Part shown: one piece after another, positions 1 through 64,000 of the stretch
Layout: every line of letters begins with the position of its first letter
Position numbering within the stretch: the first letter of the stretch is position 1
NCBI RefSeq assembly: GCF_022763245.1
Contig: NZ_JALEGV010000028.1
Location: 62,001-126,000, forward strand
Direction of reading: 5' to 3'
DNA length: 64,000 bases
Source of the DNA: Oricola sp.
GTDB taxonomy: Bacteria > Pseudomonadota > Alphaproteobacteria > Rhizobiales > Rhizobiaceae
The notes under the pieces: generated by a model
Databases searched by the model: none
What the model was told of the DNA's origin: nothing
Seen by the model: the letters and a program-made list of their open reading frames with translations, nothing else
Made by a program: the position numbers and the translations under genes

Positions 1-1192
1 GTCCGGCGTCCTGGTCGATCAGGTCCTGCGGATCGGCCATCGGGTCTGTGGCGAGGTCGGAAAGGCCGACGCCGATAAGGCGGTATTTGGTGCCGTCGAG
101 TTCCTTTTCGAGCATCGGCGCAGCCGTGCGGAAGATCCGGTCGGCGAGTTGCGTGCGGCTCGACAATTGCTTGTTGCGCGTTCGGGTCTGGAAGCTGCGG
201 TCCTTCAGCTTCAGCGTGACGGTGCGGCCGGAAAGCTCCGAGGCCTTCAGGCGCCGCGACACTGTTTCCGACAGGGCGCGCAGGATCGGCAGGAGGTCGG
301 CCGCGGCCGCGTAGTCTTCGTTGAAGGTCGTCTCGGCCGAAATGCTCTTGGCCTCGTGTTCCACATGCACCGCGCGATCGTCCTCGCCACGCGACAGATG
401 GAAGAGCCGGCGGCCCATGACGCCGTAGCGCTTCATCAGCGTGTTTTCCTCCATCGTCTGCAACTGGCCGATCGTGCGGATGCCGTCCTTTTCGAGCGAG
501 GCGGCGAAGGCCTTGCCTACGCCCCAGATCATGGTGACCGGCTTGTCGCGCAGGAAATCCAGCGCCTCGGCCTCGCCGATGACGGAAAAGCCGCGCGGCT
601 TCTCCAGGTCGGAGGCGACCTTGGCGAGGAACTTGCAGTAGGACAGCCCGACCGAGACGGTGATGCCGACCTCGGTCTCGATACGCCTGGCGAATTTCGC
701 CAGCACGCGGGCGGGGACATCCCTGTGCAGCCTTTCCGTGCCCGAGAGGTCCAGAAAGGCCTCGTCGATCGACAGCGGCTCAACGAGCGGCGTCAGGTCG
801 CGCATCATCTCGCGGACCTGGCGGCCGACGCGTGCGTATTTCTCCATGTCCGGCTTCACCACGACAGCCTCCGGACAGGCTTCCAGCGCCTTGAACATCG
901 GCATGGCGGACCGCACGCCATGGATGCGCGCGATGTAGCAGCAGGTCGAGACGACGCCGCGCCGTCCGCCGCCGACGATCACCGGCTTGTCGCGCAGATC
1001 CGGATTGTCGCGCTTTTCCACCGCCGCGTAAAAGGCGTCGCAATCGATATGGGCGATCGACAGGCGGTCGAGTTCGGCATGGCGCAGGAGCCGCGGGCTG
1101 CCGCAGGCAAGGCAACGCTTCTCCGCCCCCTTGGTCGGGGCCAGACAATCGCGGCAAAAACTTGCTGCCAGGCTGTTGACAGTCACGGACAT
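1..1192 (-). CDS. dinB: DNA polymerase IV (Y-family), 3' end cut by the window
   Basis: Error-prone lesion-bypass polymerase. The frame runs leftward from ATG at 1192 and is still open at base 1, so about 397 residues are visible and the stop lies outside. An N-terminal ribbon-like extension carries CxxC at residues 13-16 and 27-30. It is followed by the palm motif [12 protein letters not shown] (about 48-59) and the catalytic SIDEAFLD (141-148), with fingers and little-finger regions after it. The Cys-rich extension is, from memory, usual in rhizobial DinB. An in-frame ATG at 1204 is possible; ATG 1192 is preferred because it leaves the LexA box at 1199-1213 just upstream. The divergent neighbour is a GNAT gene. 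SOS control is likely. Confidence 0.95.
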
Positions 1193-1198
1193 GGATGT

Positions 1199-1213
1199 GA
1201 ACATACCATGAAC
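1199..1213 (-). promoter_or_regulatory. LexA (SOS) box, alphaproteobacterial type
   Basis: GAAC-N7-GAAC on the plus strand, which reads GTTC-N7-GTTC on the minus strand. This is the direct-repeat LexA operator known from Rhizobiales. It ends 7 bases before the dinB ATG, the position expected for a repressor site of an SOS gene. It also lies upstream of the divergent GNAT gene and could affect it. Confidence 0.8.
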
Positions 1214-1264
1214 ATTGATCCTGCAAAATCGCCAATCACGTTACCATCGGGTGGAGATGCCGTC

Positions 1265-1843
1265 ATGGCCAAGCTCGACGTGCTTCCTCTTACGGCCGAG
1301 CGCTGGGACGATTTCGCCGCGCTGTTCGGCAAACAGGGCGCCTGTTACGGCTGCTGGTGCAGCTATTTCCGGCTTGCGCCGAAATTGCGCAAGGCGAATT
1401 CGTCGCTCGACAACAAGGCGCACATGCATGCCCGCGTCCTTGCCGGTCCGCCGCCGGGGCTGCTCGGCTATGTCGACGGCGAAGCCGTGTCGTGGATGCA
1501 GATCGGGCCGCGAGCCGACGTGCCGCAGTTCAACAATTCCGGCCGGGTGAGCGCGCCGCTGGAGGATGCGTCCGTCGACGATGATTCGGTTTGGGCGATC
1601 TCGTGCTTCTTCACGAAATCGGCGATGCGCGGGCAGGGGCTGTCGCATGCGATGGTCGCCGCTGGCGTCGCGCATGCGCGCGAGAACGGCGCGCGCCTTC
1701 TGGAGGCCTGTCCGATGGATCAGGCCAAGCAGGCGAAATCGGTCGGGCTCTTCGTCGGCTCGACTCGCGTGTTCGAAAAGGCAGGGTTCGCGCAGGTGGC
1801 CTCGCGCAAGCCGGGCCGGCCGCTGATGCGGTTCGAGCTCTGA
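1265..1843 (+). CDS. GNAT-family N-acetyltransferase
   Basis: A 192-residue acetyltransferase of unknown substrate. The acetyl-CoA loop is visible as RGQGLS in the segment FTKSAMRGQGLSHAMV (about residues 118-133), and a C-terminal GF-type strand follows (VFEKAGFAQVA). The N-terminal half has several Cys and Trp residues (GACYGCWCSYFR, about 25-36), a pattern seen in a subgroup of uncharacterised GNAT proteins. ATG 1265 is chosen because GTGGAG lies 8 bases before it. An in-frame ATG at 1208 would overlap the LexA box. The gene is divergent from dinB and convergent with the HAD gene, 6 bases away. Confidence 0.85.
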   Translation: MAKLDVLPLTAERWDDFAALFGKQGACYGCWCSYFRLAPKLRKANSSLDNKAHMHARVLAGPPPGLLGYVDGEAVSWMQIGPRADVPQFNNSGRVSAPLEDASVDDDSVWAISCFFTKSAMRGQGLSHAMVAAGVAHARENGARLLEACPMDQAKQAKSVGLFVGSTRVFEKAGFAQVASRKPGRPLMRFEL

Positions 1844-1849
1844 GCGATG

Positions 1850-2527
1850 TCAGCGGCCGCGTTTCGCCAGGAATTCGGCAATGGCCCGGGTCGCGGCAGG
1901 CCAGTCCTCGACGCTCGTCACGCCCTGCGGCATCGGCGGCAGATGCGGTCGCAACGGCTGGTAGGCCATCAGGTGCAGGCTGAGCGCGTCCGGCACGGCC
2001 TGGAGAACGCTGATGTGGTTCGGCGGCAGATCGTCGATGAAGGTCACGGCGCGTGCCGGGCGTTCGCGGATCAGGCCGGCCACGGCGTCGCCCTTGGCGT
2101 CCTCGGTGGCGATCATCGGATGCGAGAAGCCGTGACTGTCGAGCAGGGCGCGCCGGCGGGCATGGTGCCGGGGCGGCATGGCGGTCAGGAAGACGATGTC
2201 GGCGTCATGCGCGGCCTCGATGGCGCCAAGCGCGTCAAGCGCGCCCGGGGTCGGCTTCTGCCACGCGTCATGTTCTGCGAAGAAATTTTCGAGGAAGTCG
2301 GATACGGCTTTCTTTTCAGCTGCTTGGCCGGTCTTCTTGTCAAAGACGTTTCCCGCCAGGCGAAACGAGGTGGTGCGCAGTTCGTGGCCCTGGCTGTCGA
2401 GATAGGCCATGAAGGGCGCGACGAATTCCAGCACGACTTCGTCGATGTCGCAGACGATGAGCGGCCGGTCGGATGCCGTCAGCGCGGCGATGCGGCGGCG
2501 TTCCTCGGGCGTCACGTTGAGAGCCAT
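1850..2527 (-). CDS. HAD-superfamily hydrolase-like protein
   Basis: A 225-residue predicted phosphohydrolase or phosphatase-like protein. HAD motif I is [12 protein letters not shown], with the nucleophile and acid Asp at 27 and 29. Motif II is the Thr of FLTAMPP (115), and motif IV is the acidic FIDDLPPN (163-170). The cap insert between motifs I and II is moderate in size. Substrate is unknown. The start overlaps the end of the upstream DUF3572 gene by 16 bases, so the two are probably co-transcribed and translationally coupled. No signal peptide, so probably cytoplasmic. Confidence 0.8.
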
Positions 2528-2808
2528 TCATTGCCCGGATTGCCGAGCAGCACTTCGCGCGCCTGTTGCACCGTGTCGGGATCGGTTTCCGTCTCGTTGC
2601 AGAACGCCATCAGGCTGGGCTCGTGGGCGAGCAGGAAATCGAGCACGCCGGCGAGAAAGCCGGGCTCGGCCGCCGCCTGGCGGATCTGGCCCGCCTCGAT
2701 GCCGGTGAGCGCGAGGAAGCGGTCGAGCATGCGCTCGTCGCCGGCGATCCAGCTCAGCGCCGCGGCGGCCACCGCTTCGGGCGTGGCTTCGGTCGCGTCA
2801 TCATCCAT
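2512..2808 (-). CDS. DUF3572 family protein
   Basis: A 98-residue acidic helical protein matching the DUF3572 family found in Rhizobiales, commonly beside divK. Function unknown. Typical features are the N-terminal [21 protein letters not shown] and a central [16 protein letters not shown]. It has no membrane segment or signal peptide. It is divergent from divK, with 118 bases between the starts, and its 3' end overlaps the HAD gene by 16 bases, so the two form a short operon. Confidence 0.8.
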
Positions 2809-2926
2809 CTTCCGCTCCGTTCGCTTTTTCTCAAGGGAATCGCGTTATAACTTTGCGGAACGGCAAAAACGATACCGAGATCGCCGCCATGGACGGGTGG
2901 ACCGGTCGACGGTACGGGAGACTGCT

Positions 2927-3298
2927 ATGACGAAAACGGTCATGATCGTCGAGGACAACGAGCTCAACATGAAGCTCTTCCGCGATCTCATCGAGGCCAG
3001 CGGATACCAGACCGTGCGCACGCGCAACGGTCTCGAAGCGCTCGATCTCGCCCGCGCCCATCGTCCGGACCTGATCCTGATGGATATTCAACTGCCGGAA
3101 GTGTCCGGCCTCGACGTGACGCGCTGGCTCAAGGAGGACGACCACCTCCACACGATCCCGGTGATCGCCGTCACCGCCTTCGCGATGAAGGGCGACGAGG
3201 AGCGGATCCGCCAGGGCGGCTGCGAGGGTTACATCTCAAAACCGATCTCGGTTCCTAAATTTATTGAAACCATTAAGTCGTATCTTGGCGACGCTTGA
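2927..3298 (+). CDS. divK: Single-domain response regulator DivK
   Basis: A 123-residue stand-alone receiver. The acidic pair is at E9-D10, the phosphorylated Asp at D53 in [10 protein letters not shown], Thr83 in AVTAFA, and Lys105 in YISKP. In Caulobacter and rhizobia DivK carries the cell-cycle and polarity signal between the histidine kinases PleC, DivJ and CckA, so control of CtrA is the likely role. ATG 2927 is preceded by ACGGGAGAC as ribosome site. pleD follows 20 bases after the stop, the conserved divK-pleD pair. Confidence 0.95.
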
Positions 3299-3318
3299 AC
3301 CTGGACAGGACGTGTCGC

Positions 3319-4695
3319 ATGACCGCGCGCATACTCGTCGTCGATGATCTTGAAGCGAACCGGAACCTTCTCGAAACACGGCTGACCGCGGAGTATTTCA
3401 ACGTCATCACGGCCAAGGACGGCGAGGATGCGCTGGCGACCTGCGCCGAAACGCAGATCGACCTCGTGCTGCTCGACATCATGATGCCCGGCATCGACGG
3501 TTTCGAGGTGTGCGAGCGCTTGAAGGCCAACGCGGCCACCGCTCACATCCCGGTCATCATCGTCACGGCGCTGGACGGCATGGCCGACCGCGTGCGGGGC
3601 CTGGAGGCCGGCGCTGACGATTTCCTGACCAAGCCCGTCGACGAGATCCAGCTGATGGCGCGCGTGCGCAGCCTTTTGCGGCTCAAGATGCTGACCGACG
3701 AATTGCGGCTGCGCGCCGTGACGGCTCGGGACATCGGGTTGGAGAGCTTGTTGAACGATGTCGATGGTGGCGAACGTGCCAAGCCGAAGGTGCTGGTGAT
3801 CGACGAGCGGGAGACGTCGTTCGCGCGGCTGGTCAAGCCGCTGCGCGGAAGCTTCGACATCACGCATGCCGCGGAGCCGCAATCGGCGGTGATGGTGGCG
3901 GCGGAGGGCGATTTCGACTGCGTGTTCGTCGCCGCGCGGTTCTCCGATTTCGATCCGCTGCGGGTGTGTTCGCAGTTGCGGTCGCTGGATCGCACGCGGT
4001 TCGTGCCGATCATCCTGGTCGCCGACGAGGATGGCGACGAATTGATCAAGCGGGCGCTGGAACTGGGCGTCAACGACTTCATCGTTCGGCCGGTGGACGC
4101 CAACGAGCTGATCGCTCGGCTGCGCACGCAGGTCAAACGCAAGCGCTATCACGACGGGCTGCGCGACAATATCGCCGCCTCGATCGAGCTGGCCGTCACG
4201 GACGGGCTGACCGGGCTCTACAACCGCCGCTATCTCGACACGCATCTGGAGACGCTGGTGGCGCGCGCGCTCAATCGCGGCCGCGAATTGTCGCTGCTCA
4301 TCACCGACATCGATCGGTTCAAGGCGGTCAACGACACGCATGGCCATGCGGCGGGCGACGACGTGCTGCGCGAATTCGCCCGGCGGCTGCGCATCAATGT
4401 GCGCGGCATGGACCTGGCCTGTCGCTATGGCGGCGAAGAATTCGTGATCGTGATGCCCGACACCACGCCGGACGTCGCCGCCGAAGTCGCCGAACGGCTG
4501 CGCGCGCAGATCGAATCGGACGGATTCTCCATCGAGAACGGCGCGCGTGCGCTGGACGTCACCGTCAGCATCGGCGTGACGAGCCTGATCCAGTCGGAAG
4601 CCGAGACCGCCGGCGGGCTTCTCAAACGCGCCGACGAGGCGCTTTACGAGGCGAAGAAGACGGGCCGCAACCGGGTCGTCTCCCGGGCCGCCTGA
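3319..4695 (+). CDS. pleD: Response regulator diguanylate cyclase PleD
   Basis: A 458-residue REC-REC-GGDEF protein of the usual PleD length, making cyclic-di-GMP. The first receiver has phospho-acceptor D53 (LLDIMMPG) and K105. The second receiver (about 155-275) lacks an Asp at the equivalent place (CVFVAARFSDF), as expected for the adaptor domain. The cyclase has DGLTGLYNRRY, metal-binding Asp in ITDIDRF, and GGEEF at 371-375. The inhibitory site RxxD (RGMD, 362-365) lies five residues before GGEEF, so feedback inhibition should be intact. ATG 3319 is chosen over an in-frame TTG at 3295 that would overlap divK. Operon with divK. Confidence 0.95.
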   Translation: MTARILVVDDLEANRNLLETRLTAEYFNVITAKDGEDALATCAETQIDLVLLDIMMPGIDGFEVCERLKANAATAHIPVIIVTALDGMADRVRGLEAGADDFLTKPVDEIQLMARVRSLLRLKMLTDELRLRAVTARDIGLESLLNDVDGGERAKPKVLVIDERETSFARLVKPLRGSFDITHAAEPQSAVMVAAEGDFDCVFVAARFSDFDPLRVCSQLRSLDRTRFVPIILVADEDGDELIKRALELGVNDFIVRPVDANELIARLRTQVKRKRYHDGLRDNIAASIELAVTDGLTGLYNRRYLDTHLETLVARALNRGRELSLLITDIDRFKAVNDTHGHAAGDDVLREFARRLRINVRGMDLACRYGGEEFVIVMPDTTPDVAAEVAERLRAQIESDGFSIENGARALDVTVSIGVTSLIQSEAETAGGLLKRADEALYEAKKTGRNRVVSRAA

Positions 4696-4702
4696 CCGCC
4701 GT

Positions 4703-5176
4703 TCAGGCCAGCTTTTTCTCGTATCGCCATGCCTGCAGGACGAAGGGCCCGGCCGTCGTCTCGGTGGCGAAGTCGATCGTGGCGGCGCGCCGCCAGCCGG
4801 ATTTCTCGTAGAAGCGCGCCGCGCGTTCATTGCCGACCGCGCAGGCGAGCCATGCGGTCGTGACGCCCGCAGCACGCAGGCCGTCCTCGGCGTCGGCGAT
4901 CAGGGCCGCGGCAGCGCCCGTGCCGCGGGCTTCGGCGGCGACGTAGAACTGGTCCAGCTCGTCGCCTCTCAGGTAGAAGAAACCGGCCACGCGGCCGGAG
5001 TGTTCGACGACACGCATCTCGTCCAGATGCGTTGCCGTCCTCGCTCGGAAACTTTCAAGCGTGCGCAGCGTCACCAAGGGTTGCGGGACGAGGGCGGCAT
5101 GCGCGTCGTGCCAGCCGTCATGCCACAGCGTGGCGAGGGTCTCCGTCTCTTCGGGGCGCGCATCGCGTATCGGCAC
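4703..5176 (-). CDS. GNAT-family N-acetyltransferase
   Basis: A 157-residue GNAT protein with acetyl-CoA loop in FYVAAEARGTGAAAAL (ARGTGA is the Q/RxxGxG/A motif) and the typical C-terminal NERAARFYEKSGWRR. Substrate unknown. Start GTG 5176 is chosen because GGGAGAG lies about 6 bases before it. An upstream in-frame TTG at 5203 would run into the rpmG terminator. It is convergent with pleD, 7 bases apart. Confidence 0.85.
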   Translation of the reverse strand: MPIRDARPEETETLATLWHDGWHDAHAALVPQPLVTLRTLESFRARTATHLDEMRVVEHSGRVAGFFYLRGDELDQFYVAAEARGTGAAAALIADAEDGLRAAGVTTAWLACAVGNERAARFYEKSGWRRAATIDFATETTAGPFVLQAWRYEKKLA

Positions 5177-5201
5177 CGCGTCTCTCCCAACTGACGGCAA
5201 C

Positions 5202-5232
5202 AAAAAACCGCCGGTCTTGCGAGCGGCGGTTT
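5202..5232 (-). terminator. Rho-independent terminator of rpmG
   Basis: On the minus strand a GC-rich stem (ACCGCC pairing with GGCGGT, loop about 13 bases) is followed by a run of six T. It begins 24 bases after the rpmG stop and separates rpmG from the downstream GNAT gene. Confidence 0.8.
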
Positions 5233-5256
5233 CCGATCATGCGCGTCGGCGAAACC

Positions 5257-5424
5257 TTACTTGATTTTGGTTTCCTTGAACTCGACGTGCTTCTTGGCGA
5301 TCGGGTCGTACTTCGTCTTCACCATCTTCTCGGTGAAGGTGCGGCTGTTCTTCTTGGTGACGTAGAAGAAGCCGGTGTCCGCGGTGGACAGCAATTTGAT
5401 CTTGATCGTGGTGGCCTTTGCCAT
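5257..5424 (-). CDS. rpmG: 50S ribosomal protein L33
   Basis: A 55-residue basic protein beginning [13 protein letters not shown] and containing [10 protein letters not shown], the standard L33 sequence of alphaproteobacteria. It lacks the CxxC pairs found in zinc-binding L33 forms, so it is the Cys-free type. Component of the large ribosomal subunit. AGGTTAAG lies before the ATG. It has its own terminator directly downstream. The 115 bases separating it from the Nudix gene upstream suggest its own promoter. Confidence 0.97.
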
Positions 5425-5539
5425 GGTCTTAACCTGTCATTTCAAGAGAGCGAGCCAAAGCGGGTCACGGGCAGACCGCCGGCGAATGTGCGCGGAACCT
5501 ACGGATTGCGCGCGGAAAGTCAAGCTGTCATTGCGGGAG

Positions 5540-6286
5540 TCATTCGAATGTCAGGACAAAACGGCGGTTTTCGGCCCGGAAGAACGGCACGGCGACGTCT
5601 TGCGCGAGATCCGGATCCTCTTGCAGGCGCCTGATCAGCAGGTCGAGAATCGCTTCGGTGATGCCCGGGATCTGGATGTCGTCGAGCTGGTCGGTGCCGA
5701 TCCAGCGGACCTCTTCCAGTTCCTCGTCCGGGTTGGCGATCAGGCCGTCCGGATTGGCGACATGATCCGCGTCGGCGATGAAGAACCGCGTGTCGAAACG
5801 GCGAACGCGTCCGGGCGGCGTGATGGCGCGGGCGAGGAAGCGCAGCGCCGACAGGTCGGGCAGGATGCCTTCGCGCGCGAAGGACTGCCATTCCGGCGAG
5901 CGCGCTTCGGTCGGCGCCTCACCATTGCGGCCGATGAACAGGCCGGTTTCCTCGTGGGTCTCGCGAATCGCCGACATGGCCAGCGCTTCCGCGCGGCGCA
6001 GGCTTCCGCGCCTGCCCATGCCGTCGATCAGGCGTCGCGCGTCGCCCGGATGCAGGCCGCCGGTGCGTGTGGCGGTCAGGTCGTCGCGTTCCGTGCGGCC
6101 GCCGGGGAAGACGAACATGCCCGGCATGAAGGCGAGCTTTCGGCTGCGCCGGCCCATCAGCACCTGCGGCGCGCCGGCGGTCCTGCGCAACAGAATCAGC
6201 GTCGCGGCGTCGCGCGGCCGGGTGAGCGGCGCGGGACCATAGGGCTTGTTGGTGGCGACGAACTTCTCGTAGGAGGGATCAGGCAT
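5540..6286 (-). CDS. Nudix hydrolase
   Basis: A 248-residue protein of the NUDT-like alphaproteobacterial group. The first part of the Nudix box is FVFPGGRTERDD (about 58-69). The catalytic REXXEEXG part, AIRETHEETGLF, comes about 40 residues later because of an insert that contains GDARRLID. Such split boxes are typical of the larger coenzyme A/NUDT19-like Nudix proteins, so hydrolysis of a CoA or nucleotide diphosphate is plausible, but the substrate is not known. The start overlaps the 3' end of the DUF983 gene by 8 bases, placing it last in the topA-rnr-DUF983-Nudix run. Confidence 0.85.
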   Translation of the reverse strand: MPDPSYEKFVATNKPYGPAPLTRPRDAATLILLRRTAGAPQVLMGRRSRKLAFMPGMFVFPGGRTERDDLTATRTGGLHPGDARRLIDGMGRRGSLRRAEALAMSAIRETHEETGLFIGRNGEAPTEARSPEWQSFAREGILPDLSALRFLARAITPPGRVRRFDTRFFIADADHVANPDGLIANPDEELEEVRWIGTDQLDDIQIPGITEAILDLLIRRLQEDPDLAQDVAVPFFRAENRRFVLTFE

Positions 6287-6722
6287 CTTGTTCGGGATGC
6301 ACCTCGGGCATGTCGTCTTCGCCGCCGAAGCCGTGCATGTAGTTGGCCCACTGGAACCCGATCACTGCGCCCTTGATCGGCTGGATCAGCACCAACGCCA
6401 TGATGACGGTCATCGGCGCCCAGATCGCCAGATGCAGCCAGCTCGACCAGTCCGTGAGCACTTCGGCCAAGGTGAAGGCGCCGACCACCACGTGGCCGAC
6501 GATGAAGATGTTCAGATAGGCGGGAAAGTCGTCGGCGCGCTGGTGGTGCAGTTCCTCGCCGCAATGGGCGCAGGTGTCCACCGGCTTGGCGAAGCCGCAG
6601 AACAGCTTGCCTTCGCCGCAATTCGGGCAGCGGCCGGCAAAGCCGCGCTTGATCGCGGCAAAGACGGGACGGCTCGGCTGCGCCGGATTGTCGTCGCCGT
6701 TGTAGATGGTGATCTCGCTCAT
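6279..6722 (-). CDS. DUF983 family membrane protein
   Basis: A 147-residue protein with an N-terminal zinc-ribbon-like segment (CPNCGEGKLF and DTCAHCGEEL, about 32-57) followed by two predicted transmembrane helices (about 68-90 and 98-118). This is the DUF983 layout, common in Rhizobiales next to rnr. Function unknown. Its ATG overlaps the rnr stop (ATGA) and its end overlaps the Nudix gene, so it is translated within that operon. Confidence 0.85.
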   Translation of the reverse strand: MSEITIYNGDDNPAQPSRPVFAAIKRGFAGRCPNCGEGKLFCGFAKPVDTCAHCGEELHHQRADDFPAYLNIFIVGHVVVGAFTLAEVLTDWSSWLHLAIWAPMTVIMALVLIQPIKGAVIGFQWANYMHGFGGEDDMPEVHPEQDA

Positions 6723-9043
6723 CGTCTGCGTCCTGTTGCTTTGCGGCCCGGCGGGCGTTTGCCGCGCTTGTTGCGCGCCGCCGACCGTGCGCCCTTGCGC
6801 GCCTTATGGAACGATTTCGACGACACGCCAAGCTTGCGCGGTTCGCTGACCATCTCGAAGCGCATGGCGCCGGCCAGCGGCAGCACTTCGGAGATCTTCA
6901 CCGTCACCGGATCGCCGAGCCGATAGCCGAGGCCGGTGCGTTCGCCGACCATGGCGTGGATGGCTTCGTCATGGTGGTAATAGTCGTCACCCAGCGTCGA
7001 GGCCGGGACGAAGCCGTCGGCGCCATAGGCCGGCAGGGCGACGAACAGGCCGGAGGACGACATGCCGGCGACGCGGCCCTCGAAGACCTCGCCGATATTG
7101 TCGGCCAGATAGAGGGCGATCAGCCGGTCGACGGTCTCGCGTTCGGCATGGACCGCGCGTCGTTCCGCCGACGAGATCGTTCCGGCGATCTCTCGCAACT
7201 GATCGAGCGTGACGTCCGGCAGCCCGTCCTTGCCGTCGCCGAGGTCGAGCGCGCGGACCAACGCGCGATGCACGATCAGGTCGGCATAGCGGCGGATGGG
7301 CGAGGTGAAATGCGCGTAGCGCAACAGGTTGAGGCCGAAATGACCGTAATTCTCCGGCGCGTATTCGGCCTGCGCCTGACTGCGAAGGATAACCTCGTTG
7401 ACGAGGGCGGCGTGATCGGTGTGCTTGACGGCGTCTAGGATGACGTTGAAAGCCTGCGGCCGAAGCTGCGCCCCGCGCGCCAGCGAAATATCGAGCGTCT
7501 TCAGGAATTCGCGCAGCGATTCTTCCTTGGCCATGGAGGGCTGGTCGTGGACGCGATAGACGAGCAGCTGGCGCTTTGATTCCAGCGTCTCGGCGGCCGC
7601 GACATTCGCCTGGATCATGCATTCCTCGATGAGCTTGTGCGCATCGAGGCGGGCAGGCACGATCACCCGGTCGACGAGACCCTCGTCGTTGAGGACGATC
7701 TTGCGTTCCGGCAGGTCGAGTTCGAGCGGTCCGCGGGCGTGGCGGCCCTTGTGCAGGCAGCGATAGGCTTCCCACAGCGGCTTGAGGATCGGCTCCATGA
7801 GCGGGCCGGTCTTGTCGTCCGGCGCGCCGTCGATGGCCGCCTGGGCCTGGTCGTAGGAAAGCTTCGCGGCGGAGCGCATGAGGATGCGATGGAACGTGTG
7901 GCCGCGCTTCCTGCCGTCGGCGCCGAAGATCATGCGCACGGCCAGCGCCGGGCGATCCTCGCCCTCGCGCAGCGAGCAGAGGTCGTTGGAGATCCGCTCC
8001 GGCAGCATCGGCACGACGCGGTCGGGGAAATAGACCGAGTTGCCGCGCTTCAACGCTTCCCGGTCGAGCGGCGAACCCGGCCGCACATAGTAGGCGACAT
8101 CGGCGATGGCGACCGTGAGGATGTGTCCGCCGGGATTGCCGACATCCGGATCCGGCTCGGCATGGACGGCGTCGTCATGGTCCTTGGCGTCCGGCGGATC
8201 GATCGTCACCAGCGGCAGGGACCGCCAGTCCTCGCGCTTGCCGCCGGGCGTGACCGGTTTCGCCGCCGCGGCTTCGGCCATCACGGTCTCGGGAAAGACA
8301 TGCGGAATGCCATTGGCGTGGATGGCGATCATCGAGACCGCCTTTTCGGAGGCGAAGGACCCGATGCGCTGCGTCACCGCGGCGCGCGGCAGGTCGTAGC
8401 GGCCGATCTTCGTGACCTCCACCTCGACCAGGTCGCCCGGGCTCGCATCGGCGAGCTGGTCGTTGTCGAGGATCAGCTCCTGCTGCCTGCGATCGACCGG
8501 CTCCAGCCGGTAGCCGCCGTCATCCATGCGGCGGATCACACCGAGCACGCCTGCCCGTCGCTTTTCCAGCTTCTTGATCACGCGGGCGGTGTGCGGGCTG
8601 TCGGCATCGTGCGGAGCCGTGATGCGGGCGAGGACACGGTCGCCGACACCGGCGACGAGCTGGCGCTGCTTGGCGTGGCGCGGCGCGCGGATGGCGATGA
8701 GCGGGGGCGAGCCCTGTTCGTCCTCGTCCCATTCGAGCGGCCGGGCGAGCAGGCCGCCGTCGCCGTCACGGCCGGTGACGGTCAGCACCATGACCTGCGG
8801 CAGGGCGCCGGCGGTCACCAGGCGCTTGCCGCGCCGCTGGAAAACGCCTTCCTCTTCCAGTTCCTTGAACAGGTGCTTCAGCGCGACCCGATCGTCGCCC
8901 TTCAGGTTGAAGGCCTTCGCGACGTCGCGTTTCGTCGCCTTGTCCGGGTTCTCGCGGATGAAGGCGACGACGTCGTCGCGGGTCGGCAGGTGCGCGTTGC
9001 GCACCTTGGGCTGTGGCTTCGGGTCGCCCTTGCGCCTAGCCAT
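6719..9043 (-). CDS. rnr: Ribonuclease R
   Basis: A 774-residue 3'-5' exoribonuclease that degrades structured RNA. Visible are an N-terminal winged-helix segment (about 20-75), cold-shock-like domains, the RNB catalytic domain with the metal-binding aspartates in DPPDAKDHDDAV (about residue 283), an S1 domain near 640-720, and a basic tail rich in Lys and Arg. It starts by overlapping the topA stop by 8 bases and overlaps DUF983 by 4, so expression is coupled to topA. Confidence 0.96.
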   Translation of the reverse strand: MARRKGDPKPQPKVRNAHLPTRDDVVAFIRENPDKATKRDVAKAFNLKGDDRVALKHLFKELEEEGVFQRRGKRLVTAGALPQVMVLTVTGRDGDGGLLARPLEWDEDEQGSPPLIAIRAPRHAKQRQLVAGVGDRVLARITAPHDADSPHTARVIKKLEKRRAGVLGVIRRMDDGGYRLEPVDRRQQELILDNDQLADASPGDLVEVEVTKIGRYDLPRAAVTQRIGSFASEKAVSMIAIHANGIPHVFPETVMAEAAAAKPVTPGGKREDWRSLPLVTIDPPDAKDHDDAVHAEPDPDVGNPGGHILTVAIADVAYYVRPGSPLDREALKRGNSVYFPDRVVPMLPERISNDLCSLREGEDRPALAVRMIFGADGRKRGHTFHRILMRSAAKLSYDQAQAAIDGAPDDKTGPLMEPILKPLWEAYRCLHKGRHARGPLELDLPERKIVLNDEGLVDRVIVPARLDAHKLIEECMIQANVAAAETLESKRQLLVYRVHDQPSMAKEESLREFLKTLDISLARGAQLRPQAFNVILDAVKHTDHAALVNEVILRSQAQAEYAPENYGHFGLNLLRYAHFTSPIRRYADLIVHRALVRALDLGDGKDGLPDVTLDQLREIAGTISSAERRAVHAERETVDRLIALYLADNIGEVFEGRVAGMSSSGLFVALPAYGADGFVPASTLGDDYYHHDEAIHAMVGERTGLGYRLGDPVTVKISEVLPLAGAMRFEMVSEPRKLGVSSKSFHKARKGARSAARNKRGKRPPGRKATGRRR

Positions 9044-11705
9044 TGTCTTCGGTTTCGGCGGCTTTCTTCTTCGCCGGAGCCTTCTTCTTCGCGGCCGGTT
9101 TCTTGGCCGCTGGCTTCTTGGCCGCCGTCTTCTTCTTGGCGGTCGCCTTCTTGGCCGCGCCGCCGACCTTCTTGCCGGTCTTCTCGGCGCGTTCGGCGAT
9201 GAGCTTCACGGCGTCTTCCAGCGTCACCGACATCGGGTCGGTGCCCTTGGGAATGGTCGCATTGATCTTGCCGTGATTGACGTACGGCCCGTAGCGGCCG
9301 TCGCGCACGGTGATCGGGCCGCCGACTTCGGGGTATTCGCCCAGTTCCTTCAGGGCGGCGGGCGTGGATCGTCCGCGGCCCGGGCCCTTGGCAAGCTTCT
9401 CGGCGATGACCGTCACGGCGCGGTTCAGGCCGATGGAGAACACGTCCTCGACGCTTTCCAGATTGGCGTAGGTGCCGTCATGCCGCACGAAGGGGCCGTA
9501 GCGGCCGATGCCGGCGGAGATCATCTTGCCGCTTTCGGGATGCTGTCCGACATCGCGCGGCAGCGACAGGAGCGCCAGCGCCTTTTCGTGGTCGATGTCC
9601 TCGACCTTCCAGCCCTTCGGCAGGCTCGCGCGCTTGGCTTCCTTGCCTTCGCCGCGCTGGACATAGGGTCCGAAGCGGCCGGAGCGCAGGGTGATCTCCT
9701 CGCTCGTGTAGGGATCGGTGCCGAGCTGTTTCGGTCCGTCGGCCAGTTCGGCTTCCTCGCCCTTCGGGCCGTCCTCGCCCAGCTGGCGGGTGTAGTTGCA
9801 TTCCGGATAGTTGGAGCAGCCGACGAAAGAGCCGTAGCGGCCGAGTTTCAGGCTCAGATTGCCGCTGCCGCATTTCGGGCAGATGCGCGGATCGGACCCG
9901 TCGGCGCGCGCGGGGAAGACAAGCGGCTCGAGCTGTTCGTTGAGCGCGTCGAGCACGTCGGTGATGCGCAGTTCCTTGGTCTCCTCCACATGGGCGGAGA
10001 ATTCGCGCCAGAAATCGCGCAGCACGTCCTTCCAGGCGAGCTTGCCCGCCGAGATCTCGTCGAGCTTCTCCTCAAGCGAGGCGGTGAAGTCGTACTCCAC
10101 ATAGCGCTCGAAGAAATCCTCCAGGAAGGCCGTCACGAGGCGGCCCTTGGCCTCCGGGATCAGCTTCTTGCCGTCGAGCTTGACGTATTCGCGGTCACGC
10201 AGCGTCGTCAGCGTGGCCGAATAGGTCGACGGGCGGCCGATGCCGAGCTCTTCCATCTTCTTGATCAGGGAGGCTTCCGAATAGCGCGGCGGCGGTTCGG
10301 TGAAATGCTGCGTCGCCTCGATCTTCTCGCGCGACGGGGTCTCGCCCGTGCGCATGGCCGGCAGACGGTTGGAATCGTCTTCCTCGTCCGCGTCGGTCTT
10401 CATGTCGTCGCGGTGTTCGGTATAGGCTGCGATGAAGCCGTCGAACTTCACGACGGAGCCGGTGGCGCGCAGCGTCGCGGTCTTGCCGTCGCCCTTGGCG
10501 ATGATCTCGACGGTGGTGCGCTCCATTTCGGCCGACGCCATCTGGCTGGCGATGCCGCGCTTCCAGATCAGGTCGTAGAGCTTCATCTGGTCGCCATCGA
10601 GCGCGCCGCGCACGGAGGCCGGGGTGCGCATGAAGTCGGTCGGGCGGATCGCCTCGTGGGCTTCCTGGGCGTTCTTGGCCTTGGTGGAATACATCCGGGC
10701 CTGGTCCGGCAGGTAGTTGGCGCCGAATTCCTTGCCGATGGCGTCGCGCGCGGCGGTGATCGCCTCGGGCGCCATCTGCACGCCGTCGGTACGCATGTAG
10801 GTGATCAGGCCGACCGTCTCGCCGCCCACGTCGATGCCCTCGTAGAGACGCTGCGCGACCTGCATGGTGCGCGCCGGGGCGAAGCCGAGCTTGGCGGAGG
10901 CCGCCTGCTGCAGCGTGGAGGTCGTGAAGGGCGGCGCCGGGTTGCGCTTCTGCGGCTTGGCTTCCAGCGACTCCACCGTGAAGGCGGCCGATTCCAGCAT
11001 CGCCTTGATGGTGGCGGCGTGGTCGCCGTCGCCGATGTCCATCTTGGTGACGCGCTTGCCGTCGAAGCCGGTGAGCCTTGCGACGAAGTCCTGGCCGGCC
11101 TCCGTCTTCATATGGGCGGCGATCTGCCAGTATTCCTCGGGCTTGAAGCGCTCGATCTCCGACTCGCGGTCGCAGACGAGGCGCAGCGCGACCGACTGCA
11201 CCCGTCCGGCCGAGCGTGCACCCGGCAGCTTGCGCCAGAGCACCGGCGACAGGGTGAAGCCGACGAGATAGTCGAGCGCGCGGCGCGCCAGATAGGCGTC
11301 GACCAGCGGCGTGTCGATGTCGCGCGGCTGCGCCATCGCCTCGGTGACGGCCTTCTTGGTGATCGCGTTGAACACGACGCGGCGGACCGGCTTGTCCTTG
11401 ATCACCTTTTTCTTGTTGAGAACCTCCAGCACATGCCAGGAGATCGCTTCGCCTTCGCGGTCGGGGTCAGTCGCCAGAATGAGCGAGTCGGCCGATTTCA
11501 TGGCCGTGGCGATTTCGTTCAGTCGCTTGCTGGACGCCGTGTCGACGGCCCAGGACATGGCGAAATCCTCGTCCGGACGCACCGAACCGTCCTTGGCCGG
11601 AAGGTCGCGCACATGCCCGAAAGAGGCGAGAACCTTGTATCCGGATCCCAGATATTTGTTGATGGTCTTGGCCTTTGCAGGCGATTCTACGACAACGACA
11701 TCCAT
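9036..11705 (-). CDS. topA: DNA topoisomerase I
   Basis: An 889-residue type IA topoisomerase that relaxes negative supercoils. The TOPRIM domain begins at once (VVVVESPAKAKTINKYLG). The catalytic Tyr is in GLITYMRTDG (about 315). A C4 zinc finger lies near residue 600 (CPKCGSGNLSL to GCSNYPECNYTR), followed by repeated topoisomerase C-terminal modules (RFGPYVQ, RYGPFVR, RYGPYVNHG). The last 60 residues are a Lys/Ala-rich tail. ATG 11705 is the conserved start. Upstream in-frame codons to 11828 give no recognisable protein. First gene of the topA-rnr-DUF983-Nudix operon. Confidence 0.97.
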   Translation of the reverse strand: MDVVVVESPAKAKTINKYLGSGYKVLASFGHVRDLPAKDGSVRPDEDFAMSWAVDTASSKRLNEIATAMKSADSLILATDPDREGEAISWHVLEVLNKKKVIKDKPVRRVVFNAITKKAVTEAMAQPRDIDTPLVDAYLARRALDYLVGFTLSPVLWRKLPGARSAGRVQSVALRLVCDRESEIERFKPEEYWQIAAHMKTEAGQDFVARLTGFDGKRVTKMDIGDGDHAATIKAMLESAAFTVESLEAKPQKRNPAPPFTTSTLQQAASAKLGFAPARTMQVAQRLYEGIDVGGETVGLITYMRTDGVQMAPEAITAARDAIGKEFGANYLPDQARMYSTKAKNAQEAHEAIRPTDFMRTPASVRGALDGDQMKLYDLIWKRGIASQMASAEMERTTVEIIAKGDGKTATLRATGSVVKFDGFIAAYTEHRDDMKTDADEEDDSNRLPAMRTGETPSREKIEATQHFTEPPPRYSEASLIKKMEELGIGRPSTYSATLTTLRDREYVKLDGKKLIPEAKGRLVTAFLEDFFERYVEYDFTASLEEKLDEISAGKLAWKDVLRDFWREFSAHVEETKELRITDVLDALNEQLEPLVFPARADGSDPRICPKCGSGNLSLKLGRYGSFVGCSNYPECNYTRQLGEDGPKGEEAELADGPKQLGTDPYTSEEITLRSGRFGPYVQRGEGKEAKRASLPKGWKVEDIDHEKALALLSLPRDVGQHPESGKMISAGIGRYGPFVRHDGTYANLESVEDVFSIGLNRAVTVIAEKLAKGPGRGRSTPAALKELGEYPEVGGPITVRDGRYGPYVNHGKINATIPKGTDPMSVTLEDAVKLIAERAEKTGKKVGGAAKKATAKKKTAAKKPAAKKPAAKKKAPAKKKAAETEDNG
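9050..9165 (-). repeat. Lys/Ala-rich degenerate tandem repeat in the topA 3' end
   Basis: The DNA repeats units encoding (A)AKK(P/K/T)A, seen on the plus strand as recurring gccgg/ttcttgg/cttctt blocks. It encodes the basic C-terminal tail of topoisomerase I. Such tails vary in length between strains and can bind DNA. Confidence 0.7.
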
Positions 11706-11914
11706 GGCAATCGGCTGGTGAAGGAGCAAAAAACAGGCCGTCCGGGCACCGGCGGCGTCCTCGCAAATGGCTGTCTGGCGCGGATTGGTCAAGAGGGCGG
11801 GGCGCTGAATCAAACCCCGTCGCGACAAATACGCCCAAAGGTTGTGTCTTGATTTGATGCAATCAATGATAGTATTCCTACGCTAGGTCAATTGCGTCGG
11901 AACGGATTGTTTCG

Positions 11915-12184
11915 ATGCAGATCGACGGTCCGCAGGCGGTTTCGGCCGCCGTCGCGCCCGTCCTTGCGCCAGGGGAAATCGGGGTGGCTGAAACCCGTCT
12001 GACAGATCAGGACCGGCTCGAATATGTCGGCAAGATGCTTGCGGAGCTGCGGCGCCTGGCGAATGCCGAGCGTCACCCGACGCTGACCTATTTCATCGAC
12101 ATGGCCTATCTGGAGGCGATGGACCTCGCCAACGAGAACGAACGGTCAGGACGCGGCGGGGACGAGCGAGACGCGGTTGCCTGA
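11915..12184 (+). CDS. Conserved hypothetical rhizobial protein
   Basis: An 89-residue protein, not assigned to a family. The N-terminus is Ala/Val/Pro-rich and probably disordered. The core (about 30-75), RLEYVGKMLAELRRLANAE then LTYFIDMAYLEAMDLA, is predicted helical and amphipathic. No signal peptide or membrane segment. It is divergent from topA across 209 bases and convergent with dprA, overlapping the dprA 3' end by 39 bases. Small proteins of this kind beside dprA recur in rhizobia, so it is probably real. Confidence 0.65.
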   Translation: MQIDGPQAVSAAVAPVLAPGEIGVAETRLTDQDRLEYVGKMLAELRRLANAERHPTLTYFIDMAYLEAMDLANENERSGRGGDERDAVA

Positions 12185-13306
12185 GTGGCGCTCGATGCGT
12201 TTCGCCAGGTCGAGCTCCAGAATGGCGAGGAACACCTGCGCCGGCGCGATGCCGCTATGGGCGATGATGTCGTCCACATCGACGGGCGTCGGTCCGAGTA
12301 ATGACAGGATGCGCGCGCGCTGATCGTCGTCGGGCGGCAGCGACAATGTCTCTTCGGGCTCGAACAGGGCATATTGACGCGGTGGCGGCGTGACGGCGTC
12401 GCCGCCGAGCGGTTTCAGGGCCGAGATGACGTCCTCCGCCGATGTCGTGACGATCGCGCCGTCCTTCAGAAGCATGTTGGCGCCTTCGGCGCGCGGATCG
12501 AGCGGCGATCCGGGAACGGCGAAGACCAGCCGGCCCAATTCGCCGGCCAGCCGCGCCGAGATCAGCGAGCCGGAGCGCAACGCCGCCTCCACGACGACCA
12601 GGCCGAGCGCCAGCGCGGCGATGATGCGGTTGCGGCGCGGAAAATCGCGCGCCCGCGGTTCCCAGCCGAAGGGCATTTCGGTGATCGACGCGCCGGGGCC
12701 GTCCTCGATGGCCGCCAGCAGCTCCACATTCTCGGGCGGGTAGGGGCGGTCGACGCCGCCTGCCAGCACCGCGATCGTGCCGGTTTGAAGCGCTGCCTCA
12801 TGGGCGGCGCGGTCGATGCCGCGCGCGAGCCCGGAGACGACGGCGAAGCCGGCCTGGCCGAGATCGCGCCCGATGCGGCCTGTCATCTTGATGCCGGTCA
12901 GCGAGGCGTTGCGCGCGCCGACGATCGCGGCGCAATTGCGCTGGAAGATCTGAGCGTCGCCCTTGATCGTCACCAGCGGCGGGGCGAGGTCGGTCATGCG
13001 CAGCATCGGCGGATAGTCCGGCTCTCCGAAACCGACGAGGCGCGCGCGGTGCCGCTCGATCGCCTCCAGTTCGCGTTCGGCCACATCGGAGCCGGCGATG
13101 CGCACCGATTTCAGCGTGCCGCCGCGCCTGGTCAGTTCGGGCAGCATTTCCAGCGCCATCTCCGCCGAGCCGCAATGGGCGATCAGGTCGCGGAAGGTGG
13201 CCGGGCCGATATTGTCGGAGCGGTAGAGGCGCAACCATGCGAGGCGTTGCCGGTCGGAGAGGACGAAGCGGACGGGCTTGCCGGCGTTCTCGTCCGCTCT
13301 CGCCAT
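12146..13306 (-). CDS. dprA: DNA-processing protein DprA
   Basis: A 386-residue ssDNA-binding protein that loads RecA in natural transformation. It has an N-terminal SAM-like region, a Rossmann core with AIVGARNAS, VVSGLARGIDRAAHEAAL and AVLAGGVDRPYPPEN, and a C-terminal winged-helix (DML1-like) domain (about 315-380). Start ATG 13306 lies 4 bases after the plsY stop. A longer frame from 13348 would overlap plsY. It ends the pyrB-pyrC-plsY-dprA operon. Confidence 0.93.
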   Translation of the reverse strand: MARADENAGKPVRFVLSDRQRLAWLRLYRSDNIGPATFRDLIAHCGSAEMALEMLPELTRRGGTLKSVRIAGSDVAERELEAIERHRARLVGFGEPDYPPMLRMTDLAPPLVTIKGDAQIFQRNCAAIVGARNASLTGIKMTGRIGRDLGQAGFAVVSGLARGIDRAAHEAALQTGTIAVLAGGVDRPYPPENVELLAAIEDGPGASITEMPFGWEPRARDFPRRNRIIAALALGLVVVEAALRSGSLISARLAGELGRLVFAVPGSPLDPRAEGANMLLKDGAIVTTSAEDVISALKPLGGDAVTPPPRQYALFEPEETLSLPPDDDQRARILSLLGPTPVDVDDIIAHSGIAPAQVFLAILELDLAKRIERHSGNRVSLVPAAS

Positions 13307-13310
13307 GAGT

Positions 13311-13919
13311 TCAGCCCTTGCCGCCGATCTTGCTTTCCTGGCCGGCAAGCAGCCGCGATATGTTCGCGCGGTGCTTCCAGAAGACGAGAGCGGTCAGCAC
13401 GCAATAGAGAAGGCCGAGCTTGGTGAGGCCGATGAAGAACAGCGCCAGCGTCGTCACCAAGCTGGCGGTCAGCGCGGCCAGCGAGGAATAGCGAAACAGC
13501 GCCGCCATCGCGATCCAGGTGACGGCGAAGGGGGCCAGAACGTGCCAGGAATAGCCGAGCGAGATGCCGGCGAAGGTGGCGACGCCCTTGCCGCCCCTGA
13601 ATTTCAGCCAGACGGGGTAGAGATGACCCAGAAAGGCGCCGAGCCCGGCCAGGATCGCCGCGTCGAGGCCGAGGAAGTGCCGGGCCAGAAGAACCGGCAC
13701 CATGCCCTTCAGCGCGTCCAGCACCAGCGTCAGGACGGCGAGGCCCTTGTTGCCGGTGCGCAGCACGTTGGTGGCGCCGATATTGCCCGATCCGATGGAG
13801 CGGATGTCGCCGAGGCCGGCCATCTGCGTCAGCAGCAGGCCATAGGGAACGGAGCCTGAGAGATAGCCGATGATCAGCGCGAGCCCGAGCGCGACCGGTG
13901 ACGTGTCGCCAATATCCAT
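13311..13919 (-). CDS. plsY: Glycerol-3-phosphate acyltransferase PlsY
   Basis: A 202-residue inner-membrane enzyme that transfers an acyl group from acyl phosphate to glycerol-3-phosphate, the first step of phospholipid synthesis. The conserved loops are visible: [26 protein letters not shown], and [10 protein letters not shown]. Five or so hydrophobic helices agree with family topology. It lies 33 bases after pyrC and 4 bases before dprA. Confidence 0.96.
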
Positions 13920-13952
13920 GATGCGCCCCTCCCGAAACCCTGATGGAAGGCT

Positions 13953-15254
13953 TTATGCGTCGTAAACGCTGGTGCCCGCAACCACCGTTTGCATCACGCG
14001 ACCGGTGAAGCGCGCGCCGTCGAACGCCGTGTTCTTCGAGCGGGAATGGAGGTGTTCCGCGTCGAGCACCCAGGGCGCGTCGAGGTCGAGCACCACGAAA
14101 TCGGCGGGTGCGCCCGGCTTCAGCGTGCCGGCGTCGATCCCGATCAGCTTCGCGGGCGCGGTCGACATGGCCTCGATCAGGCGCGAGAGCGACACGTCGC
14201 CACTGTGGACGAGGCGCAGGCCGGCCGAGAGCAGTGTTTCGAGCCCGACCGCGCCGTCGGCGGCCTCGGAGAAGGGCAGGCGCTTGGTATCGACGTCCTG
14301 CGGGTCGTGCGAGGAGACGATCAGGTCGATCGTGCCGTCCTTCAGCGCTTCCACCATGGCCAGCCGGTCGTCCTCGTGGCGCAGCGGCGGCGACAGCTTG
14401 AAGAAGGTGCGGTATTCGCCGATGTCGTTTTCGTTGAGCGACAGATGGTTGATCGACACGCCCGCCGAGACCTTCAGGCCCTTGTCCTTGGCGGCGCGGA
14501 TCGCGTCGGCCGACATCTCGGTGGAGATCTTGGCGGCGTGATAATCGACGCCGGTCAGCGCGGCGAGGCGCAGGTCGCGCTCCAGCGGCAGCACTTCCGC
14601 TTCGCGCGGGATGCCGGAGAAGCCGAGCCAGCTTGCGAACAGGCCCGAGTTCATGATGCCGCCGGCCGACAGGTCCGCGTCGCGGGTCTCGTGGGCGATC
14701 ACCGCGCCGAAATCGCGGGCGTAGCGCATGGCGTTGCGCATCACCGCGGCGTTGGCAATGGTCTGGCGGCCGTCGGTGAACATGACGGCGCCGGCGTCGA
14801 GCAGCAGGCCGATCTCGCTCATCTCGCCGCCGCGCAGGCCCTTGGTGATGGCCGCGGCGGGATAGATGCGGGTTCTGGCGGTCTCGCGCGCGGTGCGCAG
14901 CACGAATTCCACCAGGGCGACGTCGTCGATCACCGGGTCGGTGTCCGGCATCATGACGAGCGACGTCACGCCGCCGGCGGCGGCCGCGGCGCTGGCCGAG
15001 GCGATCGTCTCGCGGTGTTCCGCGCCCGGTTCGCCGATGAAGACGCGGGTATCGACCAGTCCCGGCACGATCGTCCGTCCGGCGCAATCGTGACGTGTCG
15101 CACCGTCCGGCGCGCCCTGGTTGGCGGCTGCCGCGCCGGCATCGGCGATCTTGCCGTCGATGACGACGAGCGCCCCCATCTCGTCGATCCCGCGCGAGGG
15201 GTCGACGATGCGGGCGTTGGCGTAGACGGCTGCGCCTTCCTGCGGCGTCTTCAT
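13953..15254 (-). CDS. pyrC: Dihydroorotase-like protein PyrC, probably non-catalytic
   Basis: A 433-residue amidohydrolase of the class I dihydroorotase family, co-encoded with aspartate carbamoyltransferase. The fold is recognisable ([30 protein letters not shown], AIGxE-like [24 protein letters not shown]). The metal-binding HxH after PGLVD is replaced by RVF (residues 70-72), and the usual (T/S)DHAPH is SSHDPQ. These changes match the inactive PyrC-prime form known from Pseudomonas pyrBC operons, which supports ATCase assembly. The ATG overlaps the pyrB stop (ATGA). A separate active dihydroorotase would then be needed elsewhere. Confidence 0.88.
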
Positions 15255-16216
15255 GAGACGGCCTCGTTTTCGTTCTTGCGCGGGTCAAGCAGGGCTTCCA
15301 TCACCGCCATGCGGACCGCGACGCCCATCTCGACCTGTTCCTCGATCACGCTTTGCGGGCCGTCGGCGATGTCGGAGGCGATTTCCACGCCGCGGTTCAT
15401 CGGGCCGGGATGCATCACCAGCGCGTCGGGCCTGGCCAGCGCCAGCTTGGCGGCGTCGAGACCGTAGTGGCGGAAATATTCGCGCACCGACGGCACCATC
15501 GCCTGCGCCATGCGCTCGCGCTGCAGGCGCAGCATCATGACGACGTCGGCGCCGGCGAGGCCGTCGCGCATCGAGGAGAAGACCTCGACGCCCATCTGTT
15601 CGATGGCGGTCGGCATCAGGGTGGACGGGCCGACCACGCGCACCCGCGCGCCCATCGTGTTCAGGAGAATGATGTTGGAGCGGGCGACGCGCGAATGCAG
15701 GACGTCGCCGCAGATCGCCACCGTCAGCCCGTCGATCCGGCCCTTGGCGCGCCGGATGGTCAGCGCGTCAAGCAGCGCCTGGGTCGGGTGTTCATGCGCG
15801 CCGTCGCCGGCATTGACCACCGAACAGCCGACCTTGCGGGCGAGGAGCGCCGCGGCGCCCGCGGCCGAATGGCGGATGATCAGGATGTCGGGGCGCATGG
15901 CGTTCAGCGTCATCGCCGTGTCGATCAGCGTCTCGCCCTTCTTCACCGAGGACGAGGCGACCGCCATGTTCATGACGTCCGCGCCAAGCCGCTTGCCGGC
16001 GAGTTCGAAGGAGGACTGGGTGCGCGTCGACGCCTCGAAGAACAGGTTGATCTGCGTGCGCCCGCGCAGGGCGGACTTCTTCTTCTCGGCCTGGCGCGAC
16101 ACCTCCACATCGGTGTCGGCACGGTCGAGCAGCGTCTGGATGTCTGGATAGGAAAGGCCCGCCATGCCGAGGAGATGGCGGTGGGGGAAAATCGGAAAGG
16201 CGGAATCTGCGCTCAT
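15251..16216 (-). CDS. pyrB: Aspartate carbamoyltransferase catalytic subunit
   Basis: A 321-residue enzyme joining carbamoyl phosphate and aspartate in pyrimidine synthesis. The carbamoyl phosphate site is [13 protein letters not shown] (about 59-71). Other conserved segments are [28 protein letters not shown] and [11 protein letters not shown], all intact. ATG 16216 is chosen; an in-frame TTG directly before it (16219) is less likely. First gene of the pyrB-pyrC-plsY-dprA operon. Confidence 0.97.
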
Positions 16217-16389
16217 CAAGGCCTTGCTCTAGGAGCTAATCGCGCCGCCCGCAAGTCGGCATGGCTTCGGCCTTCGCGCCGTCCACAATCTCGGAGGATT
16301 TTCGCCTTCACGGTTAAAACTGTCTTAGCGCGCTCTTAACTCGGGCTCGTGCAATCTCGCAGGTCACGCATGCCTGAACGGAATCACGA

Positions 16390-18006
16390 ATGTTCGATCG
16401 CGACAATCACACCATGTGGTGGCCCTACATCGCCATCCTCGCGCTTACCGCGATCCTTGGAGTCATCCTCGTCGATCTCGACACGTTCGAATCCATGTAC
16501 GACTACACGCGCGCGCATGAGGACTGGGAACTCGACGAGTACATCTCGATCGCGCTGGCGTCGGTGTTCGGGCTCATCGCGGCGCTGGTCGTTCGTTCCG
16601 TGCAATTGCGGGAGCAGATAAGCCGGCGCAAGACGCTGGAGGCCGAGGCCTATGCGATGGCGCGGCACGACGCGCTGACGGGCCTGCCGAACCGCCGCTT
16701 TTTCGGCGAACGCGCCGACGCGATGCTGAAGGAGGCGGCTGCGGCGAAACACTGCGTCGCGGTCCTGGCGCTCGATCTGGACCGCTTCAAGCCCGTCAAC
16801 GACATCTATGGTCATGCCATCGGCGACCGCGTTCTCCAGATCGTGTCCGACAGGATGCAGGCGGAACTGCCCGAAGGCGCGATCGCCAGCCGGATGGGCG
16901 GCGACGAGTTCACCGTGCTCATTCCCGTCAGCGACACGTCGGTGGTGACGGACACCCCGCCCATGCTGGAACGCGTCGCGCGGCGGATCTGCCTCCGCAT
17001 CGCCGAGCCGATCCAGGCCGGCGCGCACGAACTCAACGTGACGACGAGCATCGGCATCGCGCTGTTTCCCACCGACGGTGAGAACTTCCACACGCTGCAT
17101 TCCAATGCGGACATGGCGATGTACGCGGCAAAGGCGGCCGGGCGGAACACCTTCACCTATTTCGAGCCGAGGCTCGGCGAAGAGCATCGCAAGCGCCACG
17201 AACTGGAGACCGAACTCGGCGACGCGATCGCTGAGGGGCAGATCGTGCCCTACCTGCAGCCGGTCTTCGATCTCGCCTCCGGCGAGCTCACCGGCTTCGA
17301 AATCCTCGCGCGCTGGCACCATCCGAAGCGGGGCGTGCTGCTGCCGGACGAGTTCATCGCGATGGCCGAGGACAGCGGCCGGATTTCCGCACTGTCCGAT
17401 TCCGTCCTGCGCCAGGCCTGCAAGGCGGTGGCGGGCTGGCGGCCGCCGATGCGCTTTTCCTTCAACCTGTCGCCGGTGCAGTTCCGCGAACCGCGGCTGG
17501 TGGAGAGGATCGTCGCGGCTCTGGAGGAAACCGGCATGCCGCGCGGGTCCCTCGAGATCGAGATCACCGAGGCGGTCTTCATCGATGATGACGTGCGGGC
17601 GCGCGAGGTCATCGAAGCCCTTCGCGCCCACGACATCGCGGTCGTGCTGGACGATTTCGGCAAGGGCTATTCCAGCCTGTCCTATTTGAGCCGTTTCGAG
17701 ATCGACAAGCTGAAGATCGACCACGCCTTCATTGCGGGCCGCCACGCCGACGCGCGCAACGAGAAGATCGTGAATTCCATCATCCAGCTCGGCCGGAGCC
17801 TCGGCATACAAACGACCGCCGAAGGCGTCGAACAGCCGGACGACGCGTCGTGGCTTGCCGAACGCGGCTGCCTCTTCGGACAGGGCTACTACTATTCGGG
17901 CCCGATGCCGCTTCTGTCGGCGATGCAATTCTTCGAAGGCCATAAGCAGGGTGCCTCGGAGGGCGGAGGGCCGAAGGGTCCGACGGCCGTCGTTCGAAAC
18001 GGCTGA
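16390..18006 (+). CDS. Membrane GGDEF-EAL cyclic-di-GMP protein
   Basis: A 538-residue protein with two N-terminal membrane helices (about 9-27 and 50-68), a GGDEF domain (about 95-255) and an EAL domain (about 270-520). GGDEF is intact (RMGGDEFTVL) with metal Asp in LALDLDRF, but no RxxD inhibitory site is seen five residues before it. The EAL motif reads EIL (GFEILARWHHP). Other phosphodiesterase residues are present: FNLSP, EITE, DDFGKGYSS, LKID, EGVE. It may be bifunctional or mainly a phosphodiesterase. Single gene, 173 bases from pyrB, divergent. Confidence 0.9.
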   Translation: MFDRDNHTMWWPYIAILALTAILGVILVDLDTFESMYDYTRAHEDWELDEYISIALASVFGLIAALVVRSVQLREQISRRKTLEAEAYAMARHDALTGLPNRRFFGERADAMLKEAAAAKHCVAVLALDLDRFKPVNDIYGHAIGDRVLQIVSDRMQAELPEGAIASRMGGDEFTVLIPVSDTSVVTDTPPMLERVARRICLRIAEPIQAGAHELNVTTSIGIALFPTDGENFHTLHSNADMAMYAAKAAGRNTFTYFEPRLGEEHRKRHELETELGDAIAEGQIVPYLQPVFDLASGELTGFEILARWHHPKRGVLLPDEFIAMAEDSGRISALSDSVLRQACKAVAGWRPPMRFSFNLSPVQFREPRLVERIVAALEETGMPRGSLEIEITEAVFIDDDVRAREVIEALRAHDIAVVLDDFGKGYSSLSYLSRFEIDKLKIDHAFIAGRHADARNEKIVNSIIQLGRSLGIQTTAEGVEQPDDASWLAERGCLFGQGYYYSGPMPLLSAMQFFEGHKQGASEGGGPKGPTAVVRNG

Positions 18007-18031
18007 TCGGCGGGCGCCGATCAGAGCCGGC

Positions 18032-18060
18032 TTGACACATGTTCCCTGTGAATTGTTGTT
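18032..18060 (+). promoter_or_regulatory. Possible promoter of the acyl-CoA dehydrogenase gene
   Basis: A TTGACA hexamer at 18032-18037 lies 66 bases before the GTG start of the next gene. About 17 bases on there is only a weak -10 match (GTTGTT), so the call rests mainly on the -35. An 18-base hairpin (GATCGGC/GCCGATC, 18005-18022) precedes it without a T-run. Confidence 0.35.
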
Positions 18061-18097
18061 AGGTTGAGCGAATCAACGCGAACCCGGGACGACTTTC

Positions 18098-19729
18098 GTG
18101 ACCCCCACCCACTCCGTGACCAACCAGGCGCCGCCGCTGGCCGGCAACGCCTTTCGCGACGATCCGCTGTTGCTGCAACTGGCCGCCGGCAGCACGGAAG
18201 CGCAATTGCGCGAGTGGCAGCAGATCGGCGCCTATGTGCGCTCCGGCGAGGCGCTGGATCTCGCCCGGCTCGCCAACACGGTGACGCCGCGGCTCCTGTC
18301 GCATGACCGCTATGGCCGCCGCTCCGACCGCATCGAATTCCACCCCGCCTATCACGCGCTGATGCGCCGTTCTTCCGGCTGGGGGCTGAACGGGTCCATC
18401 TGGGAGCCGAAGGACAAGGGCGCGCCGCCCGGCCATCTGAAACGCGCCATCAGCTTTTACATGGTCTCTGGCCTGGAGAGCGGGCATCTCTGCCCGATGA
18501 CCATGACCAATGCCTCGGTCGCCGCGATCATGGCGTCGCCGGACCTGGCGCGCGAATGGGCGCCGCGCATCGTCTCGCGCAAATATGATTCGTCGAACAA
18601 GGTGCCCGGGCGCAAGGCCGGCCTGACGATCGGCATGGGCATGACCGAGAAGCAGGGCGGCACGGATGTGCGCGCCAACACGACGGAAGCGGTGCCCGAG
18701 GCGCGGGGGCGTTACCGGCTGACCGGGCACAAATGGTTCATGTCCGCGCCGGCGAGCGACGGATTTCTGGTGCTGGCGCAGGCGCAACGCGGCCTGTCGT
18801 GCTTCCTGGTTCCGCGGATGCTCTCCGACGACCAGGCGAACGGCATCGCGTTCATGCGGCTGAAGGACAAGCTGGGCAATCGTTCCAATGCGTCCGCGGA
18901 GGCCGAGTTCCATGCCGCGACGGGCTTCCTGCTCGGCGAGGAGGGCGAGGGTGTTCGCACCATCCTGGAGATGGTGACGCTGACTCGGCTCGATTGCGCC
19001 GTGGCGTCCGCCGGCCTCATGCGCGCCTCGCTTGCCGAGGCGGTGCATCATGCCCGGCACCGGTCCGTCGGCGGCTCGCGGCTGACCGACAAGCCTTTGA
19101 TGGTGCGCGTTCTCGCGGACATGGCGGTCGACACCGCGGCTGCGACCGCGCTCGTCATGCGGCTCGCCTATGCCTACGACCACCTGCAGTCCGACGAGTT
19201 CGAGGCGGCCTATGCGCGCGCCATGACGCCGGTCGTCAAATACTGGGTGTGCAAGGTCGCGCCGCCGATGATCGCCGAGGCGATGGAGTGTCTCGGCGGC
19301 AATGGCTACACCGAGGATTTCCCGCTGGCGCGCCACTACCGCGAGGCGCCCGTCAATTCGATCTGGGAAGGCTCGGGCAATGTCATGGCGCTCGACCTGC
19401 TGCGCGTCCTGAAGCACTCGCCGCAATCCTATGACTGGATCCTGGAAAACACGGCGCGGCTGCTCGGCCGTCGCGGTCCGGGTACGCTGGACGTGCTGCA
19501 TGCGGCCTTCGACCTGGCGCGCAGCGACGAGGGCGCGGCGCGAATCGTCGTCGAACAGCTGGCGCTCGCCGCTGCTGCCGCCGAACTCTACCGCCTCGGC
19601 GCGGGACGGCTCGCAGACGCCTTCGCCGAAACCCGCCTCGGCGGGGCATGGCGGTCGAGCTACGGCATGCTGGACGGCCGCTTCGACGCGGGGAACCTGC
19701 TCGAAGCGCTCTATCCGCCCGAGAGCTGA
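18098..19729 (+). CDS. AidB-like acyl-CoA dehydrogenase
   Basis: A 543-residue flavoprotein of the acyl-CoA dehydrogenase superfamily, closest in layout to AidB: long N-terminal region, FAD-binding middle domain (GMTEKQGGTDVRANTT, about 185-200; TGHKWFMSAP), and C-terminal helical domain with the conserved ECLGGNGYTEDF and YREAPVNSIWEGSGN. AidB of E. coli is linked to the response to alkylating agents, but many relatives have unknown substrates. Start GTG 18098 is the first codon after a GGGAC-type ribosome site. Convergent overlap of 19 bases with the AEC transporter gene. Confidence 0.88.
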   Translation: MTPTHSVTNQAPPLAGNAFRDDPLLLQLAAGSTEAQLREWQQIGAYVRSGEALDLARLANTVTPRLLSHDRYGRRSDRIEFHPAYHALMRRSSGWGLNGSIWEPKDKGAPPGHLKRAISFYMVSGLESGHLCPMTMTNASVAAIMASPDLAREWAPRIVSRKYDSSNKVPGRKAGLTIGMGMTEKQGGTDVRANTTEAVPEARGRYRLTGHKWFMSAPASDGFLVLAQAQRGLSCFLVPRMLSDDQANGIAFMRLKDKLGNRSNASAEAEFHAATGFLLGEEGEGVRTILEMVTLTRLDCAVASAGLMRASLAEAVHHARHRSVGGSRLTDKPLMVRVLADMAVDTAAATALVMRLAYAYDHLQSDEFEAAYARAMTPVVKYWVCKVAPPMIAEAMECLGGNGYTEDFPLARHYREAPVNSIWEGSGNVMALDLLRVLKHSPQSYDWILENTARLLGRRGPGTLDVLHAAFDLARSDEGAARIVVEQLALAAAAAELYRLGAGRLADAFAETRLGGAWRSSYGMLDGRFDAGNLLEALYPPES

Positions 19730-20649
19730 TTGGCGATCGCGAGAACGGCAGGGATCGTGAGGAAGGCCGCCGCGGTCTGCACCGTGACGATCGCCGCGTA
19801 GAGTTCGGCGTCGCCGCCCATCTGGCGCGCCAGGACATAGCCGTTCATGGCCGTCGGCACGGCCGCGCACAGCGCCAGATAGGAAATCTGATCGCCCTGC
19901 AAGCCAAGCGCCAGCGCCAGCGCCAGGACGAGTGCCGGATAGAGGATCAGCTTCGCGGCCGTGGCCAGCACGAGAGCCGCGTTCGGCCTCAAGACGTTTC
20001 GCGGTTTCAATCCGGCGCCGATCGACAAGAGGCCCATTCCGAGCGCGGCGCGGGCCACGAGGTCGAGCATCTGCATCAAGGGTTCGGGCAGGGTGAACGG
20101 CAGGGCGCGCACCACCAGCGCCGAGCCGGTGGCCAGGACCATCGGATTGATGGCGATCTTGCGCAGGACCGCGCCGAAATTGGGATCCTTGCCGGCAAAC
20201 CACGAGACGACGGCAACCGCCTCGATATTCACCGGAATGATCAGGAACGCCATGACGAGCGCGACCATCGCCGCGCCTTCCGGCGGGAACAGCCGTTCGG
20301 CGACCGCGAAGGCCATGAAGCCGTTCCAGCGCACGGTCGCCTGGAACACGGAGGAGAAGCCCGGTCGGCTGATCTTCGACGTCGCGCGCAGCAGGGGCCA
20401 GGCTAGCAGCACGCCGACGACCGACACGAGATTCGCGCCGCCAAGCGCGATGGCGACCGAATCAAGCGTCAGGGCGGAGAAATCCGCGCGCATGATCGTC
20501 ACGAAGAGCAGCGCCGGGTAGAGAACGTAGTAGCCCAGCGTGTCCATGCCGCGCCAGAAATCGGCGGTGAACAGCGGGACGTGCCGCAAGCCCTGACCGG
20601 ACAGGATCAGCAGGAAAATCGGCAGAATGGCATTGAAAACTGGGATCAT
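19711..20649 (-). CDS. AEC-family (auxin efflux carrier-like) transporter
   Basis: A 312-residue integral membrane protein with about ten hydrophobic helices split into two halves, as in AEC permeases that move organic acids or amino acids. Conserved segments are ILPIFLLILSGQGL at the N-terminus, RWNGFMAFAVAERL in the middle and CAAVPTAMNGYVLARQMGGD near the end. ATG 20649 (MIPVFNAIL) starts directly at the first helix. The longer frame to 20826 would overlap the divergent gene. Substrate unknown. Confidence 0.85.
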   Translation of the reverse strand: MIPVFNAILPIFLLILSGQGLRHVPLFTADFWRGMDTLGYYVLYPALLFVTIMRADFSALTLDSVAIALGGANLVSVVGVLLAWPLLRATSKISRPGFSSVFQATVRWNGFMAFAVAERLFPPEGAAMVALVMAFLIIPVNIEAVAVVSWFAGKDPNFGAVLRKIAINPMVLATGSALVVRALPFTLPEPLMQMLDLVARAALGMGLLSIGAGLKPRNVLRPNAALVLATAAKLILYPALVLALALALGLQGDQISYLALCAAVPTAMNGYVLARQMGGDAELYAAIVTVQTAAAFLTIPAVLAIANQLSGG

Positions 20650-20800
20650 CGGGGAGGCTTCGAGGGGGCGGGAGGCCCACTCATGCAGCATGCGCAGGCG
20701 TCGGGCAAGCGCCTGTGAATAGCCGTTAACCTTAACAAAGGGTATACGTTGCGACCTCATTGCGCGCGATCGATACTTCAGTGGACGAAACGGGGGCGAC

Positions 20801-21361
20801 ATGCGGCGTATTCTTCTCGGCAGCATTCTTTTCAGTTGGATCGCCTTCCTGGTGGCCGTGGTGACGCGCGGCTGGGGTGCGGCCGGTCACGGCCTTCTCT
20901 ATGAAATGCAGGCGGTGCTGATCGACGTGCCCGGACTGGCGGGCGACTTCGCGGTCGGGCGCGCCATCCTGACGGCGATCATCGTCGTGACGCTGACCGC
21001 GGTTCTCTGGGCCCTGATGATCGCCGTGGCGACCGACGAGGAGGAGCGTCGCGAGCGCGTCCTGTCGCTGGGCGCCGCTTTCGCCTGGGTTCTGCTGGCC
21101 GCCGGGTTCGGCATGCTCGCCGCGACCTTCATCGGCGTGCCGCAGGCGGTGCCGCTGTTTCTCGCGATCAAGCTTTCGACGCTGGTGACGCTGCTGGCGG
21201 CCGGGGGTGTCGAACTGGCCTGGACGACGACGAGGGACGAATCGCTGCCGGTGATCGAACCGCGTGATTCCGCCGGTCACCTGGCGCGGCAGATGGCGAG
21301 TTTCAGCGCCCGCCTCGCTGCGATGGGCACGCCCGCCAACGACTACCGGGAGCCACGCTGA
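20801..21361 (+). CDS. Hypothetical membrane protein
   Basis: A 186-residue protein with about four predicted transmembrane helices (near 5-22, 52-75, 88-112, 118-140) and a charged cytoplasmic loop (DEEERRER) between helices 2 and 3. The last 45 residues are hydrophilic. No family recognised. The stop overlaps the ATG of the next gene (TGATG), so the two are translationally coupled and may form a complex. Confidence 0.7.
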   Translation: MRRILLGSILFSWIAFLVAVVTRGWGAAGHGLLYEMQAVLIDVPGLAGDFAVGRAILTAIIVVTLTAVLWALMIAVATDEEERRERVLSLGAAFAWVLLAAGFGMLAATFIGVPQAVPLFLAIKLSTLVTLLAAGGVELAWTTTRDESLPVIEPRDSAGHLARQMASFSARLAAMGTPANDYREPR

Positions 21362-21702
21362 TGCGGTATCTCTTCTGGCTGTGGTTCATGCCGCTGGCGC
21401 TTTTCTGGGGCTGGTTCGGCCTGTCCTATTACGACGTGAATTTCGGGCTGACGGTTTTCAGCCGCGACCTGCATGACCTGGTTTTCCACATCTACGGTTC
21501 GCTGCTCGGCATCGACCCGGCGCGGATCCCGGTCCTGTTCCTGCGGGCCTGCATCTTCGACACCGGGCTGATCTTCGCCATCGTGGCGTTCCGCAAGCGC
21601 CGCGAAATCCGGCGTTGGTGGGCTGCCCGCAAGGCGGCGCCGGACGGCGCCATGCGCGTCGAGAGCGGTGAAACGGTTCCGGCTCAGCTTCCGGCCGAAT
21701 AG
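21361..21702 (+). CDS. Small membrane protein, resembles DUF6105
   Basis: A 113-residue protein starting [25 protein letters not shown] by composition: very aromatic first helix, then [15 protein letters not shown], a second hydrophobic segment ([20 protein letters not shown], about 57-76) and a basic RRREIRRWW tail. This pattern recalls the rhizobial DUF6105 family; the match is from memory. Function unknown. It overlaps the ruvX 3' end by 19 bases in convergent orientation. Confidence 0.7.
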
Positions 21703-22178
21703 AGCCGGTCGAGCGCTCCCTGCAAAATGAAGGCGGCTGCCGCCGAATCGATCCGCTCGGCGCGCCGTGCGCGCGAGACGTCCTGTTCGAGCAGAGACCG
21801 CTCGGCGGCGACCGTGGACAGACGCTCGTCCCAGAAGGCGATTGGCAGGTCGGTCTTCGTCGACAGGTTGCGGGCAAACGCCCGTGTCGCCTGGGCGCGG
21901 GGGCCTTCGCTGCCGTCCATGTTGAGCGGCAGGCCGAGCACGATCGCGCCGGCATTCTCCTTGTCCAGCAGCGCCAGCAAGGCGGTTGCGTCGGCGGTGA
22001 ATTTCGTGCGCCGGATCACCGGCCGCGGGGTGGCAAGCGTCAGGCCGCGATCGCTGATCGCCACGCCGATGGTTTTCGTACCCAGATCGAGGCCGGCGAC
22101 GACTTGACCCGGTTTCACCGTTTCGGCGATGTCTTCAATGGTGATTTCCGCCATGATCGTGTCAATCGTCCGCGTCAT
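21684..22178 (-). CDS. ruvX: Holliday junction resolvase-like RuvX (YqgF)
   Basis: A 164-residue RNase H-fold protein, implicated in 16S rRNA 5' end maturation and once proposed as a Holliday junction resolvase. Motifs are [17 protein letters not shown] with the catalytic Asp (about 31), [14 protein letters not shown], and [12 protein letters not shown], followed by a C-terminal Asp-containing [15 protein letters not shown] 22154 is an alternative start 8 codons in. Divergent from the UPF0173 gene, 54 bases apart. Confidence 0.92.
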
Positions 22179-22232
22179 TGTTGGGGTGGTCGTTTACAGC
22201 GGTTCTGACATCATTTCGAGGAGACATTTGCG

Positions 22233-22943
22233 ATGAAGCTCACCTGGTACGGACATTCCGCATTTCGCGTCGAGACGGGCGACGCCCAGATCCTGATCGA
22301 CCCGTTCCTGTCGGACAACCCGAAATGGGACGGCGGCTGGGAGGAGGTCGCCGAGGGTGTGACCCATGTGCTCCTGACCCACGGCCATGACGACCATATC
22401 GGCGACGCGGCCGCCATCCTGAAGCAGGCGGGCGCGATGCTCGTCGCGAATTTCGAGATCTGCATGTATCTCGTCGGCCAGGGCGTGGACGGCAGCAAGA
22501 TCAATCCCGGCAATCATGGCGGGACGGTCGATTGCGGCGGCTTCACCACCAGCTTCGTGCGCGCCGACCACTCGTCGTCGACCCAGATCGGCGAGGGCAG
22601 GAACCTCTATATGGGCAATCCCGCCGGGCTGATCCTGCATTTCCCCGACGCGCCGTCGCTCTACCATATGGGCGACACCGACATTTTCGGCGACATGGCG
22701 CTGATCCAGGAGCTGCACCAGCCGCAGATCGGCATCGTTCCGATCGGCGACCGGTTCACCATGGGCGGCGCGGTGGCGGCGATCGCATGCCGGCGCTATT
22801 TCAACTTCAAGACGATCATTCCGTGCCACTACGCGACCTTCCCGCTGGTCGATCCGACCGCCGAGACTTTCATCGCGGCGATGGAAGAGGACGGCAAGTC
22901 GGTCACCGTGCCGGAGGTCGGCAAGGCGATCGAGCTGTCCTGA
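22233..22943 (+). CDS. UPF0173 metal-dependent hydrolase
   Basis: A 236-residue metallo-beta-lactamase-fold protein of the UPF0173/YtkL family. The metal site begins [12 protein letters not shown] (about 48-59), with later ligands in [11 protein letters not shown] and [10 protein letters not shown] and a His in PCHYATFP. Substrate unknown. GAGGAG lies 13 bases before the ATG. Stand-alone gene between ruvX (divergent) and the VWA gene. Confidence 0.9.
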
Positions 22944-22997
22944 CGCAAGAGTTCCTGCCCGGCCGGGAAGGCTTCACGCGCTGACATCTGCCTGTTA

Positions 22998-23018
22998 CGC
23001 AACGTTATCACAGTTGCG
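22998..23018. promoter_or_regulatory. Inverted repeat upstream of the VWA gene
   Basis: CGCAAC (22998-23003) and GTTGCG (23013-23018) form a perfect 6-base dyad with a 9-base spacer, 26 bases before the VWA start. Could be a regulator site or chance. Confidence 0.3.
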
Positions 23019-23043
23019 GACAGTTCTTGATCGGGAGGCAGGC

Positions 23044-24543
23044 ATGTCGGGCAGGACAATTTCGGTTTGTGCATTGGCGATACTCGCCCTGGCAGTGTCC
23101 GGGCACGCGCAGGAGAGTGTCGCCGTCGACAACGACATGCCGGAATGCCCCGCCTTCGATGATCTGCAGCGCCATTACGACGAAGTTTTCGGCCGGACGG
23201 CGCAGGAGGCGGCGGCGAGAGAGCAGGGCGGCGTCGCCGTCCATTTCATCTACGACGCGTCCGGCTCGATGGCAGCGCGGATCGGCGGAGCCGCGAAGAT
23301 CGACATCGCCCGCTCGGCTCTTGCCGATGCGCTCGCCAAGCTGGACGGCACCGACGCGCTGGTCGGATTGCGCGCCTACGGCTTCGACACGACCGTGGAG
23401 AAGACGCCCGAGGCGTCCTGCCCCAACACGGCGCTGATCGGCGGGTTTGCCGTGCGCAAGGGTAGGGAGCTGGCGGCGTTGGCCGGCGGGCTGCCCCCTT
23501 ACGGCTACACGCCGATTGCGAAAAGCCTTGCCGAGGCGGGCAACGACCTCGCGGGCGCGGCCGTGACCACCTATGTGGTCGGCTTCGACCTCGACGCAGA
23601 CCAGCGCGCGCAGATGGAAGCGATCGCGGGCGCGGGCGGCGGCGCCTATTTCGACGCGGCCGACGCCTCCGGACTGGCCTCCGCTCTGGATGCGGCGCTT
23701 GCGGTCACCTATCGCAAGATCGAGCGCCGCGTCGAGAAGTGCGACAACCCGGCGGCCGGCGGCGAGACGCTCGAGACGGCGGTGCCGATCGAACCGGGCC
23801 TCTACACGCTCGGCGAGTTGCTCGCCGTGAAGGAACGGCGCTTCTACCGGGTGGCGGCGCAATCGGGGGACCTCGTCCGCGTGCGCGGCATGCTGCAATC
23901 CTGGCGCGCGGCGCCCGGTCCGAACGGCGAGGCGGTGGAACTGACCAGCGCGCTCGGCGCCTTCACGCTGTCGGCTTTCGACGAGGCTGGCCAGAGGGTC
24001 GGCAGCAGGCCGGCGCGCCAGCGCAACGTGCCCGGCAGCTCCGCGGTGCTGGAATATGCCGAGACGAGTGGCGACGGCTTCGTGCTCGCCGTGGGCGACG
24101 ATTACGAGGTGGTGGCGCCGGACACGGTTTTCGCCATCGATCGGCTGGATGTTTCGGACGGCGCGCTTGGTCGCGATTCCTCGGCCGATCATCCGGCGGC
24201 GCTGGCCATCGACAGCCAGGCCACCGGCCATGTCGGTCATGACGATCTTGCGGATGTCTGGGAGGTCGCCCTGCCGCAACAGTCGGGCAGTTCCGAGGGA
24301 TGGCTCGGCAGTGTCGCGGTGGCGCTTCAGCCCGCCGATGGCGAGCACCGCATGCGGGCACGTGTCGCGGGTGTCGGCAGTGACGGCAAGGTGGTCAATC
24401 TGCGCCCGGGCGACAACGGCGTTTTCCGCACCGAGGCAAACGGGAAACCGCTTGATCGTCTGCTCGTGACGGTGGAGACGCGGGAGCCGCGGCTTGCGTC
24501 GCGCCATTCGGCCTACACGCTCGCCGTCTACCGCGAGGACTGA
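23044..24543 (+). CDS. Secreted VWA-domain protein
   Basis: A 499-residue protein with an N-terminal signal peptide (about 1-23, ending SGHAQE). A von Willebrand A domain (about 65-225) has the MIDAS start FIYDASGSMAAR (DxSGS), the Thr in GYTPIAKSL and an Asp in VVGFDLDAD. The C-terminal 270 residues form a beta-rich domain, not recognised, probably for ligand or envelope interaction. ATG 23044 is preceded by GGGAGG. Periplasmic location likely. Divalent-metal-dependent adhesion is the family role; partner unknown. Confidence 0.85.
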   Translation: MSGRTISVCALAILALAVSGHAQESVAVDNDMPECPAFDDLQRHYDEVFGRTAQEAAAREQGGVAVHFIYDASGSMAARIGGAAKIDIARSALADALAKLDGTDALVGLRAYGFDTTVEKTPEASCPNTALIGGFAVRKGRELAALAGGLPPYGYTPIAKSLAEAGNDLAGAAVTTYVVGFDLDADQRAQMEAIAGAGGGAYFDAADASGLASALDAALAVTYRKIERRVEKCDNPAAGGETLETAVPIEPGLYTLGELLAVKERRFYRVAAQSGDLVRVRGMLQSWRAAPGPNGEAVELTSALGAFTLSAFDEAGQRVGSRPARQRNVPGSSAVLEYAETSGDGFVLAVGDDYEVVAPDTVFAIDRLDVSDGALGRDSSADHPAALAIDSQATGHVGHDDLADVWEVALPQQSGSSEGWLGSVAVALQPADGEHRMRARVAGVGSDGKVVNLRPGDNGVFRTEANGKPLDRLLVTVETREPRLASRHSAYTLAVYRED

Positions 24544-24630
24544 CCTGCGCCTGCAAGGTGCCGCGCGTGTTGCACAGCGCCAAGGGCGGGGCTATAGCGG
24601 GCGAATTCGAACCTTGTTCCGGAGCCCCGC

Positions 24631-24918
24631 ATGTCCGTCGACCTCGCCACCGTCAAGCGCGTCGCCAAACTCGCCCGTATCGCCGTCACCGAAGAGGAAG
24701 CGGCGCGCATGGAAGGCGAGTTGAACACGATCCTTGGCTTCGTCGAGCAGTTGAACGAAGTCGACGTCGACGGCGTGGAGCCGATGACCTCGGTCACGCC
24801 GATGGACATGAAGAAGCGCGTCGACGCCGTCACAGACGGCGACAAGTCCGGTGACATCGTCGCCAACGCGCCCGCCACGGAAGACAACTTCTTCCTCGTG
24901 CCGAAGGTCGTGGAATAA
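24631..24918 (+). CDS. gatC: Asp/Glu-tRNA amidotransferase subunit C
   Basis: A 95-residue belt subunit that links GatA and GatB. Typical sequence: [41 protein letters not shown] (conserved P), and [10 protein letters not shown] at the end. With GatA and GatB it converts mischarged Glu-tRNA(Gln) or Asp-tRNA(Asn) to the amide form. GGAG lies 7 bases before ATG. It is followed after 3 bases by a GNAT gene, then a secreted protein, then gatA. Confidence 0.96.
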
Positions 24919-24921
24919 GCA

Positions 24922-25386
24922 ATGAAGATCGCACGCGAAACGCCGTTGCAGGATGACGTGCGCGCCATGGTCGCGGCGCTGAACGACTATCTGATCCCGC
25001 TTTCGCCGCGCGAATTCCAGTTCCAGTTGACCGTCGAGCAGATGGCCGGACCCGACACAGTGCTCTTCGTGGCGCGCGACGATGCGGGCAAGGCCGTCGG
25101 CATGGGCGCGCTGAAGGTGCATGACGAGACCTATGGCGAGGTCAAGCGCATGTTCACCGATCCGTCCGTGCGCGGCAGCGGCGTCGGCCGGCTGATCCTG
25201 AATGCCATCGAGGCGGAGGCGCGCGAGCGCGGGCTTGTCATGCTGCGTCTCGAAACCGGCTCGACTGAGGGGTTCGAACCGGCCTGGCGCATCTATGAGC
25301 GCGGCGGCTTTTCGCGCTGCGGCGCGTTCGCCGACTATCCTGATTCCGAATACAACGTGTTCTACGAAAAGGGACTGACGCCATGA
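24922..25386 (+). CDS. GNAT acetyltransferase in the gat operon
   Basis: A 154-residue GNAT protein. The acetyl-CoA loop is VRGSGVGRLILNAIE (about 90-104), preceded by VKRMFTDPS, and followed by YERGGFSRCGAFADYPDSEYNVFYEK, a tail typical of amino-acid or amine acetyltransferases of the YsnE/PA4866-like group. Substrate unknown. It lies 3 bases after gatC and its stop overlaps the next start (ATGA), so it is co-translated inside the gat operon. From memory this placement recurs in rhizobia. Confidence 0.88.
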   Translation: MKIARETPLQDDVRAMVAALNDYLIPLSPREFQFQLTVEQMAGPDTVLFVARDDAGKAVGMGALKVHDETYGEVKRMFTDPSVRGSGVGRLILNAIEAEARERGLVMLRLETGSTEGFEPAWRIYERGGFSRCGAFADYPDSEYNVFYEKGLTP

Positions 25387-25886
25387 AGACCGCCGCAAGA
25401 ACTGTTGCCGCGTTCGCGGCCGTCAGCCTGATCGCCGGCTCGGCCCTCGCGCAGGACATGCCGAGCGTTCCGGATTTCCTGCAGGACGGCGCACGCTTCG
25501 CGCGTGACCTTTCGGCCTGCGCCGATGGCGGCGACGAAGGTCCGGACGGCGTGGAGAGAACGCTGCAGGTGACCGAGCAGGGGCTGTTCGGCTACGAGAT
25601 CGGCTGCTCTTTCCTGCGCTTCCTTCCCGATGTCGATCGCGAGACCGGCGAGGCCTTCCTGTGGATCGCCACGGCGGCCTGCGGTGACGATTCCGGCATC
25701 AACCGGCCGGACAGCTTCGCGCTGATCTTCAACGACTTTTCCAACACGCTGACGGTTCAATCGCAGAACGAATATGTGGTTGCCGAGACGCTGTTTCACC
25801 TGCCGCAGACCGATGCAGCGGAGACCGACCCTTACGAAGCCGCCAGCTATCTGAGCGGCGAATACACCTTGTGCCCGAGATCCTGA
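25383..25886 (+). CDS. Secreted hypothetical protein in the gat operon
   Basis: A 167-residue protein with a clear signal peptide ([14 protein letters not shown], cleavage near residue 24). The mature part has four Cys (in [22 protein letters not shown] and YTLCPRS), suggesting two disulfides. No family recognised. Periplasmic location likely. Its ATG overlaps the GNAT stop and gatA follows after 16 bases, so it is transcribed with an essential translation operon despite its envelope location. Confidence 0.75.
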
Positions 25887-25902
25887 GACCTGCCGAGACC
25901 CC

Positions 25903-27384
25903 ATGACCGACCTGACCAGCTTCACCATTGCCGAGGCGCGCGAGAAACTGCGTGCCAAGGAGATCACCGCCACCGAGCTGACCGACGCCTATCTGGCCGC
26001 GATCGACGCCGCCAATGCCGAGTTGAACGCCTATGTCGCGGTGACCGCGGACAAGGCGCGCGCCATGGCCAAGGTGTCCGACGAGCGTCTGGGCAAGGGC
26101 GAGGGCGGCGCGCTGGAAGGCATCCCGCTCGGCGTGAAGGACCTCTACGCCACCGAGGGCGTGCACACGCAGGCCTGCAGCCACGTGCTTGACGGATTCG
26201 AGCCGCGCTACGAATCCACTGTCACGGCCAATCTCTGGGCTGACGGCGCGGTGATGCTCGGCAAGCTGAACATGGACGAGTTCGCGATGGGCTCCTCCAA
26301 CGAGACCTCCTATTACGGCCCGGTCAAGAACCCGTGGCGGGCGAACGGCAGCAACAAGGACCTGGTGCCCGGCGGTTCCTCCGGCGGTTCGGCGACGGCC
26401 GTCTCCGCGCATCTCTGCGCCGCCGCGACGGCGTCCGACACCGGCGGCTCGATCCGCCAGCCGGCCGCCTTTACCGGCACGGTCGGCATCAAGCCGACCT
26501 ATGGCCGCTGCTCGCGCTTCGGCATGGTCGCCTTCGCCTCGTCGCTCGACCAGGCAGGCCCGATCGCGCGAGACGTGCGCGACGCGGCGATCCTGCTGAA
26601 ATCGATGGCCTCCGTCGATGACAAGGACACGACCTGTGTGGACGCGCCGGTGCCGGATTACGAGGCGGCGGTCGGACAGTCGGTCAAGGGCATGAAGATC
26701 GGCATTCCCGCCGAGTATCGCATGGACGGCATGCCCGAGGAGATCGAGGCGCTCTGGCAGCAGGGCATCGCCTGGCTGAAGGACGCCGGCGCCGAGATCG
26801 TCGACATCCACCTGCCGCACACCAAATACGCGCTGCCGGCCTATTACATCGTCGCGCCGGCGGAAGCCTCGTCCAACCTGGCGCGCTATGACGGCGTGCG
26901 CTACGGGCTGCGCGTGCCGGGCAAGGACATCGCCGACATGTATGAGAAGACCCGCGCCGAAGGCTTCGGCGACGAGATCAAGCGCCGCGTCATGATCGGC
27001 ACCTATGTGCTGTCGGCCGGATATTACGACGCCTACTACCTGCGCGCCCAGAAGGTGCGGACGCTGATCAAGCGCGATTTCGAGATCGCCTTTGACGCCG
27101 GCGTCGACGCAATCCTGACGCCCGCGACCCCGTCGGCCGCCTTCGGCATCGCCGACCAGGACCTGCATGCCGATCCGGTCAAGATGTATCTGAACGACAT
27201 TTTCACGGTGACGGTGAACATGGCCGGCCTGCCGGGCATCGCCGTTCCGGCCGGCCTCGATCATCAGGGCCTGCCGCTCGGCCTACAGCTCATCGGCAAG
27301 CCCTTCGACGAGGATACGCTGTTCCGCGCGGGCTACGCCATCGAACAGGCCGCCGGTCGGTTCACGCCGGAGAAATGGTGGTAG
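25903..27384 (+). CDS. gatA: Asp/Glu-tRNA amidotransferase subunit A
   Basis: A 493-residue amidase-signature enzyme that releases ammonia from glutamine. The catalytic Lys is in [10 protein letters not shown] (about 77), the cis-Ser and nucleophile Ser in [13 protein letters not shown] and [10 protein letters not shown]. The C-terminal part, [14 protein letters not shown] and [10 protein letters not shown], is standard. Together with GatC and GatB it forms the cytoplasmic GatCAB complex. Full family length. Confidence 0.97.
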
Positions 27385-27399
27385 GAACCGGGCTACGCC

Positions 27400-27861
27400 T
27401 CAGATCGGGTGGCGCAGCAGGGCCGGCTTTTCCGGCCACGGGACGATGTCGCACTTGTTGAGAATGCGTTTGGCGACGGCCGTGATGTGATAGTTCACGT
27501 CGCGCGCCGCCGCTGGCGTGGCGTCCGGCCCCGGTCCGAGGGCCTTGATCGCCGTCTTCCGGTCCACGCCGCCAATGCCGGCCATCTGCTTGTCGAAGCA
27601 TTCGCAGGAAAAGGTGACTTCGGAATTGGACAGGTAGCCGACGGCGCGGCTGCCGAAAGCCTGCGCGCAGGTCGCGTAATCGGCGCCGCGCTCGTAATAG
27701 TTTCCGTCGAAGTCGCGCATCGTGTCGCGCAGCTTGCCCTTCGCGCCGTCGATGACGACATCGACGCTGCCGAGCTTTCCCGTGGCGTGCAAATGCGACG
27801 CAGCGCCGCCCAGGCTGCCTGCGGCAAGAGCCGTTCCGACCAGGATGAGAGTGAAGCGCAC
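27400..27861 (-). CDS. Secreted Cys-containing small protein (paralogue of 28335-28916)
   Basis: A 153-residue protein with a signal peptide (FTLILVGTALAAGSLGGAAS). GTG 27861 is chosen because AAGGA lies 8 bases before it and it begins at the signal; the upstream frame is unsupported. The mature part has a Cys in DYATCAQAFG, a CxCF motif (FSCECFDKQ) and ends KRILNKCDIVPW. The second small protein 470 bases away has the same order C, CxCF, CDIV, so the two look like diverged copies. Function unknown; envelope or periplasm likely. Convergent with gatA, 15 bases apart. Confidence 0.65.
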   Translation of the reverse strand: MRFTLILVGTALAAGSLGGAASHLHATGKLGSVDVVIDGAKGKLRDTMRDFDGNYYERGADYATCAQAFGSRAVGYLSNSEVTFSCECFDKQMAGIGGVDRKTAIKALGPGPDATPAAARDVNYHITAVAKRILNKCDIVPWPEKPALLRHPI

Positions 27862-28028
27862 CAACGAGTTCCTTTTCGCGCGATCATGGGCCGATCCCGT
27901 GAAGAAAACGTTGAATGCGAGCTGCAAAGGCTGAATTTTCATCTTTTTCGCGGGATGGCCCGCGCTTGGCGATGGTTGCCGGCCCCGATAGGCTCGGACG
28001 CGTGTCTCGAAACGAACGGGAGGGCCGC

Positions 28029-28304
28029 ATGGCGGGTGATGTAAGATTGCTGGTGGAAGCGCTCGACCATTTGAAATCCGGCGGTTTGCGGATGGGCGCC
28101 GATTGGGAGCGCGCCCACGAGATCGCGCAGGCGCATGAAGGTGAGGCCGCGTTCGACTGGCTGCACGCGCTGTGCCATCGCATCGAGGGCGACGACTGGA
28201 ACGCGGACTACTGGTATCGCCGTGCGGGCCGGGCGCGCCAGGATGGCACACTCGAGGCGGAATGGGCGCTCATGCGCGAGACCTTGACGGCGCCCGGCGA
28301 ATGA
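28029..28304 (+). CDS. Conserved hypothetical small protein
   Basis: A 91-residue acidic protein, rich in Trp, Ala and Glu: VEALDHLKSGG, ADWERAHEIAQAHEG, FDWLHALCHRIEGDDWNADYWYRRAGR. The repeated helix pattern recalls a short TPR/SEL1-like scaffold, and the WNADYWYRRAG segment is distinctive. Function unknown. ATG 28029 has a strong GGGAGG site. It stands between the two paralogous secreted genes but on the opposite strand. Confidence 0.7.
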   Translation: MAGDVRLLVEALDHLKSGGLRMGADWERAHEIAQAHEGEAAFDWLHALCHRIEGDDWNADYWYRRAGRARQDGTLEAEWALMRETLTAPGE

Positions 28305-28334
28305 CGGGCCGTTGTCGCGCGGCGGGCCGACCCG

Positions 28335-28916
28335 TCACATGTCGACGATGTCGCAATGGGCAAACAGCATGCGGATGCGGAAATTCATGAGCATCGCGCG
28401 CATGGGATGGTTGTCGAGGAGGTCCTTGCCGCCGGCGGCGATGATCCTGTCGGCATTGCGCTGCAACTGGCCGGCAATGTCGCGGCTCTGTGACAGTCGC
28501 ACGTTGCGCTCATGCGGGGACAGCCTGTTGTTCGACGAATAGGTCGTCCGGCTTTGAAGCTGCACGCCCCTGCGGGCGTGGACCTCGACGAGCTTCAGAT
28601 AGATCATCGGCTTGCCCAGATCCCGGGAGAGCGTCGTCCACGTGCCGTAGGCATCGGCGAAACACCGGCAGGAATCGTTGCGGCGCGTCGGCGTCTTGCC
28701 GGTCATGACGGCGGAGAAATCGCGACGGCACAGGCGGTAGCCCTCGGTCCATGCCGGGCTGGGGCCGCTCTGCGTCCTCGAGCCGGGCTTCTCGCGAAAC
28801 GCCATCAGCTGCGAGCCGGCCGATGACAGCGCGCCGGGATTGCGCTGGAGGTATCCGACACCGGCACCCGTGACGCCGGCGACGACGAGGATGGCGGCGA
28901 TCGTCTTGACGGACAT
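28335..28916 (-). CDS. Membrane-anchored or secreted small protein (paralogue of 27400-27861)
   Basis: A 193-residue protein with an N-terminal hydrophobic segment (IAAILVVAGVTGAGVGYL, about 5-22) that may be a signal anchor. After a Ser/Pro-rich linker it shows YRLCRRDF, CRCFADAYG (CxCF), and ends IRMLFAHCDIVDM. Cys order and the CDIV ending match the neighbour at 27400-27861. Function unknown. Convergent with the 91-residue gene. Confidence 0.65.
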   Translation of the reverse strand: MSVKTIAAILVVAGVTGAGVGYLQRNPGALSSAGSQLMAFREKPGSRTQSGPSPAWTEGYRLCRRDFSAVMTGKTPTRRNDSCRCFADAYGTWTTLSRDLGKPMIYLKLVEVHARRGVQLQSRTTYSSNNRLSPHERNVRLSQSRDIAGQLQRNADRIIAAGGKDLLDNHPMRAMLMNFRIRMLFAHCDIVDM

Positions 28917-29049
28917 TGTGCGGCTCCAGCTGCTGGCGATCGGTGGCGGCGGGTTCGCGGGACAATCTATGCGCGAAACGTTAAGTTAGCGCAAAAGCTC
29001 GCTCGCCTTGGATGCCACCCTCAACCGTCGGGGCTCCGGTGCCGGAAGG

Positions 29050-29337
29050 TCAGGCGGGCTGCAGAACCGCTTCCGCCTCGACCTCGTGCTTCAGGCGCTC
29101 CAGCATGTCGTGGTTCTTGCAGAAATAGGGCGCTTCGGCGGGCGAATCATTGTCCGAGAGCCAGACCTGGCAGCTATCCTCGCGGCCGCAACCGGCGCAA
29201 CGGCTCTGTGCGCGCTTCACGACGGCCTCGACCTGGGGCCTTGCGTCGAGCGCCTGGCGCAGGCCGAGCTTCTCGACCATGACGTGAAACAGCATGCCAC
29301 GGCGCGGCGTCGCGAAGAAATGGCGGATGGACAGCAT
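29050..29337 (-). CDS. DUF6455 family protein
   Basis: A 95-residue protein with four Cys in the pattern RCAGCGREDSCQVWL and then PYFCKNHDMLERLK, the DUF6455 pattern of Rhizobiales and Rhodobacterales. The Cys residues could bind a metal; role unknown. ATG 29337 has GAGGGGG 6 bases upstream; the frame further upstream is not protein-like. Divergent from the small membrane protein gene at 29523. Confidence 0.75.
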   Translation of the reverse strand: MLSIRHFFATPRRGMLFHVMVEKLGLRQALDARPQVEAVVKRAQSRCAGCGREDSCQVWLSDNDSPAEAPYFCKNHDMLERLKHEVEAEAVLQPA

Positions 29338-29522
29338 CGTTTTCCCCCTCGATTGATGTCTGGCCGCCATTTCTTCACGGATCGGGCGGGGCTGCCCTTG
29401 ATCTGTGTCAACAAGGCGTCGCGCCGAACGCGGCCCGCTTTCGTCCGGCTCCCTTGTTCGCCGGAACGCGATGTCGGATAAGCTTGCACTTCGAAACGGA
29501 TCGTCAAACGGAGACACACGGA

Positions 29523-29669
29523 ATGAACCGCAACGCCCTCTACGCCGTCATAGCGCTTCTCGTCGCCGGGCTACTGGTGCTGGGCTATTTCCTCTATCAG
29601 GAACGCCAGCAGCCGGAAGGCATCAAGATCGAGATGGGCGAGAAGGGCATTTCGATCCAGACGAACTGA
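29523..29669 (+). CDS. 48-residue single-pass membrane protein
   Basis: A very small protein: one transmembrane helix (YAVIALLVAGLLVLGYFLY, about 9-27), then a charged tail with EGIKIEMGEKGISIQTN. GGAG lies 9 bases before the ATG. The IxIxxxxxGIxI tail occurs in small rhizobial envelope proteins as far as I recall. Function unknown. Confidence 0.65.
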   Translation: MNRNALYAVIALLVAGLLVLGYFLYQERQQPEGIKIEMGEKGISIQTN

Positions 29670-29676
29670 TCGGAAA

Positions 29677-29704
29677 GCGGGCCGCACGCCCTCTGGCGGC
29701 CCGC
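29677..29704. terminator. Hairpin after the small membrane protein gene
   Basis: A perfect 9-base stem (GCGGGCCGC with GCGGCCCGC, 10-base loop) begins 8 bases after the stop at 29669. It is followed on the plus strand by AAAACC, with no T-run, so it may be a weak or Rho-assisted terminator, or protect the transcript end. Confidence 0.5.
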
Positions 29705-29817
29705 AAAACCATGCCGCAAATGCCTTGAAAGACCGCGAAAAGCCAAAGCGTCTTGCAGGCACTTCTGCGTTGCACTAACGAACAGCCAAACGGATCAGCA
29801 AAGAAACACGTGCCACA

Positions 29818-31317
29818 ATGACCATCGTCGATACCCGCACCCCCGACCCGAAACGCTTCGTCCCCGGCGCCACCGGCGACTGGGAGATCGTCATCGGCAT
29901 GGAGGTCCACGCGCAGGTGGTTTCGCAGTCCAAGCTGTTCTCCGGCGCCTCGACCGAATTCGGCGCCGAGCCGAATGCCAACGTCTCGCTGGTCGATGCC
30001 GCCATGCCGGGCATGCTGCCGGTGATCAACCAGGAATGCGTGAAGCAGGCCGTGCGCACCGGCCTCGGCCTGAAGGCGCAGGTCAACAACAAGTCCGTCT
30101 TCGACCGCAAGAACTACTTCTATCCGGACCTGCCGCAGGGCTACCAGATTTCCCAGTTCAAGCAGCCGATCATCGGCGAGGGGCAGATCATCATTTCCGT
30201 CGGTCCCGACCGCAAGGGCGAGTTCGAGGATGTGGAGATCGGCATCGAGCGGCTGCACCTGGAGCAGGACGCCGGCAAGCTGATGCACGACCAGCATCCG
30301 ACCATGACGCTGGTGGATCTGAACCGTTCCGGCGTGGCGCTGATGGAAATCGTGTCGAAACCCGACCTGCGGTCCTCCGACGAGGCCAAGGCCTATCTGA
30401 CCAAGCTGCGCCAGATCCTGCGCTATCTCGGCACCTGCGACGGCAACATGGACGAGGGCTCCATGCGCGCGGATGTCAACGTTTCCGTGCGCAAGCCGGG
30501 CGGCGAATTCGGCACGCGCTGCGAGATCAAGAACGTCAACTCCATCCGCTTCGTCGGCCAGGCCATCGAATATGAGGCCCGCCGCCAGATCGCGATCCTG
30601 GAGGACGGCGGCGCGATCGACCAGGAGACGCGCCTGTTCGATCCGGGCAAGGGCGAGACGCGTTCCATGCGCTCCAAGGAAGAGGCGCACGACTATCGCT
30701 ACTTCCCCGATCCGGACCTTTTGCCGCTGGAATTCGACGACGCCTTCGTCGCCGCGCTGGCAGCCGACCTGCCGGAACTGCCGGACGACAAGAAGGCGCG
30801 CTTCGTGTCGCTCGGCCTTTCGGCCTATGACGCGTCCATCCTCGTCTCCGAAAAGGCGATCGCCGACTATTTCGAGCAGGTTGCGGAAGGGCGCGACGCC
30901 AAGGCCGCGGCCAACTGGGTGATCAACGATCTGCTCGGCGCGCTCAACAAGGCCGGTCTGGGCATCGACGAAACGCCGGTCACCCCGGCGCAGCTCGGCG
31001 GCGTCATCGACCTGATCAAGGAAGGCACGATCTCCGGCAAGATCGCCAAGGACCTGTTCGAGATCGTCTGGAACGAGGGCGGCGACCCGGCAGCGATCGT
31101 CGAGGCCAAGGGCATGAAGCAGGTGACCGACACCGGCGCCATCGAGGCCGAGGTCGACAAGATCATCGCCGCCAATCCCGACAAGGTCGAGCAGGTCAAG
31201 GCGAAGCCGTCGCTGGCCGGCTGGTTCGTCGGGCAGGTGATGAAGGCCACCGGCGGCAAGGCCAACCCGCAGGCCGTGCAGGCGCTGGTGAAGTCGAAGC
31301 TCGGGGTCGAGGACTGA
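29818..31317 (+). CDS. gatB: Asp/Glu-tRNA amidotransferase subunit B
   Basis: A 499-residue subunit that phosphorylates the misacylated tRNA and receives ammonia from GatA. Conserved segments: [87 protein letters not shown] and [13 protein letters not shown]. The C-terminal YqeY-like tail for tRNA is present. Encoded about 2.4 kb from gatA with several small genes between. Confidence 0.97.
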
Positions 31318-31458
31318 CGCCGGGCCGGCCCGGCCAGCACCCGATAAGGCCCCGATTGCGCTTCGGCGCGGCAGACTGTTGCCATTCGCCCCTTGTCAAC
31401 GCTTGGACGAATGTGGAATGGTCGCGTATCGCCGGAACCGGGGCCTTAATAAAAAGCG

Positions 31459-31947
31459 ATGTGGATACGCACCGCGTCTTATGACGACCTTGAAACGATC
31501 AGCTCGATGCTGACCGAAACTTGGCACGATACCTACGATTCGATTTACGGTAAGGAGAAGGTCGCTGAACTGACAGCGGCCTGGCACTCTGTCGATGCGC
31601 TCAAGCAGCGCATGACCAAGCCGCGCTCCGAGTTCGTCGTCTGCGACGACGGCGCCGAAATATCGGGCATGGCCTTCGTCAGCCAGATCGACGCAGATAC
31701 GTCGATGCTTCACCAGCTCTATGTGCGGCCAGCCGCGCAAGGGGCGGGCGTCGGCAAGAAATTGCTGATCGAGGTCGAGGCCTGTTTTCCCGACGTGCGG
31801 AAGATTCGCCTGGAAGTCGAGGAAGCCAATGATCGCGCGGTCGATTTCTACGGCCGCAACGGTTTCAAGAAGGCCGGCACCACGCCCGATTGTGGGGTGA
31901 AAGGCTCGGGCATTCCCGCCGTGATCATGGAAAAGGTGATCTGGTAG
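31459..31947 (+). CDS. GNAT-family N-acetyltransferase
   Basis: A 162-residue GNAT protein with LYVRPAAQGAGVGKKLLIEVE (the QGAGVG acetyl-CoA loop, about 92-97) and NDRAVDFYGRNGFKK. The N-terminus MWIRTASYDDLETISSML is usual for the family. No strong ribosome site is seen before ATG 31459. Substrate unknown. Single gene between gatB and the SufA-like gene. Confidence 0.88.
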   Translation: MWIRTASYDDLETISSMLTETWHDTYDSIYGKEKVAELTAAWHSVDALKQRMTKPRSEFVVCDDGAEISGMAFVSQIDADTSMLHQLYVRPAAQGAGVGKKLLIEVEACFPDVRKIRLEVEEANDRAVDFYGRNGFKKAGTTPDCGVKGSGIPAVIMEKVIW

Positions 31948-32031
31948 GTCGGACGCCTTTTTGCCGGCGCGGTTGCCGAAACGTTCGGCGATACCTAGAT
32001 TCGGCCTAAATCGAGAATCGGATTTGCAGCC

Positions 32032-32409
32032 ATGCCATTAGCCATCATGACCATGACGGACGCCGCCGCGGAGCGGGTCAAGGAGATCGTTTCCACGCGT
32101 GACGGCGTGCAGGGCGTGCGTGTCGGCATCAAGAAGGGCGGCTGCGCCGGGATGGAATACACGGTCGATCTCGTCGCCGAGGCTGACGCGAAGGACGACC
32201 ATATCGAGCATAACGGCGCCAATCTCTGGATCGATCCGGCCGCAATGCTCTATCTGCTCGGCACGCAGATGGATTTCGAGGTGACGAAGCTGCGCACCGG
32301 CTTCGTCTTCAACAACCCGAACCAGTCTTCCGCCTGCGGCTGCGGCGAATCGGTCGAGCTGCAGCCGGCCGACCTGAAGGAACTGGCGGAGGCGCGCGGC
32401 GCTCTCTAG
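32032..32409 (+). CDS. sufA: SufA/IscA-type iron-sulfur carrier
   Basis: A 125-residue A-type carrier that delivers Fe-S clusters to target enzymes. The three Cys of the family are present: KKGGCAGMEY (about 38) and SSACGCGESV at the C-terminus. The rest (MTMTDAAAERVKEIV, GFVFNNPNQSSACGCGESV) is typical of the SufA/HesB protein ending alphaproteobacterial suf operons. Here no other suf gene is next to it within the window: upstream is a GNAT gene and downstream a helicase on the other strand. Confidence 0.88.
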   Translation: MPLAIMTMTDAAAERVKEIVSTRDGVQGVRVGIKKGGCAGMEYTVDLVAEADAKDDHIEHNGANLWIDPAAMLYLLGTQMDFEVTKLRTGFVFNNPNQSSACGCGESVELQPADLKELAEARGAL

Positions 32410-32433
32410 GCCGCGTCCGCAACGACAGAAACG

Positions 32434-32468
32434 AAAAACGCCCGGGCGATGCTCCGGGCGTTTTCGTA
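32434..32468. terminator. Bidirectional terminator between sufA-like and helicase genes
   Basis: AACGCCCGG pairs with CCGGGCGTT around a short loop. Flanking A-run on the left and TTTT on the right make it work in both directions. It sits between the convergent genes ending at 32409 and 32489. Confidence 0.85.
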
Positions 32469-32488
32469 TTTTGCGATGCGTGAGGGCC

Positions 32489-33925
<1,437 letters not shown>

Positions 33926-34116
33926 TGGATATCCACGCTTCGTAAATCGAAAACGGATCAATGCGCGGGGGAAGCCCGCGCTCTTGCGCCGGGCCTAGGC
34001 GTTTGAGGGCTCAAAGTCAACCGGAAGCCCGGAATTCCCGCGTTTTGAGGGGAAATTCGGGTGATTTTCGCAATCGAAATGTCATATCCGCGTGATTTGC
34101 GGACCTTCCGACACGT

Positions 34117-34884
34117 TCAATAGCGAAATTGTTCGGCGAGAATACGTTCGTCCCATGAATGGCTGGCGTCGAAGAGGAGCGTCGCCGTCGCGTCGCGGGC
34201 TTCCTCGATCCGCACCGAGCGGACGGACTTGACCTCGGTGTGGTCGGCGACGGCGTTGACCGGCCGCTTGCCGGCTTCAAGGATCGAGAAGGTCACCGAG
34301 ACCTGGTTGGGCAGGAGCGCGCCGCGCCAGCGCCGCGGCCGGAAGGGGCTGACCGGCGTCAGCGCGAGAAGCGGCGCGTCGATGGGAATGATCGGCCCCT
34401 GGGCCGACAGGTTGTAGGCCGTCGAGCCGGCCGGCGTCGCCAGCATCACGCCGTCGCAGACGAGTTCGGCCAGCCGCTCCTTGCCGTCCACGTGAATGGC
34501 GATCTTGGCCGCCTGGTAGGATTGCCGGAACAGCGAGACCTCGTTGATGGCAAACGCCTCCACCACTTCGCCGTTCATGTCCTCTGCGCGCATGCGCAGC
34601 GGCCGGATCGTCTCGGGTTCCGCGGCCGCGATGCGCTCGCGCAGCCCGTCCTCGCGGTAATCGTTCATCAGGAAGCCGACGGAACCCCGGTTCATCCCGT
34701 AGATGCGTTTGCCCGAATTCATGAACTGGTGCAGCGTCTGCAGCACGAAGCCGTCGCCGCCCAGCGCGACGATGGTCTGCGCCTCCTCGATCGGATCCTG
34801 ACCGTAGAGCGCGGCCAGGCGCGCAGCGGATTCGCTGGCTTCCGGCGTGTCGGAGGACAGGAACGCGATGGAATCGGTGATCAT
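34117..34884 (-). CDS. nadK: NAD kinase
   Basis: A 255-residue enzyme phosphorylating NAD to NADP. The GGDG motif is in [13 protein letters not shown] (about 42-52); NEVSLFRQ, and [18 protein letters not shown] follow, with the conserved Asp in [11 protein letters not shown] 34884 is chosen; a GTG at 34905 would add seven residues. Stand-alone gene upstream of tRNA-Thr on the other strand. Confidence 0.95.
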
Positions 34885-34982
34885 CGATGGGCGGCTTTCA
34901 TTCACACAATCGCGATGCGCTTAGCACAGGGCTGTCAAATAGTCTCTTTACAGCCTATGTGATTGTGCTATCGCCATGGCAT

Positions 34983-35058
34983 GCCCTTGTAGCTCAGTTG
35001 GTAGAGCATCTGATTTGTAATCAGAGGGTCGGGAGTTCGAGTCTCTCCGGGGGCACCA
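34983..35058 (+). tRNA. tRNA-Thr (anticodon TGT)
   Basis: Full cloverleaf with encoded CCA: acceptor GCCCTTG pairs with CGGGGGC with two G-T pairs. The D arm contains AGCTCAGTTGGTAGAGC, the anticodon stem TCTGA/TCAGA encloses the loop TTTGTAA with anticodon TGT, and the T arm has GGTTCGA-type GAGTTCGAGTC. Discriminator A at 35055, CCA 35056-35058. It stands at the junction between core genes and the catabolic half of the window. Confidence 0.97.
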
Positions 35059-35264
35059 GCGATTTCATTCGATAGCGGAAACGGCTGGGAACGTGCGGGA
35101 CCGCATTTGGCCGGCCGCCGCACGGCCGATTTCAGACATGGCGTTGAACTCGGCTTGGTGACTGGGGCGCCGTCACAGCGCCAGCCAGATTTGGATCTAC
35201 ATGCCGCAGACAGGCATTGGGTGCGCATTCACGCCATAAGGCTGACAACGGCTGCTCGGGGGGC

Positions 35265-36122
35265 CTAGACGATCGGATTCGAAAGATCGCCGAGGCCGGT
35301 GATCGTTATCGCTACAGTGTCTCCAGCCCGCAGATATCGGGGCGGCTTGAACCCAATGCCGACACCTGCCGGTGTTCCTGTCGCGATGATGTCGCCTGGC
35401 AGGAGCGTTGCCGTCCTTGTCAGGGTCTCGATGAGGGTCGGAATATCGAAAACGAGATCCCTCACAACCGCCCTCTGGCGCTCCTCGCCATTGACGGTCG
35501 TGACGAGTTCCATCGCGTCAACATCCGCGATTTCGTCGGCGGTCGCTACATAGGGTCCCATCGGGCAGAACGTGTCGAGCCCCTTGCCGATGATCCACTG
35601 GTTGTGGCGCTGTTGAAGCTCGCGTGAGGTCACGTCGTTGATGATCGTGTAGCCGTAGACGTAGTCGTAAGCCTCCGCGCCGGAGACGCGGCGGGCTGTC
35701 TTGCCGATGACGACGCCGAGCTCGCCTTCGTAATCCACGGTTTCGGTGGGATCCGTGAAGCTCTGCACTTCAGCGTCGGGGCCAATGACCGATGTCATCG
35801 CCTTCGTGAAGATCACCGGGTGGGACGGAACCGCCTCCTTGCCGGTGGAATCGAAGCCGGAACCGTGGAATTCAGCGGCGTGCTCGACATAGTTCTTTCC
35901 CACGCAGATGATGTCGCGCAATGGCTGCGGGATCGGGGCGAGGAGCCTGATTCCTGAAACGTGGATCCTGGCTTTCTCCTGCCATGCAGATTCTCCGCCA
36001 GAGCGCACAAGGCGAAGGACGGCGGTCACGGCATCGGGTCCATCGTCACAAACGACTGCCGTATCGCCGTCGAGGTATCCTGCCTTCACGGCGCCGTCAT
36101 GTTCGAAAGTGATGAGCTTCAT
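35265..36122 (-). CDS. Fumarylacetoacetate hydrolase family enzyme
   Basis: A 285-residue FAH-fold enzyme that probably hydrolyses or isomerises an acyl-pyruvate-type intermediate. The C-terminal domain has ICVGKNYVEHAAEFHG (about 75-90), the metal-binding EGELGVVIGK (ExE, about 133-142), YTIINDVTSRELQ, KGLDTFCPMGPYVATADEI and TGTPAGVGIGF. A short N-terminal region (MKLITFEHDGAVKAGYLDGD) is typical of ureidoglycolate-lyase-like FAH proteins. It lies 85 bases after the ModA-like gene on the same strand and probably belongs to its transcript. Substrate unknown. Confidence 0.88.
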   Translation of the reverse strand: MKLITFEHDGAVKAGYLDGDTAVVCDDGPDAVTAVLRLVRSGGESAWQEKARIHVSGIRLLAPIPQPLRDIICVGKNYVEHAAEFHGSGFDSTGKEAVPSHPVIFTKAMTSVIGPDAEVQSFTDPTETVDYEGELGVVIGKTARRVSGAEAYDYVYGYTIINDVTSRELQQRHNQWIIGKGLDTFCPMGPYVATADEIADVDAMELVTTVNGEERQRAVVRDLVFDIPTLIETLTRTATLLPGDIIATGTPAGVGIGFKPPRYLRAGDTVAITITGLGDLSNPIV

Positions 36123-36207
36123 CGGATTGCAGTGCTCCCTGCTGGTTATGTGCTGAACTCTGGTAAGGCCTCTGCCGGTCGTCCGGATACCTGTTTTCGA
36201 GGCCCGG

Positions 36208-36954
36208 TCAGGCGAAGCCGGCGGCGCGGCGCGTCTCCTGCTCGGCCGGATCGACGAGGATCTCGATCAGGGTGCGGGCCGCGTCGGGTTGAACCGCCCG
36301 CGTGCTGACGGCGGCGGTGTAGACGGTCTTCAATCCGTACTGGTCGGGCAGGTCGCCCACATAGGTGACGCCGTCGGTGTTCAGGATCTCGGTGATCTGC
36401 GTGCAGCCGATCGCGCCTTCTTCGCCGTCCTCGGCCATCGCGGCCATGGCCGTCTGGCCATTGGCGAACTGCCGCAGGCGCGGACCGTAGAGCGCGGACA
36501 GGCCGAGCGCGTCGATGACGGATGCGACATGGCGCCCGGCGGTCGATTCGATCGTGTGGGGAACGTAGAGCGTCGGCGCCTGCGCCAGCGCCTGGGCGAG
36601 GGCGGCACCCGACGAGATGTCCGGCTCCGCTTCGCCGCTGCGGACAGCGACGCCGGTGACGACCGCGCCCAGGTCACGGGCGGTGCCGGCGACCACGTGG
36701 CCGGATTGCGACAATGCGTCGATCAGGGCGCGTGTGAGGATGATCAGGTCCACGGCTTCGCCGGCCACGATCCGGTCGCGCATCATGCCGACCGCGCCGA
36801 AATCGCCTTCGACGCCCGGGCCACCCTCGCGGATGAAGCGGGGTTCAAGACGCGTCACCAGTCCGTTGGCGGCGCCGCCGCTCAATATGCGGAGTGCGGT
36901 CTGCTTGCGGGCCGGCTCGTCGGCATCGGCGTCGTTCGCCGCAGCTGCGGTCAT
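36208..36954 (-). CDS. ModA-like substrate-binding-domain protein without signal peptide
   Basis: A 248-residue protein with the periplasmic-binding-protein type II fold seen in ModA: RILSGGAANGLV at the start, GAVGMMRDRIVAGEAVDLIIL, and IGCTQITEILNTDGVTYVGDLP near the end. The N-terminus (MTAAAANDADADEPARKQ) is hydrophilic with no signal peptide, so it is probably cytoplasmic, where it could act as a sensor or small-molecule binder rather than a transporter component. ATG 36954 follows GGGAGG. Divergent from the GntR gene. Confidence 0.75.
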   Translation of the reverse strand: MTAAAANDADADEPARKQTALRILSGGAANGLVTRLEPRFIREGGPGVEGDFGAVGMMRDRIVAGEAVDLIILTRALIDALSQSGHVVAGTARDLGAVVTGVAVRSGEAEPDISSGAALAQALAQAPTLYVPHTIESTAGRHVASVIDALGLSALYGPRLRQFANGQTAMAAMAEDGEEGAIGCTQITEILNTDGVTYVGDLPDQYGLKTVYTAAVSTRAVQPDAARTLIEILVDPAEQETRRAAGFA

Positions 36955-36998
36955 GTGTTTCCTCCCTGTTTTCTGGAATTGGAAACCGAAATGGCGCC

Positions 36999-37015
36999 AA
37001 ATTGTCAACCAATTT
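36999..37015. promoter_or_regulatory. Inverted repeat, probable GntR operator 1
   Basis: AAATTG-TCAAC-CAATTT is a perfect 6-base dyad with a 5-base spacer. It lies 45 bases before the ModA-like start and 65 before the GntR start, and shares the core GTCAACCAATT with the second repeat at 37031-37056. Confidence 0.6.
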
Positions 37016-37030
37016 ATCCGATGCTTGACA

Positions 37031-37056
37031 AATTGGTTTGAGATGGTCAACCAATT
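37031..37056. promoter_or_regulatory. Inverted repeat, probable GntR operator 2
   Basis: AATTGGTT and AACCAATT form perfect 8-base arms around 10 bases, 24 bases before the GntR start. A TTGACA hexamer (37025-37030) directly precedes it, so the bound regulator would block a promoter reading toward gntR. TGGT/ACCA cores are typical of FCD-type GntR sites. Confidence 0.6.
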
Positions 37057-37079
37057 AACAGAGGATTGCGAGCACTCAA

Positions 37080-37736
37080 ATGCAGGCAAACGATCAAACC
37101 GTGAGAACCTACATCGTCAACGCCATCGAGGCCGGGACCTATCCGGCTGGCAGCCGGCTGCCGACCGAACGGGCATTGTGCGAGATGCTGTCCGTCGGGC
37201 GGGGCGTGGTTCGCAGTGCGCTCAGCGTGCTGGAGGGCGAAGGGCGCATCGTGCGCGTGGCGGGCAGTGGCAGCTACGTCGCGGAGCGCGAAGTCCAGGG
37301 AAAGAGCCTCGGCACCGTTTCCAGCCCCATCCAGATCATGGATGCGCGCCTGGCCTTCGAGCCGACCCTTGTCCGCCTGGTGGCGACCAACGGCACGACC
37401 ACGGATTTCGACTACATGGCGAAATGCATCGCCGCGGGCGCCGAAGCCAGGACGATCGAGCAATTCGAGCATTGGGACGCGGCGTTCCACGAGGCGATCG
37501 CGGCGGCGACGCGCAACCCGGTGATGATCGCCGCCTACAAGCTCGTGACGGAAGCACGCAACACCGGTGAGTGGGGCGCGCTCAAGCGGCGGACCCTCAC
37601 CGACGAGGCGCGCGCGACCTACCAGAAGCACCACGAGCGCATTCTGGAGGCGCTTCGCCAGCGCGACATCGAGGCGGGCGAGGAGGCCCTGCGCGAGCAT
37701 CTCAGGGAAATCCGGTCGACCATGCTCGGCCATTGA
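37080..37736 (+). CDS. GntR-family transcriptional regulator (FCD type)
   Basis: A 218-residue regulator. The winged helix-turn-helix is at the N-terminus (AGSRLPTERALCEMLSVGRGVVRSAL, about 22-47). The C-terminal FCD ligand domain has its metal or ligand residues in WDAAFHEAIAAATRNPVM and HHERILEALRQRD and HLREI. It probably controls both the leftward ModA-like/FAH genes and the rightward ABC importer, with its gene first. Effector likely an organic acid, as for other FCD regulators. Confidence 0.9.
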   Translation: MQANDQTVRTYIVNAIEAGTYPAGSRLPTERALCEMLSVGRGVVRSALSVLEGEGRIVRVAGSGSYVAEREVQGKSLGTVSSPIQIMDARLAFEPTLVRLVATNGTTTDFDYMAKCIAAGAEARTIEQFEHWDAAFHEAIAAATRNPVMIAAYKLVTEARNTGEWGALKRRTLTDEARATYQKHHERILEALRQRDIEAGEEALREHLREIRSTMLGH

Positions 37737-37809
37737 TCGCGCCTGCCGGGCGCAATGACAGCGACACGCGCCGGAAAGGCGCGACGAACGGGGTGAATGG
37801 GAGGAATTG

Positions 37810-38616
37810 ATGGCATTTGCCAAGCCGCGTGATGCCGCGGAAACCGCGGGCGCCGCGATGGGTGAGACGCTGATCGAGGCGCGCGACGTCGCCAAGACCT
37901 TCGGCGACGGCCGGGTGATCGCGCTGCAGGGCGCCAATTTCGAGGTCAAGCGCGGCGAGTTCATCTCGCTGGTCGGACCTTCGGGCTGCGGGAAATCGAC
38001 CCTTCTCAGGATCGTCGCGGGGTTGCTCGCGCGCAGTTCAGGCGAGCTCAGGGTTCACGGCGAAGAGGTGACCGGGCCCCGCACCGATGTCGCGATGATG
38101 TTCCAGAAGCCCACGCTTCTCGCCTGGCGCACCGCCGTCGAAAACGTCCTGCTGCCGTCGGAGATCAAGGGCCGTGTGGGACAGGCGGAGCGGCGCAAGG
38201 CGATCGAACTGCTGGAGCTTGCCGGCCTCAAGGACTTCGCCTTTTCCTTTCCGAGCCAGCTGTCGGGCGGCATGCAGCAGCGCGTCGCCCTGGCGCGGCT
38301 TCTGCAGACCGGCGCCGATGTGCTGCTCCTCGACGAACCATTCGGCGCCCTCGACGAGTTCACCCGCGAGCGGCTCAACGTCGAACTTGCACGGATCACG
38401 CGCGAAGTCGGTGCGACCACGCTGTTCGTGACCCACAATATCGGTGAGGCGATCTTCCTGGCCGACCGGGTCTTCGTGATGACGCCGCGTCCGGGCGAGA
38501 TTGCCCGCATCATCGATGTCGGGTTGGAACGCCCCCGCGATCCGTCCATCCAGGTGACGCCCGAATTCAACGCGCTGGTGGCGGAAGTCCGCAGCACGCT
38601 CGGTGGCGCCGAATGA
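37810..38616 (+). CDS. ABC importer ATPase, nitrate/sulfonate/thiamine-precursor type
   Basis: A 268-residue ATPase of the SsuB/ThiZ/TauB group. Walker A GPSGCGKST (about 57-65), Q-loop MMFQKPTLLAW, signature LSGGMQQRV, Walker B VLLLDEPFGALDE and H-loop VTHNIGEA are all intact. ATG 37810 follows GGGAGG; a TTG at 37807 directly before it is less likely. Its stop overlaps the next start (ATGA). Energises the two permeases that follow. Confidence 0.94.
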   Translation: MAFAKPRDAAETAGAAMGETLIEARDVAKTFGDGRVIALQGANFEVKRGEFISLVGPSGCGKSTLLRIVAGLLARSSGELRVHGEEVTGPRTDVAMMFQKPTLLAWRTAVENVLLPSEIKGRVGQAERRKAIELLELAGLKDFAFSFPSQLSGGMQQRVALARLLQTGADVLLLDEPFGALDEFTRERLNVELARITREVGATTLFVTHNIGEAIFLADRVFVMTPRPGEIARIIDVGLERPRDPSIQVTPEFNALVAEVRSTLGGAE

Positions 38617-39479
38617 GCGCCACGGACGAAACATCGGCCCTGGCGTCGAGCGGTCAGTGGTCCTGGCGCATCGTCGCCAACCATGTCGCCATCCTGGCCG
38701 GCCTGCTCGGGGCGTGGGAGATCGGCGCGCGAACCGGATTTCTCGATCCGCTGTTCTTTCCCCGGCCCACCGACATCCTGGCGGGCTTCTGGCGCCTCTA
38801 CGTCACCCAGGGCAACATCTGGGATCATCTCGGCCTGACGGTCGCCGAAGTCCTGACCGGTTTCGTGGCGGGCTCGGTGCTCGGCATCGGCCTGGCGCTG
38901 CTCGTCGGCATGTCTGACCGGCTGCGGCGCTACCTCAAGCCCTATGTCATCATTTCCGAGGCGACGCCGCGCATCGCCATCGGTCCGGTGATCATCGCCG
39001 CCTTCGGCTTCGGTTGGACGTCGAAGGTCGCGATCGTGATGCTCGTCTGCTTCTTCGCCCCGTTCGTGAACACGCTCAACGGCATGGTCAATGTCGACGA
39101 GAACGAGATGGACATGATGCGCTCGATGCGCGCGTCGAAGTGGCAGATCTTCCGCAAGCTGATGCTGCCTGACGCGCTGCCCGAGATCCTCGGCGGGTTG
39201 CGGCTTGCTATGGCGTCGGCGCTTGGCGGTGCGCTGGTGGCGGAATTCATCGCCTCGAATGCCGGGCTGGGCGTCCTCATCAACCAGTATACGGGCGTCC
39301 TCAACATGGCTTCGGCCTTTGTCTGTGTGCTCACGCTGACGGTGCTTGGCTTTTTCATCTTCCGCGGCATGGAGGCGCTCGACCATTGGATCGTCTTCTG
39401 GTCGGACCGCAGGCGTACCGAACAGGTGTCGCGCAGGCGTGCCCGTGCCTGGAGCGAGCGCATGGAGAAGCGGACATGA
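38613..39479 (+). CDS. ABC importer permease 1
   Basis: A 288-residue inner-membrane permease of the SsuC type, about six helices. The ATPase-contact (EAA-like) loop is in MRASKWQIFRKLMLPDALPEILGGLR, and the N-terminal PRPTDILAGF is usual for the family. It overlaps the ATPase and the second permease by 4 bases each. Forms a heteromeric pair with the next gene product. Confidence 0.92.
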   Translation: MSATDETSALASSGQWSWRIVANHVAILAGLLGAWEIGARTGFLDPLFFPRPTDILAGFWRLYVTQGNIWDHLGLTVAEVLTGFVAGSVLGIGLALLVGMSDRLRRYLKPYVIISEATPRIAIGPVIIAAFGFGWTSKVAIVMLVCFFAPFVNTLNGMVNVDENEMDMMRSMRASKWQIFRKLMLPDALPEILGGLRLAMASALGGALVAEFIASNAGLGVLINQYTGVLNMASAFVCVLTLTVLGFFIFRGMEALDHWIVFWSDRRRTEQVSRRRARAWSERMEKRT

Positions 39480-40327
39480 GTGCGGCCGTCTATACCATGC
39501 TCGGACGCGGCGTGTCGGCGGCCAAGCACCTGCTCGTCTTCGTGGCGTTCATCCTGACCTGGGAGGTCGCCGCGCGTCTCGGCCTGATCGACACCGTGCT
39601 GCTCCCGCGCCCGGCGGAGATCGCGGCGGGTATAGTCGAGCTCTATGTCGAGAAGGGATCGATCTACCGGCACTTCGCGATCACCTTCTACGAGGCCTTC
39701 GCCGGCTTCGTGATCGGCGGCGGGATCGGCTTGGCGCTGGCGGCCGGTTCGGCGCTGAGCGCCAGCTTCCGGCGCTATGTGGCGCCCTATGCCATCGTGC
39801 TCAACGTCACGCCCGGCCTGGCCCTGACGCCGATCGTCATCGCTTGGTTCGGCTTCGGATATTCCTCGAAGATCGCGCTCGGCGCCATCGTCTGCTTCTT
39901 CCCCGTCTTCGTGAACGCGCTGATCGCGCTGACCCGCGGCGACGAGGACACGATCGAGATGTTCCGCTCGCTCGGCGCGAGCCGCTGGCAGACCTTCATG
40001 AAGCTGCAGGTTCCGCAGGCGCTTCCGCTCGTCTTCGCCGGGTTCAAGATCGCGATCACCACGGCGCTGGTCGGGGCGGTCGTGGCCGAGTTCAGCCAGG
40101 GCACGGCCGGCATCGGCATCCTGATGCAGCGCTACGCCTTTGCGCTGCAGATGGGCAACGCCATCGCCTCGCTGTTGAGCATGTCGCTGCTCGGACTGCT
40201 GCTTTTCTACCTCATCGAGATCCTCGACGACCGGATCGTGTTCTGGCGTCGGGATGCGCGCATGGCCGCCGTAAGTCGAAGACGGCGAGCCAAATGGGAT
40301 GTGCGCTCCAACAAGACTTCGACGTAG
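39476..40327 (+). CDS. ABC importer permease 2
   Basis: A 283-residue permease of the same family as the preceding one but clearly different in sequence. Shared hallmarks are PRPAEIAAGIVELYVEKG, LGASRWQTFMKLQVPQALPLVFAGFK (ATPase-contact loop) and a final LLLFYLIEILDDRIVFW. Most SsuABC-type importers have one permease gene, so two suggest a heterodimer as in RibXY-type and some thiamine-precursor systems. ATGA overlap with permease 1. Confidence 0.92.
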   Translation: MSAAVYTMLGRGVSAAKHLLVFVAFILTWEVAARLGLIDTVLLPRPAEIAAGIVELYVEKGSIYRHFAITFYEAFAGFVIGGGIGLALAAGSALSASFRRYVAPYAIVLNVTPGLALTPIVIAWFGFGYSSKIALGAIVCFFPVFVNALIALTRGDEDTIEMFRSLGASRWQTFMKLQVPQALPLVFAGFKIAITTALVGAVVAEFSQGTAGIGILMQRYAFALQMGNAIASLLSMSLLGLLLFYLIEILDDRIVFWRRDARMAAVSRRRRAKWDVRSNKTST

Positions 40328-40351
40328 CCATCTCCAAGGGAGGAGAAAGAC

Positions 40352-41386
40352 ATGAAGAGACTGACCCGTGCCGCACTGCTCGGTGTCGCCGCGATCGTCG
40401 CGATGCCCGCGGCAGCGCAGGACCTGACCACCGTCAACGCGATCATGCCCAAGCAGCGCTCGGCGAACTACTTCCCGCTGATCGTCGGCGAGGCGCTCGG
40501 CTATTTCGAGGAAGAGGGCGTCAAGGTGAACCTGCTGCCCTCCGATACGCCGATCCCGTTCGTGAACTTCCTGCGCAACGGCCAGGCCGACATCGCCATG
40601 ATGGATTCGGCGGAAGTGCTGCAGGCCGTCGCGGCCGGCGTGCCGGTCAATGTCGTCTACGAAGTCATGCAGACCGCGCCCGACGGCATCGCGATCTCGG
40701 CGGAAAGCGACTTCAAGGACGTGTCCGAGCTGAAGGGCGAAACGGTGGGCCTCGTGTCTGACCGCGACCGCGTGACGATGCAGATCGCGCTCGACGCCCG
40801 TGACCTGACCGAAGACGACGTCACCATGGTGGTGGTCGGCGAGGCGGGGCCGACCCTGGCCGCCGCCTTCCGCGACCAGACCGTCGCCGCGATCGCGGGC
40901 TCCGGCCCGGACTGGCTGGCCATCCAGGCCAACGGCATCGCGATCGACCTGATCACCCCGTCGGAAGTCTCAGCCAAGCCGGGCAACGTGTTTGTCGCGC
41001 TGGACGACGCGGTCGAGGGCAAGTCCGAACGTCTCGAGGGCTATCTGCGCGCCTGGGCGAAGGGCATGTATGTGGCCACCATCGCCCCCGACGTCGTCGC
41101 CGAGATCGCCCGGACCACGGTGCCGGAAGAATGGGAAGACCCGACCTTCGGCCAGCAATATCTGGAGAACGCGATCCGTCTCAACGTGTCGGTCACCGAG
41201 AACGCGGGCGACCTTCAGACCGAGACCTGGAGCTCCATCCAGCCGGCCATGATGAAATTCGGCCTGATCGAGGAAACGGCCGATCCGTCCGGCTTCCTCG
41301 AGCCGAAATTCATCGGCCCGGCCAATGACTGGTCCAAGGACGAAGTTGCCGCCGAGGTCGAGGCTTGGCGCGCGGCAAACATGTGA
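40352..41386 (+). CDS. ABC substrate-binding protein, NMT1/THI5-like
   Basis: A 344-residue periplasmic protein with a signal peptide ending AMPAAAQD (about 23). The THI5/NMT1-like fold shows YFPLIVGEALGYFEEEGVKVNLLP (about 41-64) and VNFLRNGQADIAMMDSAEVLQAVAAGVPV (about 70-98). Ligand is unknown: relatives bind pyrimidine precursors, riboflavin, sulfonates, nitrate or aromatic acids. GGAGGAG lies before the ATG. Last gene of the ABC operon; a hairpin follows. Confidence 0.88.
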   Translation: MKRLTRAALLGVAAIVAMPAAAQDLTTVNAIMPKQRSANYFPLIVGEALGYFEEEGVKVNLLPSDTPIPFVNFLRNGQADIAMMDSAEVLQAVAAGVPVNVVYEVMQTAPDGIAISAESDFKDVSELKGETVGLVSDRDRVTMQIALDARDLTEDDVTMVVVGEAGPTLAAAFRDQTVAAIAGSGPDWLAIQANGIAIDLITPSEVSAKPGNVFVALDDAVEGKSERLEGYLRAWAKGMYVATIAPDVVAEIARTTVPEEWEDPTFGQQYLENAIRLNVSVTENAGDLQTETWSSIQPAMMKFGLIEETADPSGFLEPKFIGPANDWSKDEVAAEVEAWRAANM

Positions 41387-41404
41387 TATCGGCATCTCAG
41401 CAGG

Positions 41405-41428
41405 TGCCCGGCCAGTACCGGCCGGGCA
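41405..41428 (+). terminator. Hairpin after the ABC importer operon
   Basis: TGCCCGGCC and GGCCGGGCA form a perfect 9-base stem around a 6-base loop, 19 bases after the substrate-binding protein stop. There is only a short TCTTCCT after it. A likely but weak terminator. Confidence 0.55.
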
Positions 41429-41585
41429 TCTTCCTGGAGTGGCCTGCGATGTGCTGCAGCGTGAATCGAACTGACGCGGATTCTCTCGGGGGGGCCAAGG
41501 CTTCACGCGCTTCGTACACACCGTGCGAGGCCGCTGATCTCCAGCGTCTTCGCGTGCGGCGCCTGCCGAAGCGCGTACAAAACGA

Positions 41586-41615
41586 AACCGCCCGGCCGTT
41601 TGAAGGCGGGCGGTT
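41586..41615 (-). terminator. Terminator of the aldehyde dehydrogenase/TRAP operon
   Basis: On the minus strand AACCGCCCG pairs with CGGGCGGTT (9 bases, 12-base loop), followed by TTTCGTTTTG. It lies 26 bases after the aldehyde dehydrogenase stop. The 255 bases between 41387 and 41641 hold this and the other hairpin and no gene that I can support. Confidence 0.75.
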
Positions 41616-41641
41616 CGCAGACGGACCAGGTGTCGGTTTCG

Positions 41642-43060
41642 TCAGACCCAGACGATCTGAACGTTGGTGTATTCCTTCAGGCCTTCCTCGCCGAATTCGA
41701 CGCCGATGCCCGAGCATTTCACGCCGCCGAACGGGACGTTCGGCTGGATGGCGCCGTGCTTGTTGACCCAGACGGTGCCGGCCTCGAGGCGCTGCGCCAG
41801 TTCCTTGGCCTTCGCGATGTCGCTTCCCCAGATCGAGCCGCCGAGACCGTGCGGGTTCTCGTTGGCCTTGGCGATGATGTCGTCGACGTCGCTGTAGCGG
41901 ATGATCGGCAGGACCGGCCCGAACTGCTCCTCGTCGACGAGGCGGACGCCGTCCTTGACCTCGGTGACGAAGGTGATCGGGTAGAAATAGCCGTCGCCTT
42001 CGATCGGCGCGCCGCCGGAGATCACCTTGCCGCCCTGGGCCTTGGCGTCTTCCACGAGGCCGGCGACCTTGTCGAACTGCATCTTGTTCGACAGCGGTCC
42101 GAGCGCGGATTCCTCCTTCGAGCCGTCGCCCATCGGCATCTTCTGCGCGAGGTCGACGAGCGCGTCGCAGACGGCGTCGTGGATGCTCTCGTGCACGTAG
42201 AGCCGCTTCATCGCGCCGCAGGTCTGGCCGGTGTTGATGAAGGCGCCCCAGAAGAGGCCTTCGGCGATGGCGGCGGGATCCGCGTCGGGCAGGACGATGC
42301 CCGCGTCGTTGCCGCCGAGTTCCAGCGTCAGGCGCTTCAGCGTCCCGGCGGCGGAGCCCATGACCTTCTTGCCGGTCGCGATCGAACCGGTGAAGACGAT
42401 CTTGTCGATGCCTTCGTGCTCGGACATCGCCGCGCCGAGATCGTCTGCGCCGCTGACCGCGTTCATGACGCCGGCCGGGAGGACCTCGTTCATGATCTCG
42501 ACCAGGCGCAGCGTGGACAGTGGCGTGTAGGGCGAGGGCTTGATGACGACGGTGTTGCCGGCACGGATCGCCGGCAGGACGTGCCAGACCGCGATCAGCA
42601 CGGGCCAGTTCCAGGGCGTGATCGACCCGACGACGCCGACCGGCTTGCGGTGCAGCTCGATCTTGCCTTCCTCGTTGTCCTGGATGGTCTCGACCGGCAG
42701 GTCGAGATCGGCGGTCGAATGGGCCCAGCCGACGCAGCCGCCCATCTCGAAGCGCGATCCGAGGCCGTTCAGCGGCTTGCCCTGTTCGGCCGTGATGATG
42801 GCGGCGATCTCCTCCGAATGCTCGCCGATCTTCGCCGCGACCGCATGGCAGAGTTCCTTGCGCTTCTCGTCCGGCGTCGCCGCCCAGCCGGGAAACGCCG
42901 CGCGGGCCGCCGCGACGGCCGCGTCGAGATCGGCACGGGAGCCCATCGGCATGCGGCCGACGACCGCGCCGGTGGCGGGATTCATGATGTCCTTGTGCTC
43001 GGACGTGTCGACGGACTTGCCGCCGATCGTCATCGCGTAGGCCTTGATCTGGTCGTTCAT
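41642..43060 (-). CDS. NAD(P)-dependent aldehyde dehydrogenase
   Basis: A 472-residue enzyme oxidising an aldehyde to an acid. The catalytic Cys is C281 (FINTGQTCGAMKR) and the general base Glu E247 (LELGGND). Cofactor-loop segments ITPWNWPVL, IKPSPYTPLS and FTGSIATG are present. Sequence type is near betaine/vanillin-type dehydrogenases; the true substrate is unknown. Last gene of a leftward operon: CMD, beta-hydroxyacid dehydrogenase, TRAP P-Q-M, ALDH. It starts 19 bases after DctM. Confidence 0.93.
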   Translation of the reverse strand: MNDQIKAYAMTIGGKSVDTSEHKDIMNPATGAVVGRMPMGSRADLDAAVAAARAAFPGWAATPDEKRKELCHAVAAKIGEHSEEIAAIITAEQGKPLNGLGSRFEMGGCVGWAHSTADLDLPVETIQDNEEGKIELHRKPVGVVGSITPWNWPVLIAVWHVLPAIRAGNTVVIKPSPYTPLSTLRLVEIMNEVLPAGVMNAVSGADDLGAAMSEHEGIDKIVFTGSIATGKKVMGSAAGTLKRLTLELGGNDAGIVLPDADPAAIAEGLFWGAFINTGQTCGAMKRLYVHESIHDAVCDALVDLAQKMPMGDGSKEESALGPLSNKMQFDKVAGLVEDAKAQGGKVISGGAPIEGDGYFYPITFVTEVKDGVRLVDEEQFGPVLPIIRYSDVDDIIAKANENPHGLGGSIWGSDIAKAKELAQRLEAGTVWVNKHGAIQPNVPFGGVKCSGIGVEFGEEGLKEYTNVQIVWV

Positions 43061-43079
43061 AGTCTCCTCCTTGGTCGTT

Positions 43080-44372
43080 TCATTTGCCCATCTGTTCGGG
43101 CAGGAAAAGGATCAGTGCGGGCACCGCCACGATCAGCCCCAGCCGGATGATGTCGGCCACGATGAAGGGCACGACACCGCGATAGATTGTCGTCACCGGC
43201 AGGTCGGTCATCACCGTGCGGATGATGAAGATGTTCATCCCGATCGGCGGGGTGATCAGGCTGATTTCCACCGCGACGACGATCAGGATGCCGAACCAGA
43301 TCGGATCGAAACCGAGCCCGGTGACGAGCGGAAAGAAGATCGGCACGGTCAGCAGGATCATCGCTAGGGAATCGAAGACGCAGCCGAGGATCAGGTAGAA
43401 GACGATCAGCAGCAGGATCACGCCGATCGGCGGCAGCCCGAACCAGTTGATCAGCGCGACGACCTGGCTGGGCACGCCGGCGACGTTGACGAAGTTCGAA
43501 AAGATCAGCGCGCCGACCAGCACGCACATCAGCATGGCCGACGTGCGCACCGTCTCCAGCAACACGCGGGCGAAGGCGGCGGGCGTCAGCGTGCGCTTCA
43601 CCAGCGCGATGATGAAGGCGCCGGACGCGCCCATGCCGGCTGCCTCGGTCGGCGTGAAGACGCCGAGATAGATGCCGCCGATGATCAGGATGAAGAGGCC
43701 GAGCACCGCCCAGACCTCGCGGATGGCGCGAAGCCGATCGCGCAGCGGCAATTTGGGCCCGGCCGGACCAGCCTCTGGGTCGCGCCAGACGGTGAAGCGC
43801 ACGGCGGCGGCATAGAACAGGATGCCGATCAGGCCGGGGACGATGCCGGCGATGAAGAGCGCGCCGATCGAGGTCTCGGTCATCGAACCGTAGATGACCA
43901 TGATCACGGAGGGCGGAATGAGGATGCCGAGCGTTCCGCCCGCGGCGACCGAGCCGGAGGACAGCGCCGGCGAGTAGCCGTATTTGCGCATCGAAGGCAT
44001 GGCGATCGACGACATGGTCGCCGCCGTGGCGAGGCTGGATCCTGAAACAGAGGCGAAGCCGCCGCAGGCGACGATCGTCGCCATGGCCAGACCGCCCTTG
44101 AAATGACCGACCATGGCGTTCGACGCGGCATAGAGCTGCTTCGACAGGCCGGCATGGTTCACGAGATTGCCCATCAGGACGAACAGCGGCAGCACGGACA
44201 GCGAATAGGACGCGAGCGTGTCCCACGCGATCTGCGCGGACATGGCGCCGGCGGGCAGGGGGCCGACCATCAGCGCGAAGCCGACGAAGCCGACAATGCC
44301 CAGCGCGAAGGCGAGCGGCATGCCGAAGAGCAGCAACGCGAAGAGGGCGATGAAACCGATTGCGGCATTCAT
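43080..44372 (-). CDS. dctM: TRAP transporter large permease (DctM)
   Basis: A 430-residue membrane protein with about twelve hydrophobic segments. Typical features are LLFGMPLAFALGIVGF, GGFASVSGSSLATAATMSSIAMPSM and LGILIPPSVIMVIYG, and the end LVTGLGFDPIWFGIL. It moves an organic acid together with sodium. ATG 44372 overlaps the DctQ stop (ATGA); the longer upstream frame lies inside dctQ. Confidence 0.94.
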   Translation of the reverse strand: MNAAIGFIALFALLLFGMPLAFALGIVGFVGFALMVGPLPAGAMSAQIAWDTLASYSLSVLPLFVLMGNLVNHAGLSKQLYAASNAMVGHFKGGLAMATIVACGGFASVSGSSLATAATMSSIAMPSMRKYGYSPALSSGSVAAGGTLGILIPPSVIMVIYGSMTETSIGALFIAGIVPGLIGILFYAAAVRFTVWRDPEAGPAGPKLPLRDRLRAIREVWAVLGLFILIIGGIYLGVFTPTEAAGMGASGAFIIALVKRTLTPAAFARVLLETVRTSAMLMCVLVGALIFSNFVNVAGVPSQVVALINWFGLPPIGVILLLIVFYLILGCVFDSLAMILLTVPIFFPLVTGLGFDPIWFGILIVVAVEISLITPPIGMNIFIIRTVMTDLPVTTIYRGVVPFIVADIIRLGLIVAVPALILFLPEQMGK

Positions 44373-44893
44373 TGGCTGCGGCCCTTTGCAAGCGCGCGCA
44401 CCGCCACGAAGAAGGCGGCCAGCGCGGACACCGCGAAGCAGGCGACCCCGAGCCAGGCGACGATGCCGATCGGGAAATGCACGACCGAAGTGCGGTCGCC
44501 GAAGCTGACGAAGCGCGTTGCCAGCAGCGACAGCCGCCAGGCCATGAACGCGCAGCACAAACAGATCGCGAGCGCGACGACGAGGTCACGCATGCTTTTC
44601 CATCCGCCCTTGAACGCGTCCTCGAACAGGCCGGCAGTGACATGCTGGCCGCGCAGCGTAACGGAAGGGATGGCGCACAGAACCATGGCGCCCATTGCGA
44701 TCTGGGTCATCTCGAAAGCGAAACCGAGCGGATGATTGAACAGGTAGCGGCCAAGCACGTCGACGAAGGTCATGGCCATCATGGCGAAGAGCAGCAGCGC
44801 GGCGGCCGCGGCGAAGGCGGCCTCGATCCAGCGGACCGGCGCGGGGAAAGGAGGGCGGCTCGCGCCGCCCTCCAGGTTCGGTGTGTCGGTCAT
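44369..44893 (-). CDS. dctQ: TRAP transporter small permease (DctQ)
   Basis: A 174-residue four-helix protein: AAFAAAAALLLFAMMAMTFVDVLGRYLF (first helix with the conserved DVLGRYLF), then FEMTQIAMGAMVLCAIPSVTLRGQHV. This is the DctQ pattern. The N-terminal 20 residues are hydrophilic. It pairs with DctM, with which it overlaps by 4 bases, and lies 11 bases after DctP. Confidence 0.92.
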   Translation of the reverse strand: MTDTPNLEGGASRPPFPAPVRWIEAAFAAAAALLLFAMMAMTFVDVLGRYLFNHPLGFAFEMTQIAMGAMVLCAIPSVTLRGQHVTAGLFEDAFKGGWKSMRDLVVALAICLCCAFMAWRLSLLATRFVSFGDRTSVVHFPIGIVAWLGVACFAVSALAAFFVAVRALAKGRSQ

Positions 44894-44904
44894 CGCCGCG
44901 AGGC

Positions 44905-45936
44905 TCAGTTCTCGACGCCGGAGACGACCTCGCGCATGCGCGCAAGGGCGGCCTCGCCGTCGACGCCGAGGCTGGCGGCCTGCTCGATCCAGTCGGCCTC
45001 GAGGCCGGCAAGACGCTCGCGCACGGCGGCCTGGAAGGCTTCGTCGGCCTCGTTGAAGACGACGCCGTCAGCCGCCATCTGCTCCTTGGCCTTGATCTCC
45101 TCTTCGTCCTGGGACTTGCCCGCGAGCTCGGCCAGGGCCGCGCCGGACACGCTCATGATCGCTTCCTGGTCCTCGGGCGACAGGCTGTCGAACTTCGCCT
45201 TGTTCATCACGACGAACCACGAGGACGAGTAGAAGCCGCCCGGAATGGTGAGCGCGTTGGAGATGACGCCCTTCAGGTTGAAGCTCGGATAGGCCTCGAA
45301 GGGAAGGAGCGTGCCGTCCGCGACGCCCTGGCTGAGGATCTCGTAGACCTCGTTTGCCGGGACCGCCACGTTGACGCCGCCCAGCGCCGGATTGACCTGC
45401 TGGACAATGCCGCCGCCGACGCGGAACTTCTTGCCTTCATAGTCGTCGACGCTGTCGATGGCGCCGGCCGCCTCGGTTGTCATGACGTGGCCGCTGGCGT
45501 TGGCATAGATGCCGAGCAGCTGGACGCCCTTGTACTCGTCTGCGTCCTGGAAGAACTCCTCATGCACCGTCCACAGGCCCTTGGAGAGGCCGGAGGCGGA
45601 TTCGCCGACGAAAGGAAGTTCGGCGATGCCGGCGAGCTTGAAGCGTCCGGGCGTGTAGCCGAGAACGCCGACCGTCACGTCCGCGATGCCGTCAACCGCC
45701 AGGTCGTACTGGCGCGGCGGAGCGCCGAGCGAAGCGTCGGTCTTGACGATCTTGACGCGTCCTTCGGTCGCCTTCTCGACGGCGGCCATCCAGGGCTCGA
45801 TGATGCCGGTCATCTGGGTGTGCCCCGGCGGGAGCCAGTTGTTGAGCCGCAGCACTTCCTCCGCCTGCGCCAGCCCCGGCAGGGCCGACGTCATCATGGC
45901 CGCGACCGCGACCATGCGAGTAAACTTGAATGTCAT
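44905..45936 (-). CDS. dctP: TRAP transporter substrate-binding protein (DctP)
   Basis: A 343-residue periplasmic protein with signal peptide (MVAVAAMMTSALPGLAQAEE). The mature part has EVLRLNNWLPPGHTQM at the start, YKGVQLLGIYANASGH, and GKKFRVGG followed by NEVYEILSQGVADGTLLPF; this is DctP/TAXI-like DctP. It binds an organic acid for the DctQM permease. ATG 45936 lies 56 bases after the beta-hydroxyacid dehydrogenase stop with CAGGAGGAG as ribosome site. Confidence 0.92.
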   Translation of the reverse strand: MTFKFTRMVAVAAMMTSALPGLAQAEEVLRLNNWLPPGHTQMTGIIEPWMAAVEKATEGRVKIVKTDASLGAPPRQYDLAVDGIADVTVGVLGYTPGRFKLAGIAELPFVGESASGLSKGLWTVHEEFFQDADEYKGVQLLGIYANASGHVMTTEAAGAIDSVDDYEGKKFRVGGGIVQQVNPALGGVNVAVPANEVYEILSQGVADGTLLPFEAYPSFNLKGVISNALTIPGGFYSSSWFVVMNKAKFDSLSPEDQEAIMSVSGAALAELAGKSQDEEEIKAKEQMAADGVVFNEADEAFQAAVRERLAGLEADWIEQAASLGVDGEAALARMREVVSGVEN

Positions 45937-45992
45937 GCTCTCCTCCTGCTTTTGTTGCGCCACCCGGACCGGGCGGCTCCTGCGCCGAGGGG

Positions 45993-46877
45993 CTATTGCC
46001 CTTCGGCGACCTTGGCCCAGACCTCGTAGGCCTGGGTGTGGTCCTTCTCCCCGCCGAGCTCGTCGAGGGCACGCTCCCACCACGCGATCGTCTGGGCGAC
46101 GAGCGGCAGGTTCGCGTCGAGTTCCTTCGAGAGTTCCGCGGCGATTTTCACGTCCTTCGTCAGCAGTGCGAGGCCGAAGCCGGACTTGAACGCACCGGTG
46201 ATGACGTTCTGGCCGATCGTGGATTCGGTGCTGAAATTGCGCCCGGTGGAAACGTTCATGATCTCCAGCGCGGTCTCGGGATCGAGCCCGAACTTCTTGC
46301 CGATGATCAGCGCCTCGGAGGCCGCCGCGAAGCCGGCGGCGGCGGTATAGTTGTTGAGCGCCTTCATCGCGTGGCCGGTGCCGATGCCGCCGGTGCGGAA
46401 GATCCTGTCGCCCATGCACAGAAGGACGGGTTCCGCGCGCGCGAAATCGGTGTCGTTTTCGGCGCCGACCATGATGGCGAGCGTGCCGGTGGTCGCCCTC
46501 GGAACCGCGCCGGAGACGGGCGCGTCGACGAAGCGGATGTCCTTTTCGGCCAGCCAGGCATGCAGGTCGCGAGAGCCGGTCGGGACCGACGAGCTCATGT
46601 CGACGACCATCGAGCCGGCAGCGAGCGCGTCGGCGAGGCCGGCTTCCATGACCTGGCGCACGATGGCGCCGGTCGGCAGCATGCAGACGACGATGTCGCT
46701 CGATTCACCGAGCTCGGCGAGGCTGGATGCGGCCTTGGCGCCGATCTTGTCGGCATGCGCCTTGGCGCGCTCCAGATCGACGTCGTAGATCGTCAGGGGC
46801 AGGCCCTTGGCGGCGATGTTGGCCGTCATGGGGGTGCCCATGTGGCCGATTCCGATGAAGCCGATCCGCTCAGTCAT
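45993..46877 (-). CDS. Beta-hydroxyacid dehydrogenase (HIBADH-like)
   Basis: A 294-residue NAD(P)-dependent enzyme of the 3-hydroxyisobutyrate/tartronate semialdehyde reductase family. Rossmann start GFIGIGHMGTPMTANI, substrate loop DAPVSGAVPRATTGTLAIMVG (about 118-138), and catalytic Lys in GTGHAMKALNNYTAA (about 168). Oxidises or forms a hydroxyacid from the imported compound. Its start overlaps the CMD gene by 8 bases. Confidence 0.9.
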   Translation of the reverse strand: MTERIGFIGIGHMGTPMTANIAAKGLPLTIYDVDLERAKAHADKIGAKAASSLAELGESSDIVVCMLPTGAIVRQVMEAGLADALAAGSMVVDMSSSVPTGSRDLHAWLAEKDIRFVDAPVSGAVPRATTGTLAIMVGAENDTDFARAEPVLLCMGDRIFRTGGIGTGHAMKALNNYTAAAGFAAASEALIIGKKFGLDPETALEIMNVSTGRNFSTESTIGQNVITGAFKSGFGLALLTKDVKIAAELSKELDANLPLVAQTIAWWERALDELGGEKDHTQAYEVWAKVAEGQ

Positions 46878-47262
46878 TGTCAGCCGCCTTCACGCCCATT
46901 TCGTCGAGGGTTTCCTCGCAGGCGCGCATGCCGTCGACCATCAGCGGGATGCCGCAATAGGCGACCGAGTGGATGAAGAGTTCGCGCAGTTCCTCGCGGG
47001 TCGCGCCGTTGCCGACTGCGCCGCGGGTGTGGATCTTGATCTCGTGGGTGCGGCCGGTGGCGACCAGCATGGCGAGCGTCAGCATGCTGCGGGTCTTCTT
47101 GTCCAGCACCGGGCGCTGCCAGATCTCGCCGAAGCAGAAACGGGTCACGATGTCCTGGATCGGAGCCATCATGTCGCTGGCATTGTCGATGTGCTCGTCG
47201 GCGCCCTGGCGGCCAAACATGACGCGCCGCAACTCGAGGCCTTTCTGGAAATTGTCTGTCAT
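46870..47262 (-). CDS. Carboxymuconolactone decarboxylase family protein
   Basis: A 130-residue protein of the PcaC type. The typical core is SMLTLAMLVATGRTHEIKIHTRGAVGNGATREELRELFIHSVAYCGIP in pieces: LVATGRTHEIKIH, GNGATREE, HSVAYCGIP. In the protocatechuate branch PcaC decarboxylates 4-carboxymuconolactone; small relatives also act as peroxidases. The AhpD CxxC is absent, so the decarboxylase-like group is favoured. AAGGAG precedes ATG 47262. First gene of the leftward operon. Confidence 0.88.
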   Translation of the reverse strand: MTDNFQKGLELRRVMFGRQGADEHIDNASDMMAPIQDIVTRFCFGEIWQRPVLDKKTRSMLTLAMLVATGRTHEIKIHTRGAVGNGATREELRELFIHSVAYCGIPLMVDGMRACEETLDEMGVKAADND

Positions 47263-47330
47263 TGTCTTCTCCTTGATCTCCTGGCGGGAAGGACAAGACG
47301 ACAGGTCCGCAGACCGGCATGACCGGGCGG

Positions 47331-47368
47331 GGAACTGTCGCGGCAACTCCTCCCTTTGCCGCGGTTCC
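47331..47368. promoter_or_regulatory. Interrupted inverted repeat in the LysR/CMD intergenic region
   Basis: GGAAC-N4-GCGGCAA and TTGCCGC-N-GTTCC (outer 5 and inner 7 bases) face each other around 9 bases. On the minus strand it lies 69 bases before the CMD start, inside the likely leader of that operon. It could be an operator or a leader hairpin. Confidence 0.4.
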
Positions 47369-47426
47369 CCAAAGGGATACCGCTCACCAAGACCGTCGAA
47401 CAACGGGGCGCGGTCGCTTTCTGTGA

Positions 47427-47447
47427 TCGACTTTTTCGAACAGTCGA
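47427..47447. promoter_or_regulatory. Probable LysR operator
   Basis: TCGACT-N9-AGTCGA, a perfect 6-base dyad, 43 bases before the LysR start in the region shared with the CMD/TRAP/ALDH operon. It contains the T-N11-A spacing used by LysR-type regulators. Confidence 0.5.
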
Positions 47448-47489
47448 GTAAAATTGGCTCAAAGAATCTGACCGGACGGAAGGGCAGGC

Positions 47490-48407
47490 ATGAGCGGACA
47501 CATCGACCCGTTGCGCACGGATTTCCATGCGCTTCAGACGCTGGTGACGGTGCATCGCCACAGCTCGATTCGGGCTGCGGCGGACGCGCTCGGGCTGAGC
47601 CAGTCGAGCGTCAGCTACACGATCGACCGGCTGCGCGACAGTTTCGGCGATCCGCTCTTCGTGCGCCTCGGCCGCAACATCGAACCGACCGATCGCTGCA
47701 ACGCGGTCGTGAAGGGCGCGGAGGCGCTTTTGCGCGATTTCGAGGCGTTGACGATCAGCGACAGCTTCGATCCCTCGACCGCGACCGACCGGCTGGTGTT
47801 CTCGTGCAATTTCTACGAGCGGGCGACGTTCCTGCCGACGATCATGCGCCACATCAACGCCGAGGCGCCGAATGTGCGGCTGACCGTCGTGCAGGCCAAT
47901 TCCGACGGGCACCGGCAGCTGGAAGACGGCATGTGCGACGTCGTCGTCGCGCCGATGCAGTCGCATCCGTCGGGCTTCCATTTCCGGCGTCTGATCACGG
48001 AGCGCTACGCCTGCTTCGTATCGCGCAATTCGCCCTTCGCGCGGCATGGAATCACGCTGGAGGACTATGCGCATGCCCGGCATGTCGTCGTCCGGCCGTC
48101 GATCGGCTGGCGGCCCTATTTCACGGAGGTGCTGGACCGGCTCGGCGTGCCGCTCGAGGCGTGGCTCGAAGTGCCGTCATTCGCCGACATCGACAGGATC
48201 ATCGCCGACACGAATCTCGTCCTGACGGCAACGGACGGCGTGGCCCGCATCTTCCCGGATCTCGCCGTTATCCCGGCGCCGTTCCACCGCGAGTTCCCGG
48301 TCGAGATGTCCTGGGCGGGGCGCACGCACAATGCGCCCGCGCACCGGTGGTTCCGCGATCTCATCGCGCGGATCGCGGCGGACCTGAAGCCCGGGCTGCA
48401 GCAATAG
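47490..48407 (+). CDS. LysR-family transcriptional regulator
   Basis: A 305-residue LTTR with N-terminal HTH (LQTLVTVHRHSSIRAAADALGLSQSSVSYTIDRLRDSFGDPLFVR in pieces, about 14-58) and a periplasmic-binding-like effector domain. Segments FYERATFLPTIMRHI and NFDVVVAPM-type CDVVVAPMQSHPSGF are of the NodD/PcaR/NahR class. It probably activates the divergent CMD/TRAP/ALDH operon in response to an aromatic compound. Convergent with LigB, 6 bases apart. Confidence 0.9.
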   Translation: MSGHIDPLRTDFHALQTLVTVHRHSSIRAAADALGLSQSSVSYTIDRLRDSFGDPLFVRLGRNIEPTDRCNAVVKGAEALLRDFEALTISDSFDPSTATDRLVFSCNFYERATFLPTIMRHINAEAPNVRLTVVQANSDGHRQLEDGMCDVVVAPMQSHPSGFHFRRLITERYACFVSRNSPFARHGITLEDYAHARHVVVRPSIGWRPYFTEVLDRLGVPLEAWLEVPSFADIDRIIADTNLVLTATDGVARIFPDLAVIPAPFHREFPVEMSWAGRTHNAPAHRWFRDLIARIAADLKPGLQQ

Positions 48408-48413
48408 GCCCGG

Positions 48414-49256
48414 TCAGCCGGCCTTGTCGTCGAAAACGATCACGCCGCAACCGGTGATCGCCGGGAAGGTGTAATAGCGGTAGACCTCGCCGATGTCGTC
48501 CGACAGCGCGCCGCGCATCGAGAACCACAGGGCCAGTTCGGCCGCTTCCGTGCCGCCGAGCCGCATCAGCTCCTCCTGCGGCAGCGCGATCAGTTCTTCG
48601 ACATCGTCGCCGATCTTCGACAGAAACCACTCATCCAGCGTCTCGTTGGCGATGCCGAAGCGCGCGCCGGAAATCTGGTGCGACATGCCACCCGTCGAAA
48701 CGACGGCGATGCGGTCGTCGCTGCCGTCGTCCTCGAGCGCGGCGCGGATCGCCTTGCCGAGACCGTGCAGTCTCTCCGATGTCGGGATCGGGTGGCGCAC
48801 CATGTTGATGGCGATCGGCACGATCGGGGTGTCCCAGGGCGTGTCCATCACGTAAGGCAGCCAGGAATAGATGCCGTGGTCGATCGCGAGGTCCTGGCAG
48901 ACCGTCAGGTCATATCCGCCGCGCACCAGCTTGTTGGTCATGTGCCAGCCGAGATCGACATCGCCGACCAGTGACGGGAAGGGGCGGGGGCCCCAGCCTT
49001 CGTCGGCCTGGCAGAATTCCGGCGCGACGCCGATGGCGATGGTCGGATAGGCGTCGAAATCGAAATGGTTCAGGTGGTCGTTGTAGACGATCACCATCTT
49101 GTCCGGTTTGGTGTCCGCCAGCCACTGCTTCAGGCGGCGCGTCCCGTCGAACCATTTCTGCCAGCGCGGGTCGAAACCCTGCGCCATGCCCTTGTCGTAC
49201 TCGATGCCCATCGAGGGGGTGTGCGAAATCCCGAACCCGCCAATGATACGTGACAT
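48414..49256 (-). CDS. ligB: Extradiol ring-cleavage dioxygenase beta subunit (LigB-like)
   Basis: A 280-residue class III extradiol dioxygenase, non-haem Fe(II). The iron ligands of LigB are all present at nearly the same numbers: H12 (SHTPSMG), H61 (NDHLNHF) and E240 (GTEAAELALW), and the catalytic His at 193 (STGGMSHQ). It should open the ring of a catechol such as protocatechuate, gallate or a methylgallate. It pairs with the LigA gene just upstream (TGATG overlap). Last gene of a five-gene leftward operon: FAH, SnoaL-like, hydrolase, ligA, ligB. Confidence 0.9.
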   Translation of the reverse strand: MSRIIGGFGISHTPSMGIEYDKGMAQGFDPRWQKWFDGTRRLKQWLADTKPDKMVIVYNDHLNHFDFDAYPTIAIGVAPEFCQADEGWGPRPFPSLVGDVDLGWHMTNKLVRGGYDLTVCQDLAIDHGIYSWLPYVMDTPWDTPIVPIAINMVRHPIPTSERLHGLGKAIRAALEDDGSDDRIAVVSTGGMSHQISGARFGIANETLDEWFLSKIGDDVEELIALPQEELMRLGGTEAAELALWFSMRGALSDDIGEVYRYYTFPAITGCGVIVFDDKAG

Positions 49257-49633
49257 CAGTCGTCTCCTCCCGGAAGCGCGGTGACCCTGCGCGGACACAG
49301 CGCCTGAAGTTCCTCGGCGCTCATGTCGGCGTTGTGGGCGCCGATGTGCCAGAGATTCTGGCCGACGGTCGCGGCGACCTTGAGCATGGATTGCAGGTGC
49401 CCGCCCGCCTTGAGGAGGCCGGTCCAGTCACGCGCCAGGACCATGGCGACCTCTTCCTCCGACAGTCCGTAACCGGCCATGTAGCCGGTCTCGTCGGCGA
49501 GGAACGTCGTGCGGTTGTCCGGATTGCGCAGGCTCAGGCCGAACTTGGTCAGTTTGTAACCGCGCGTCGCGGCCGGCCCGTCATAGATATAGGTGCCCGG
49601 CGGGTCGAGATTGAACGGGACGGAATTGCTCAT
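49256..49633 (-). CDS. ligA: Extradiol dioxygenase alpha subunit (LigA-like)
   Basis: A 125-residue helical small subunit that closes over the LigB active site. Conserved parts: FNLDPPGTYIYDGPAATRGYKLTKFGLSLR in pieces, FLADETGYMAGYGLSEEE, and LLKAGGHLQSMLKVA. The start ATG 49633 overlaps the hydrolase stop (ATGA). Encoded as a separate protein as in LigAB, not fused as in gallate dioxygenase DesB. Confidence 0.9.
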   Translation of the reverse strand: MSNSVPFNLDPPGTYIYDGPAATRGYKLTKFGLSLRNPDNRTTFLADETGYMAGYGLSEEEVAMVLARDWTGLLKAGGHLQSMLKVAATVGQNLWHIGAHNADMSAEELQALCPRRVTALPGGDD

Positions 49634-50421
49634 GACACTTCCTCCTGTGTTGCGAGAAATTCGGCCAGCACCGCATTGAAGCGGTCCGGCAGTTCGAGAT
49701 TCAACATGTGGCCGGCCTCTTCGAAGGTGACCAGGGACGCATTGCGGATCCTGCTCGCGAGCACTGTAGCGATGTCGCGATAGCCCTTGGCATCGCGGCC
49801 GCCGCTCATGACGAGCGTTCGTGCGGTCACGGCGTCGGGGTCCTGTCCGGGCGGGCTGACGAAACGCGGGTCGGCGTTTTCCCAGTGCCAGCCGCTGTAA
49901 TCCGCGACCATCTCGCGGACGGCGGCTGCGGCTTCCGGATAATCGCCGAGCGAGGCAAACAGCGGATGGTCGAGCCAGAACGCCTTTGTCGCCTCGGCGC
50001 CGTGCGCGTCGGCATGGGCCTTCGCCGCGTCCGGCGGGCGTTCCTCCTGCCATTCGAAGCCGGGCAGTCCGGACGAGGCCAGAGCGAGTTTCGCCGCCGC
50101 ATCCGGATAGCGCGCGGCGTAGGACATGGCGATATTCGCCCCCAGCGACAGGCCGACGAGGACCGGCGATTCGAGGCCGAGCGTTTCGATCATCGCCTGC
50201 AGGTCGAGCACGTGGTCGTAAGGCTCGGCCGGCGGCGCGGAACGGCCGAAACCGCGCAGGTCGTAGGCGATGCAGCGACTGGTGTCGCGAAAGCGCTCCA
50301 TCTGCGGCGCCCACTGGCGGTGATCGAAGGAAAAGCCGTGCAGGAAGACGAGGGCAGGGCCGCTGCCTTCGTCGCGTGTCCAGAGGCGGCCGGAGCCGAT
50401 ATCGACCATGCCCTCGCTCAT
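49630..50421 (-). CDS. Alpha/beta hydrolase in the ligAB operon
   Basis: A 263-residue alpha/beta hydrolase. Oxyanion motif HGFSFDHRQW, nucleophile Ser in GLSLGANIAMS (about 91), and a C-terminal His in EEAGHMLNLELP. The fold is like meta-cleavage product or 3-oxoadipate enol-lactone hydrolases, so it may act on a lactone or ring-opened product formed after LigAB. Substrate not proven. ATGA overlaps with genes on both sides. Confidence 0.88.
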   Translation of the reverse strand: MSEGMVDIGSGRLWTRDEGSGPALVFLHGFSFDHRQWAPQMERFRDTSRCIAYDLRGFGRSAPPAEPYDHVLDLQAMIETLGLESPVLVGLSLGANIAMSYAARYPDAAAKLALASSGLPGFEWQEERPPDAAKAHADAHGAEATKAFWLDHPLFASLGDYPEAAAAVREMVADYSGWHWENADPRFVSPPGQDPDAVTARTLVMSGGRDAKGYRDIATVLASRIRNASLVTFEEAGHMLNLELPDRFNAVLAEFLATQEEVS

Positions 50422-50873
50422 GATTTCGCCGGCCCTTCCGGGCCAGAAATCTCGGCGCTGCGGAAAACCGGGTCGATCCTGCGTTCGGCGAAGCGCCAGC
50501 CCTGCGGTCCGCGTGCATAGACGTCGGTGATGTCGGCGACGAGGAACGGCTCGGCCGGCATGATCGGCAGGGCGCCGTCGCCGGCGAAGGTGAGCCAGAC
50601 CGAATAGCCCGTGGCGCGGTCCGGACCGTCGAAGGTGATCGAGAGCCCCGAATAGAGATGCCGCGACACCCGGCCGCGCGCGGCGCGGGCGGTGAAGAAT
50701 TCGGTCATTTCCGCCCGCCCGTTGAGCGCGCGAGGGCCGTTCGCGTAGCGGACGTCGTCGGTGAAGAGCGCGACGAAGCCCGTGACGTCGCCCTGGTCGA
50801 GCAACCGTCCGAAATCGTCATTGAGCGCCATGATCGCCAGCCGGTCGGCGATGCGCGTGTCGTCTGCGCTCAT
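50418..50873 (-). CDS. SnoaL/NTF2-like protein
   Basis: A 151-residue protein of the NTF2-like fold: FGRLLDQGDVTGFVALFTDDVRYANGPRALNGRAEMTEFF in pieces and GWRFAERRIDPVFR. Members are small isomerases, cyclases, or relatives of ring-hydroxylating dioxygenase beta subunits. Its place directly after an FAH gene and before the hydrolase and ligAB suggests an isomerase in the same pathway. Function unproven. Confidence 0.82.
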   Translation of the reverse strand: MSADDTRIADRLAIMALNDDFGRLLDQGDVTGFVALFTDDVRYANGPRALNGRAEMTEFFTARAARGRVSRHLYSGLSITFDGPDRATGYSVWLTFAGDGALPIMPAEPFLVADITDVYARGPQGWRFAERRIDPVFRSAEISGPEGPAKS

Positions 50874-50906
50874 GTCATTCGCCCTCCCTTGGTCTCCCGG
50901 ACGCGA

Positions 50907-51893
50907 TCACGACTGGCCGATATGGACGATCGGGTTTTCCAGCCGTCCGATGCCTTCGACGTCGATCCCGATCGTACCGGACATTTCGCCGATGAGGATG
51001 TTCTTGTGACCCCTCGGGAACCTGCCCTTACCTTTTCCAGTCGTCCCGAAGGAGATGACGTCGCCGGGTTCCAGCGTGAAATACCGGCTGGCTTCCGCCA
51101 CGCAGGCCTGGATCGAGAAACGGTAGTTGGACGTGTGGTCCTCGGCGAAGACCTCGCCGTCGATATCGGCGACAACCTTCAGGTCGTTCGGGTCGGCGAT
51201 CTCGTCGCGGGTGATCATCCACGGTCCCATCGGGCCGAAGGTGTCCGTGCCCTTGGAGCGGGTGTGGTAGACGTAATAGGCGTCGCGGTCGTCGTCGCCG
51301 TGGAGATGACGCCACTTGTAGAATTCGGGCCGCGCCATGTCCGGATCGTAGGTGATGGCGATGCTGTCCTTGCCGAATTTCAGGCCGTGGGACGTCACGT
51401 CGTTCATGATCGAATAGCCGAAGATGCAGGAGAGGGCGTCTTCCTCGCTGATGTTCTTCGTGCGCTTGCCGATGATCGCGCAGACTTCCGGCTCCGGGAT
51501 CACAGCGCCCCAGGCGGGGTCCACGCAGATCGGGTGCCCCTGGCCGGTCAGCGCCGAGGGGGGCTTCAGGAAGAAGTTCGGCACGCCCGGATCGATATGC
51601 GCCTTCCTGACCAGTTCCTTGTTGTTGAAGGCGACGCCGATGATCTTCGACGGCCGTGTCACCGGCGGGGCCCAATCGATCGGTCCGCCGACCGGCGCGA
51701 CCTTGTCGGCATGGGCGGCGACCGTTTCCCGCCAGCCGGGCTCGTCGCCTGCGGTCTCGACAAGGTCGAGGATGGTCGCCGGCGCTGCGACGCCCGCCAT
51801 CTCGCAGACCTCGGACAGGAGGCGCGGAGCGCCGTCTTCGCCCGCGACGACCGGGCAGGATTTGCCATTCAGGTTGATGGTGCCGAATTTCAT
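50907..51893 (-). CDS. Fumarylacetoacetate hydrolase family enzyme
   Basis: A 328-residue FAH-fold enzyme, longer than the one at 35265-36122 and not close to it. Key parts: IGVAFNNKELVRKAHIDPG, PEVCAIIGKRTKNISEEDALSCIFGYSIMNDVTSH in pieces, KGTDTFGPMGPWMITRDEI and PGDVISFGTTGKGKGRFPRGHKN. Probably hydrolyses a ring-opened dioxo-acid. First gene of the ligAB operon, 33 bases before SnoaL. Transcribed from the operator region shared with the IclR gene. Confidence 0.85.
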   Translation of the reverse strand: MKFGTINLNGKSCPVVAGEDGAPRLLSEVCEMAGVAAPATILDLVETAGDEPGWRETVAAHADKVAPVGGPIDWAPPVTRPSKIIGVAFNNKELVRKAHIDPGVPNFFLKPPSALTGQGHPICVDPAWGAVIPEPEVCAIIGKRTKNISEEDALSCIFGYSIMNDVTSHGLKFGKDSIAITYDPDMARPEFYKWRHLHGDDDRDAYYVYHTRSKGTDTFGPMGPWMITRDEIADPNDLKVVADIDGEVFAEDHTSNYRFSIQACVAEASRYFTLEPGDVISFGTTGKGKGRFPRGHKNILIGEMSGTIGIDVEGIGRLENPIVHIGQS

Positions 51894-52001
51894 CCGTGAG
51901 CCTCCCGAAACTCCAACCGCAGCCCATCAGGCGCGATCGCACCACAGGGCATCCGGCAAGAGACCTACATCAATTCGCGCCCGATCGTTGATGTTCACGG
52001 C

Positions 52002-52024
52002 GAAATTTCACAAAGTGAAATTTC
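52002..52024. promoter_or_regulatory. Perfect 23-base palindrome, probable IclR operator
   Basis: GAAATTTCAC (52002-52011) and GTGAAATTTC (52015-52024) match perfectly around AAA. It lies 108 bases before the FAH start and 21 bases before the IclR start, so one bound regulator can control both. GAAAxxTTTC-type dyads are known for IclR regulators such as KdgR. Confidence 0.8.
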
Positions 52025-52045
52025 TGCCATCGCCCGAGGAACCGG

Positions 52046-52855
52046 ATGACCGACGCGCCCGACTCGTTGCTGCCTGACGACATCGCCACCGAGCCCGAGG
52101 CGGAAACGGGCTCCTATGCTCCGATCAAGTCGGTCGAGAAGACCCTGCTCGTTCTGGAAGAGCTGAACCGCCATCCGGTGCGGCGCGTATCCGACATCCA
52201 TGCGGCGACGGGCATTCCGATGCCCACCCTGGTCCGCATTCTCGAGACGCTGGCTGGCGCGGGATACGTCCAGAAGATTTCGCGCTGGGCGGGCTACTGC
52301 CTGACGCACAAGGTGCTGTCGCTGTCGTCCGGTTTTCACGGGCTGCCCGAGGTGTTCAGGCCGGCGCGCGAAGCCGCGGACAGTCTGACGCGCACGCTGA
52401 AATGGCCGTCGGCCATATGCAGCTTCGACGTCGACGCGATGGTGGTCCGCTATTCCACCATTCCGGCCAGCCCGCTTTCGCACAAGCATTCCACCATCAA
52501 TCGGCGTCTCGATCTGCTGACCCGGGCGCACGGGCGCGCCTGGCTCGCCTTTTGCGAAGAGGCGGAGCGGATGCGGGTCTGGGACATGCTCGCCCGGTCA
52601 GGGCGTCATGCGGGACAGGTCGATGAGCTGCGCGGCGCGATGGAGCCGATCCTGGACGACGTCCGGCGCAAGGGATTTGCGGCGCGCGACCGGCAGACCG
52701 AGCCCGAGACGCACACGCTGGCAGCGCCCATCATCCTCGGCGGCGTGCTGATCGGCACTTTGGGCATGACCTACTTTTCCCGCTCGGTGCGCAGCTCGGC
52801 GGACATCGCCGAGCACTTGCTGTCGGCCAGCCGGCAACTGTCGAATTCGACCTAG
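52046..52855 (+). CDS. IclR-family transcriptional regulator
   Basis: A 269-residue IclR regulator: winged HTH (VEKTLLVLEELNRHPVRRVSDIHAATGIPMPTLVRILETLAGAGYVQ in pieces, about 30-80) and an effector-binding GAF-like domain. Segments WPSAICSFDVDAMVVRYST, HKHSTINRRLDLLTRAHGRAWLAF and AAPIILGGVLIGTLGMTYF are of the MhpR/PcaU type, whose ligands are aromatic acids. Probably controls the ligAB operon. Convergent with the LysR gene (4-base overlap). Confidence 0.9.
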   Translation: MTDAPDSLLPDDIATEPEAETGSYAPIKSVEKTLLVLEELNRHPVRRVSDIHAATGIPMPTLVRILETLAGAGYVQKISRWAGYCLTHKVLSLSSGFHGLPEVFRPAREAADSLTRTLKWPSAICSFDVDAMVVRYSTIPASPLSHKHSTINRRLDLLTRAHGRAWLAFCEEAERMRVWDMLARSGRHAGQVDELRGAMEPILDDVRRKGFAARDRQTEPETHTLAAPIILGGVLIGTLGMTYFSRSVRSSADIAEHLLSASRQLSNST

Positions 52856-53766
52856 GCTGCGGTCGTGCTTGTCGCGCTTGCGAGATAGTCCATGAGCGCG
52901 CGATGGCGCGCGGTGACCGGCGCGCCGGCCGGGCGCGCAAGGCCGAGGGACGTCAGCGGAATCCTGTCGTCGATTTCCAGGACGACGAGGGGCTTGCCGT
53001 CATAGGTCATCGGCGACAGCGGGCGCTGGAAGAGGACGCCGTAGCCCAGTCCCCGCGCCACGAGGCAGCGCACGAGCTCGAAATTCGTCGTGGTGTGGCC
53101 GATGAGCGGCTTCAGCTTGAGCGCGTTGAAGATGTGCTCGGTATTGGGCCGCGACGGATCCACGTCGAGCAGGATCATCGGCTCCGACACCAGTTCGCCG
53201 AGATGGACGCTTTTGCGGCCGGCGAGCGGGTGGTCGGGTGCGACCATCACATAGGGCCGCACCTCCGTCAGCGGGTCGAAAGCGAGCTGAGGCGGCACGT
53301 CGGTGTCGTAGAGAAGCGCGGCGTCGATCCGGCCCTGCAGCAGCATTTCCGCAAGCTCGGGCGCCGCGGCTTCGGTCAGGTCGAGCTCGAGTTCCGGATG
53401 CCTGCGCTGGAACACTTCCATGATCCCCGGCAGCAGGAAGGGCGTCAGCGTCGAGAAGCAGCCGATAGCGAAGCGGCCGCTCAGGCTGGACGACGCCTGC
53501 CAGGCGTTCTCGGCGAGCGATTCGGCGCCCTGCAGCACCAGCCTCGCATGGGACAGGAGGCGCGCGCCCGCCGGCGTCAGCATGACGCCCTTGCCCTTGC
53601 GGCGCACGAAGAGTTGCAGCCGCAGATGCTGTTCCAGTTCATCGACCGCCAGCGCCAGCGCCGACGCGCTGACCAGGCACCGTTGCGCGGCCGCGGCAAG
53701 CGAGCCTTCGCTGGCGATCGCGTTGAAATATTCCAGCTGCCTGATCGTGAAGGGGATCGAAGCCAT
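52852..53766 (-). CDS. LysR-family transcriptional regulator
   Basis: A 304-residue LTTR with HTH in FTIRQLEYFNAIASEGSLAAAAQRCLVSASALALAVDELEQHL (pieces, about 6-48) and an effector domain. Divergent from the LigM-like gene, so it is the likely regulator of that gene. A perfect palindrome at 53796-53807 lies between them. Confidence 0.9.
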   Translation of the reverse strand: MASIPFTIRQLEYFNAIASEGSLAAAAQRCLVSASALALAVDELEQHLRLQLFVRRKGKGVMLTPAGARLLSHARLVLQGAESLAENAWQASSSLSGRFAIGCFSTLTPFLLPGIMEVFQRRHPELELDLTEAAAPELAEMLLQGRIDAALLYDTDVPPQLAFDPLTEVRPYVMVAPDHPLAGRKSVHLGELVSEPMILLDVDPSRPNTEHIFNALKLKPLIGHTTTNFELVRCLVARGLGYGVLFQRPLSPMTYDGKPLVVLEIDDRIPLTSLGLARPAGAPVTARHRALMDYLASATSTTAA

Positions 53767-53795
53767 CCACAGAAATCCTTGGGTGTTTCATCTTA

Positions 53796-53807
53796 AAAAC
53801 ATGTTTT
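53796..53807. promoter_or_regulatory. Palindrome between the LysR and LigM-like genes
   Basis: AAAACATGTTTT, a perfect 12-base palindrome 29 bases before the LysR start and 75 before the LigM-like start. Likely a binding site for the LysR regulator or part of the promoter. Confidence 0.5.
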
Positions 53808-53881
53808 ACAAACTTGATGCGGGGGTCAAGACTGCCGCCCGACCAATCGGTCTCAGGCCAATGCAAGGGGAGGAACCAGTC

Positions 53882-55255
53882 TTGGCAAGAAATCTCGAAG
53901 AAGCGATCAAGGAAGCCGGCAGCCCGGTCAAACTGTTGTGGGAGTCGACGACGCCGCCGTCGGTGGTGCCGCGCGTCGTGCAGGAATTCACCAACTGGCG
54001 CGACGAACAGCTCGCCTGGCGGCGCACGGCCGTTCTCTACGACCAGTGCCACCACATGGCCGACCTCAACATCAAGGGGCCGGACGCGCTGAAGCTGATC
54101 AGCGACCTGGCTGTCAATTCGGTCGAGAAATTCCCGGTCGACATGGCCAAGCAGTTCGTCGCGGTGAACCATGACGGCTACGTCATCGGCGACAACATCC
54201 TGTTCCATCTCGAGGAAGACGAGTTCCAGGCGGTCGGCATTCCGCCGTCCATCAACTGGATGCACTACCATGCGGTGACCGGTGGCTATGACGTGCGCAT
54301 CTGGCGTGACGACAACTCCGCGGTGCGCAAGGGCGATCCGGTCAACTACCGCTACCAGATCCAGGGTCCGGGCGCGATGGACGTCATCCGCGACGCGACC
54401 GGCGAGGAGCCGCCGAAGCTCAAGTTCTTCTACATGACCCGCTTCACGATCGCCGGCAAAACCGTTCGCGCCCTGCGCCACGGCATGGCGGGCGAGCCCG
54501 GTTTCGAGATCTGGGGCCCGTGGGAGGACAAGGACGCCGTTCACGCCGCGATCCTGGAAGCCGGCAAGAAGCATGGCCTGACCCAGGTCGGCGGCCGGGC
54601 GTATCACACCAATGCGCTCGAATCCGGTTGGCTGCCGCGTCCGCTGCCCGCGATCTACACCGACGAGCGGCTCGCCGACTATCGCCGCTGGCTCGACGAG
54701 AACGCCTACGAGACGATCTCGCCGCTCGGTGGCAGCTTCCATTCGGAGAACATCGAGGACTACTACTTCACGCCTTACGACCTCGATTACGGCCGCATCG
54801 TCGCCTTCGACCACGACTTCATCGGCCGCGAGGCGCTGGAGAAAATGGTGGCCGACGGCAAGACCGGCGAGCGCAAGAAGGTGACGTTCGTCTGGAACGG
54901 CGACGACACGGCGGCGGCCTACGGCTCCATGTTCCACCAGGGTCCGGGCGCAAAGTTCATCAACCTGCCGATGTCGCTCTACGACACGTTCCATGCCGAT
55001 CGCATCGAGATCGACGGGAAGGTCGTGGGCCTGTCGACCTGGTGCGGCTATTCGGCCAACGAGCGGGCGATGCTCTCGCTCGGCGTGATCGACGCCGCCT
55101 TCGCGGAGCCCGGCACCGAGGTGACCCTGGTCTGGGGCGAAGACACGCCGTCTGCCAAGGTGCAGGTCGAAGACCACGTCCAGGTCAAGATCCGCGCCAC
55201 CGTGCAGGCCGCGCCGCTGGTCGAAAAGGCGAGAACCAGCTACCGCGCCAACTGA
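53882..55255 (+). CDS. LigM/DesA-type tetrahydrofolate-dependent aryl O-demethylase
   Basis: A 457-residue GcvT-fold protein like LigM of Sphingobium, which moves the methyl of vanillate or 3-O-methylgallate to tetrahydrofolate. Similar segments: NWRDEQLAWRRTAVLYDQCHHM, DALKLISDLAVNS, HDGYVIGDNILFHLEEDEF, MHYHAVTGGYDV, RALRHGMAGEPGFEIWGP, GGRAYHTNALESGWLPRPLPAIY (each only partly quoted), and VTFVWNGDD. The Tyr in the RAY(H/P)xNxLESGW segment is retained. TTG 53882 has GGGGAGG 8 bases before it; an in-frame ATG at 53861 is possible. Substrate probably a methoxylated aromatic acid. Confidence 0.88.
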   Translation: MARNLEEAIKEAGSPVKLLWESTTPPSVVPRVVQEFTNWRDEQLAWRRTAVLYDQCHHMADLNIKGPDALKLISDLAVNSVEKFPVDMAKQFVAVNHDGYVIGDNILFHLEEDEFQAVGIPPSINWMHYHAVTGGYDVRIWRDDNSAVRKGDPVNYRYQIQGPGAMDVIRDATGEEPPKLKFFYMTRFTIAGKTVRALRHGMAGEPGFEIWGPWEDKDAVHAAILEAGKKHGLTQVGGRAYHTNALESGWLPRPLPAIYTDERLADYRRWLDENAYETISPLGGSFHSENIEDYYFTPYDLDYGRIVAFDHDFIGREALEKMVADGKTGERKKVTFVWNGDDTAAAYGSMFHQGPGAKFINLPMSLYDTFHADRIEIDGKVVGLSTWCGYSANERAMLSLGVIDAAFAEPGTEVTLVWGEDTPSAKVQVEDHVQVKIRATVQAAPLVEKARTSYRAN

Positions 55256-55284
55256 CGGCCCGGCCGATCAGAAACGACAAGAAC

Positions 55285-55320
55285 GGCAGTCCCGCACAGG
55301 GGCTGCCGATTCTGCGGGAC
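55285..55320 (+). other. Overlapping alternative hairpins after the LigM-like gene
   Basis: GGCAG (55285-55289) can pair with CTGCC (55303-55307), and GTCCCGCA (55289-55296) with TGCGGGAC (55313-55320). The two pairings exclude each other. No T-run. Could be a transcript-end structure or chance. The rest of the 146-base gap to 55402 holds no gene I can support. Confidence 0.35.
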
Positions 55321-55401
55321 GACAATGTCCGGCCCGACCATTTGATGTCCTGACGCTTTCTGTCGCCGGGTCCAAGAGCCCCGCCGTGCTGCAATCATGC
55401 C

Positions 55402-56178
55402 TCAGCCGAGATCGGCGCCCATTCGGGTTGAGAGGGTGGAGGCGATCCGGCGAACGTTGGCGATGATCTTCTCGCGCTCCGCTTCGCTGATGTCCTCGGC
55501 CAACAGGCTGACGGCGACCCCCGCGATCGGCGTGTTGCGCGAATCGAGGACCGACGCGCCGAAGCATACGATTCCCTCCGCAACCTGTTGATTGTCCACC
55601 GAATAGTGGTTCTTGCGCGTCTGCTCCAGCTCGCCGAGCAGATGCTCCATCGACTGGACGCTGTGCGGCGTGCGCGGCGTCGGCAGGCCGTCGCCGTAGA
55701 GCCGTTTGACCTCGAAATCGCTCATGTGGCTGAGGAAGGACTTTCCGGTGGCCGTGAAGGCGGCCGGCAGGCGCATCCCGGCGCGGAAATCGATCAGCGA
55801 ATGGCTGACGTCGGAGTTGCGCGCGGCGATGTAGACGACCTCGTTGCCCTCCAGCACGGACAGGGTGATCGTGGCACCCGGCATCTCCGTTTCCTTGTCC
55901 CAGATCGACGCGAATTCCGTCGCCACGTCAGACTGTTGGGTAAAGGCGTTCGACCAGCGCATGAGGTGCGGGCCGAGCTGGTAGGTCTGGTCGGGTCGCC
56001 GGATCAGGAGGTTCAGTTCCACCAGTGTGCGGCACAGCGTGTGAACGCTGCTCTTGGCGATGTCGAGCTCGCGCGCGAGCTCCGACAGGCTTGGGTGACT
56101 GCGCCTGCGCGCGACGACGTCGAGGATGCGGGTCGCCCTCTCAACGGCTGGAACTAGCTTGATTTCTTCTTGCGTCAT
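55402..56178 (-). CDS. IclR-family transcriptional regulator
   Basis: A 258-residue IclR regulator. HTH in ILDVVARRRSHPSLSELARELDIAKSSVHTLCRTLVELNLL (pieces, about 18-60), then the effector domain with IAARNSDVSHSLIDFRAGMRLPAAFTATGKSFLSHM (pieces) and the C-terminal GVAVSLLAEDISEAEREKII. Its divergent partner operon encodes an AHL-lactonase-like enzyme, as with BlcR (AttJ) and BlcC (AttM) in Agrobacterium, so repression lifted by a lactone or acid is a reasonable guess. Confidence 0.9.
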   Translation of the reverse strand: MTQEEIKLVPAVERATRILDVVARRRSHPSLSELARELDIAKSSVHTLCRTLVELNLLIRRPDQTYQLGPHLMRWSNAFTQQSDVATEFASIWDKETEMPGATITLSVLEGNEVVYIAARNSDVSHSLIDFRAGMRLPAAFTATGKSFLSHMSDFEVKRLYGDGLPTPRTPHSVQSMEHLLGELEQTRKNHYSVDNQQVAEGIVCFGASVLDSRNTPIAGVAVSLLAEDISEAEREKIIANVRRIASTLSTRMGADLG

Positions 56179-56243
56179 GGTGGCCCCGGAAATGCGCGGT
56201 CATCGCCAGATGCAGCTTGACACTCTCGCCAAAACTTGACTAA

Positions 56244-56280
56244 TGTTCTGTCTATTGAATTGTGTTCAATATACTGAACA
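56244..56280. promoter_or_regulatory. Nested inverted repeats, probable IclR operator
   Basis: Inner dyad TATTGAA-TTGTG-TTCAATA (56253-56271) within an outer pair TGTTC (56244-56248) and GAACA (56276-56280). It lies between the IclR start and the SCP2-like start. A TATACT (56270-56275) overlaps the right arm and could be a -10 for the rightward operon, in which case a bound repressor would block it. Confidence 0.6.
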
Positions 56281-56370
56281 GATGGCATATCCGTGAATGC
56301 TTTTCAAGGGTTTGTCCGTCTGCTGCCAAAAATTTCAACATGACCAGTGTGACTTTCAGGGAGGAGGCGC

Positions 56371-56760
56371 ATGGTAATGAGCGTGAGGGACTGGGCCGTC
56401 AGGTTCAGCGAAGCCTCCGACCGCGATCCGACGATCGGCGCGATGGCTCGATATTTCACCTGTACCTATCTCTGGGACATGGGCGCCGCCAAGGTCATCG
56501 TGCGGATGGTCGATGGCAAGGTTCACGAGGTCAACATCGATCCGGCCCCGATGGATTCCTACGATTTCGCGCTGCGGGCGAGCCCCGAGACATGGCGCGA
56601 ATTCGCCCGGCCGATCCCCGATCCGATGTATCACGGCATTTGGTCCGCCAGTTTCCGGCGTGACTTGAAGCTCGAGGGCAACATCCTCGTGCTGATGCAG
56701 AATCTGCGCAACTTCACCGTCCAGTTCGAGCTGCTTCGCAAGGTCGGCGTGCCGGTCTGA
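56371..56760 (+). CDS. SCP2-like sterol-carrier-domain protein
   Basis: A 129-residue protein with the SCP2-type fold by sequence pattern: alternating strands in FTCTYLWDMGAAKVIVRMVDGKVHEVNI, then the helix FALRASPETWREFARPIPDPMYHGIW and GNILVLMQNLRNFTVQFELLRK. Such small domains bind hydrophobic ligands in the cytoplasm. It starts the rightward operon of hydrolase, MBL and ABC importer genes. GGGAGGAGG precedes ATG 56371. It may carry or shield a hydrophobic substrate. Confidence 0.7.
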   Translation: MVMSVRDWAVRFSEASDRDPTIGAMARYFTCTYLWDMGAAKVIVRMVDGKVHEVNIDPAPMDSYDFALRASPETWREFARPIPDPMYHGIWSASFRRDLKLEGNILVLMQNLRNFTVQFELLRKVGVPV

Positions 56761-56819
56761 TCCGGCGATTGCCCGCGCGCGCCGCCGCGCGCGCCCAACG
56801 AAACGTCACGGAGTTCCCA

Positions 56820-57668
56820 ATGGCAAAGCATTCGCCGGTAATCGGGCGCTATGTCACCATCGAAGTGGATGGTTACGAGTACAAGGTCTTCTACTTGCGC
56901 AACGGCGAGGGCATTCCGCTCGTCTGCCAGCACACCGCCGGATGTCACAACCACCAGTGGCGCGACCTGCTGGAGGATCCGGACATCACGCAGGACTACG
57001 ACGTGATCGCCTACGATCTCGCGCGCCACGGCAAGTCCGATCCGCCGCTCAACAAGGAGTGGTGGAAAGAGGAATACCGCCTGACGGCAGAGCACTACAT
57101 GAACTTCATCGTGGCGTTCTGCGACGCGCTCGAGCTGGACGATCCGATCTTCATGGGCTCCTCCTTCGGCGGCAATGTCGCGCTGCAGCTGGCGCTGCAC
57201 TATCCGGACCGCTTCCGGGCCGTCATTCCGGTCGAGGCGGCAGAGCACGCGCCCGGCTTCTTCCTCGACTGGTGGCGTCATCCCCATGCCAACGCCGCGC
57301 AGGTCTGCGCCTCCGGCGTCTGGGACCTGATGGCGCCGCAGAGCCCGGACAAGGACCGCTGGCTGACCTGGCATTACTACACCCAGGGATCGGAGGTCTT
57401 CAAAGGCGACCTCTATTTCTACTCCGTCGATCACGACCTGCGCGGGAAGCTGGGCTCCATCGACACCGGCCGCTGCCCGGTGATCATGATGACGGGCACC
57501 TATGACTACCTGACGCCGCCGGAGGCGACCGAGGCCACCGCCCGGCAGATCCCGGGCGGCATCTATATCGAGATGGAGGACATCGGCCACTTCCCGATGT
57601 CGGAGAACTATCCGCTCTTCGCCGTCTACCTGAAGGAAGCCTTGCGCCTCGTCGAGGAGCGGGCCTGA
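56820..57668 (+). CDS. Alpha/beta hydrolase in the ABC operon
   Basis: A 282-residue alpha/beta hydrolase. Oxyanion-region HTAGCHNHQWRDL (about 40-52), nucleophile Ser in FMGSSFGGNVALQ (about 113), acid in TGTYDYLTPPEA and His in MEDIGHFPMSEN. Substrate unknown; esters or lactones are plausible. ATG 56820 begins MAKHSPVIGRYV. It is in the same operon as the SCP2-like protein and the MBL lactonase-like enzyme. Confidence 0.85.
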   Translation: MAKHSPVIGRYVTIEVDGYEYKVFYLRNGEGIPLVCQHTAGCHNHQWRDLLEDPDITQDYDVIAYDLARHGKSDPPLNKEWWKEEYRLTAEHYMNFIVAFCDALELDDPIFMGSSFGGNVALQLALHYPDRFRAVIPVEAAEHAPGFFLDWWRHPHANAAQVCASGVWDLMAPQSPDKDRWLTWHYYTQGSEVFKGDLYFYSVDHDLRGKLGSIDTGRCPVIMMTGTYDYLTPPEATEATARQIPGGIYIEMEDIGHFPMSENYPLFAVYLKEALRLVEERA

Positions 57669-57719
57669 CGTCGCCCGCCTGGGCCATTCTCCACACCACG
57701 CACCGCCGGGGAAACATTC

Positions 57720-58658
57720 ATGAAGATCATCGAATTTGACGACAACGGGCGACGGGTCGAGAGTGATTCCTCTTCGTTGCGTTCCGATGTCGGACCGAGC
57801 AGCCTCGCGCCGCGTCCGCAGTTCAAGTCCGCGGTGGCGGAGACGCCGCGCCGCAAGCGTGGCAACTCGTCGGGCATCGAACTGCACATGTTCCAGACGG
57901 GCACGCTCAGGACGAAGCTCAAATACATCAAGATGAACCAGGGCGAGACGGATTTTGAGATCCCCGTGCCCTGGTTCCTGATCAAGCATCCGGCCGGCAA
58001 TGTCGTCATCGACGGCGGCAACGCCGTGGAGACGGCGATCGACAAGCGCGGCCATTGGGGCGCGGCGGTCGACGCCTACGACCCGATCATGGACGTGTCG
58101 GAGAACTGCGTCGATCAGCTGAAATCCGTCGGCGTCGATCCGCATTCGGTGCGTTACGTGCTGCAGTCGCACCTGCATCTCGACCACACCGGCGCGATCG
58201 GCCATTTCCCCAAGGCGCAGATCTTCTGCCAGCGGGTGGAATACGAATACGCCTTCAAGCCGCACTGGTTCTCGAACGCTGCCTATATCCGCGCGGATTT
58301 CGACCGCCCGGGCCTGAACTGGAAGTTCCTCGGCGGCGAATTCACCGACAATTACGACCTGTTCGGCGACGGCACGATCCGGATGATCTTCACGCCCGGC
58401 CACGCGCCCGGCCACCAGTCCTTCCTGATCACCCTGCCGCGCACCGGGCCGGTCCTTCTGACGATCGACGCCGCCTACACGCTCGACCATTGGGAGAACA
58501 AGGCCCTGCCGGGGCTGGTGGTGTCGTCCGCCGACGCCGCGGATTCGGTGGCCAAGCTGCGCCGCATCGCCAGCGACACGAATGCCATGGTGGTGACCGG
58601 ACACGATCCCGACACCTGGCGGTCGTTCCTCAAGGCGCCGAACGATTTCTACGATTGA
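57720..58658 (+). CDS. Metallohydrolase of the AHL-lactonase family
   Basis: A 312-residue MBL-fold enzyme close to N-acyl-homoserine-lactone lactonases (AiiA, AttM). Metal ligands are present: LQSHLHLDHTGAIGHF (HxHxDH, about 148-153), TPGHAPGHQSF, the bridging Asp with the adjacent Tyr in LTIDAAYTLDHWENKALPG, and VVTGHDPDTW. The AiiA-type Tyr is kept. The N-terminal 55 residues (KIIEFDDNGRRVESD then Ser-rich and Arg-rich) are an extra tail. It probably opens a lactone ring; AHLs are only one option. Confidence 0.88.
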   Translation: MKIIEFDDNGRRVESDSSSLRSDVGPSSLAPRPQFKSAVAETPRRKRGNSSGIELHMFQTGTLRTKLKYIKMNQGETDFEIPVPWFLIKHPAGNVVIDGGNAVETAIDKRGHWGAAVDAYDPIMDVSENCVDQLKSVGVDPHSVRYVLQSHLHLDHTGAIGHFPKAQIFCQRVEYEYAFKPHWFSNAAYIRADFDRPGLNWKFLGGEFTDNYDLFGDGTIRMIFTPGHAPGHQSFLITLPRTGPVLLTIDAAYTLDHWENKALPGLVVSSADAADSVAKLRRIASDTNAMVVTGHDPDTWRSFLKAPNDFYD

Positions 58659-58709
58659 GGCCGTCGCCCGCGCGGCGCGGCGCATCTTGAAGGGAGGAGG
58701 AACGGACAG

Positions 58710-58772
58710 GTGAGGGCGAGGCCCTACGACATCCCCCGGGACATGCGGTTCGCAGGCGGGAAAATTCACTGA
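58710..58772 (+). CDS. Possible 20-residue mini-ORF before the sugar-type binding protein gene
   Basis: GTG at 58710 is preceded 9 bases upstream by a strong GGGAGGAGG and the frame stops at 58770-58772, giving MRARPYDIPRDMRFAGGKIH. The stop is 15 bases before the ATG of the ABC binding protein, which has its own GGAGGAG. It may be a leader peptide, a remnant of a longer gene, or chance. No homologue is recognised. Confidence 0.25.
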   Translation: MRARPYDIPRDMRFAGGKIH

Positions 58773-58787
58773 AACGGAGGAGAAGCA

Positions 58788-59957
58788 ATGAATCTTCTTA
58801 AGCAAATGACGTTGGCTGCCGGTGCGCTCGCCGTCAGTCTCATCGCCGCCCAGGCCGAAGGCGTGGACGAGATCAACCCGGACGTCGCCGAGCGGCTCTA
58901 CAACCCGGAAATGCTCGATCCGATGCAGCCCGTCGGCGCGAGCCCGCTGCGCGAGTTCAAGGCGAAGAACCCGCCGCCGTGGAAGATCGGCTACGCGTCG
59001 TCCTATGCCGGCAACACCTGGCGCGCCAACGCCATGGAAGCCCTGCAGAAGGACATCATCCCCAAGTGGAAGGAAATGGGTCTGATCAGCGAGGTCGTCA
59101 TCACGCAGTCGAACCTCAACGATTCCACCCAGATCCAGCAGATGCGCCAGCTCGTCGACCAGGGCGTCGACGCGATCTTCGTGTGCTGCTCCAACCCGAC
59201 CGCGCTGAACCAGACGGTCCAGTACGCCTACGACAAGGGCGTTCCGACGTTCTCGTTCACGGGCTACCTGACCGCGCCGACCTCGGTGAACTCGTCGGTC
59301 AACTACCAGGTCGCCGGTTTCGAGATCGGCAAGCGCATGGCCGAGGAACTGGGCGGCGAGGGCAACGTGCTCGTCGTCGAGGGCATTCCCGGCACTTCCG
59401 GTTCCGACAGCCAGGACCGTGGCGTGAAGGCCGGTCTCGCGACCGCGCCGGGCATCAAGATCGTCGGCTCGATCGCCGGCATGTGGACCGACCAGGTCGC
59501 CCAGGGCGAAGTGCAGAAATGGCTCGCCACCCATCCGGGCAAGCTTGACGGCATCGTCGTCCAGTCGGCCGCCGAAATGGGTGTTCTGCGCGCGCTCAAG
59601 CAGTCCGGCCGCCAGGGCGTCAAGGTCGCCGTCGGCGGCGAGCTCGGCGCGCTGTGCACGTGGCGCAAGGATCCGAGCCTGATCGACGTCGCCGTCCAGA
59701 CCTGGCCGCCGGCGGACGACATCGGCCTGATTTGGGACATCATGATGCGCACCCTGCAGGGCCAGGGCCCGAAGGTTCAGTCCGTGCTCGTCGATCCGGT
59801 GGTCATCACGCATGAAGACGTGATGAAGCTCCTGCCGGAAGATTGCGACGAGAACGCGCAGAACTGGTTCAACGTCGGCAAGGACAGCTGGGGCTCCAAG
59901 GACTATCTCGACCAGTTCTTCGTGAACCCGGCCGACCCGACCCAGTACAAGCCCTGA
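58788..59957 (+). CDS. ABC importer substrate-binding protein, ribose/sugar (PBP type I) family
   Basis: A 389-residue periplasmic protein with a signal peptide (MTLAAGALAVSLIAAQAEG). The mature part has the type I binding fold: WKIGYASSYAGNTWRANAMEAL, IFVCCSNPTALNQTVQYAYDKGVPTFSFTGYL in pieces and VAGFEIGKRMAEELGGEGNVLVVEGIPGTSGS in pieces. It is like the RbsB/XylF group. A feature is VCCSN in the hinge. Ligand unknown. GGAGGAG precedes the ATG. Confidence 0.9.
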   Translation: MNLLKQMTLAAGALAVSLIAAQAEGVDEINPDVAERLYNPEMLDPMQPVGASPLREFKAKNPPPWKIGYASSYAGNTWRANAMEALQKDIIPKWKEMGLISEVVITQSNLNDSTQIQQMRQLVDQGVDAIFVCCSNPTALNQTVQYAYDKGVPTFSFTGYLTAPTSVNSSVNYQVAGFEIGKRMAEELGGEGNVLVVEGIPGTSGSDSQDRGVKAGLATAPGIKIVGSIAGMWTDQVAQGEVQKWLATHPGKLDGIVVQSAAEMGVLRALKQSGRQGVKVAVGGELGALCTWRKDPSLIDVAVQTWPPADDIGLIWDIMMRTLQGQGPKVQSVLVDPVVITHEDVMKLLPEDCDENAQNWFNVGKDSWGSKDYLDQFFVNPADPTQYKP

Positions 59958-60030
59958 TCGCAGCTTGAAACACGGACCGTCGCCGGCGCGGCGGCGGTCC
60001 ATCCGAACCCCGTCAGGATTGTTTCGTTCG

Positions 60031-61899
60031 ATGTCGACCCGACCCGCAGAAAAATCACAGAGCGCCCATGGTCGCGAGACCATCATCGTGCGCAACGTGA
60101 AGAAGTATTTCGGGCCGACCCGGGCGCTGGACGGGGTGAACTTTTCCGCCCGCGCCGGAGAAATCCACGCCGTCGTCGGCGGCAATGGCTGCGGCAAGAG
60201 CACCATGGCCAAGGTGGTGTCGGGCATTCTGCCGATCGACAGCGGATCGGTATCGATCCTCGGCGAGACGCCGTCGACGCCTGCGGAGAGCAAGGCGACC
60301 GGCATCTCCACCGTCTACCAGGAAGTCCTCGTTGCCGACGAGAGCACCGTCGTCGACAACATCTTCATGGGCTCCGACGCCCTGTTTTCCAAGACGCTGT
60401 CGCATGACAAGAAGGTCGCGCGCGCAGCGGAACTCATGCACGATCTCGCCGGCGAGCCGGTCGATCCCTTCGCCATCGTCGGCACACTGCCGCTCGGGCT
60501 GAAGCAGTGGATCACCATCGCCCGCGCGCTGGTCAACGATCCGAAGATCCTGATCCTCGACGAGAGCTCGGCCGCGCTCGATTTCGACAGCACCGAGCGT
60601 CTCTTCGCCAAGATGCGCAGCCTGCGCGACCGGGGTGCCACGATCCTGATCGTCACCCACCGGATCGCCGAACTCATCCGCATCTCCGACCGGGCCACCG
60701 TGCTGCGCGACGGACGCGACGTTGGCGTGCTGGAGAAGCAGGAGATCACCGAAAAGAACCTGCTGGCGCTGATGACCGGCGACGAGGACGCGGGCAACGC
60801 CCATGCGCACGAAGCGCCGCAGCCGCGCGACGACGCGCTGGCCATGGTCGCCTCCGCGATCTCGGTCTGGAGCGACGACGACACCTTCGATTTCGATTTG
60901 CGCCGCGGCGAGATCGTCGGCATTGCGGGCCTCGACGGCCAGGGGCAGGACGCCTTCGTGCGCGCCATGGCGGGCATCGAGCCGGTGCGCCGGGGCAGCG
61001 TCCAGGTTTCCGACCGGCATGGCGAATTCCATCCCGTGCGCAACCTGTCCGAGGCCGTCGCGGGCAAGATCGCCTATGTCTCCGGCGACCGGAAGCGCGA
61101 GGGCATCTTCGCCTCGCTCTCGATCTTCGAGAACATGGTCATGCCGCTCTACCGCGACAAGAAACGCGGCGGCATCCTGGGCATCATCGACTGGGACACG
61201 CTCGGCACCATCTTCAAGCGCGAGGCCGACAACCTGCTGATCAAGTTCGGCATGCGCGACGACCGCATCACCTCGCTGTCCGGCGGCAACCAGCAGAAGG
61301 TTCTCATCGGCCGCGGCTTCGCCATGCGGCCGGACGTCATCGTGCTCAACGATCCCGCGCGCGGCATCGATGTCGGCGCCAAGACGGAACTCTACAAGCA
61401 CCTGCGGCGCTTCGCCGAAGAGGGCAAGTCGGTCATCTACATGTCCTCCGAACTCGAGGAGTTCATGGGTTTCGCGACCCGGGTGATCGTGTTTCGAAAC
61501 GGCAGGCCGTTCGACGCCTTCGACGGCCGGGCCCTCGATCCGAAGAAGGTGCTGGAGGCGATGTTCGGTCAGACGGACGGTCGCGGGCTGGACGCGCCCT
61601 GGGGGCTGAAGCCGGCATGGGATGACGAAACGGTTCCTCATGGCACCGGTGCCGCGCCCGCATCGTCGGCGGCAAGCAGCGACGGCGTGCGGGTGAAGGT
61701 CGAGGTTCCCGCCAGCATTCGCAGAGAGATGGAACAGCGCCGCAACGCGCCCGCCGAACATCCGGTGTCTGCCGCGCCTGCGCGCCAGCCGGACGACAGG
61801 GTCCGCGCCGCCCGTCCGCACAAGCCCGCGCCGCCGAAATCCATCCGCATCGTCGAATTCGACGCCGACAGCGGCGAAGCCAGGAATATCGGCCGATGA
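60031..61899 (+). CDS. ABC importer double-ATPase, ribose type, with extended C-terminus
   Basis: A 622-residue protein, longer than the usual 500-residue RbsA. NBD1 has Walker A GGNGCGKST (about 50-58), an atypical signature LPLGLKQWI (instead of LSGGQxQ) and Walker B ILILDESSAALD. NBD2 has the degenerate Walker A GLDGQGQDAF, normal for the family, and signature LSGGNQQKVLI. The last 80 residues, after GQTDGRGLD, are Pro/Ala/Arg-rich, unlike standard ABC ATPases, ending KSIRIVEFDADSGEARN. ATG 60031 is chosen; its stop overlaps the next start (ATGA). Confidence 0.9.
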   Translation: MSTRPAEKSQSAHGRETIIVRNVKKYFGPTRALDGVNFSARAGEIHAVVGGNGCGKSTMAKVVSGILPIDSGSVSILGETPSTPAESKATGISTVYQEVLVADESTVVDNIFMGSDALFSKTLSHDKKVARAAELMHDLAGEPVDPFAIVGTLPLGLKQWITIARALVNDPKILILDESSAALDFDSTERLFAKMRSLRDRGATILIVTHRIAELIRISDRATVLRDGRDVGVLEKQEITEKNLLALMTGDEDAGNAHAHEAPQPRDDALAMVASAISVWSDDDTFDFDLRRGEIVGIAGLDGQGQDAFVRAMAGIEPVRRGSVQVSDRHGEFHPVRNLSEAVAGKIAYVSGDRKREGIFASLSIFENMVMPLYRDKKRGGILGIIDWDTLGTIFKREADNLLIKFGMRDDRITSLSGGNQQKVLIGRGFAMRPDVIVLNDPARGIDVGAKTELYKHLRRFAEEGKSVIYMSSELEEFMGFATRVIVFRNGRPFDAFDGRALDPKKVLEAMFGQTDGRGLDAPWGLKPAWDDETVPHGTGAAPASSAASSDGVRVKVEVPASIRREMEQRRNAPAEHPVSAAPARQPDDRVRAARPHKPAPPKSIRIVEFDADSGEARNIGR

Positions 61900-63314
61900 G
61901 CGACGTTGCCACCACAGAGCCGCGCGTTCAGGCCGAGCCGTCCCAGGGCGGTCGCGCCAATCCGTTCCTTCTGGTTCCGATCACGCTGTTCTTCCTGTTG
62001 CTCGGGTTGGCCGTGCTGCGTTCGCCGAGCCTGATGACGAGCTTCGGCATCGGCAGCGCGGTCATCGTCGCCACGCCGCTGATCCTCGCCACCTACGCGC
62101 TGATGGCTTCTGTGATTTCGGGACGCGGCACGGTGGACCTGTCGATCGGCCCGCTGATCGGCTTCGTCAACGTGACGCTGATCCAGCTCTATGGCGCGGG
62201 CGTCCTGCAGAACCCGATCTCCATCTTCCTCTATGCGATCGTCATCGGCGGGCTCTACCAGTTCATCTTCGCGCTGATCGTCATCTATGTGCGCGTGCAG
62301 CCGATCATCGTGTCGCTGTCCGGCTATCTCGCGCTTTCGGGCATAAATCTCGTCATCCTGCCGAGACCCGGAGGTGTCGCGCCGCAATTCATGGCCGACT
62401 GGGGCCTCGGCACGTCCATCTTCTCGCCGGTGTTCGTGATCCTCGTGCTGGCGACCATCGCCTGGCTGCTGTTCACGCGGACCGCCTTCTACACGCATCT
62501 GCGCCTGATGGGCTCCGACGAGCGCGCGGCCTATACGAGCGGCGTGCCGATCTATGTGGTGCGCATCGGCGCGCATGTGATCTCCGGCGGGTTCGCCGGC
62601 CTCGCGGCGATCGCGTTCACCGCGCTGATCTCGTCCGGCGATCCCTCCCAAGGCACGACCTACACGCTGATTGCCGTCACCGCGCTTGTGCTCGGCGGCG
62701 CGTCGCTGGCGGGAGGCCGCGCCAGCGTGTTCGGCTCGTTCCTGGGGGCGGTGAACCTCTATCTGATCACCTTCGTGCTCGCGACGTTCAATTTCGGCGC
62801 GGTCCAGAGCTTCGTGACCAATCTCGCCTATGGCTCGATCCTGGTCGCGTCCCTGCTGCTGACGCTGATCATCCCCTTCATCCAGCGCCACATCCACAAT
62901 TTCTCGCCGGTGCTCTACTTCGTCGTCCTGGGCGTGGTTGCGCTGGGCGTGATCCTGCACGCGACGAATGACTACGATCCCCGGGCGCGGTCGCAGCCGG
63001 TCGAGGAGGTGGTGGCTGTCGCGCCGCTCGAGCCGATCGCGCCGGAACGCCTCTATGTCGGCCCGCTGGAGGTGGCGCAGCCCACCGCGACGGACGCGGT
63101 GCTGCGCGCCGAGGCGGCGCCGCTGATCCTGTCGGCCCTGCTGCTCATCGTCATCGCGGTGTTCGTGCGCCTTGCCGTCAGCCAGTCCGACCGCAAGACG
63201 ATCGCCCCGGCGGTGGCCGTGGTCCTGGCGGCGCTGGTGCTGTTCGGCGCGTATCTGATGCGCGGTGACGGGTCGCCGGCGCCTGCGGCCGGACAGACGG
63301 AGGAAACCCGATGA
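61896..63314 (+). CDS. ABC importer permease 1, ribose type, with C-terminal extension
   Basis: A 472-residue membrane protein. The first 325 residues are a normal ribose-type permease (RGTVDLSIGPLIGFVNV, VQPIIVSLSGYLALSGINL, GGFAGLAAIAFTALISSG, TALVLGGASLAGGRASVFGSFLGA in pieces). An extra 145 residues follow: a helix (VLYFVVLGVVALGVILHA), a Pro/Glu-rich loop of about 55 residues, two more helices (LILSALLLIVIAVFVRLAV and AVAVVLAALVLFGAYLM) and a short tail. This extension is not usual in the family. Confidence 0.9.
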   Translation: MSDVATTEPRVQAEPSQGGRANPFLLVPITLFFLLLGLAVLRSPSLMTSFGIGSAVIVATPLILATYALMASVISGRGTVDLSIGPLIGFVNVTLIQLYGAGVLQNPISIFLYAIVIGGLYQFIFALIVIYVRVQPIIVSLSGYLALSGINLVILPRPGGVAPQFMADWGLGTSIFSPVFVILVLATIAWLLFTRTAFYTHLRLMGSDERAAYTSGVPIYVVRIGAHVISGGFAGLAAIAFTALISSGDPSQGTTYTLIAVTALVLGGASLAGGRASVFGSFLGAVNLYLITFVLATFNFGAVQSFVTNLAYGSILVASLLLTLIIPFIQRHIHNFSPVLYFVVLGVVALGVILHATNDYDPRARSQPVEEVVAVAPLEPIAPERLYVGPLEVAQPTATDAVLRAEAAPLILSALLLIVIAVFVRLAVSQSDRKTIAPAVAVVLAALVLFGAYLMRGDGSPAPAAGQTEETR

Positions 63315-64000
63315 GCGCGACCTCCACCCTGCCGAAGCTCGGCCTTCCGGCGACGATCATCGGCCTGATCGCGGGCATCATCCTGACGGCGATCGGCGTG
63401 GTGTTCGGTTTCCTGCAGGGGCTTTCCGTCCAGTTCATCATCCTGTCGGCGATCGCCACCCTCGCGGCCTTCGTGTGGGCATGGCGCTTCGTCATCGGCC
63501 AGTTCGTCTCCGACACTCCGCCGCCCGCGGAAGGCGAGATCAGCGAGGCGCGGCGCGTCTGGCTGAAGTTCCGCCCCGCGATCTACGGCCTGATCGTGAT
63601 CCTCGGGCTGTTCCTGATCCTGTCGCTGACGATCGAGGGCTTCTTCAACGTCTGGAACGTCGTTTCGCTGCTGATCATCCTGACGATCATCGTGCTCACA
63701 CGCACGCTTGGTCGGCATTTCCAGGAGAACCGTTCCGCCTTCATCGGCGTCATGGTGCTGTCCGGCCTGTTCTCGATCGGGTCGATGAACATCGACGGGT
63801 TCGCGTCGGCCAACAACATTAAGTCGATGCTCCTGTTCGCCTCCTTCCTCGGCATCGCCTCGGTCGGTCAGACGCTCGTGGCGCTTTTGGGCGGGCTCGA
63901 CCTGTCGATCCCCTTCATCATCGGCGCGGCCAATGTCGGCCTTCTCTACCTGATCGGGCTCGGCGTCCCGCCATGGCTTGCCGCGATCATCGTGCTGGTG
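63311..64000 (+). CDS. ABC importer permease 2, ribose type, cut by the window
   Basis: At least 230 residues are visible; the 3' end lies outside. The N-terminal 100 residues form an extra block with two helices (TIIGLIAGIILTAIGVVFGF and FIILSAIATLAAFVWAW) before the usual permease start (FNVWNVVSLL and GIASVGQTLVALLGGLDLSIPFIIGA). ATG 63311 overlaps the permease 1 stop (ATGA). It probably forms a heterodimer with permease 1. Confidence 0.88.
   Translation, partial: MSATSTLPKLGLPATIIGLIAGIILTAIGVVFGFLQGLSVQFIILSAIATLAAFVWAWRFVIGQFVSDTPPPAEGEISEARRVWLKFRPAIYGLIVILGLFLILSLTIEGFFNVWNVVSLLIILTIIVLTRTLGRHFQENRSAFIGVMVLSGLFSIGSMNIDGFASANNIKSMLLFASFLGIASVGQTLVALLGGLDLSIPFIIGAANVGLLYLIGLGVPPWLAAIIVLV

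Follow-up and report, generated by a model that had tools for sequence, protein, structure and literature searches.

An operon of Oricola sp. joining an importer and a lactonase with a flotillin-associated rhodopsin, and a peptide tag shared by its importer and lactonase

Oricola sp. encodes an operon of 13 genes on one strand, which extends from position 56371 of the window (the whole stretch of 64,000 nucleotides analysed) to window-equivalent 72301, 8.3 kb beyond the window end. It combines a CUT2-type importer, putative ester- and lactone-opening enzymes and a flotillin-associated rhodopsin (FArhodopsin, FAR) that has lost the retinal lysine, and it can be read, with a probability of roughly 55% for the reading as a whole, as a platform anchored in the membrane for taking up and breaking down a small compound with an ester or lactone group. 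Most likely, the ring-opening enzyme would be tethered to the importer on a flotillin/FAR platform. The gene set of FAR clusters has already been published; what is new here is the shared peptide tag.

Extent, conservation and neighbours of the operon

A sequence-only reading of the window had listed seven rightward genes and a divergent IclR gene. The ORF check recovered all seven on the + strand with the starts assigned there, as well as the 4-base overlaps joining ATPase, permease 1 and permease 2, and placed the IclR-family regulator (profile matches, 41% to BlcR) at 55402-56178 on the - strand. The seven genes encode an SCP2-fold protein of 129 aa (56371..56760), an alpha/beta hydrolase (56820..57668; PF00561), an AttM-family lactonase of 312 aa (57720..58658; NF045700), a CUT2-type periplasmic binding protein (58788..59957; PF13407), a double ABC ATPase ending in a tail of 107 aa (60031..61899; PF00005, two stretches), permease 1 (61896..63314; PF02653) and permease 2, which leaves the window (63311..64000) and ends at window-equivalent 64684. 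These represent only the first half of the operon. Past permease 2, six further closely spaced + strand genes were found on the same contig (L010), encoding a FAR-type rhodopsin (1234-1935; PF01036), a flotillin (1993-3711; PF15975), a small membrane protein (3767-4192), an SSS-type (sodium:solute) symporter-like protein (4189-6138) with a weak SSF match (19.7 bits, under the Pfam cut-off of 22.8), an iron alcohol dehydrogenase (Fe-ADH, 6167-7324) and a succinate-semialdehyde dehydrogenase (SSADH, 7351-8802). The rhodopsin-flotillin half escaped the first reading, as the window stops short of it. The host of the operon is a soil-type bacterium.

The proposal that importer, lactone- and ester-opening enzymes and IclR regulator belong to one conserved operon is supported by protein families and synteny. 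The expectation that the genes would stay together elsewhere was also borne out: among 397 genomes from the taxonomic order, the same arrangement was present in 9, this genome being one of them (G148 lacks SSADH and in G172 the operon is spread over two contigs), and it recurs in named strains, MAGs and plasmids. Judged from these sequences, the recurrence of the unit is beyond chance. Closely related operons are present in Martelella sp. AD-3, Hoeflea sp. IMCC20628, Pararhizobium gei, Rhizobium terricola and Roseovarius litoreus, and the rhizobia with the operon include cultured ones. Among the clusters fetched, hydrolase identity is 78-94% in those bearing the tag described below. SSADH was not detected immediately behind Fe-ADH in G148, L080, L081, L082, L085, P. 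gei (L156) and Hoeflea IMCC20628 (L157), Fe-ADH is missing in L087 and both genes are missing in L079 and L083 (the L083 and L084 loci are cut by contig ends); therefore, the full gamma-butyrolactone (GBL) route is not always encoded in these relatives. The SCP2-hydrolase-lactonase part is inverted in L087, L089 and L090 and located after the symporter in L091 (L086, in G255, and L095, in G120, were each counted once).

The divergent promoter contains an 18-bp palindrome, TGTTCAATATACTGAACA (56263..56280), which may serve as the IclR operator. Of 19 type A promoters examined, this one included, 11 contain a palindrome of the related form TGTTC-n8-GAAC (counted by eye). A LigM/DesA-like gene (53780-55255) is located upstream. 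As an aryl or lignin-derived substrate had been proposed, four of the neighbouring aromatic genes, which also include a LigB-like one, were sought beside the operons of relatives (LigM/DesA-like, FAH-family, IclR and LysR). The LigM/DesA-like gene had no match in the upstream flanks of nine type A relatives (L041, L043, L044, L046, L048, L051, L055, L155 and L156; at least 3.8 kb each), a single FAH-family match near the L055 operon was weak (26%), and a partial LigM match (26%) was located downstream in L079. On the flanks covered, the aryl/lignin link is unsupported, and it was dropped.

Catabolic enzymes and importer

The SCP2-like protein (56371) showed no Pfam or NCBIfam match at E 0.01, and its AlphaFold model (pLDDT 90) matched SCP2-fold PDB entries in Foldseek with E-values of 4.8e-5 to 7.2e-4 and TM scores of 0.48-0.66. 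The lactonase scores 422 bits on NF045700 (AttM, cut-off 390), has a 52-aa N-terminal extension and contains HLHLDH, HxHxDH being the metal motif of AttM lactonases. Its predicted start at MKIIEFD precedes the annotated one by about 55 codons. The comparison with the BlcR/BlcC pair of Agrobacterium, made from the window alone, proved apt, as the lactonase is 63% identical to BlcC and the IclR regulator 41% identical to BlcR of A. fabrum; the corresponding values are 53% for Fe-ADH/BlcB and 59% for SSADH/BlcA. The four proteins are homologous to those of the Agrobacterium gamma-butyrolactone operon blcABC/blcR (attKLM/attJ), and FAR lactonases were not resolved from BLC ones in the lactonase tree. 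However, the three-gene blc operon contains no importer, rhodopsin, flotillin or symporter and is ordered blcA-blcB-blcC, whereas here the lactonase is third and ADH and SSADH are last of 13.

Degradation of N-acylhomoserine lactones (quorum quenching), instead of use of a simple lactone nutrient, would agree with the AttM/quorum-quenching label that NCBIfam and plasmid annotation give to the lactonase and with its closest PDB chains, which are named N-acylhomoserine lactonase. This function is nevertheless quite unlikely, given that in the accessible part of the published work BlcC supported growth of Agrobacterium on GBL and not on OC8HSLs (PMC3907764), and that a dedicated importer and an SSADH fit a nutrient.

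The importer has the families of CUT2 (ribose-type) importers, namely a Peripla_BP_4 binding protein that is closest, within the PDB, to CUT2 sugar-binding proteins, a fused double ABC_tran ATPase and a BPD_transp_2 permease (Pfam; permease 1). In contrast to CUT2 importers, the ATPase (residues 516-622), permease 1 (residues 327-472) and permease 2 (residues 1-136) bear extensions that are absent in one FAR-less relative (L278). This relative has an importer of like kind beside an SSADH; its permeases are shorter, its ATPase lacks the tail, the tag is absent and its permease 2 is 58% identical. A candidate SCP2-like ORF was observed in L278.

The existence of this related importer without FAR, together with the 53-63% identity of lactonase, ADH and SSADH to BlcCBA, would be compatible with an ordinary BLC-like catabolic operon joined to a generic sugar-type importer, in which rhodopsin, flotillin and tag are passengers. 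We consider this unlikely, because, in the clusters of types A, B and C for which this stretch was fetched and likewise in G673 and G750, FAR and flotillin come immediately behind permease 2 even though the catabolic genes differ; moreover, the tag is constrained at the protein level and occurs on different enzyme families. In G415 roughly 16 kb separate the importer from FAR and flotillin, and it is encoded on the opposite strand.

The rhodopsin and the published FArhodopsin clusters

The rhodopsin (PF01036, 70.5 bits) and flotillin (PF15975, 121 bits) genes adjoin with a gap of 57 bp. The best PDB relatives of the rhodopsin are flotillin-associated rhodopsins (E 1.9e-43), which come before proteorhodopsins, and in a tree 39 FAR-cluster rows were placed on one side of a branch with support 100/97, opposite one outgroup and 17 further rhodopsins, 12 of which had their gene surroundings inspected. 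In the protein of this operon the Schiff-base (retinal) Lys of helix G is replaced by Arg and the helix C Asp by Gly. Structures of FAR exist in the PDB (9r21, 9r23).

FAR clusters were published in 2023 for Pelagibacterales, HIMB59 and Pseudothioglobus; in the accessible part of that study they are described as a rhodopsin by a flotillin, with SCP2, alpha/beta hydrolase, inner-membrane translocator, Na symporter and Fe-ADH, and FArhodopsins as widespread in marine bacteria (PMC10308929). The same part reports that marine FAR genomes also possess a proton-pumping rhodopsin and that lysine-less FArhodopsins are known from metagenomes, and it does not establish the function of these proteins. 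SCP2, alpha/beta hydrolase, translocator and a weakly matching Na symporter are all present in the cluster studied here. The claim that no described system has this gene set must therefore be withdrawn: the operon falls among the published FArhodopsin clusters and is not an unrelated new system. Compared with three FAR clusters (G673, G750 and G415, the last with a Pelagibacteraceae contig), SCP2 is 64%, the hydrolase 78-80% and the AttM-type lactonase 61-66% identical. On the other hand, the published clusters are marine whereas this one occurs in rhizobia and relatives, several on plasmids, and BLC-type enzymes stand here in contrast to the amide and biotin-carboxylase genes that the accessible part of the study describes. 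The word lactonase is absent from the main text of PMC10308929, and no publication joining at least four of rhodopsin, flotillin, ABC transporter, sterol carrier and lactonase was found in a search that covered subscription papers and preprints thinly.

For marine FAR clusters, in genomes with a proton-pumping rhodopsin, it was hypothesized in the part of the study available that FAR assists a proteorhodopsin driven by light (PMC10308929), and two rhodopsin matches each were detected in G415, G673 and G750. Such a role is highly improbable for this operon. A single rhodopsin homologue was found in its own genome (one PF01036 match) and in each of 14 FAR genomes, as in the two genomes with stand-alone rhodopsins (all 16 searched), and both substitutions described above speak against it. 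Furthermore, searches for Blh/Brp found it in both control genomes with stand-alone rhodopsins and in 0 of the 14 FAR genomes, of which 12 have a completeness of 90% or more and the other two, G204 and G144, only 74% and 61%. The proteorhodopsin-helper role was dropped for the genomes searched. That these searches turned up neither a second rhodopsin nor Blh/Brp, and that Arg stands in place of the lysine, also sets this operon apart from the published clusters. The Pelagibacterales/SAR116 loci L096-L154, which belong to the 80 top-scoring matches covered by the contig scan (out of at least 585), were set aside as FAR loci and used as stand-alone controls, as the lysine is kept in 59 of 59 and their surroundings gave few, weak operon matches (ATPase in 2 loci, Fe-ADH in 1, SSADH in 2; 25-34%, either strand). 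Since the scan comprised these best 80 matches, more FAR loci may exist.

A shared peptide tag and the proposed transport platform

Motif scans located MKIIEFD at the N-terminus of the lactonase (57720..57740, + strand) and IRIVEFD as a C-terminal tag in the ATPase tail (61843..61863, + strand). With the pattern [IM][KR]I[VI]EF[DG], which was widened in the course of the analysis, the tag begins the lactonase in 26/26 type A lactonases examined and ends the ATPase tail in 30/34 tails examined outside type B; a single scan yielded 24/24 type A lactonases and 28/32 delimited non-B tails, the remainder being two lactonases and two ATPase tails from beyond it. The tag is conserved and specific: its 28 occurrences in ATPase tails compare with 0.007 expected from within-tail shuffling, and the tagged lactonase start is conserved in 23/23 relatives. 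On the evidence of codon differences (219, 44 and 735 at the first, second and third positions, taking all pairs together), it is under protein-level constraint. Three type C ATPase tails contain the motif in degenerate form only. In type B clusters FAR, flotillin and importer are present and tag and lactonase are absent, evidencing that FAR does not need the tag; SCP2 and hydrolase genes are divergent there. No mention of the tag was found in the accessible part of PMC10308929, and literature searches with the tag strings, in which subscription papers and preprints were thinly covered, returned nothing related.

In other FAR clusters the tag is carried by the tail of a caprolactamase subunit B (CapB; one cluster) and of a 5-oxoprolinase-like (PxpC-like) subunit (one cluster), and it is repeated in a small linker ORF in four; it is common to opposite termini of four unrelated protein families. 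In the type C cluster of G144, CapA scored 1212 bits and CapB (caprolactamase beta) 1073 bits (NCBIfam cut-offs 1000), and this CapB has ~93 residues beyond the family profile, with the tag within them; the operon of the window has a lactonase instead of CapAB (the caprolactamase of PMC8453981). The type C linker ORF is short and, on visual inspection, disordered-looking, with four or five copies of a single motif. It resembles the multivalent linker proteins CsoS2 and EPYC1 in shortness, apparent disorder and motif repeats, and differs from them in its motif and in lying in an importer operon. A second possible tag, [FY][TK]xxDxxxFxx[IL], occurs in marine AttM, at the PxpB-like N-terminus and as repeats in the G144 ORF 1319-2068 (L060); as the pattern was built from those sequences, its specificity is post hoc.

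The occurrence of one tag on importer ATPase and lactonase suggests a physical docking. It is improbable that the tag acts instead as an intramolecular lid or a degradation signal: the motif is placed at opposite termini of unrelated families and repeated in linker ORFs, and the Agrobacterium BlcC compared, which begins MTDIRLYML and has no tag extension, is active according to the accessible part of PMC3907764. Intramolecular pairing would fit the fused-chain model of SCP2, hydrolase and tagged lactonase, where the tag is modelled as a strand in a block of pLDDT 83, between flanking blocks of 43-44. This co-fold is poor (pLDDT 57, pTM 0.47) and, for this reason, no tag partner is named.

We infer substrate, docking, tag partner and role of FAR, all four, as follows. 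The CUT2-type ABC importer would take up a small ester- or lactone-containing compound, the SCP2/alpha-beta-hydrolase pair would cleave an ester, and the AttM lactonase would turn a gamma-lactone into a 4-hydroxyacid. This product would then be oxidised by Fe-ADH and SSADH, via succinate semialdehyde to succinate, as BlcABC do. The lysine-less 7TM FArhodopsin and the flotillin would be placed beside the importer, whose permeases have additional segments here, and may form a ligand-sensing or organising part that makes no use of light. The tag on lactonase and ATPase tail may dock the first cytosolic enzyme to the importer via a shared partner, possibly the SCP2/hydrolase pair.

A wider reading, which we hold tentatively and at slightly less than even odds, is that FAR operons encode a tethered transport metabolon, in which a retinal-free rhodopsin fold and a flotillin provide an accessory platform to an ABC importer and an exchangeable tag recruits the operon's ring-opening enzyme, whatever its kind (lactonase, caprolactamase, 5-oxoprolinase-like), in some lineages via a multi-tag linker. 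FAR operons with a readable catabolic route, in genomes where searches detected no Blh/Brp, occur in named strains, and the tag yields a sharp prediction, namely that importer motor and ring-opening enzyme have a common docking peptide. If true, the metabolon would give FArhodopsins a function in light-free nutrient uptake and channelling in culturable bacteria; the shared docking peptide, if real, would provide a scaffolding principle for transporters and could be transferred as a tool to anchor enzymes at a membrane.

Gene content and relation to FArhodopsin clusters

The seven genes that the sequence-only reading had joined into one operon are all present in the window from position 56371 on the + strand; Pfam/NCBIfam profiles match the hydrolase, lactonase, binding protein, ATPase and permease 1, and the SCP2-like protein is placed by its predicted fold. 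Permease 2 continues past the window end, and the contig extension (L010) holds six further genes on the same strand, encoding a rhodopsin-like protein (PF01036, 70.5 bits), a flotillin (PF15975 and Band_7), a membrane protein of 141 aa, an SSS-type symporter (19.7 bits, below the Pfam cut-off), an iron alcohol dehydrogenase (Fe-ADH) and an SSADH (TIGR01780, 711 bits, cut-off 646). Intergenic distances are 26-129 bp, or the genes overlap by 4 bases, and the gene after the SSADH lies on the opposite strand. At the head lie an IclR gene, transcribed divergently, and a palindrome of 18 bp; counted by eye, 11 of 19 type A promoters, the own one included, have a similar palindrome. The operon is real and conserved. 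Its surroundings include aromatic ring-cleavage genes at window 48414-55255 (a LigB-like class III dioxygenase, a protein LigA-like by eye, an FAH-family hydrolase and a DesA/LigM-like O-demethylase with IclR and LysR regulators) and, just downstream (L010:11473-17816), a stretch that by eye resembles a cellulose synthase cluster.

Marine clusters of flotillin-associated rhodopsin (FArhodopsin, FAR) are described as comprising rhodopsin, flotillin, sterol carrier, translocator, Na symporter, hydrolases and Fe-ADH (PMC10308929). The PDB chains closest to the operon rhodopsin, 9r21 and 9r23, are both named flotillin-associated rhodopsin. In a tree of 57 rows, a branch with support 100/97 separated the 39 FAR-cluster rows from 17 other rhodopsins (surroundings examined for 12) and one outgroup. 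Three small-genome relatives (G415, G673, G750) carry clusters whose SCP2-like protein (64%), hydrolase (78-80%) and AttM-type lactonase (61-66% identity) resemble those of the operon, two of the three lactonases scoring 427 and 399 bits (cut-off 390); the permeases lie immediately upstream of FAR in G673 and G750, and the importer of G415 is found about 16 kb from its FAR cluster on the opposite strand.

Distribution and cluster types

The rhodopsin query matched 28 of 397 genomes of the order, and none of the 20 other listed members of the own family. Nine of the 28, the own genome included, hold clusters with the lactonase (type A) when their surroundings are read, in the order IclR, SCP2, hydrolase, AttM, binding protein, ATPase, two permeases, rhodopsin, flotillin, small protein, symporter, Fe-ADH and SSADH; Fe-ADH is present in 9/9 and SSADH in 8/9, and in G172 the run is divided between two contigs. 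A tenth type A start, in G282, stands on a contig that ends before the permeases. Type B clusters (four genomes, one partial) contain importer, SCP2, hydrolase, FAR, flotillin and symporter, without lactonase, Fe-ADH or SSADH; the remaining genomes hold one type C cluster (with a caprolactamase in G144), one fragment and 13 stand-alone rhodopsins. Type A rhodopsins form one branch (100/97), and those of types A and B group with L090 and L091 (100/100).

Named type A carriers include Rhizobium terricola, Metarhizobium album, Roseovarius litoreus and Lichenifustis flavocetrariae besides several MAGs, and the cluster is also found on plasmids of Martelella, Hoeflea and Pararhizobium gei. This sporadic occurrence and the plasmids suggest spread by transfer. 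Betaproteobacterial MAGs (L091, L094) hold related forms; the SCP2-hydrolase-lactonase block is inverted in L087, L089 and L090, and follows the symporter in L091. One plasmid filed under Dysgonomonadaceae bacterium zrk40 (pair CP070278.1/NZ_CP066788.1) looks near-identical to one of Martelella lutilitoris (246192 and 246197 bases, equal match identities), probably a matter of labelling or contamination.

A shared peptide tag and its candidate partner

The lactonase begins with MKIIEFD and the importer ATPase tail ends in KSIRIVEFDADSGEARNIGR. Scanned with the single pattern [IM][KR]I[VI]EF[DG], all 24 type A lactonases match, as do 28 of the 32 non-B ATPase tails that were delimited, against 0.007 matching tails expected on average by shuffling within tails. 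Of the four exceptions, three are type C tails whose motif is degenerate and one is cut off at a contig end. In 23/23 type A relatives the lactonase extension opens with an in-frame ATG and then K[IVL][IVL]EF, and annotated plasmid lactonase starts lie 55-56 codons downstream, so that the tag is left out. Counted over all pairs of 24 sequences, the seven codons of the tag show 219, 44 and 735 differences at positions 1, 2 and 3, as expected of a constrained protein. The other six-frame ORFs, about 1.0 million residues in all, contained 23 matches, of which 22 fell in FAR-cluster proteins. Within the own genome, one DNA pattern matched solely the ATPase tail (reversed control, 0), and a looser one gave five sites, namely lactonase, ATPase and three others, judged to be two non-coding and one internal to another ABC ATPase. 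No earlier description of the shared tag was found in literature searches.

Tagged lactonases occur further in G172 and G282 and tagged ATPases in G172 and G415; the L091 ATPase, whose tail was not delimited by the script, has four matches. The tag is also C-terminal on the caprolactamase CapB and another ORF of G144, a PxpC-like subunit (G415) and the G750 ATPase. In G693, G600 and G770 an ORF of 115-116 aa that follows the ATPase contains five copies of the tag, and a 123-aa ORF of L093 has four matches. Type C and marine tails often terminate in an extra element like IKVKYF. A possible second shared motif, [FY][TK]xxDxxxFxx[IL], is seen at the N-termini of marine AttM (L218/L220) and PxpB-like (L219:10707-11969) proteins and is repeated in a type C ORF (L060:1319-2068) that ends in the main tag. 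Six type B ATPases were included in the pattern scan, and none has the tag; a Pfam scan of one of them (L094:3253-5439) shows a C-terminal PEBP domain (phosphatidylethanolamine-binding protein, PF01161) instead of the tag tail.

Where fetched, tag-bearing clusters have SCP2 and hydrolase proteins 60-94% and 78-94% identical to those of the operon, as against 27-29% and 45-51% in tagless type B. Importer and FAR do not follow this pattern, their divergence between A and C being roughly equal to that between A and B, with flotillin a little closer in C, and the SCP2/hydrolase pair is therefore, by correlation, the best candidate for the tag partner. B-like pairs also occur in seven genomes of the order (L270-L274, L276, L277), in fetched stretches without this binding protein, these permeases, FAR or the tag; such stand-alone pairs suggest a two-part enzyme. 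Three segments are missing from a FAR-less relative: residues 327-472 of permease 1, 1-136 of permease 2 and 516-622 of the ATPase. Judged by hydropathy, the permease extensions appear to include membrane segments, and all three regions may be where FAR, flotillin and the tag partner make contact.

Retinal lysine and proposed catabolic route

At the retinal lysine position, the alignment has Arg in 25/26 non-redundant type A rows and Leu in the other (L088), Glu in L090, Gln in L091 and Leu in 7/7 type B rows. Lysine is kept in L060, L074, L093 and 72 aligned stand-alone loci, and also in G693, G600, G770, G750 and G673. Blh/Brp (PF15461) was found in 0/14 FAR genomes searched, 12 of them at least 90% complete, and in 2/2 control genomes with stand-alone rhodopsins; each of these 16 genomes gave one PF01036 match. 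A role of FAR as helper of a proton pump is unlikely in these bacteria, because the 14 FAR genomes have no Blh/Brp and a single PF01036 match and the lysine is replaced in types A and B. Stand-alone rhodopsins with the retinal lysine are also encoded in L061-L071 (genus g61, same order, genomes of 0.9-1.6 Mb), and Blh/Brp is present in G054, the checked genome of that genus.

The Agrobacterium operon blcABC (BLC) takes GBL to succinate by way of GHB and SSA (PMC3907764). The lactonase (63%), Fe-ADH (53%), SSADH (59%) and IclR (41% identity) of the operon resemble the A. fabrum BLC proteins, and a lactonase tree did not resolve the FAR lactonases as one clade apart from BLC. A FAR-less relative of the own family (G281, L278), with no match in the rhodopsin search of the order, keeps hydrolase and importer beside SSADH and near a beta-hydroxyacid dehydrogenase, which would likewise fit a substrate that is finally turned into succinate semialdehyde. 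Fe-ADH is absent from L079, L083 and L087 and SSADH from more loci, and therefore the end of the route varies. Downstream of type B clusters (L092:17402-19902, L158:20941-24828) stand genes of CoA-transferase, MmgE/PrpD, dehydratase-like and HpcH/HpaI lyase type, an indication that the compound imported there takes another route, one that depends on CoA. Among FArhodopsin clusters, the operon of Oricola sp. represents a non-marine variant that lacks the lysine and whose catabolic route can be read from its genes.
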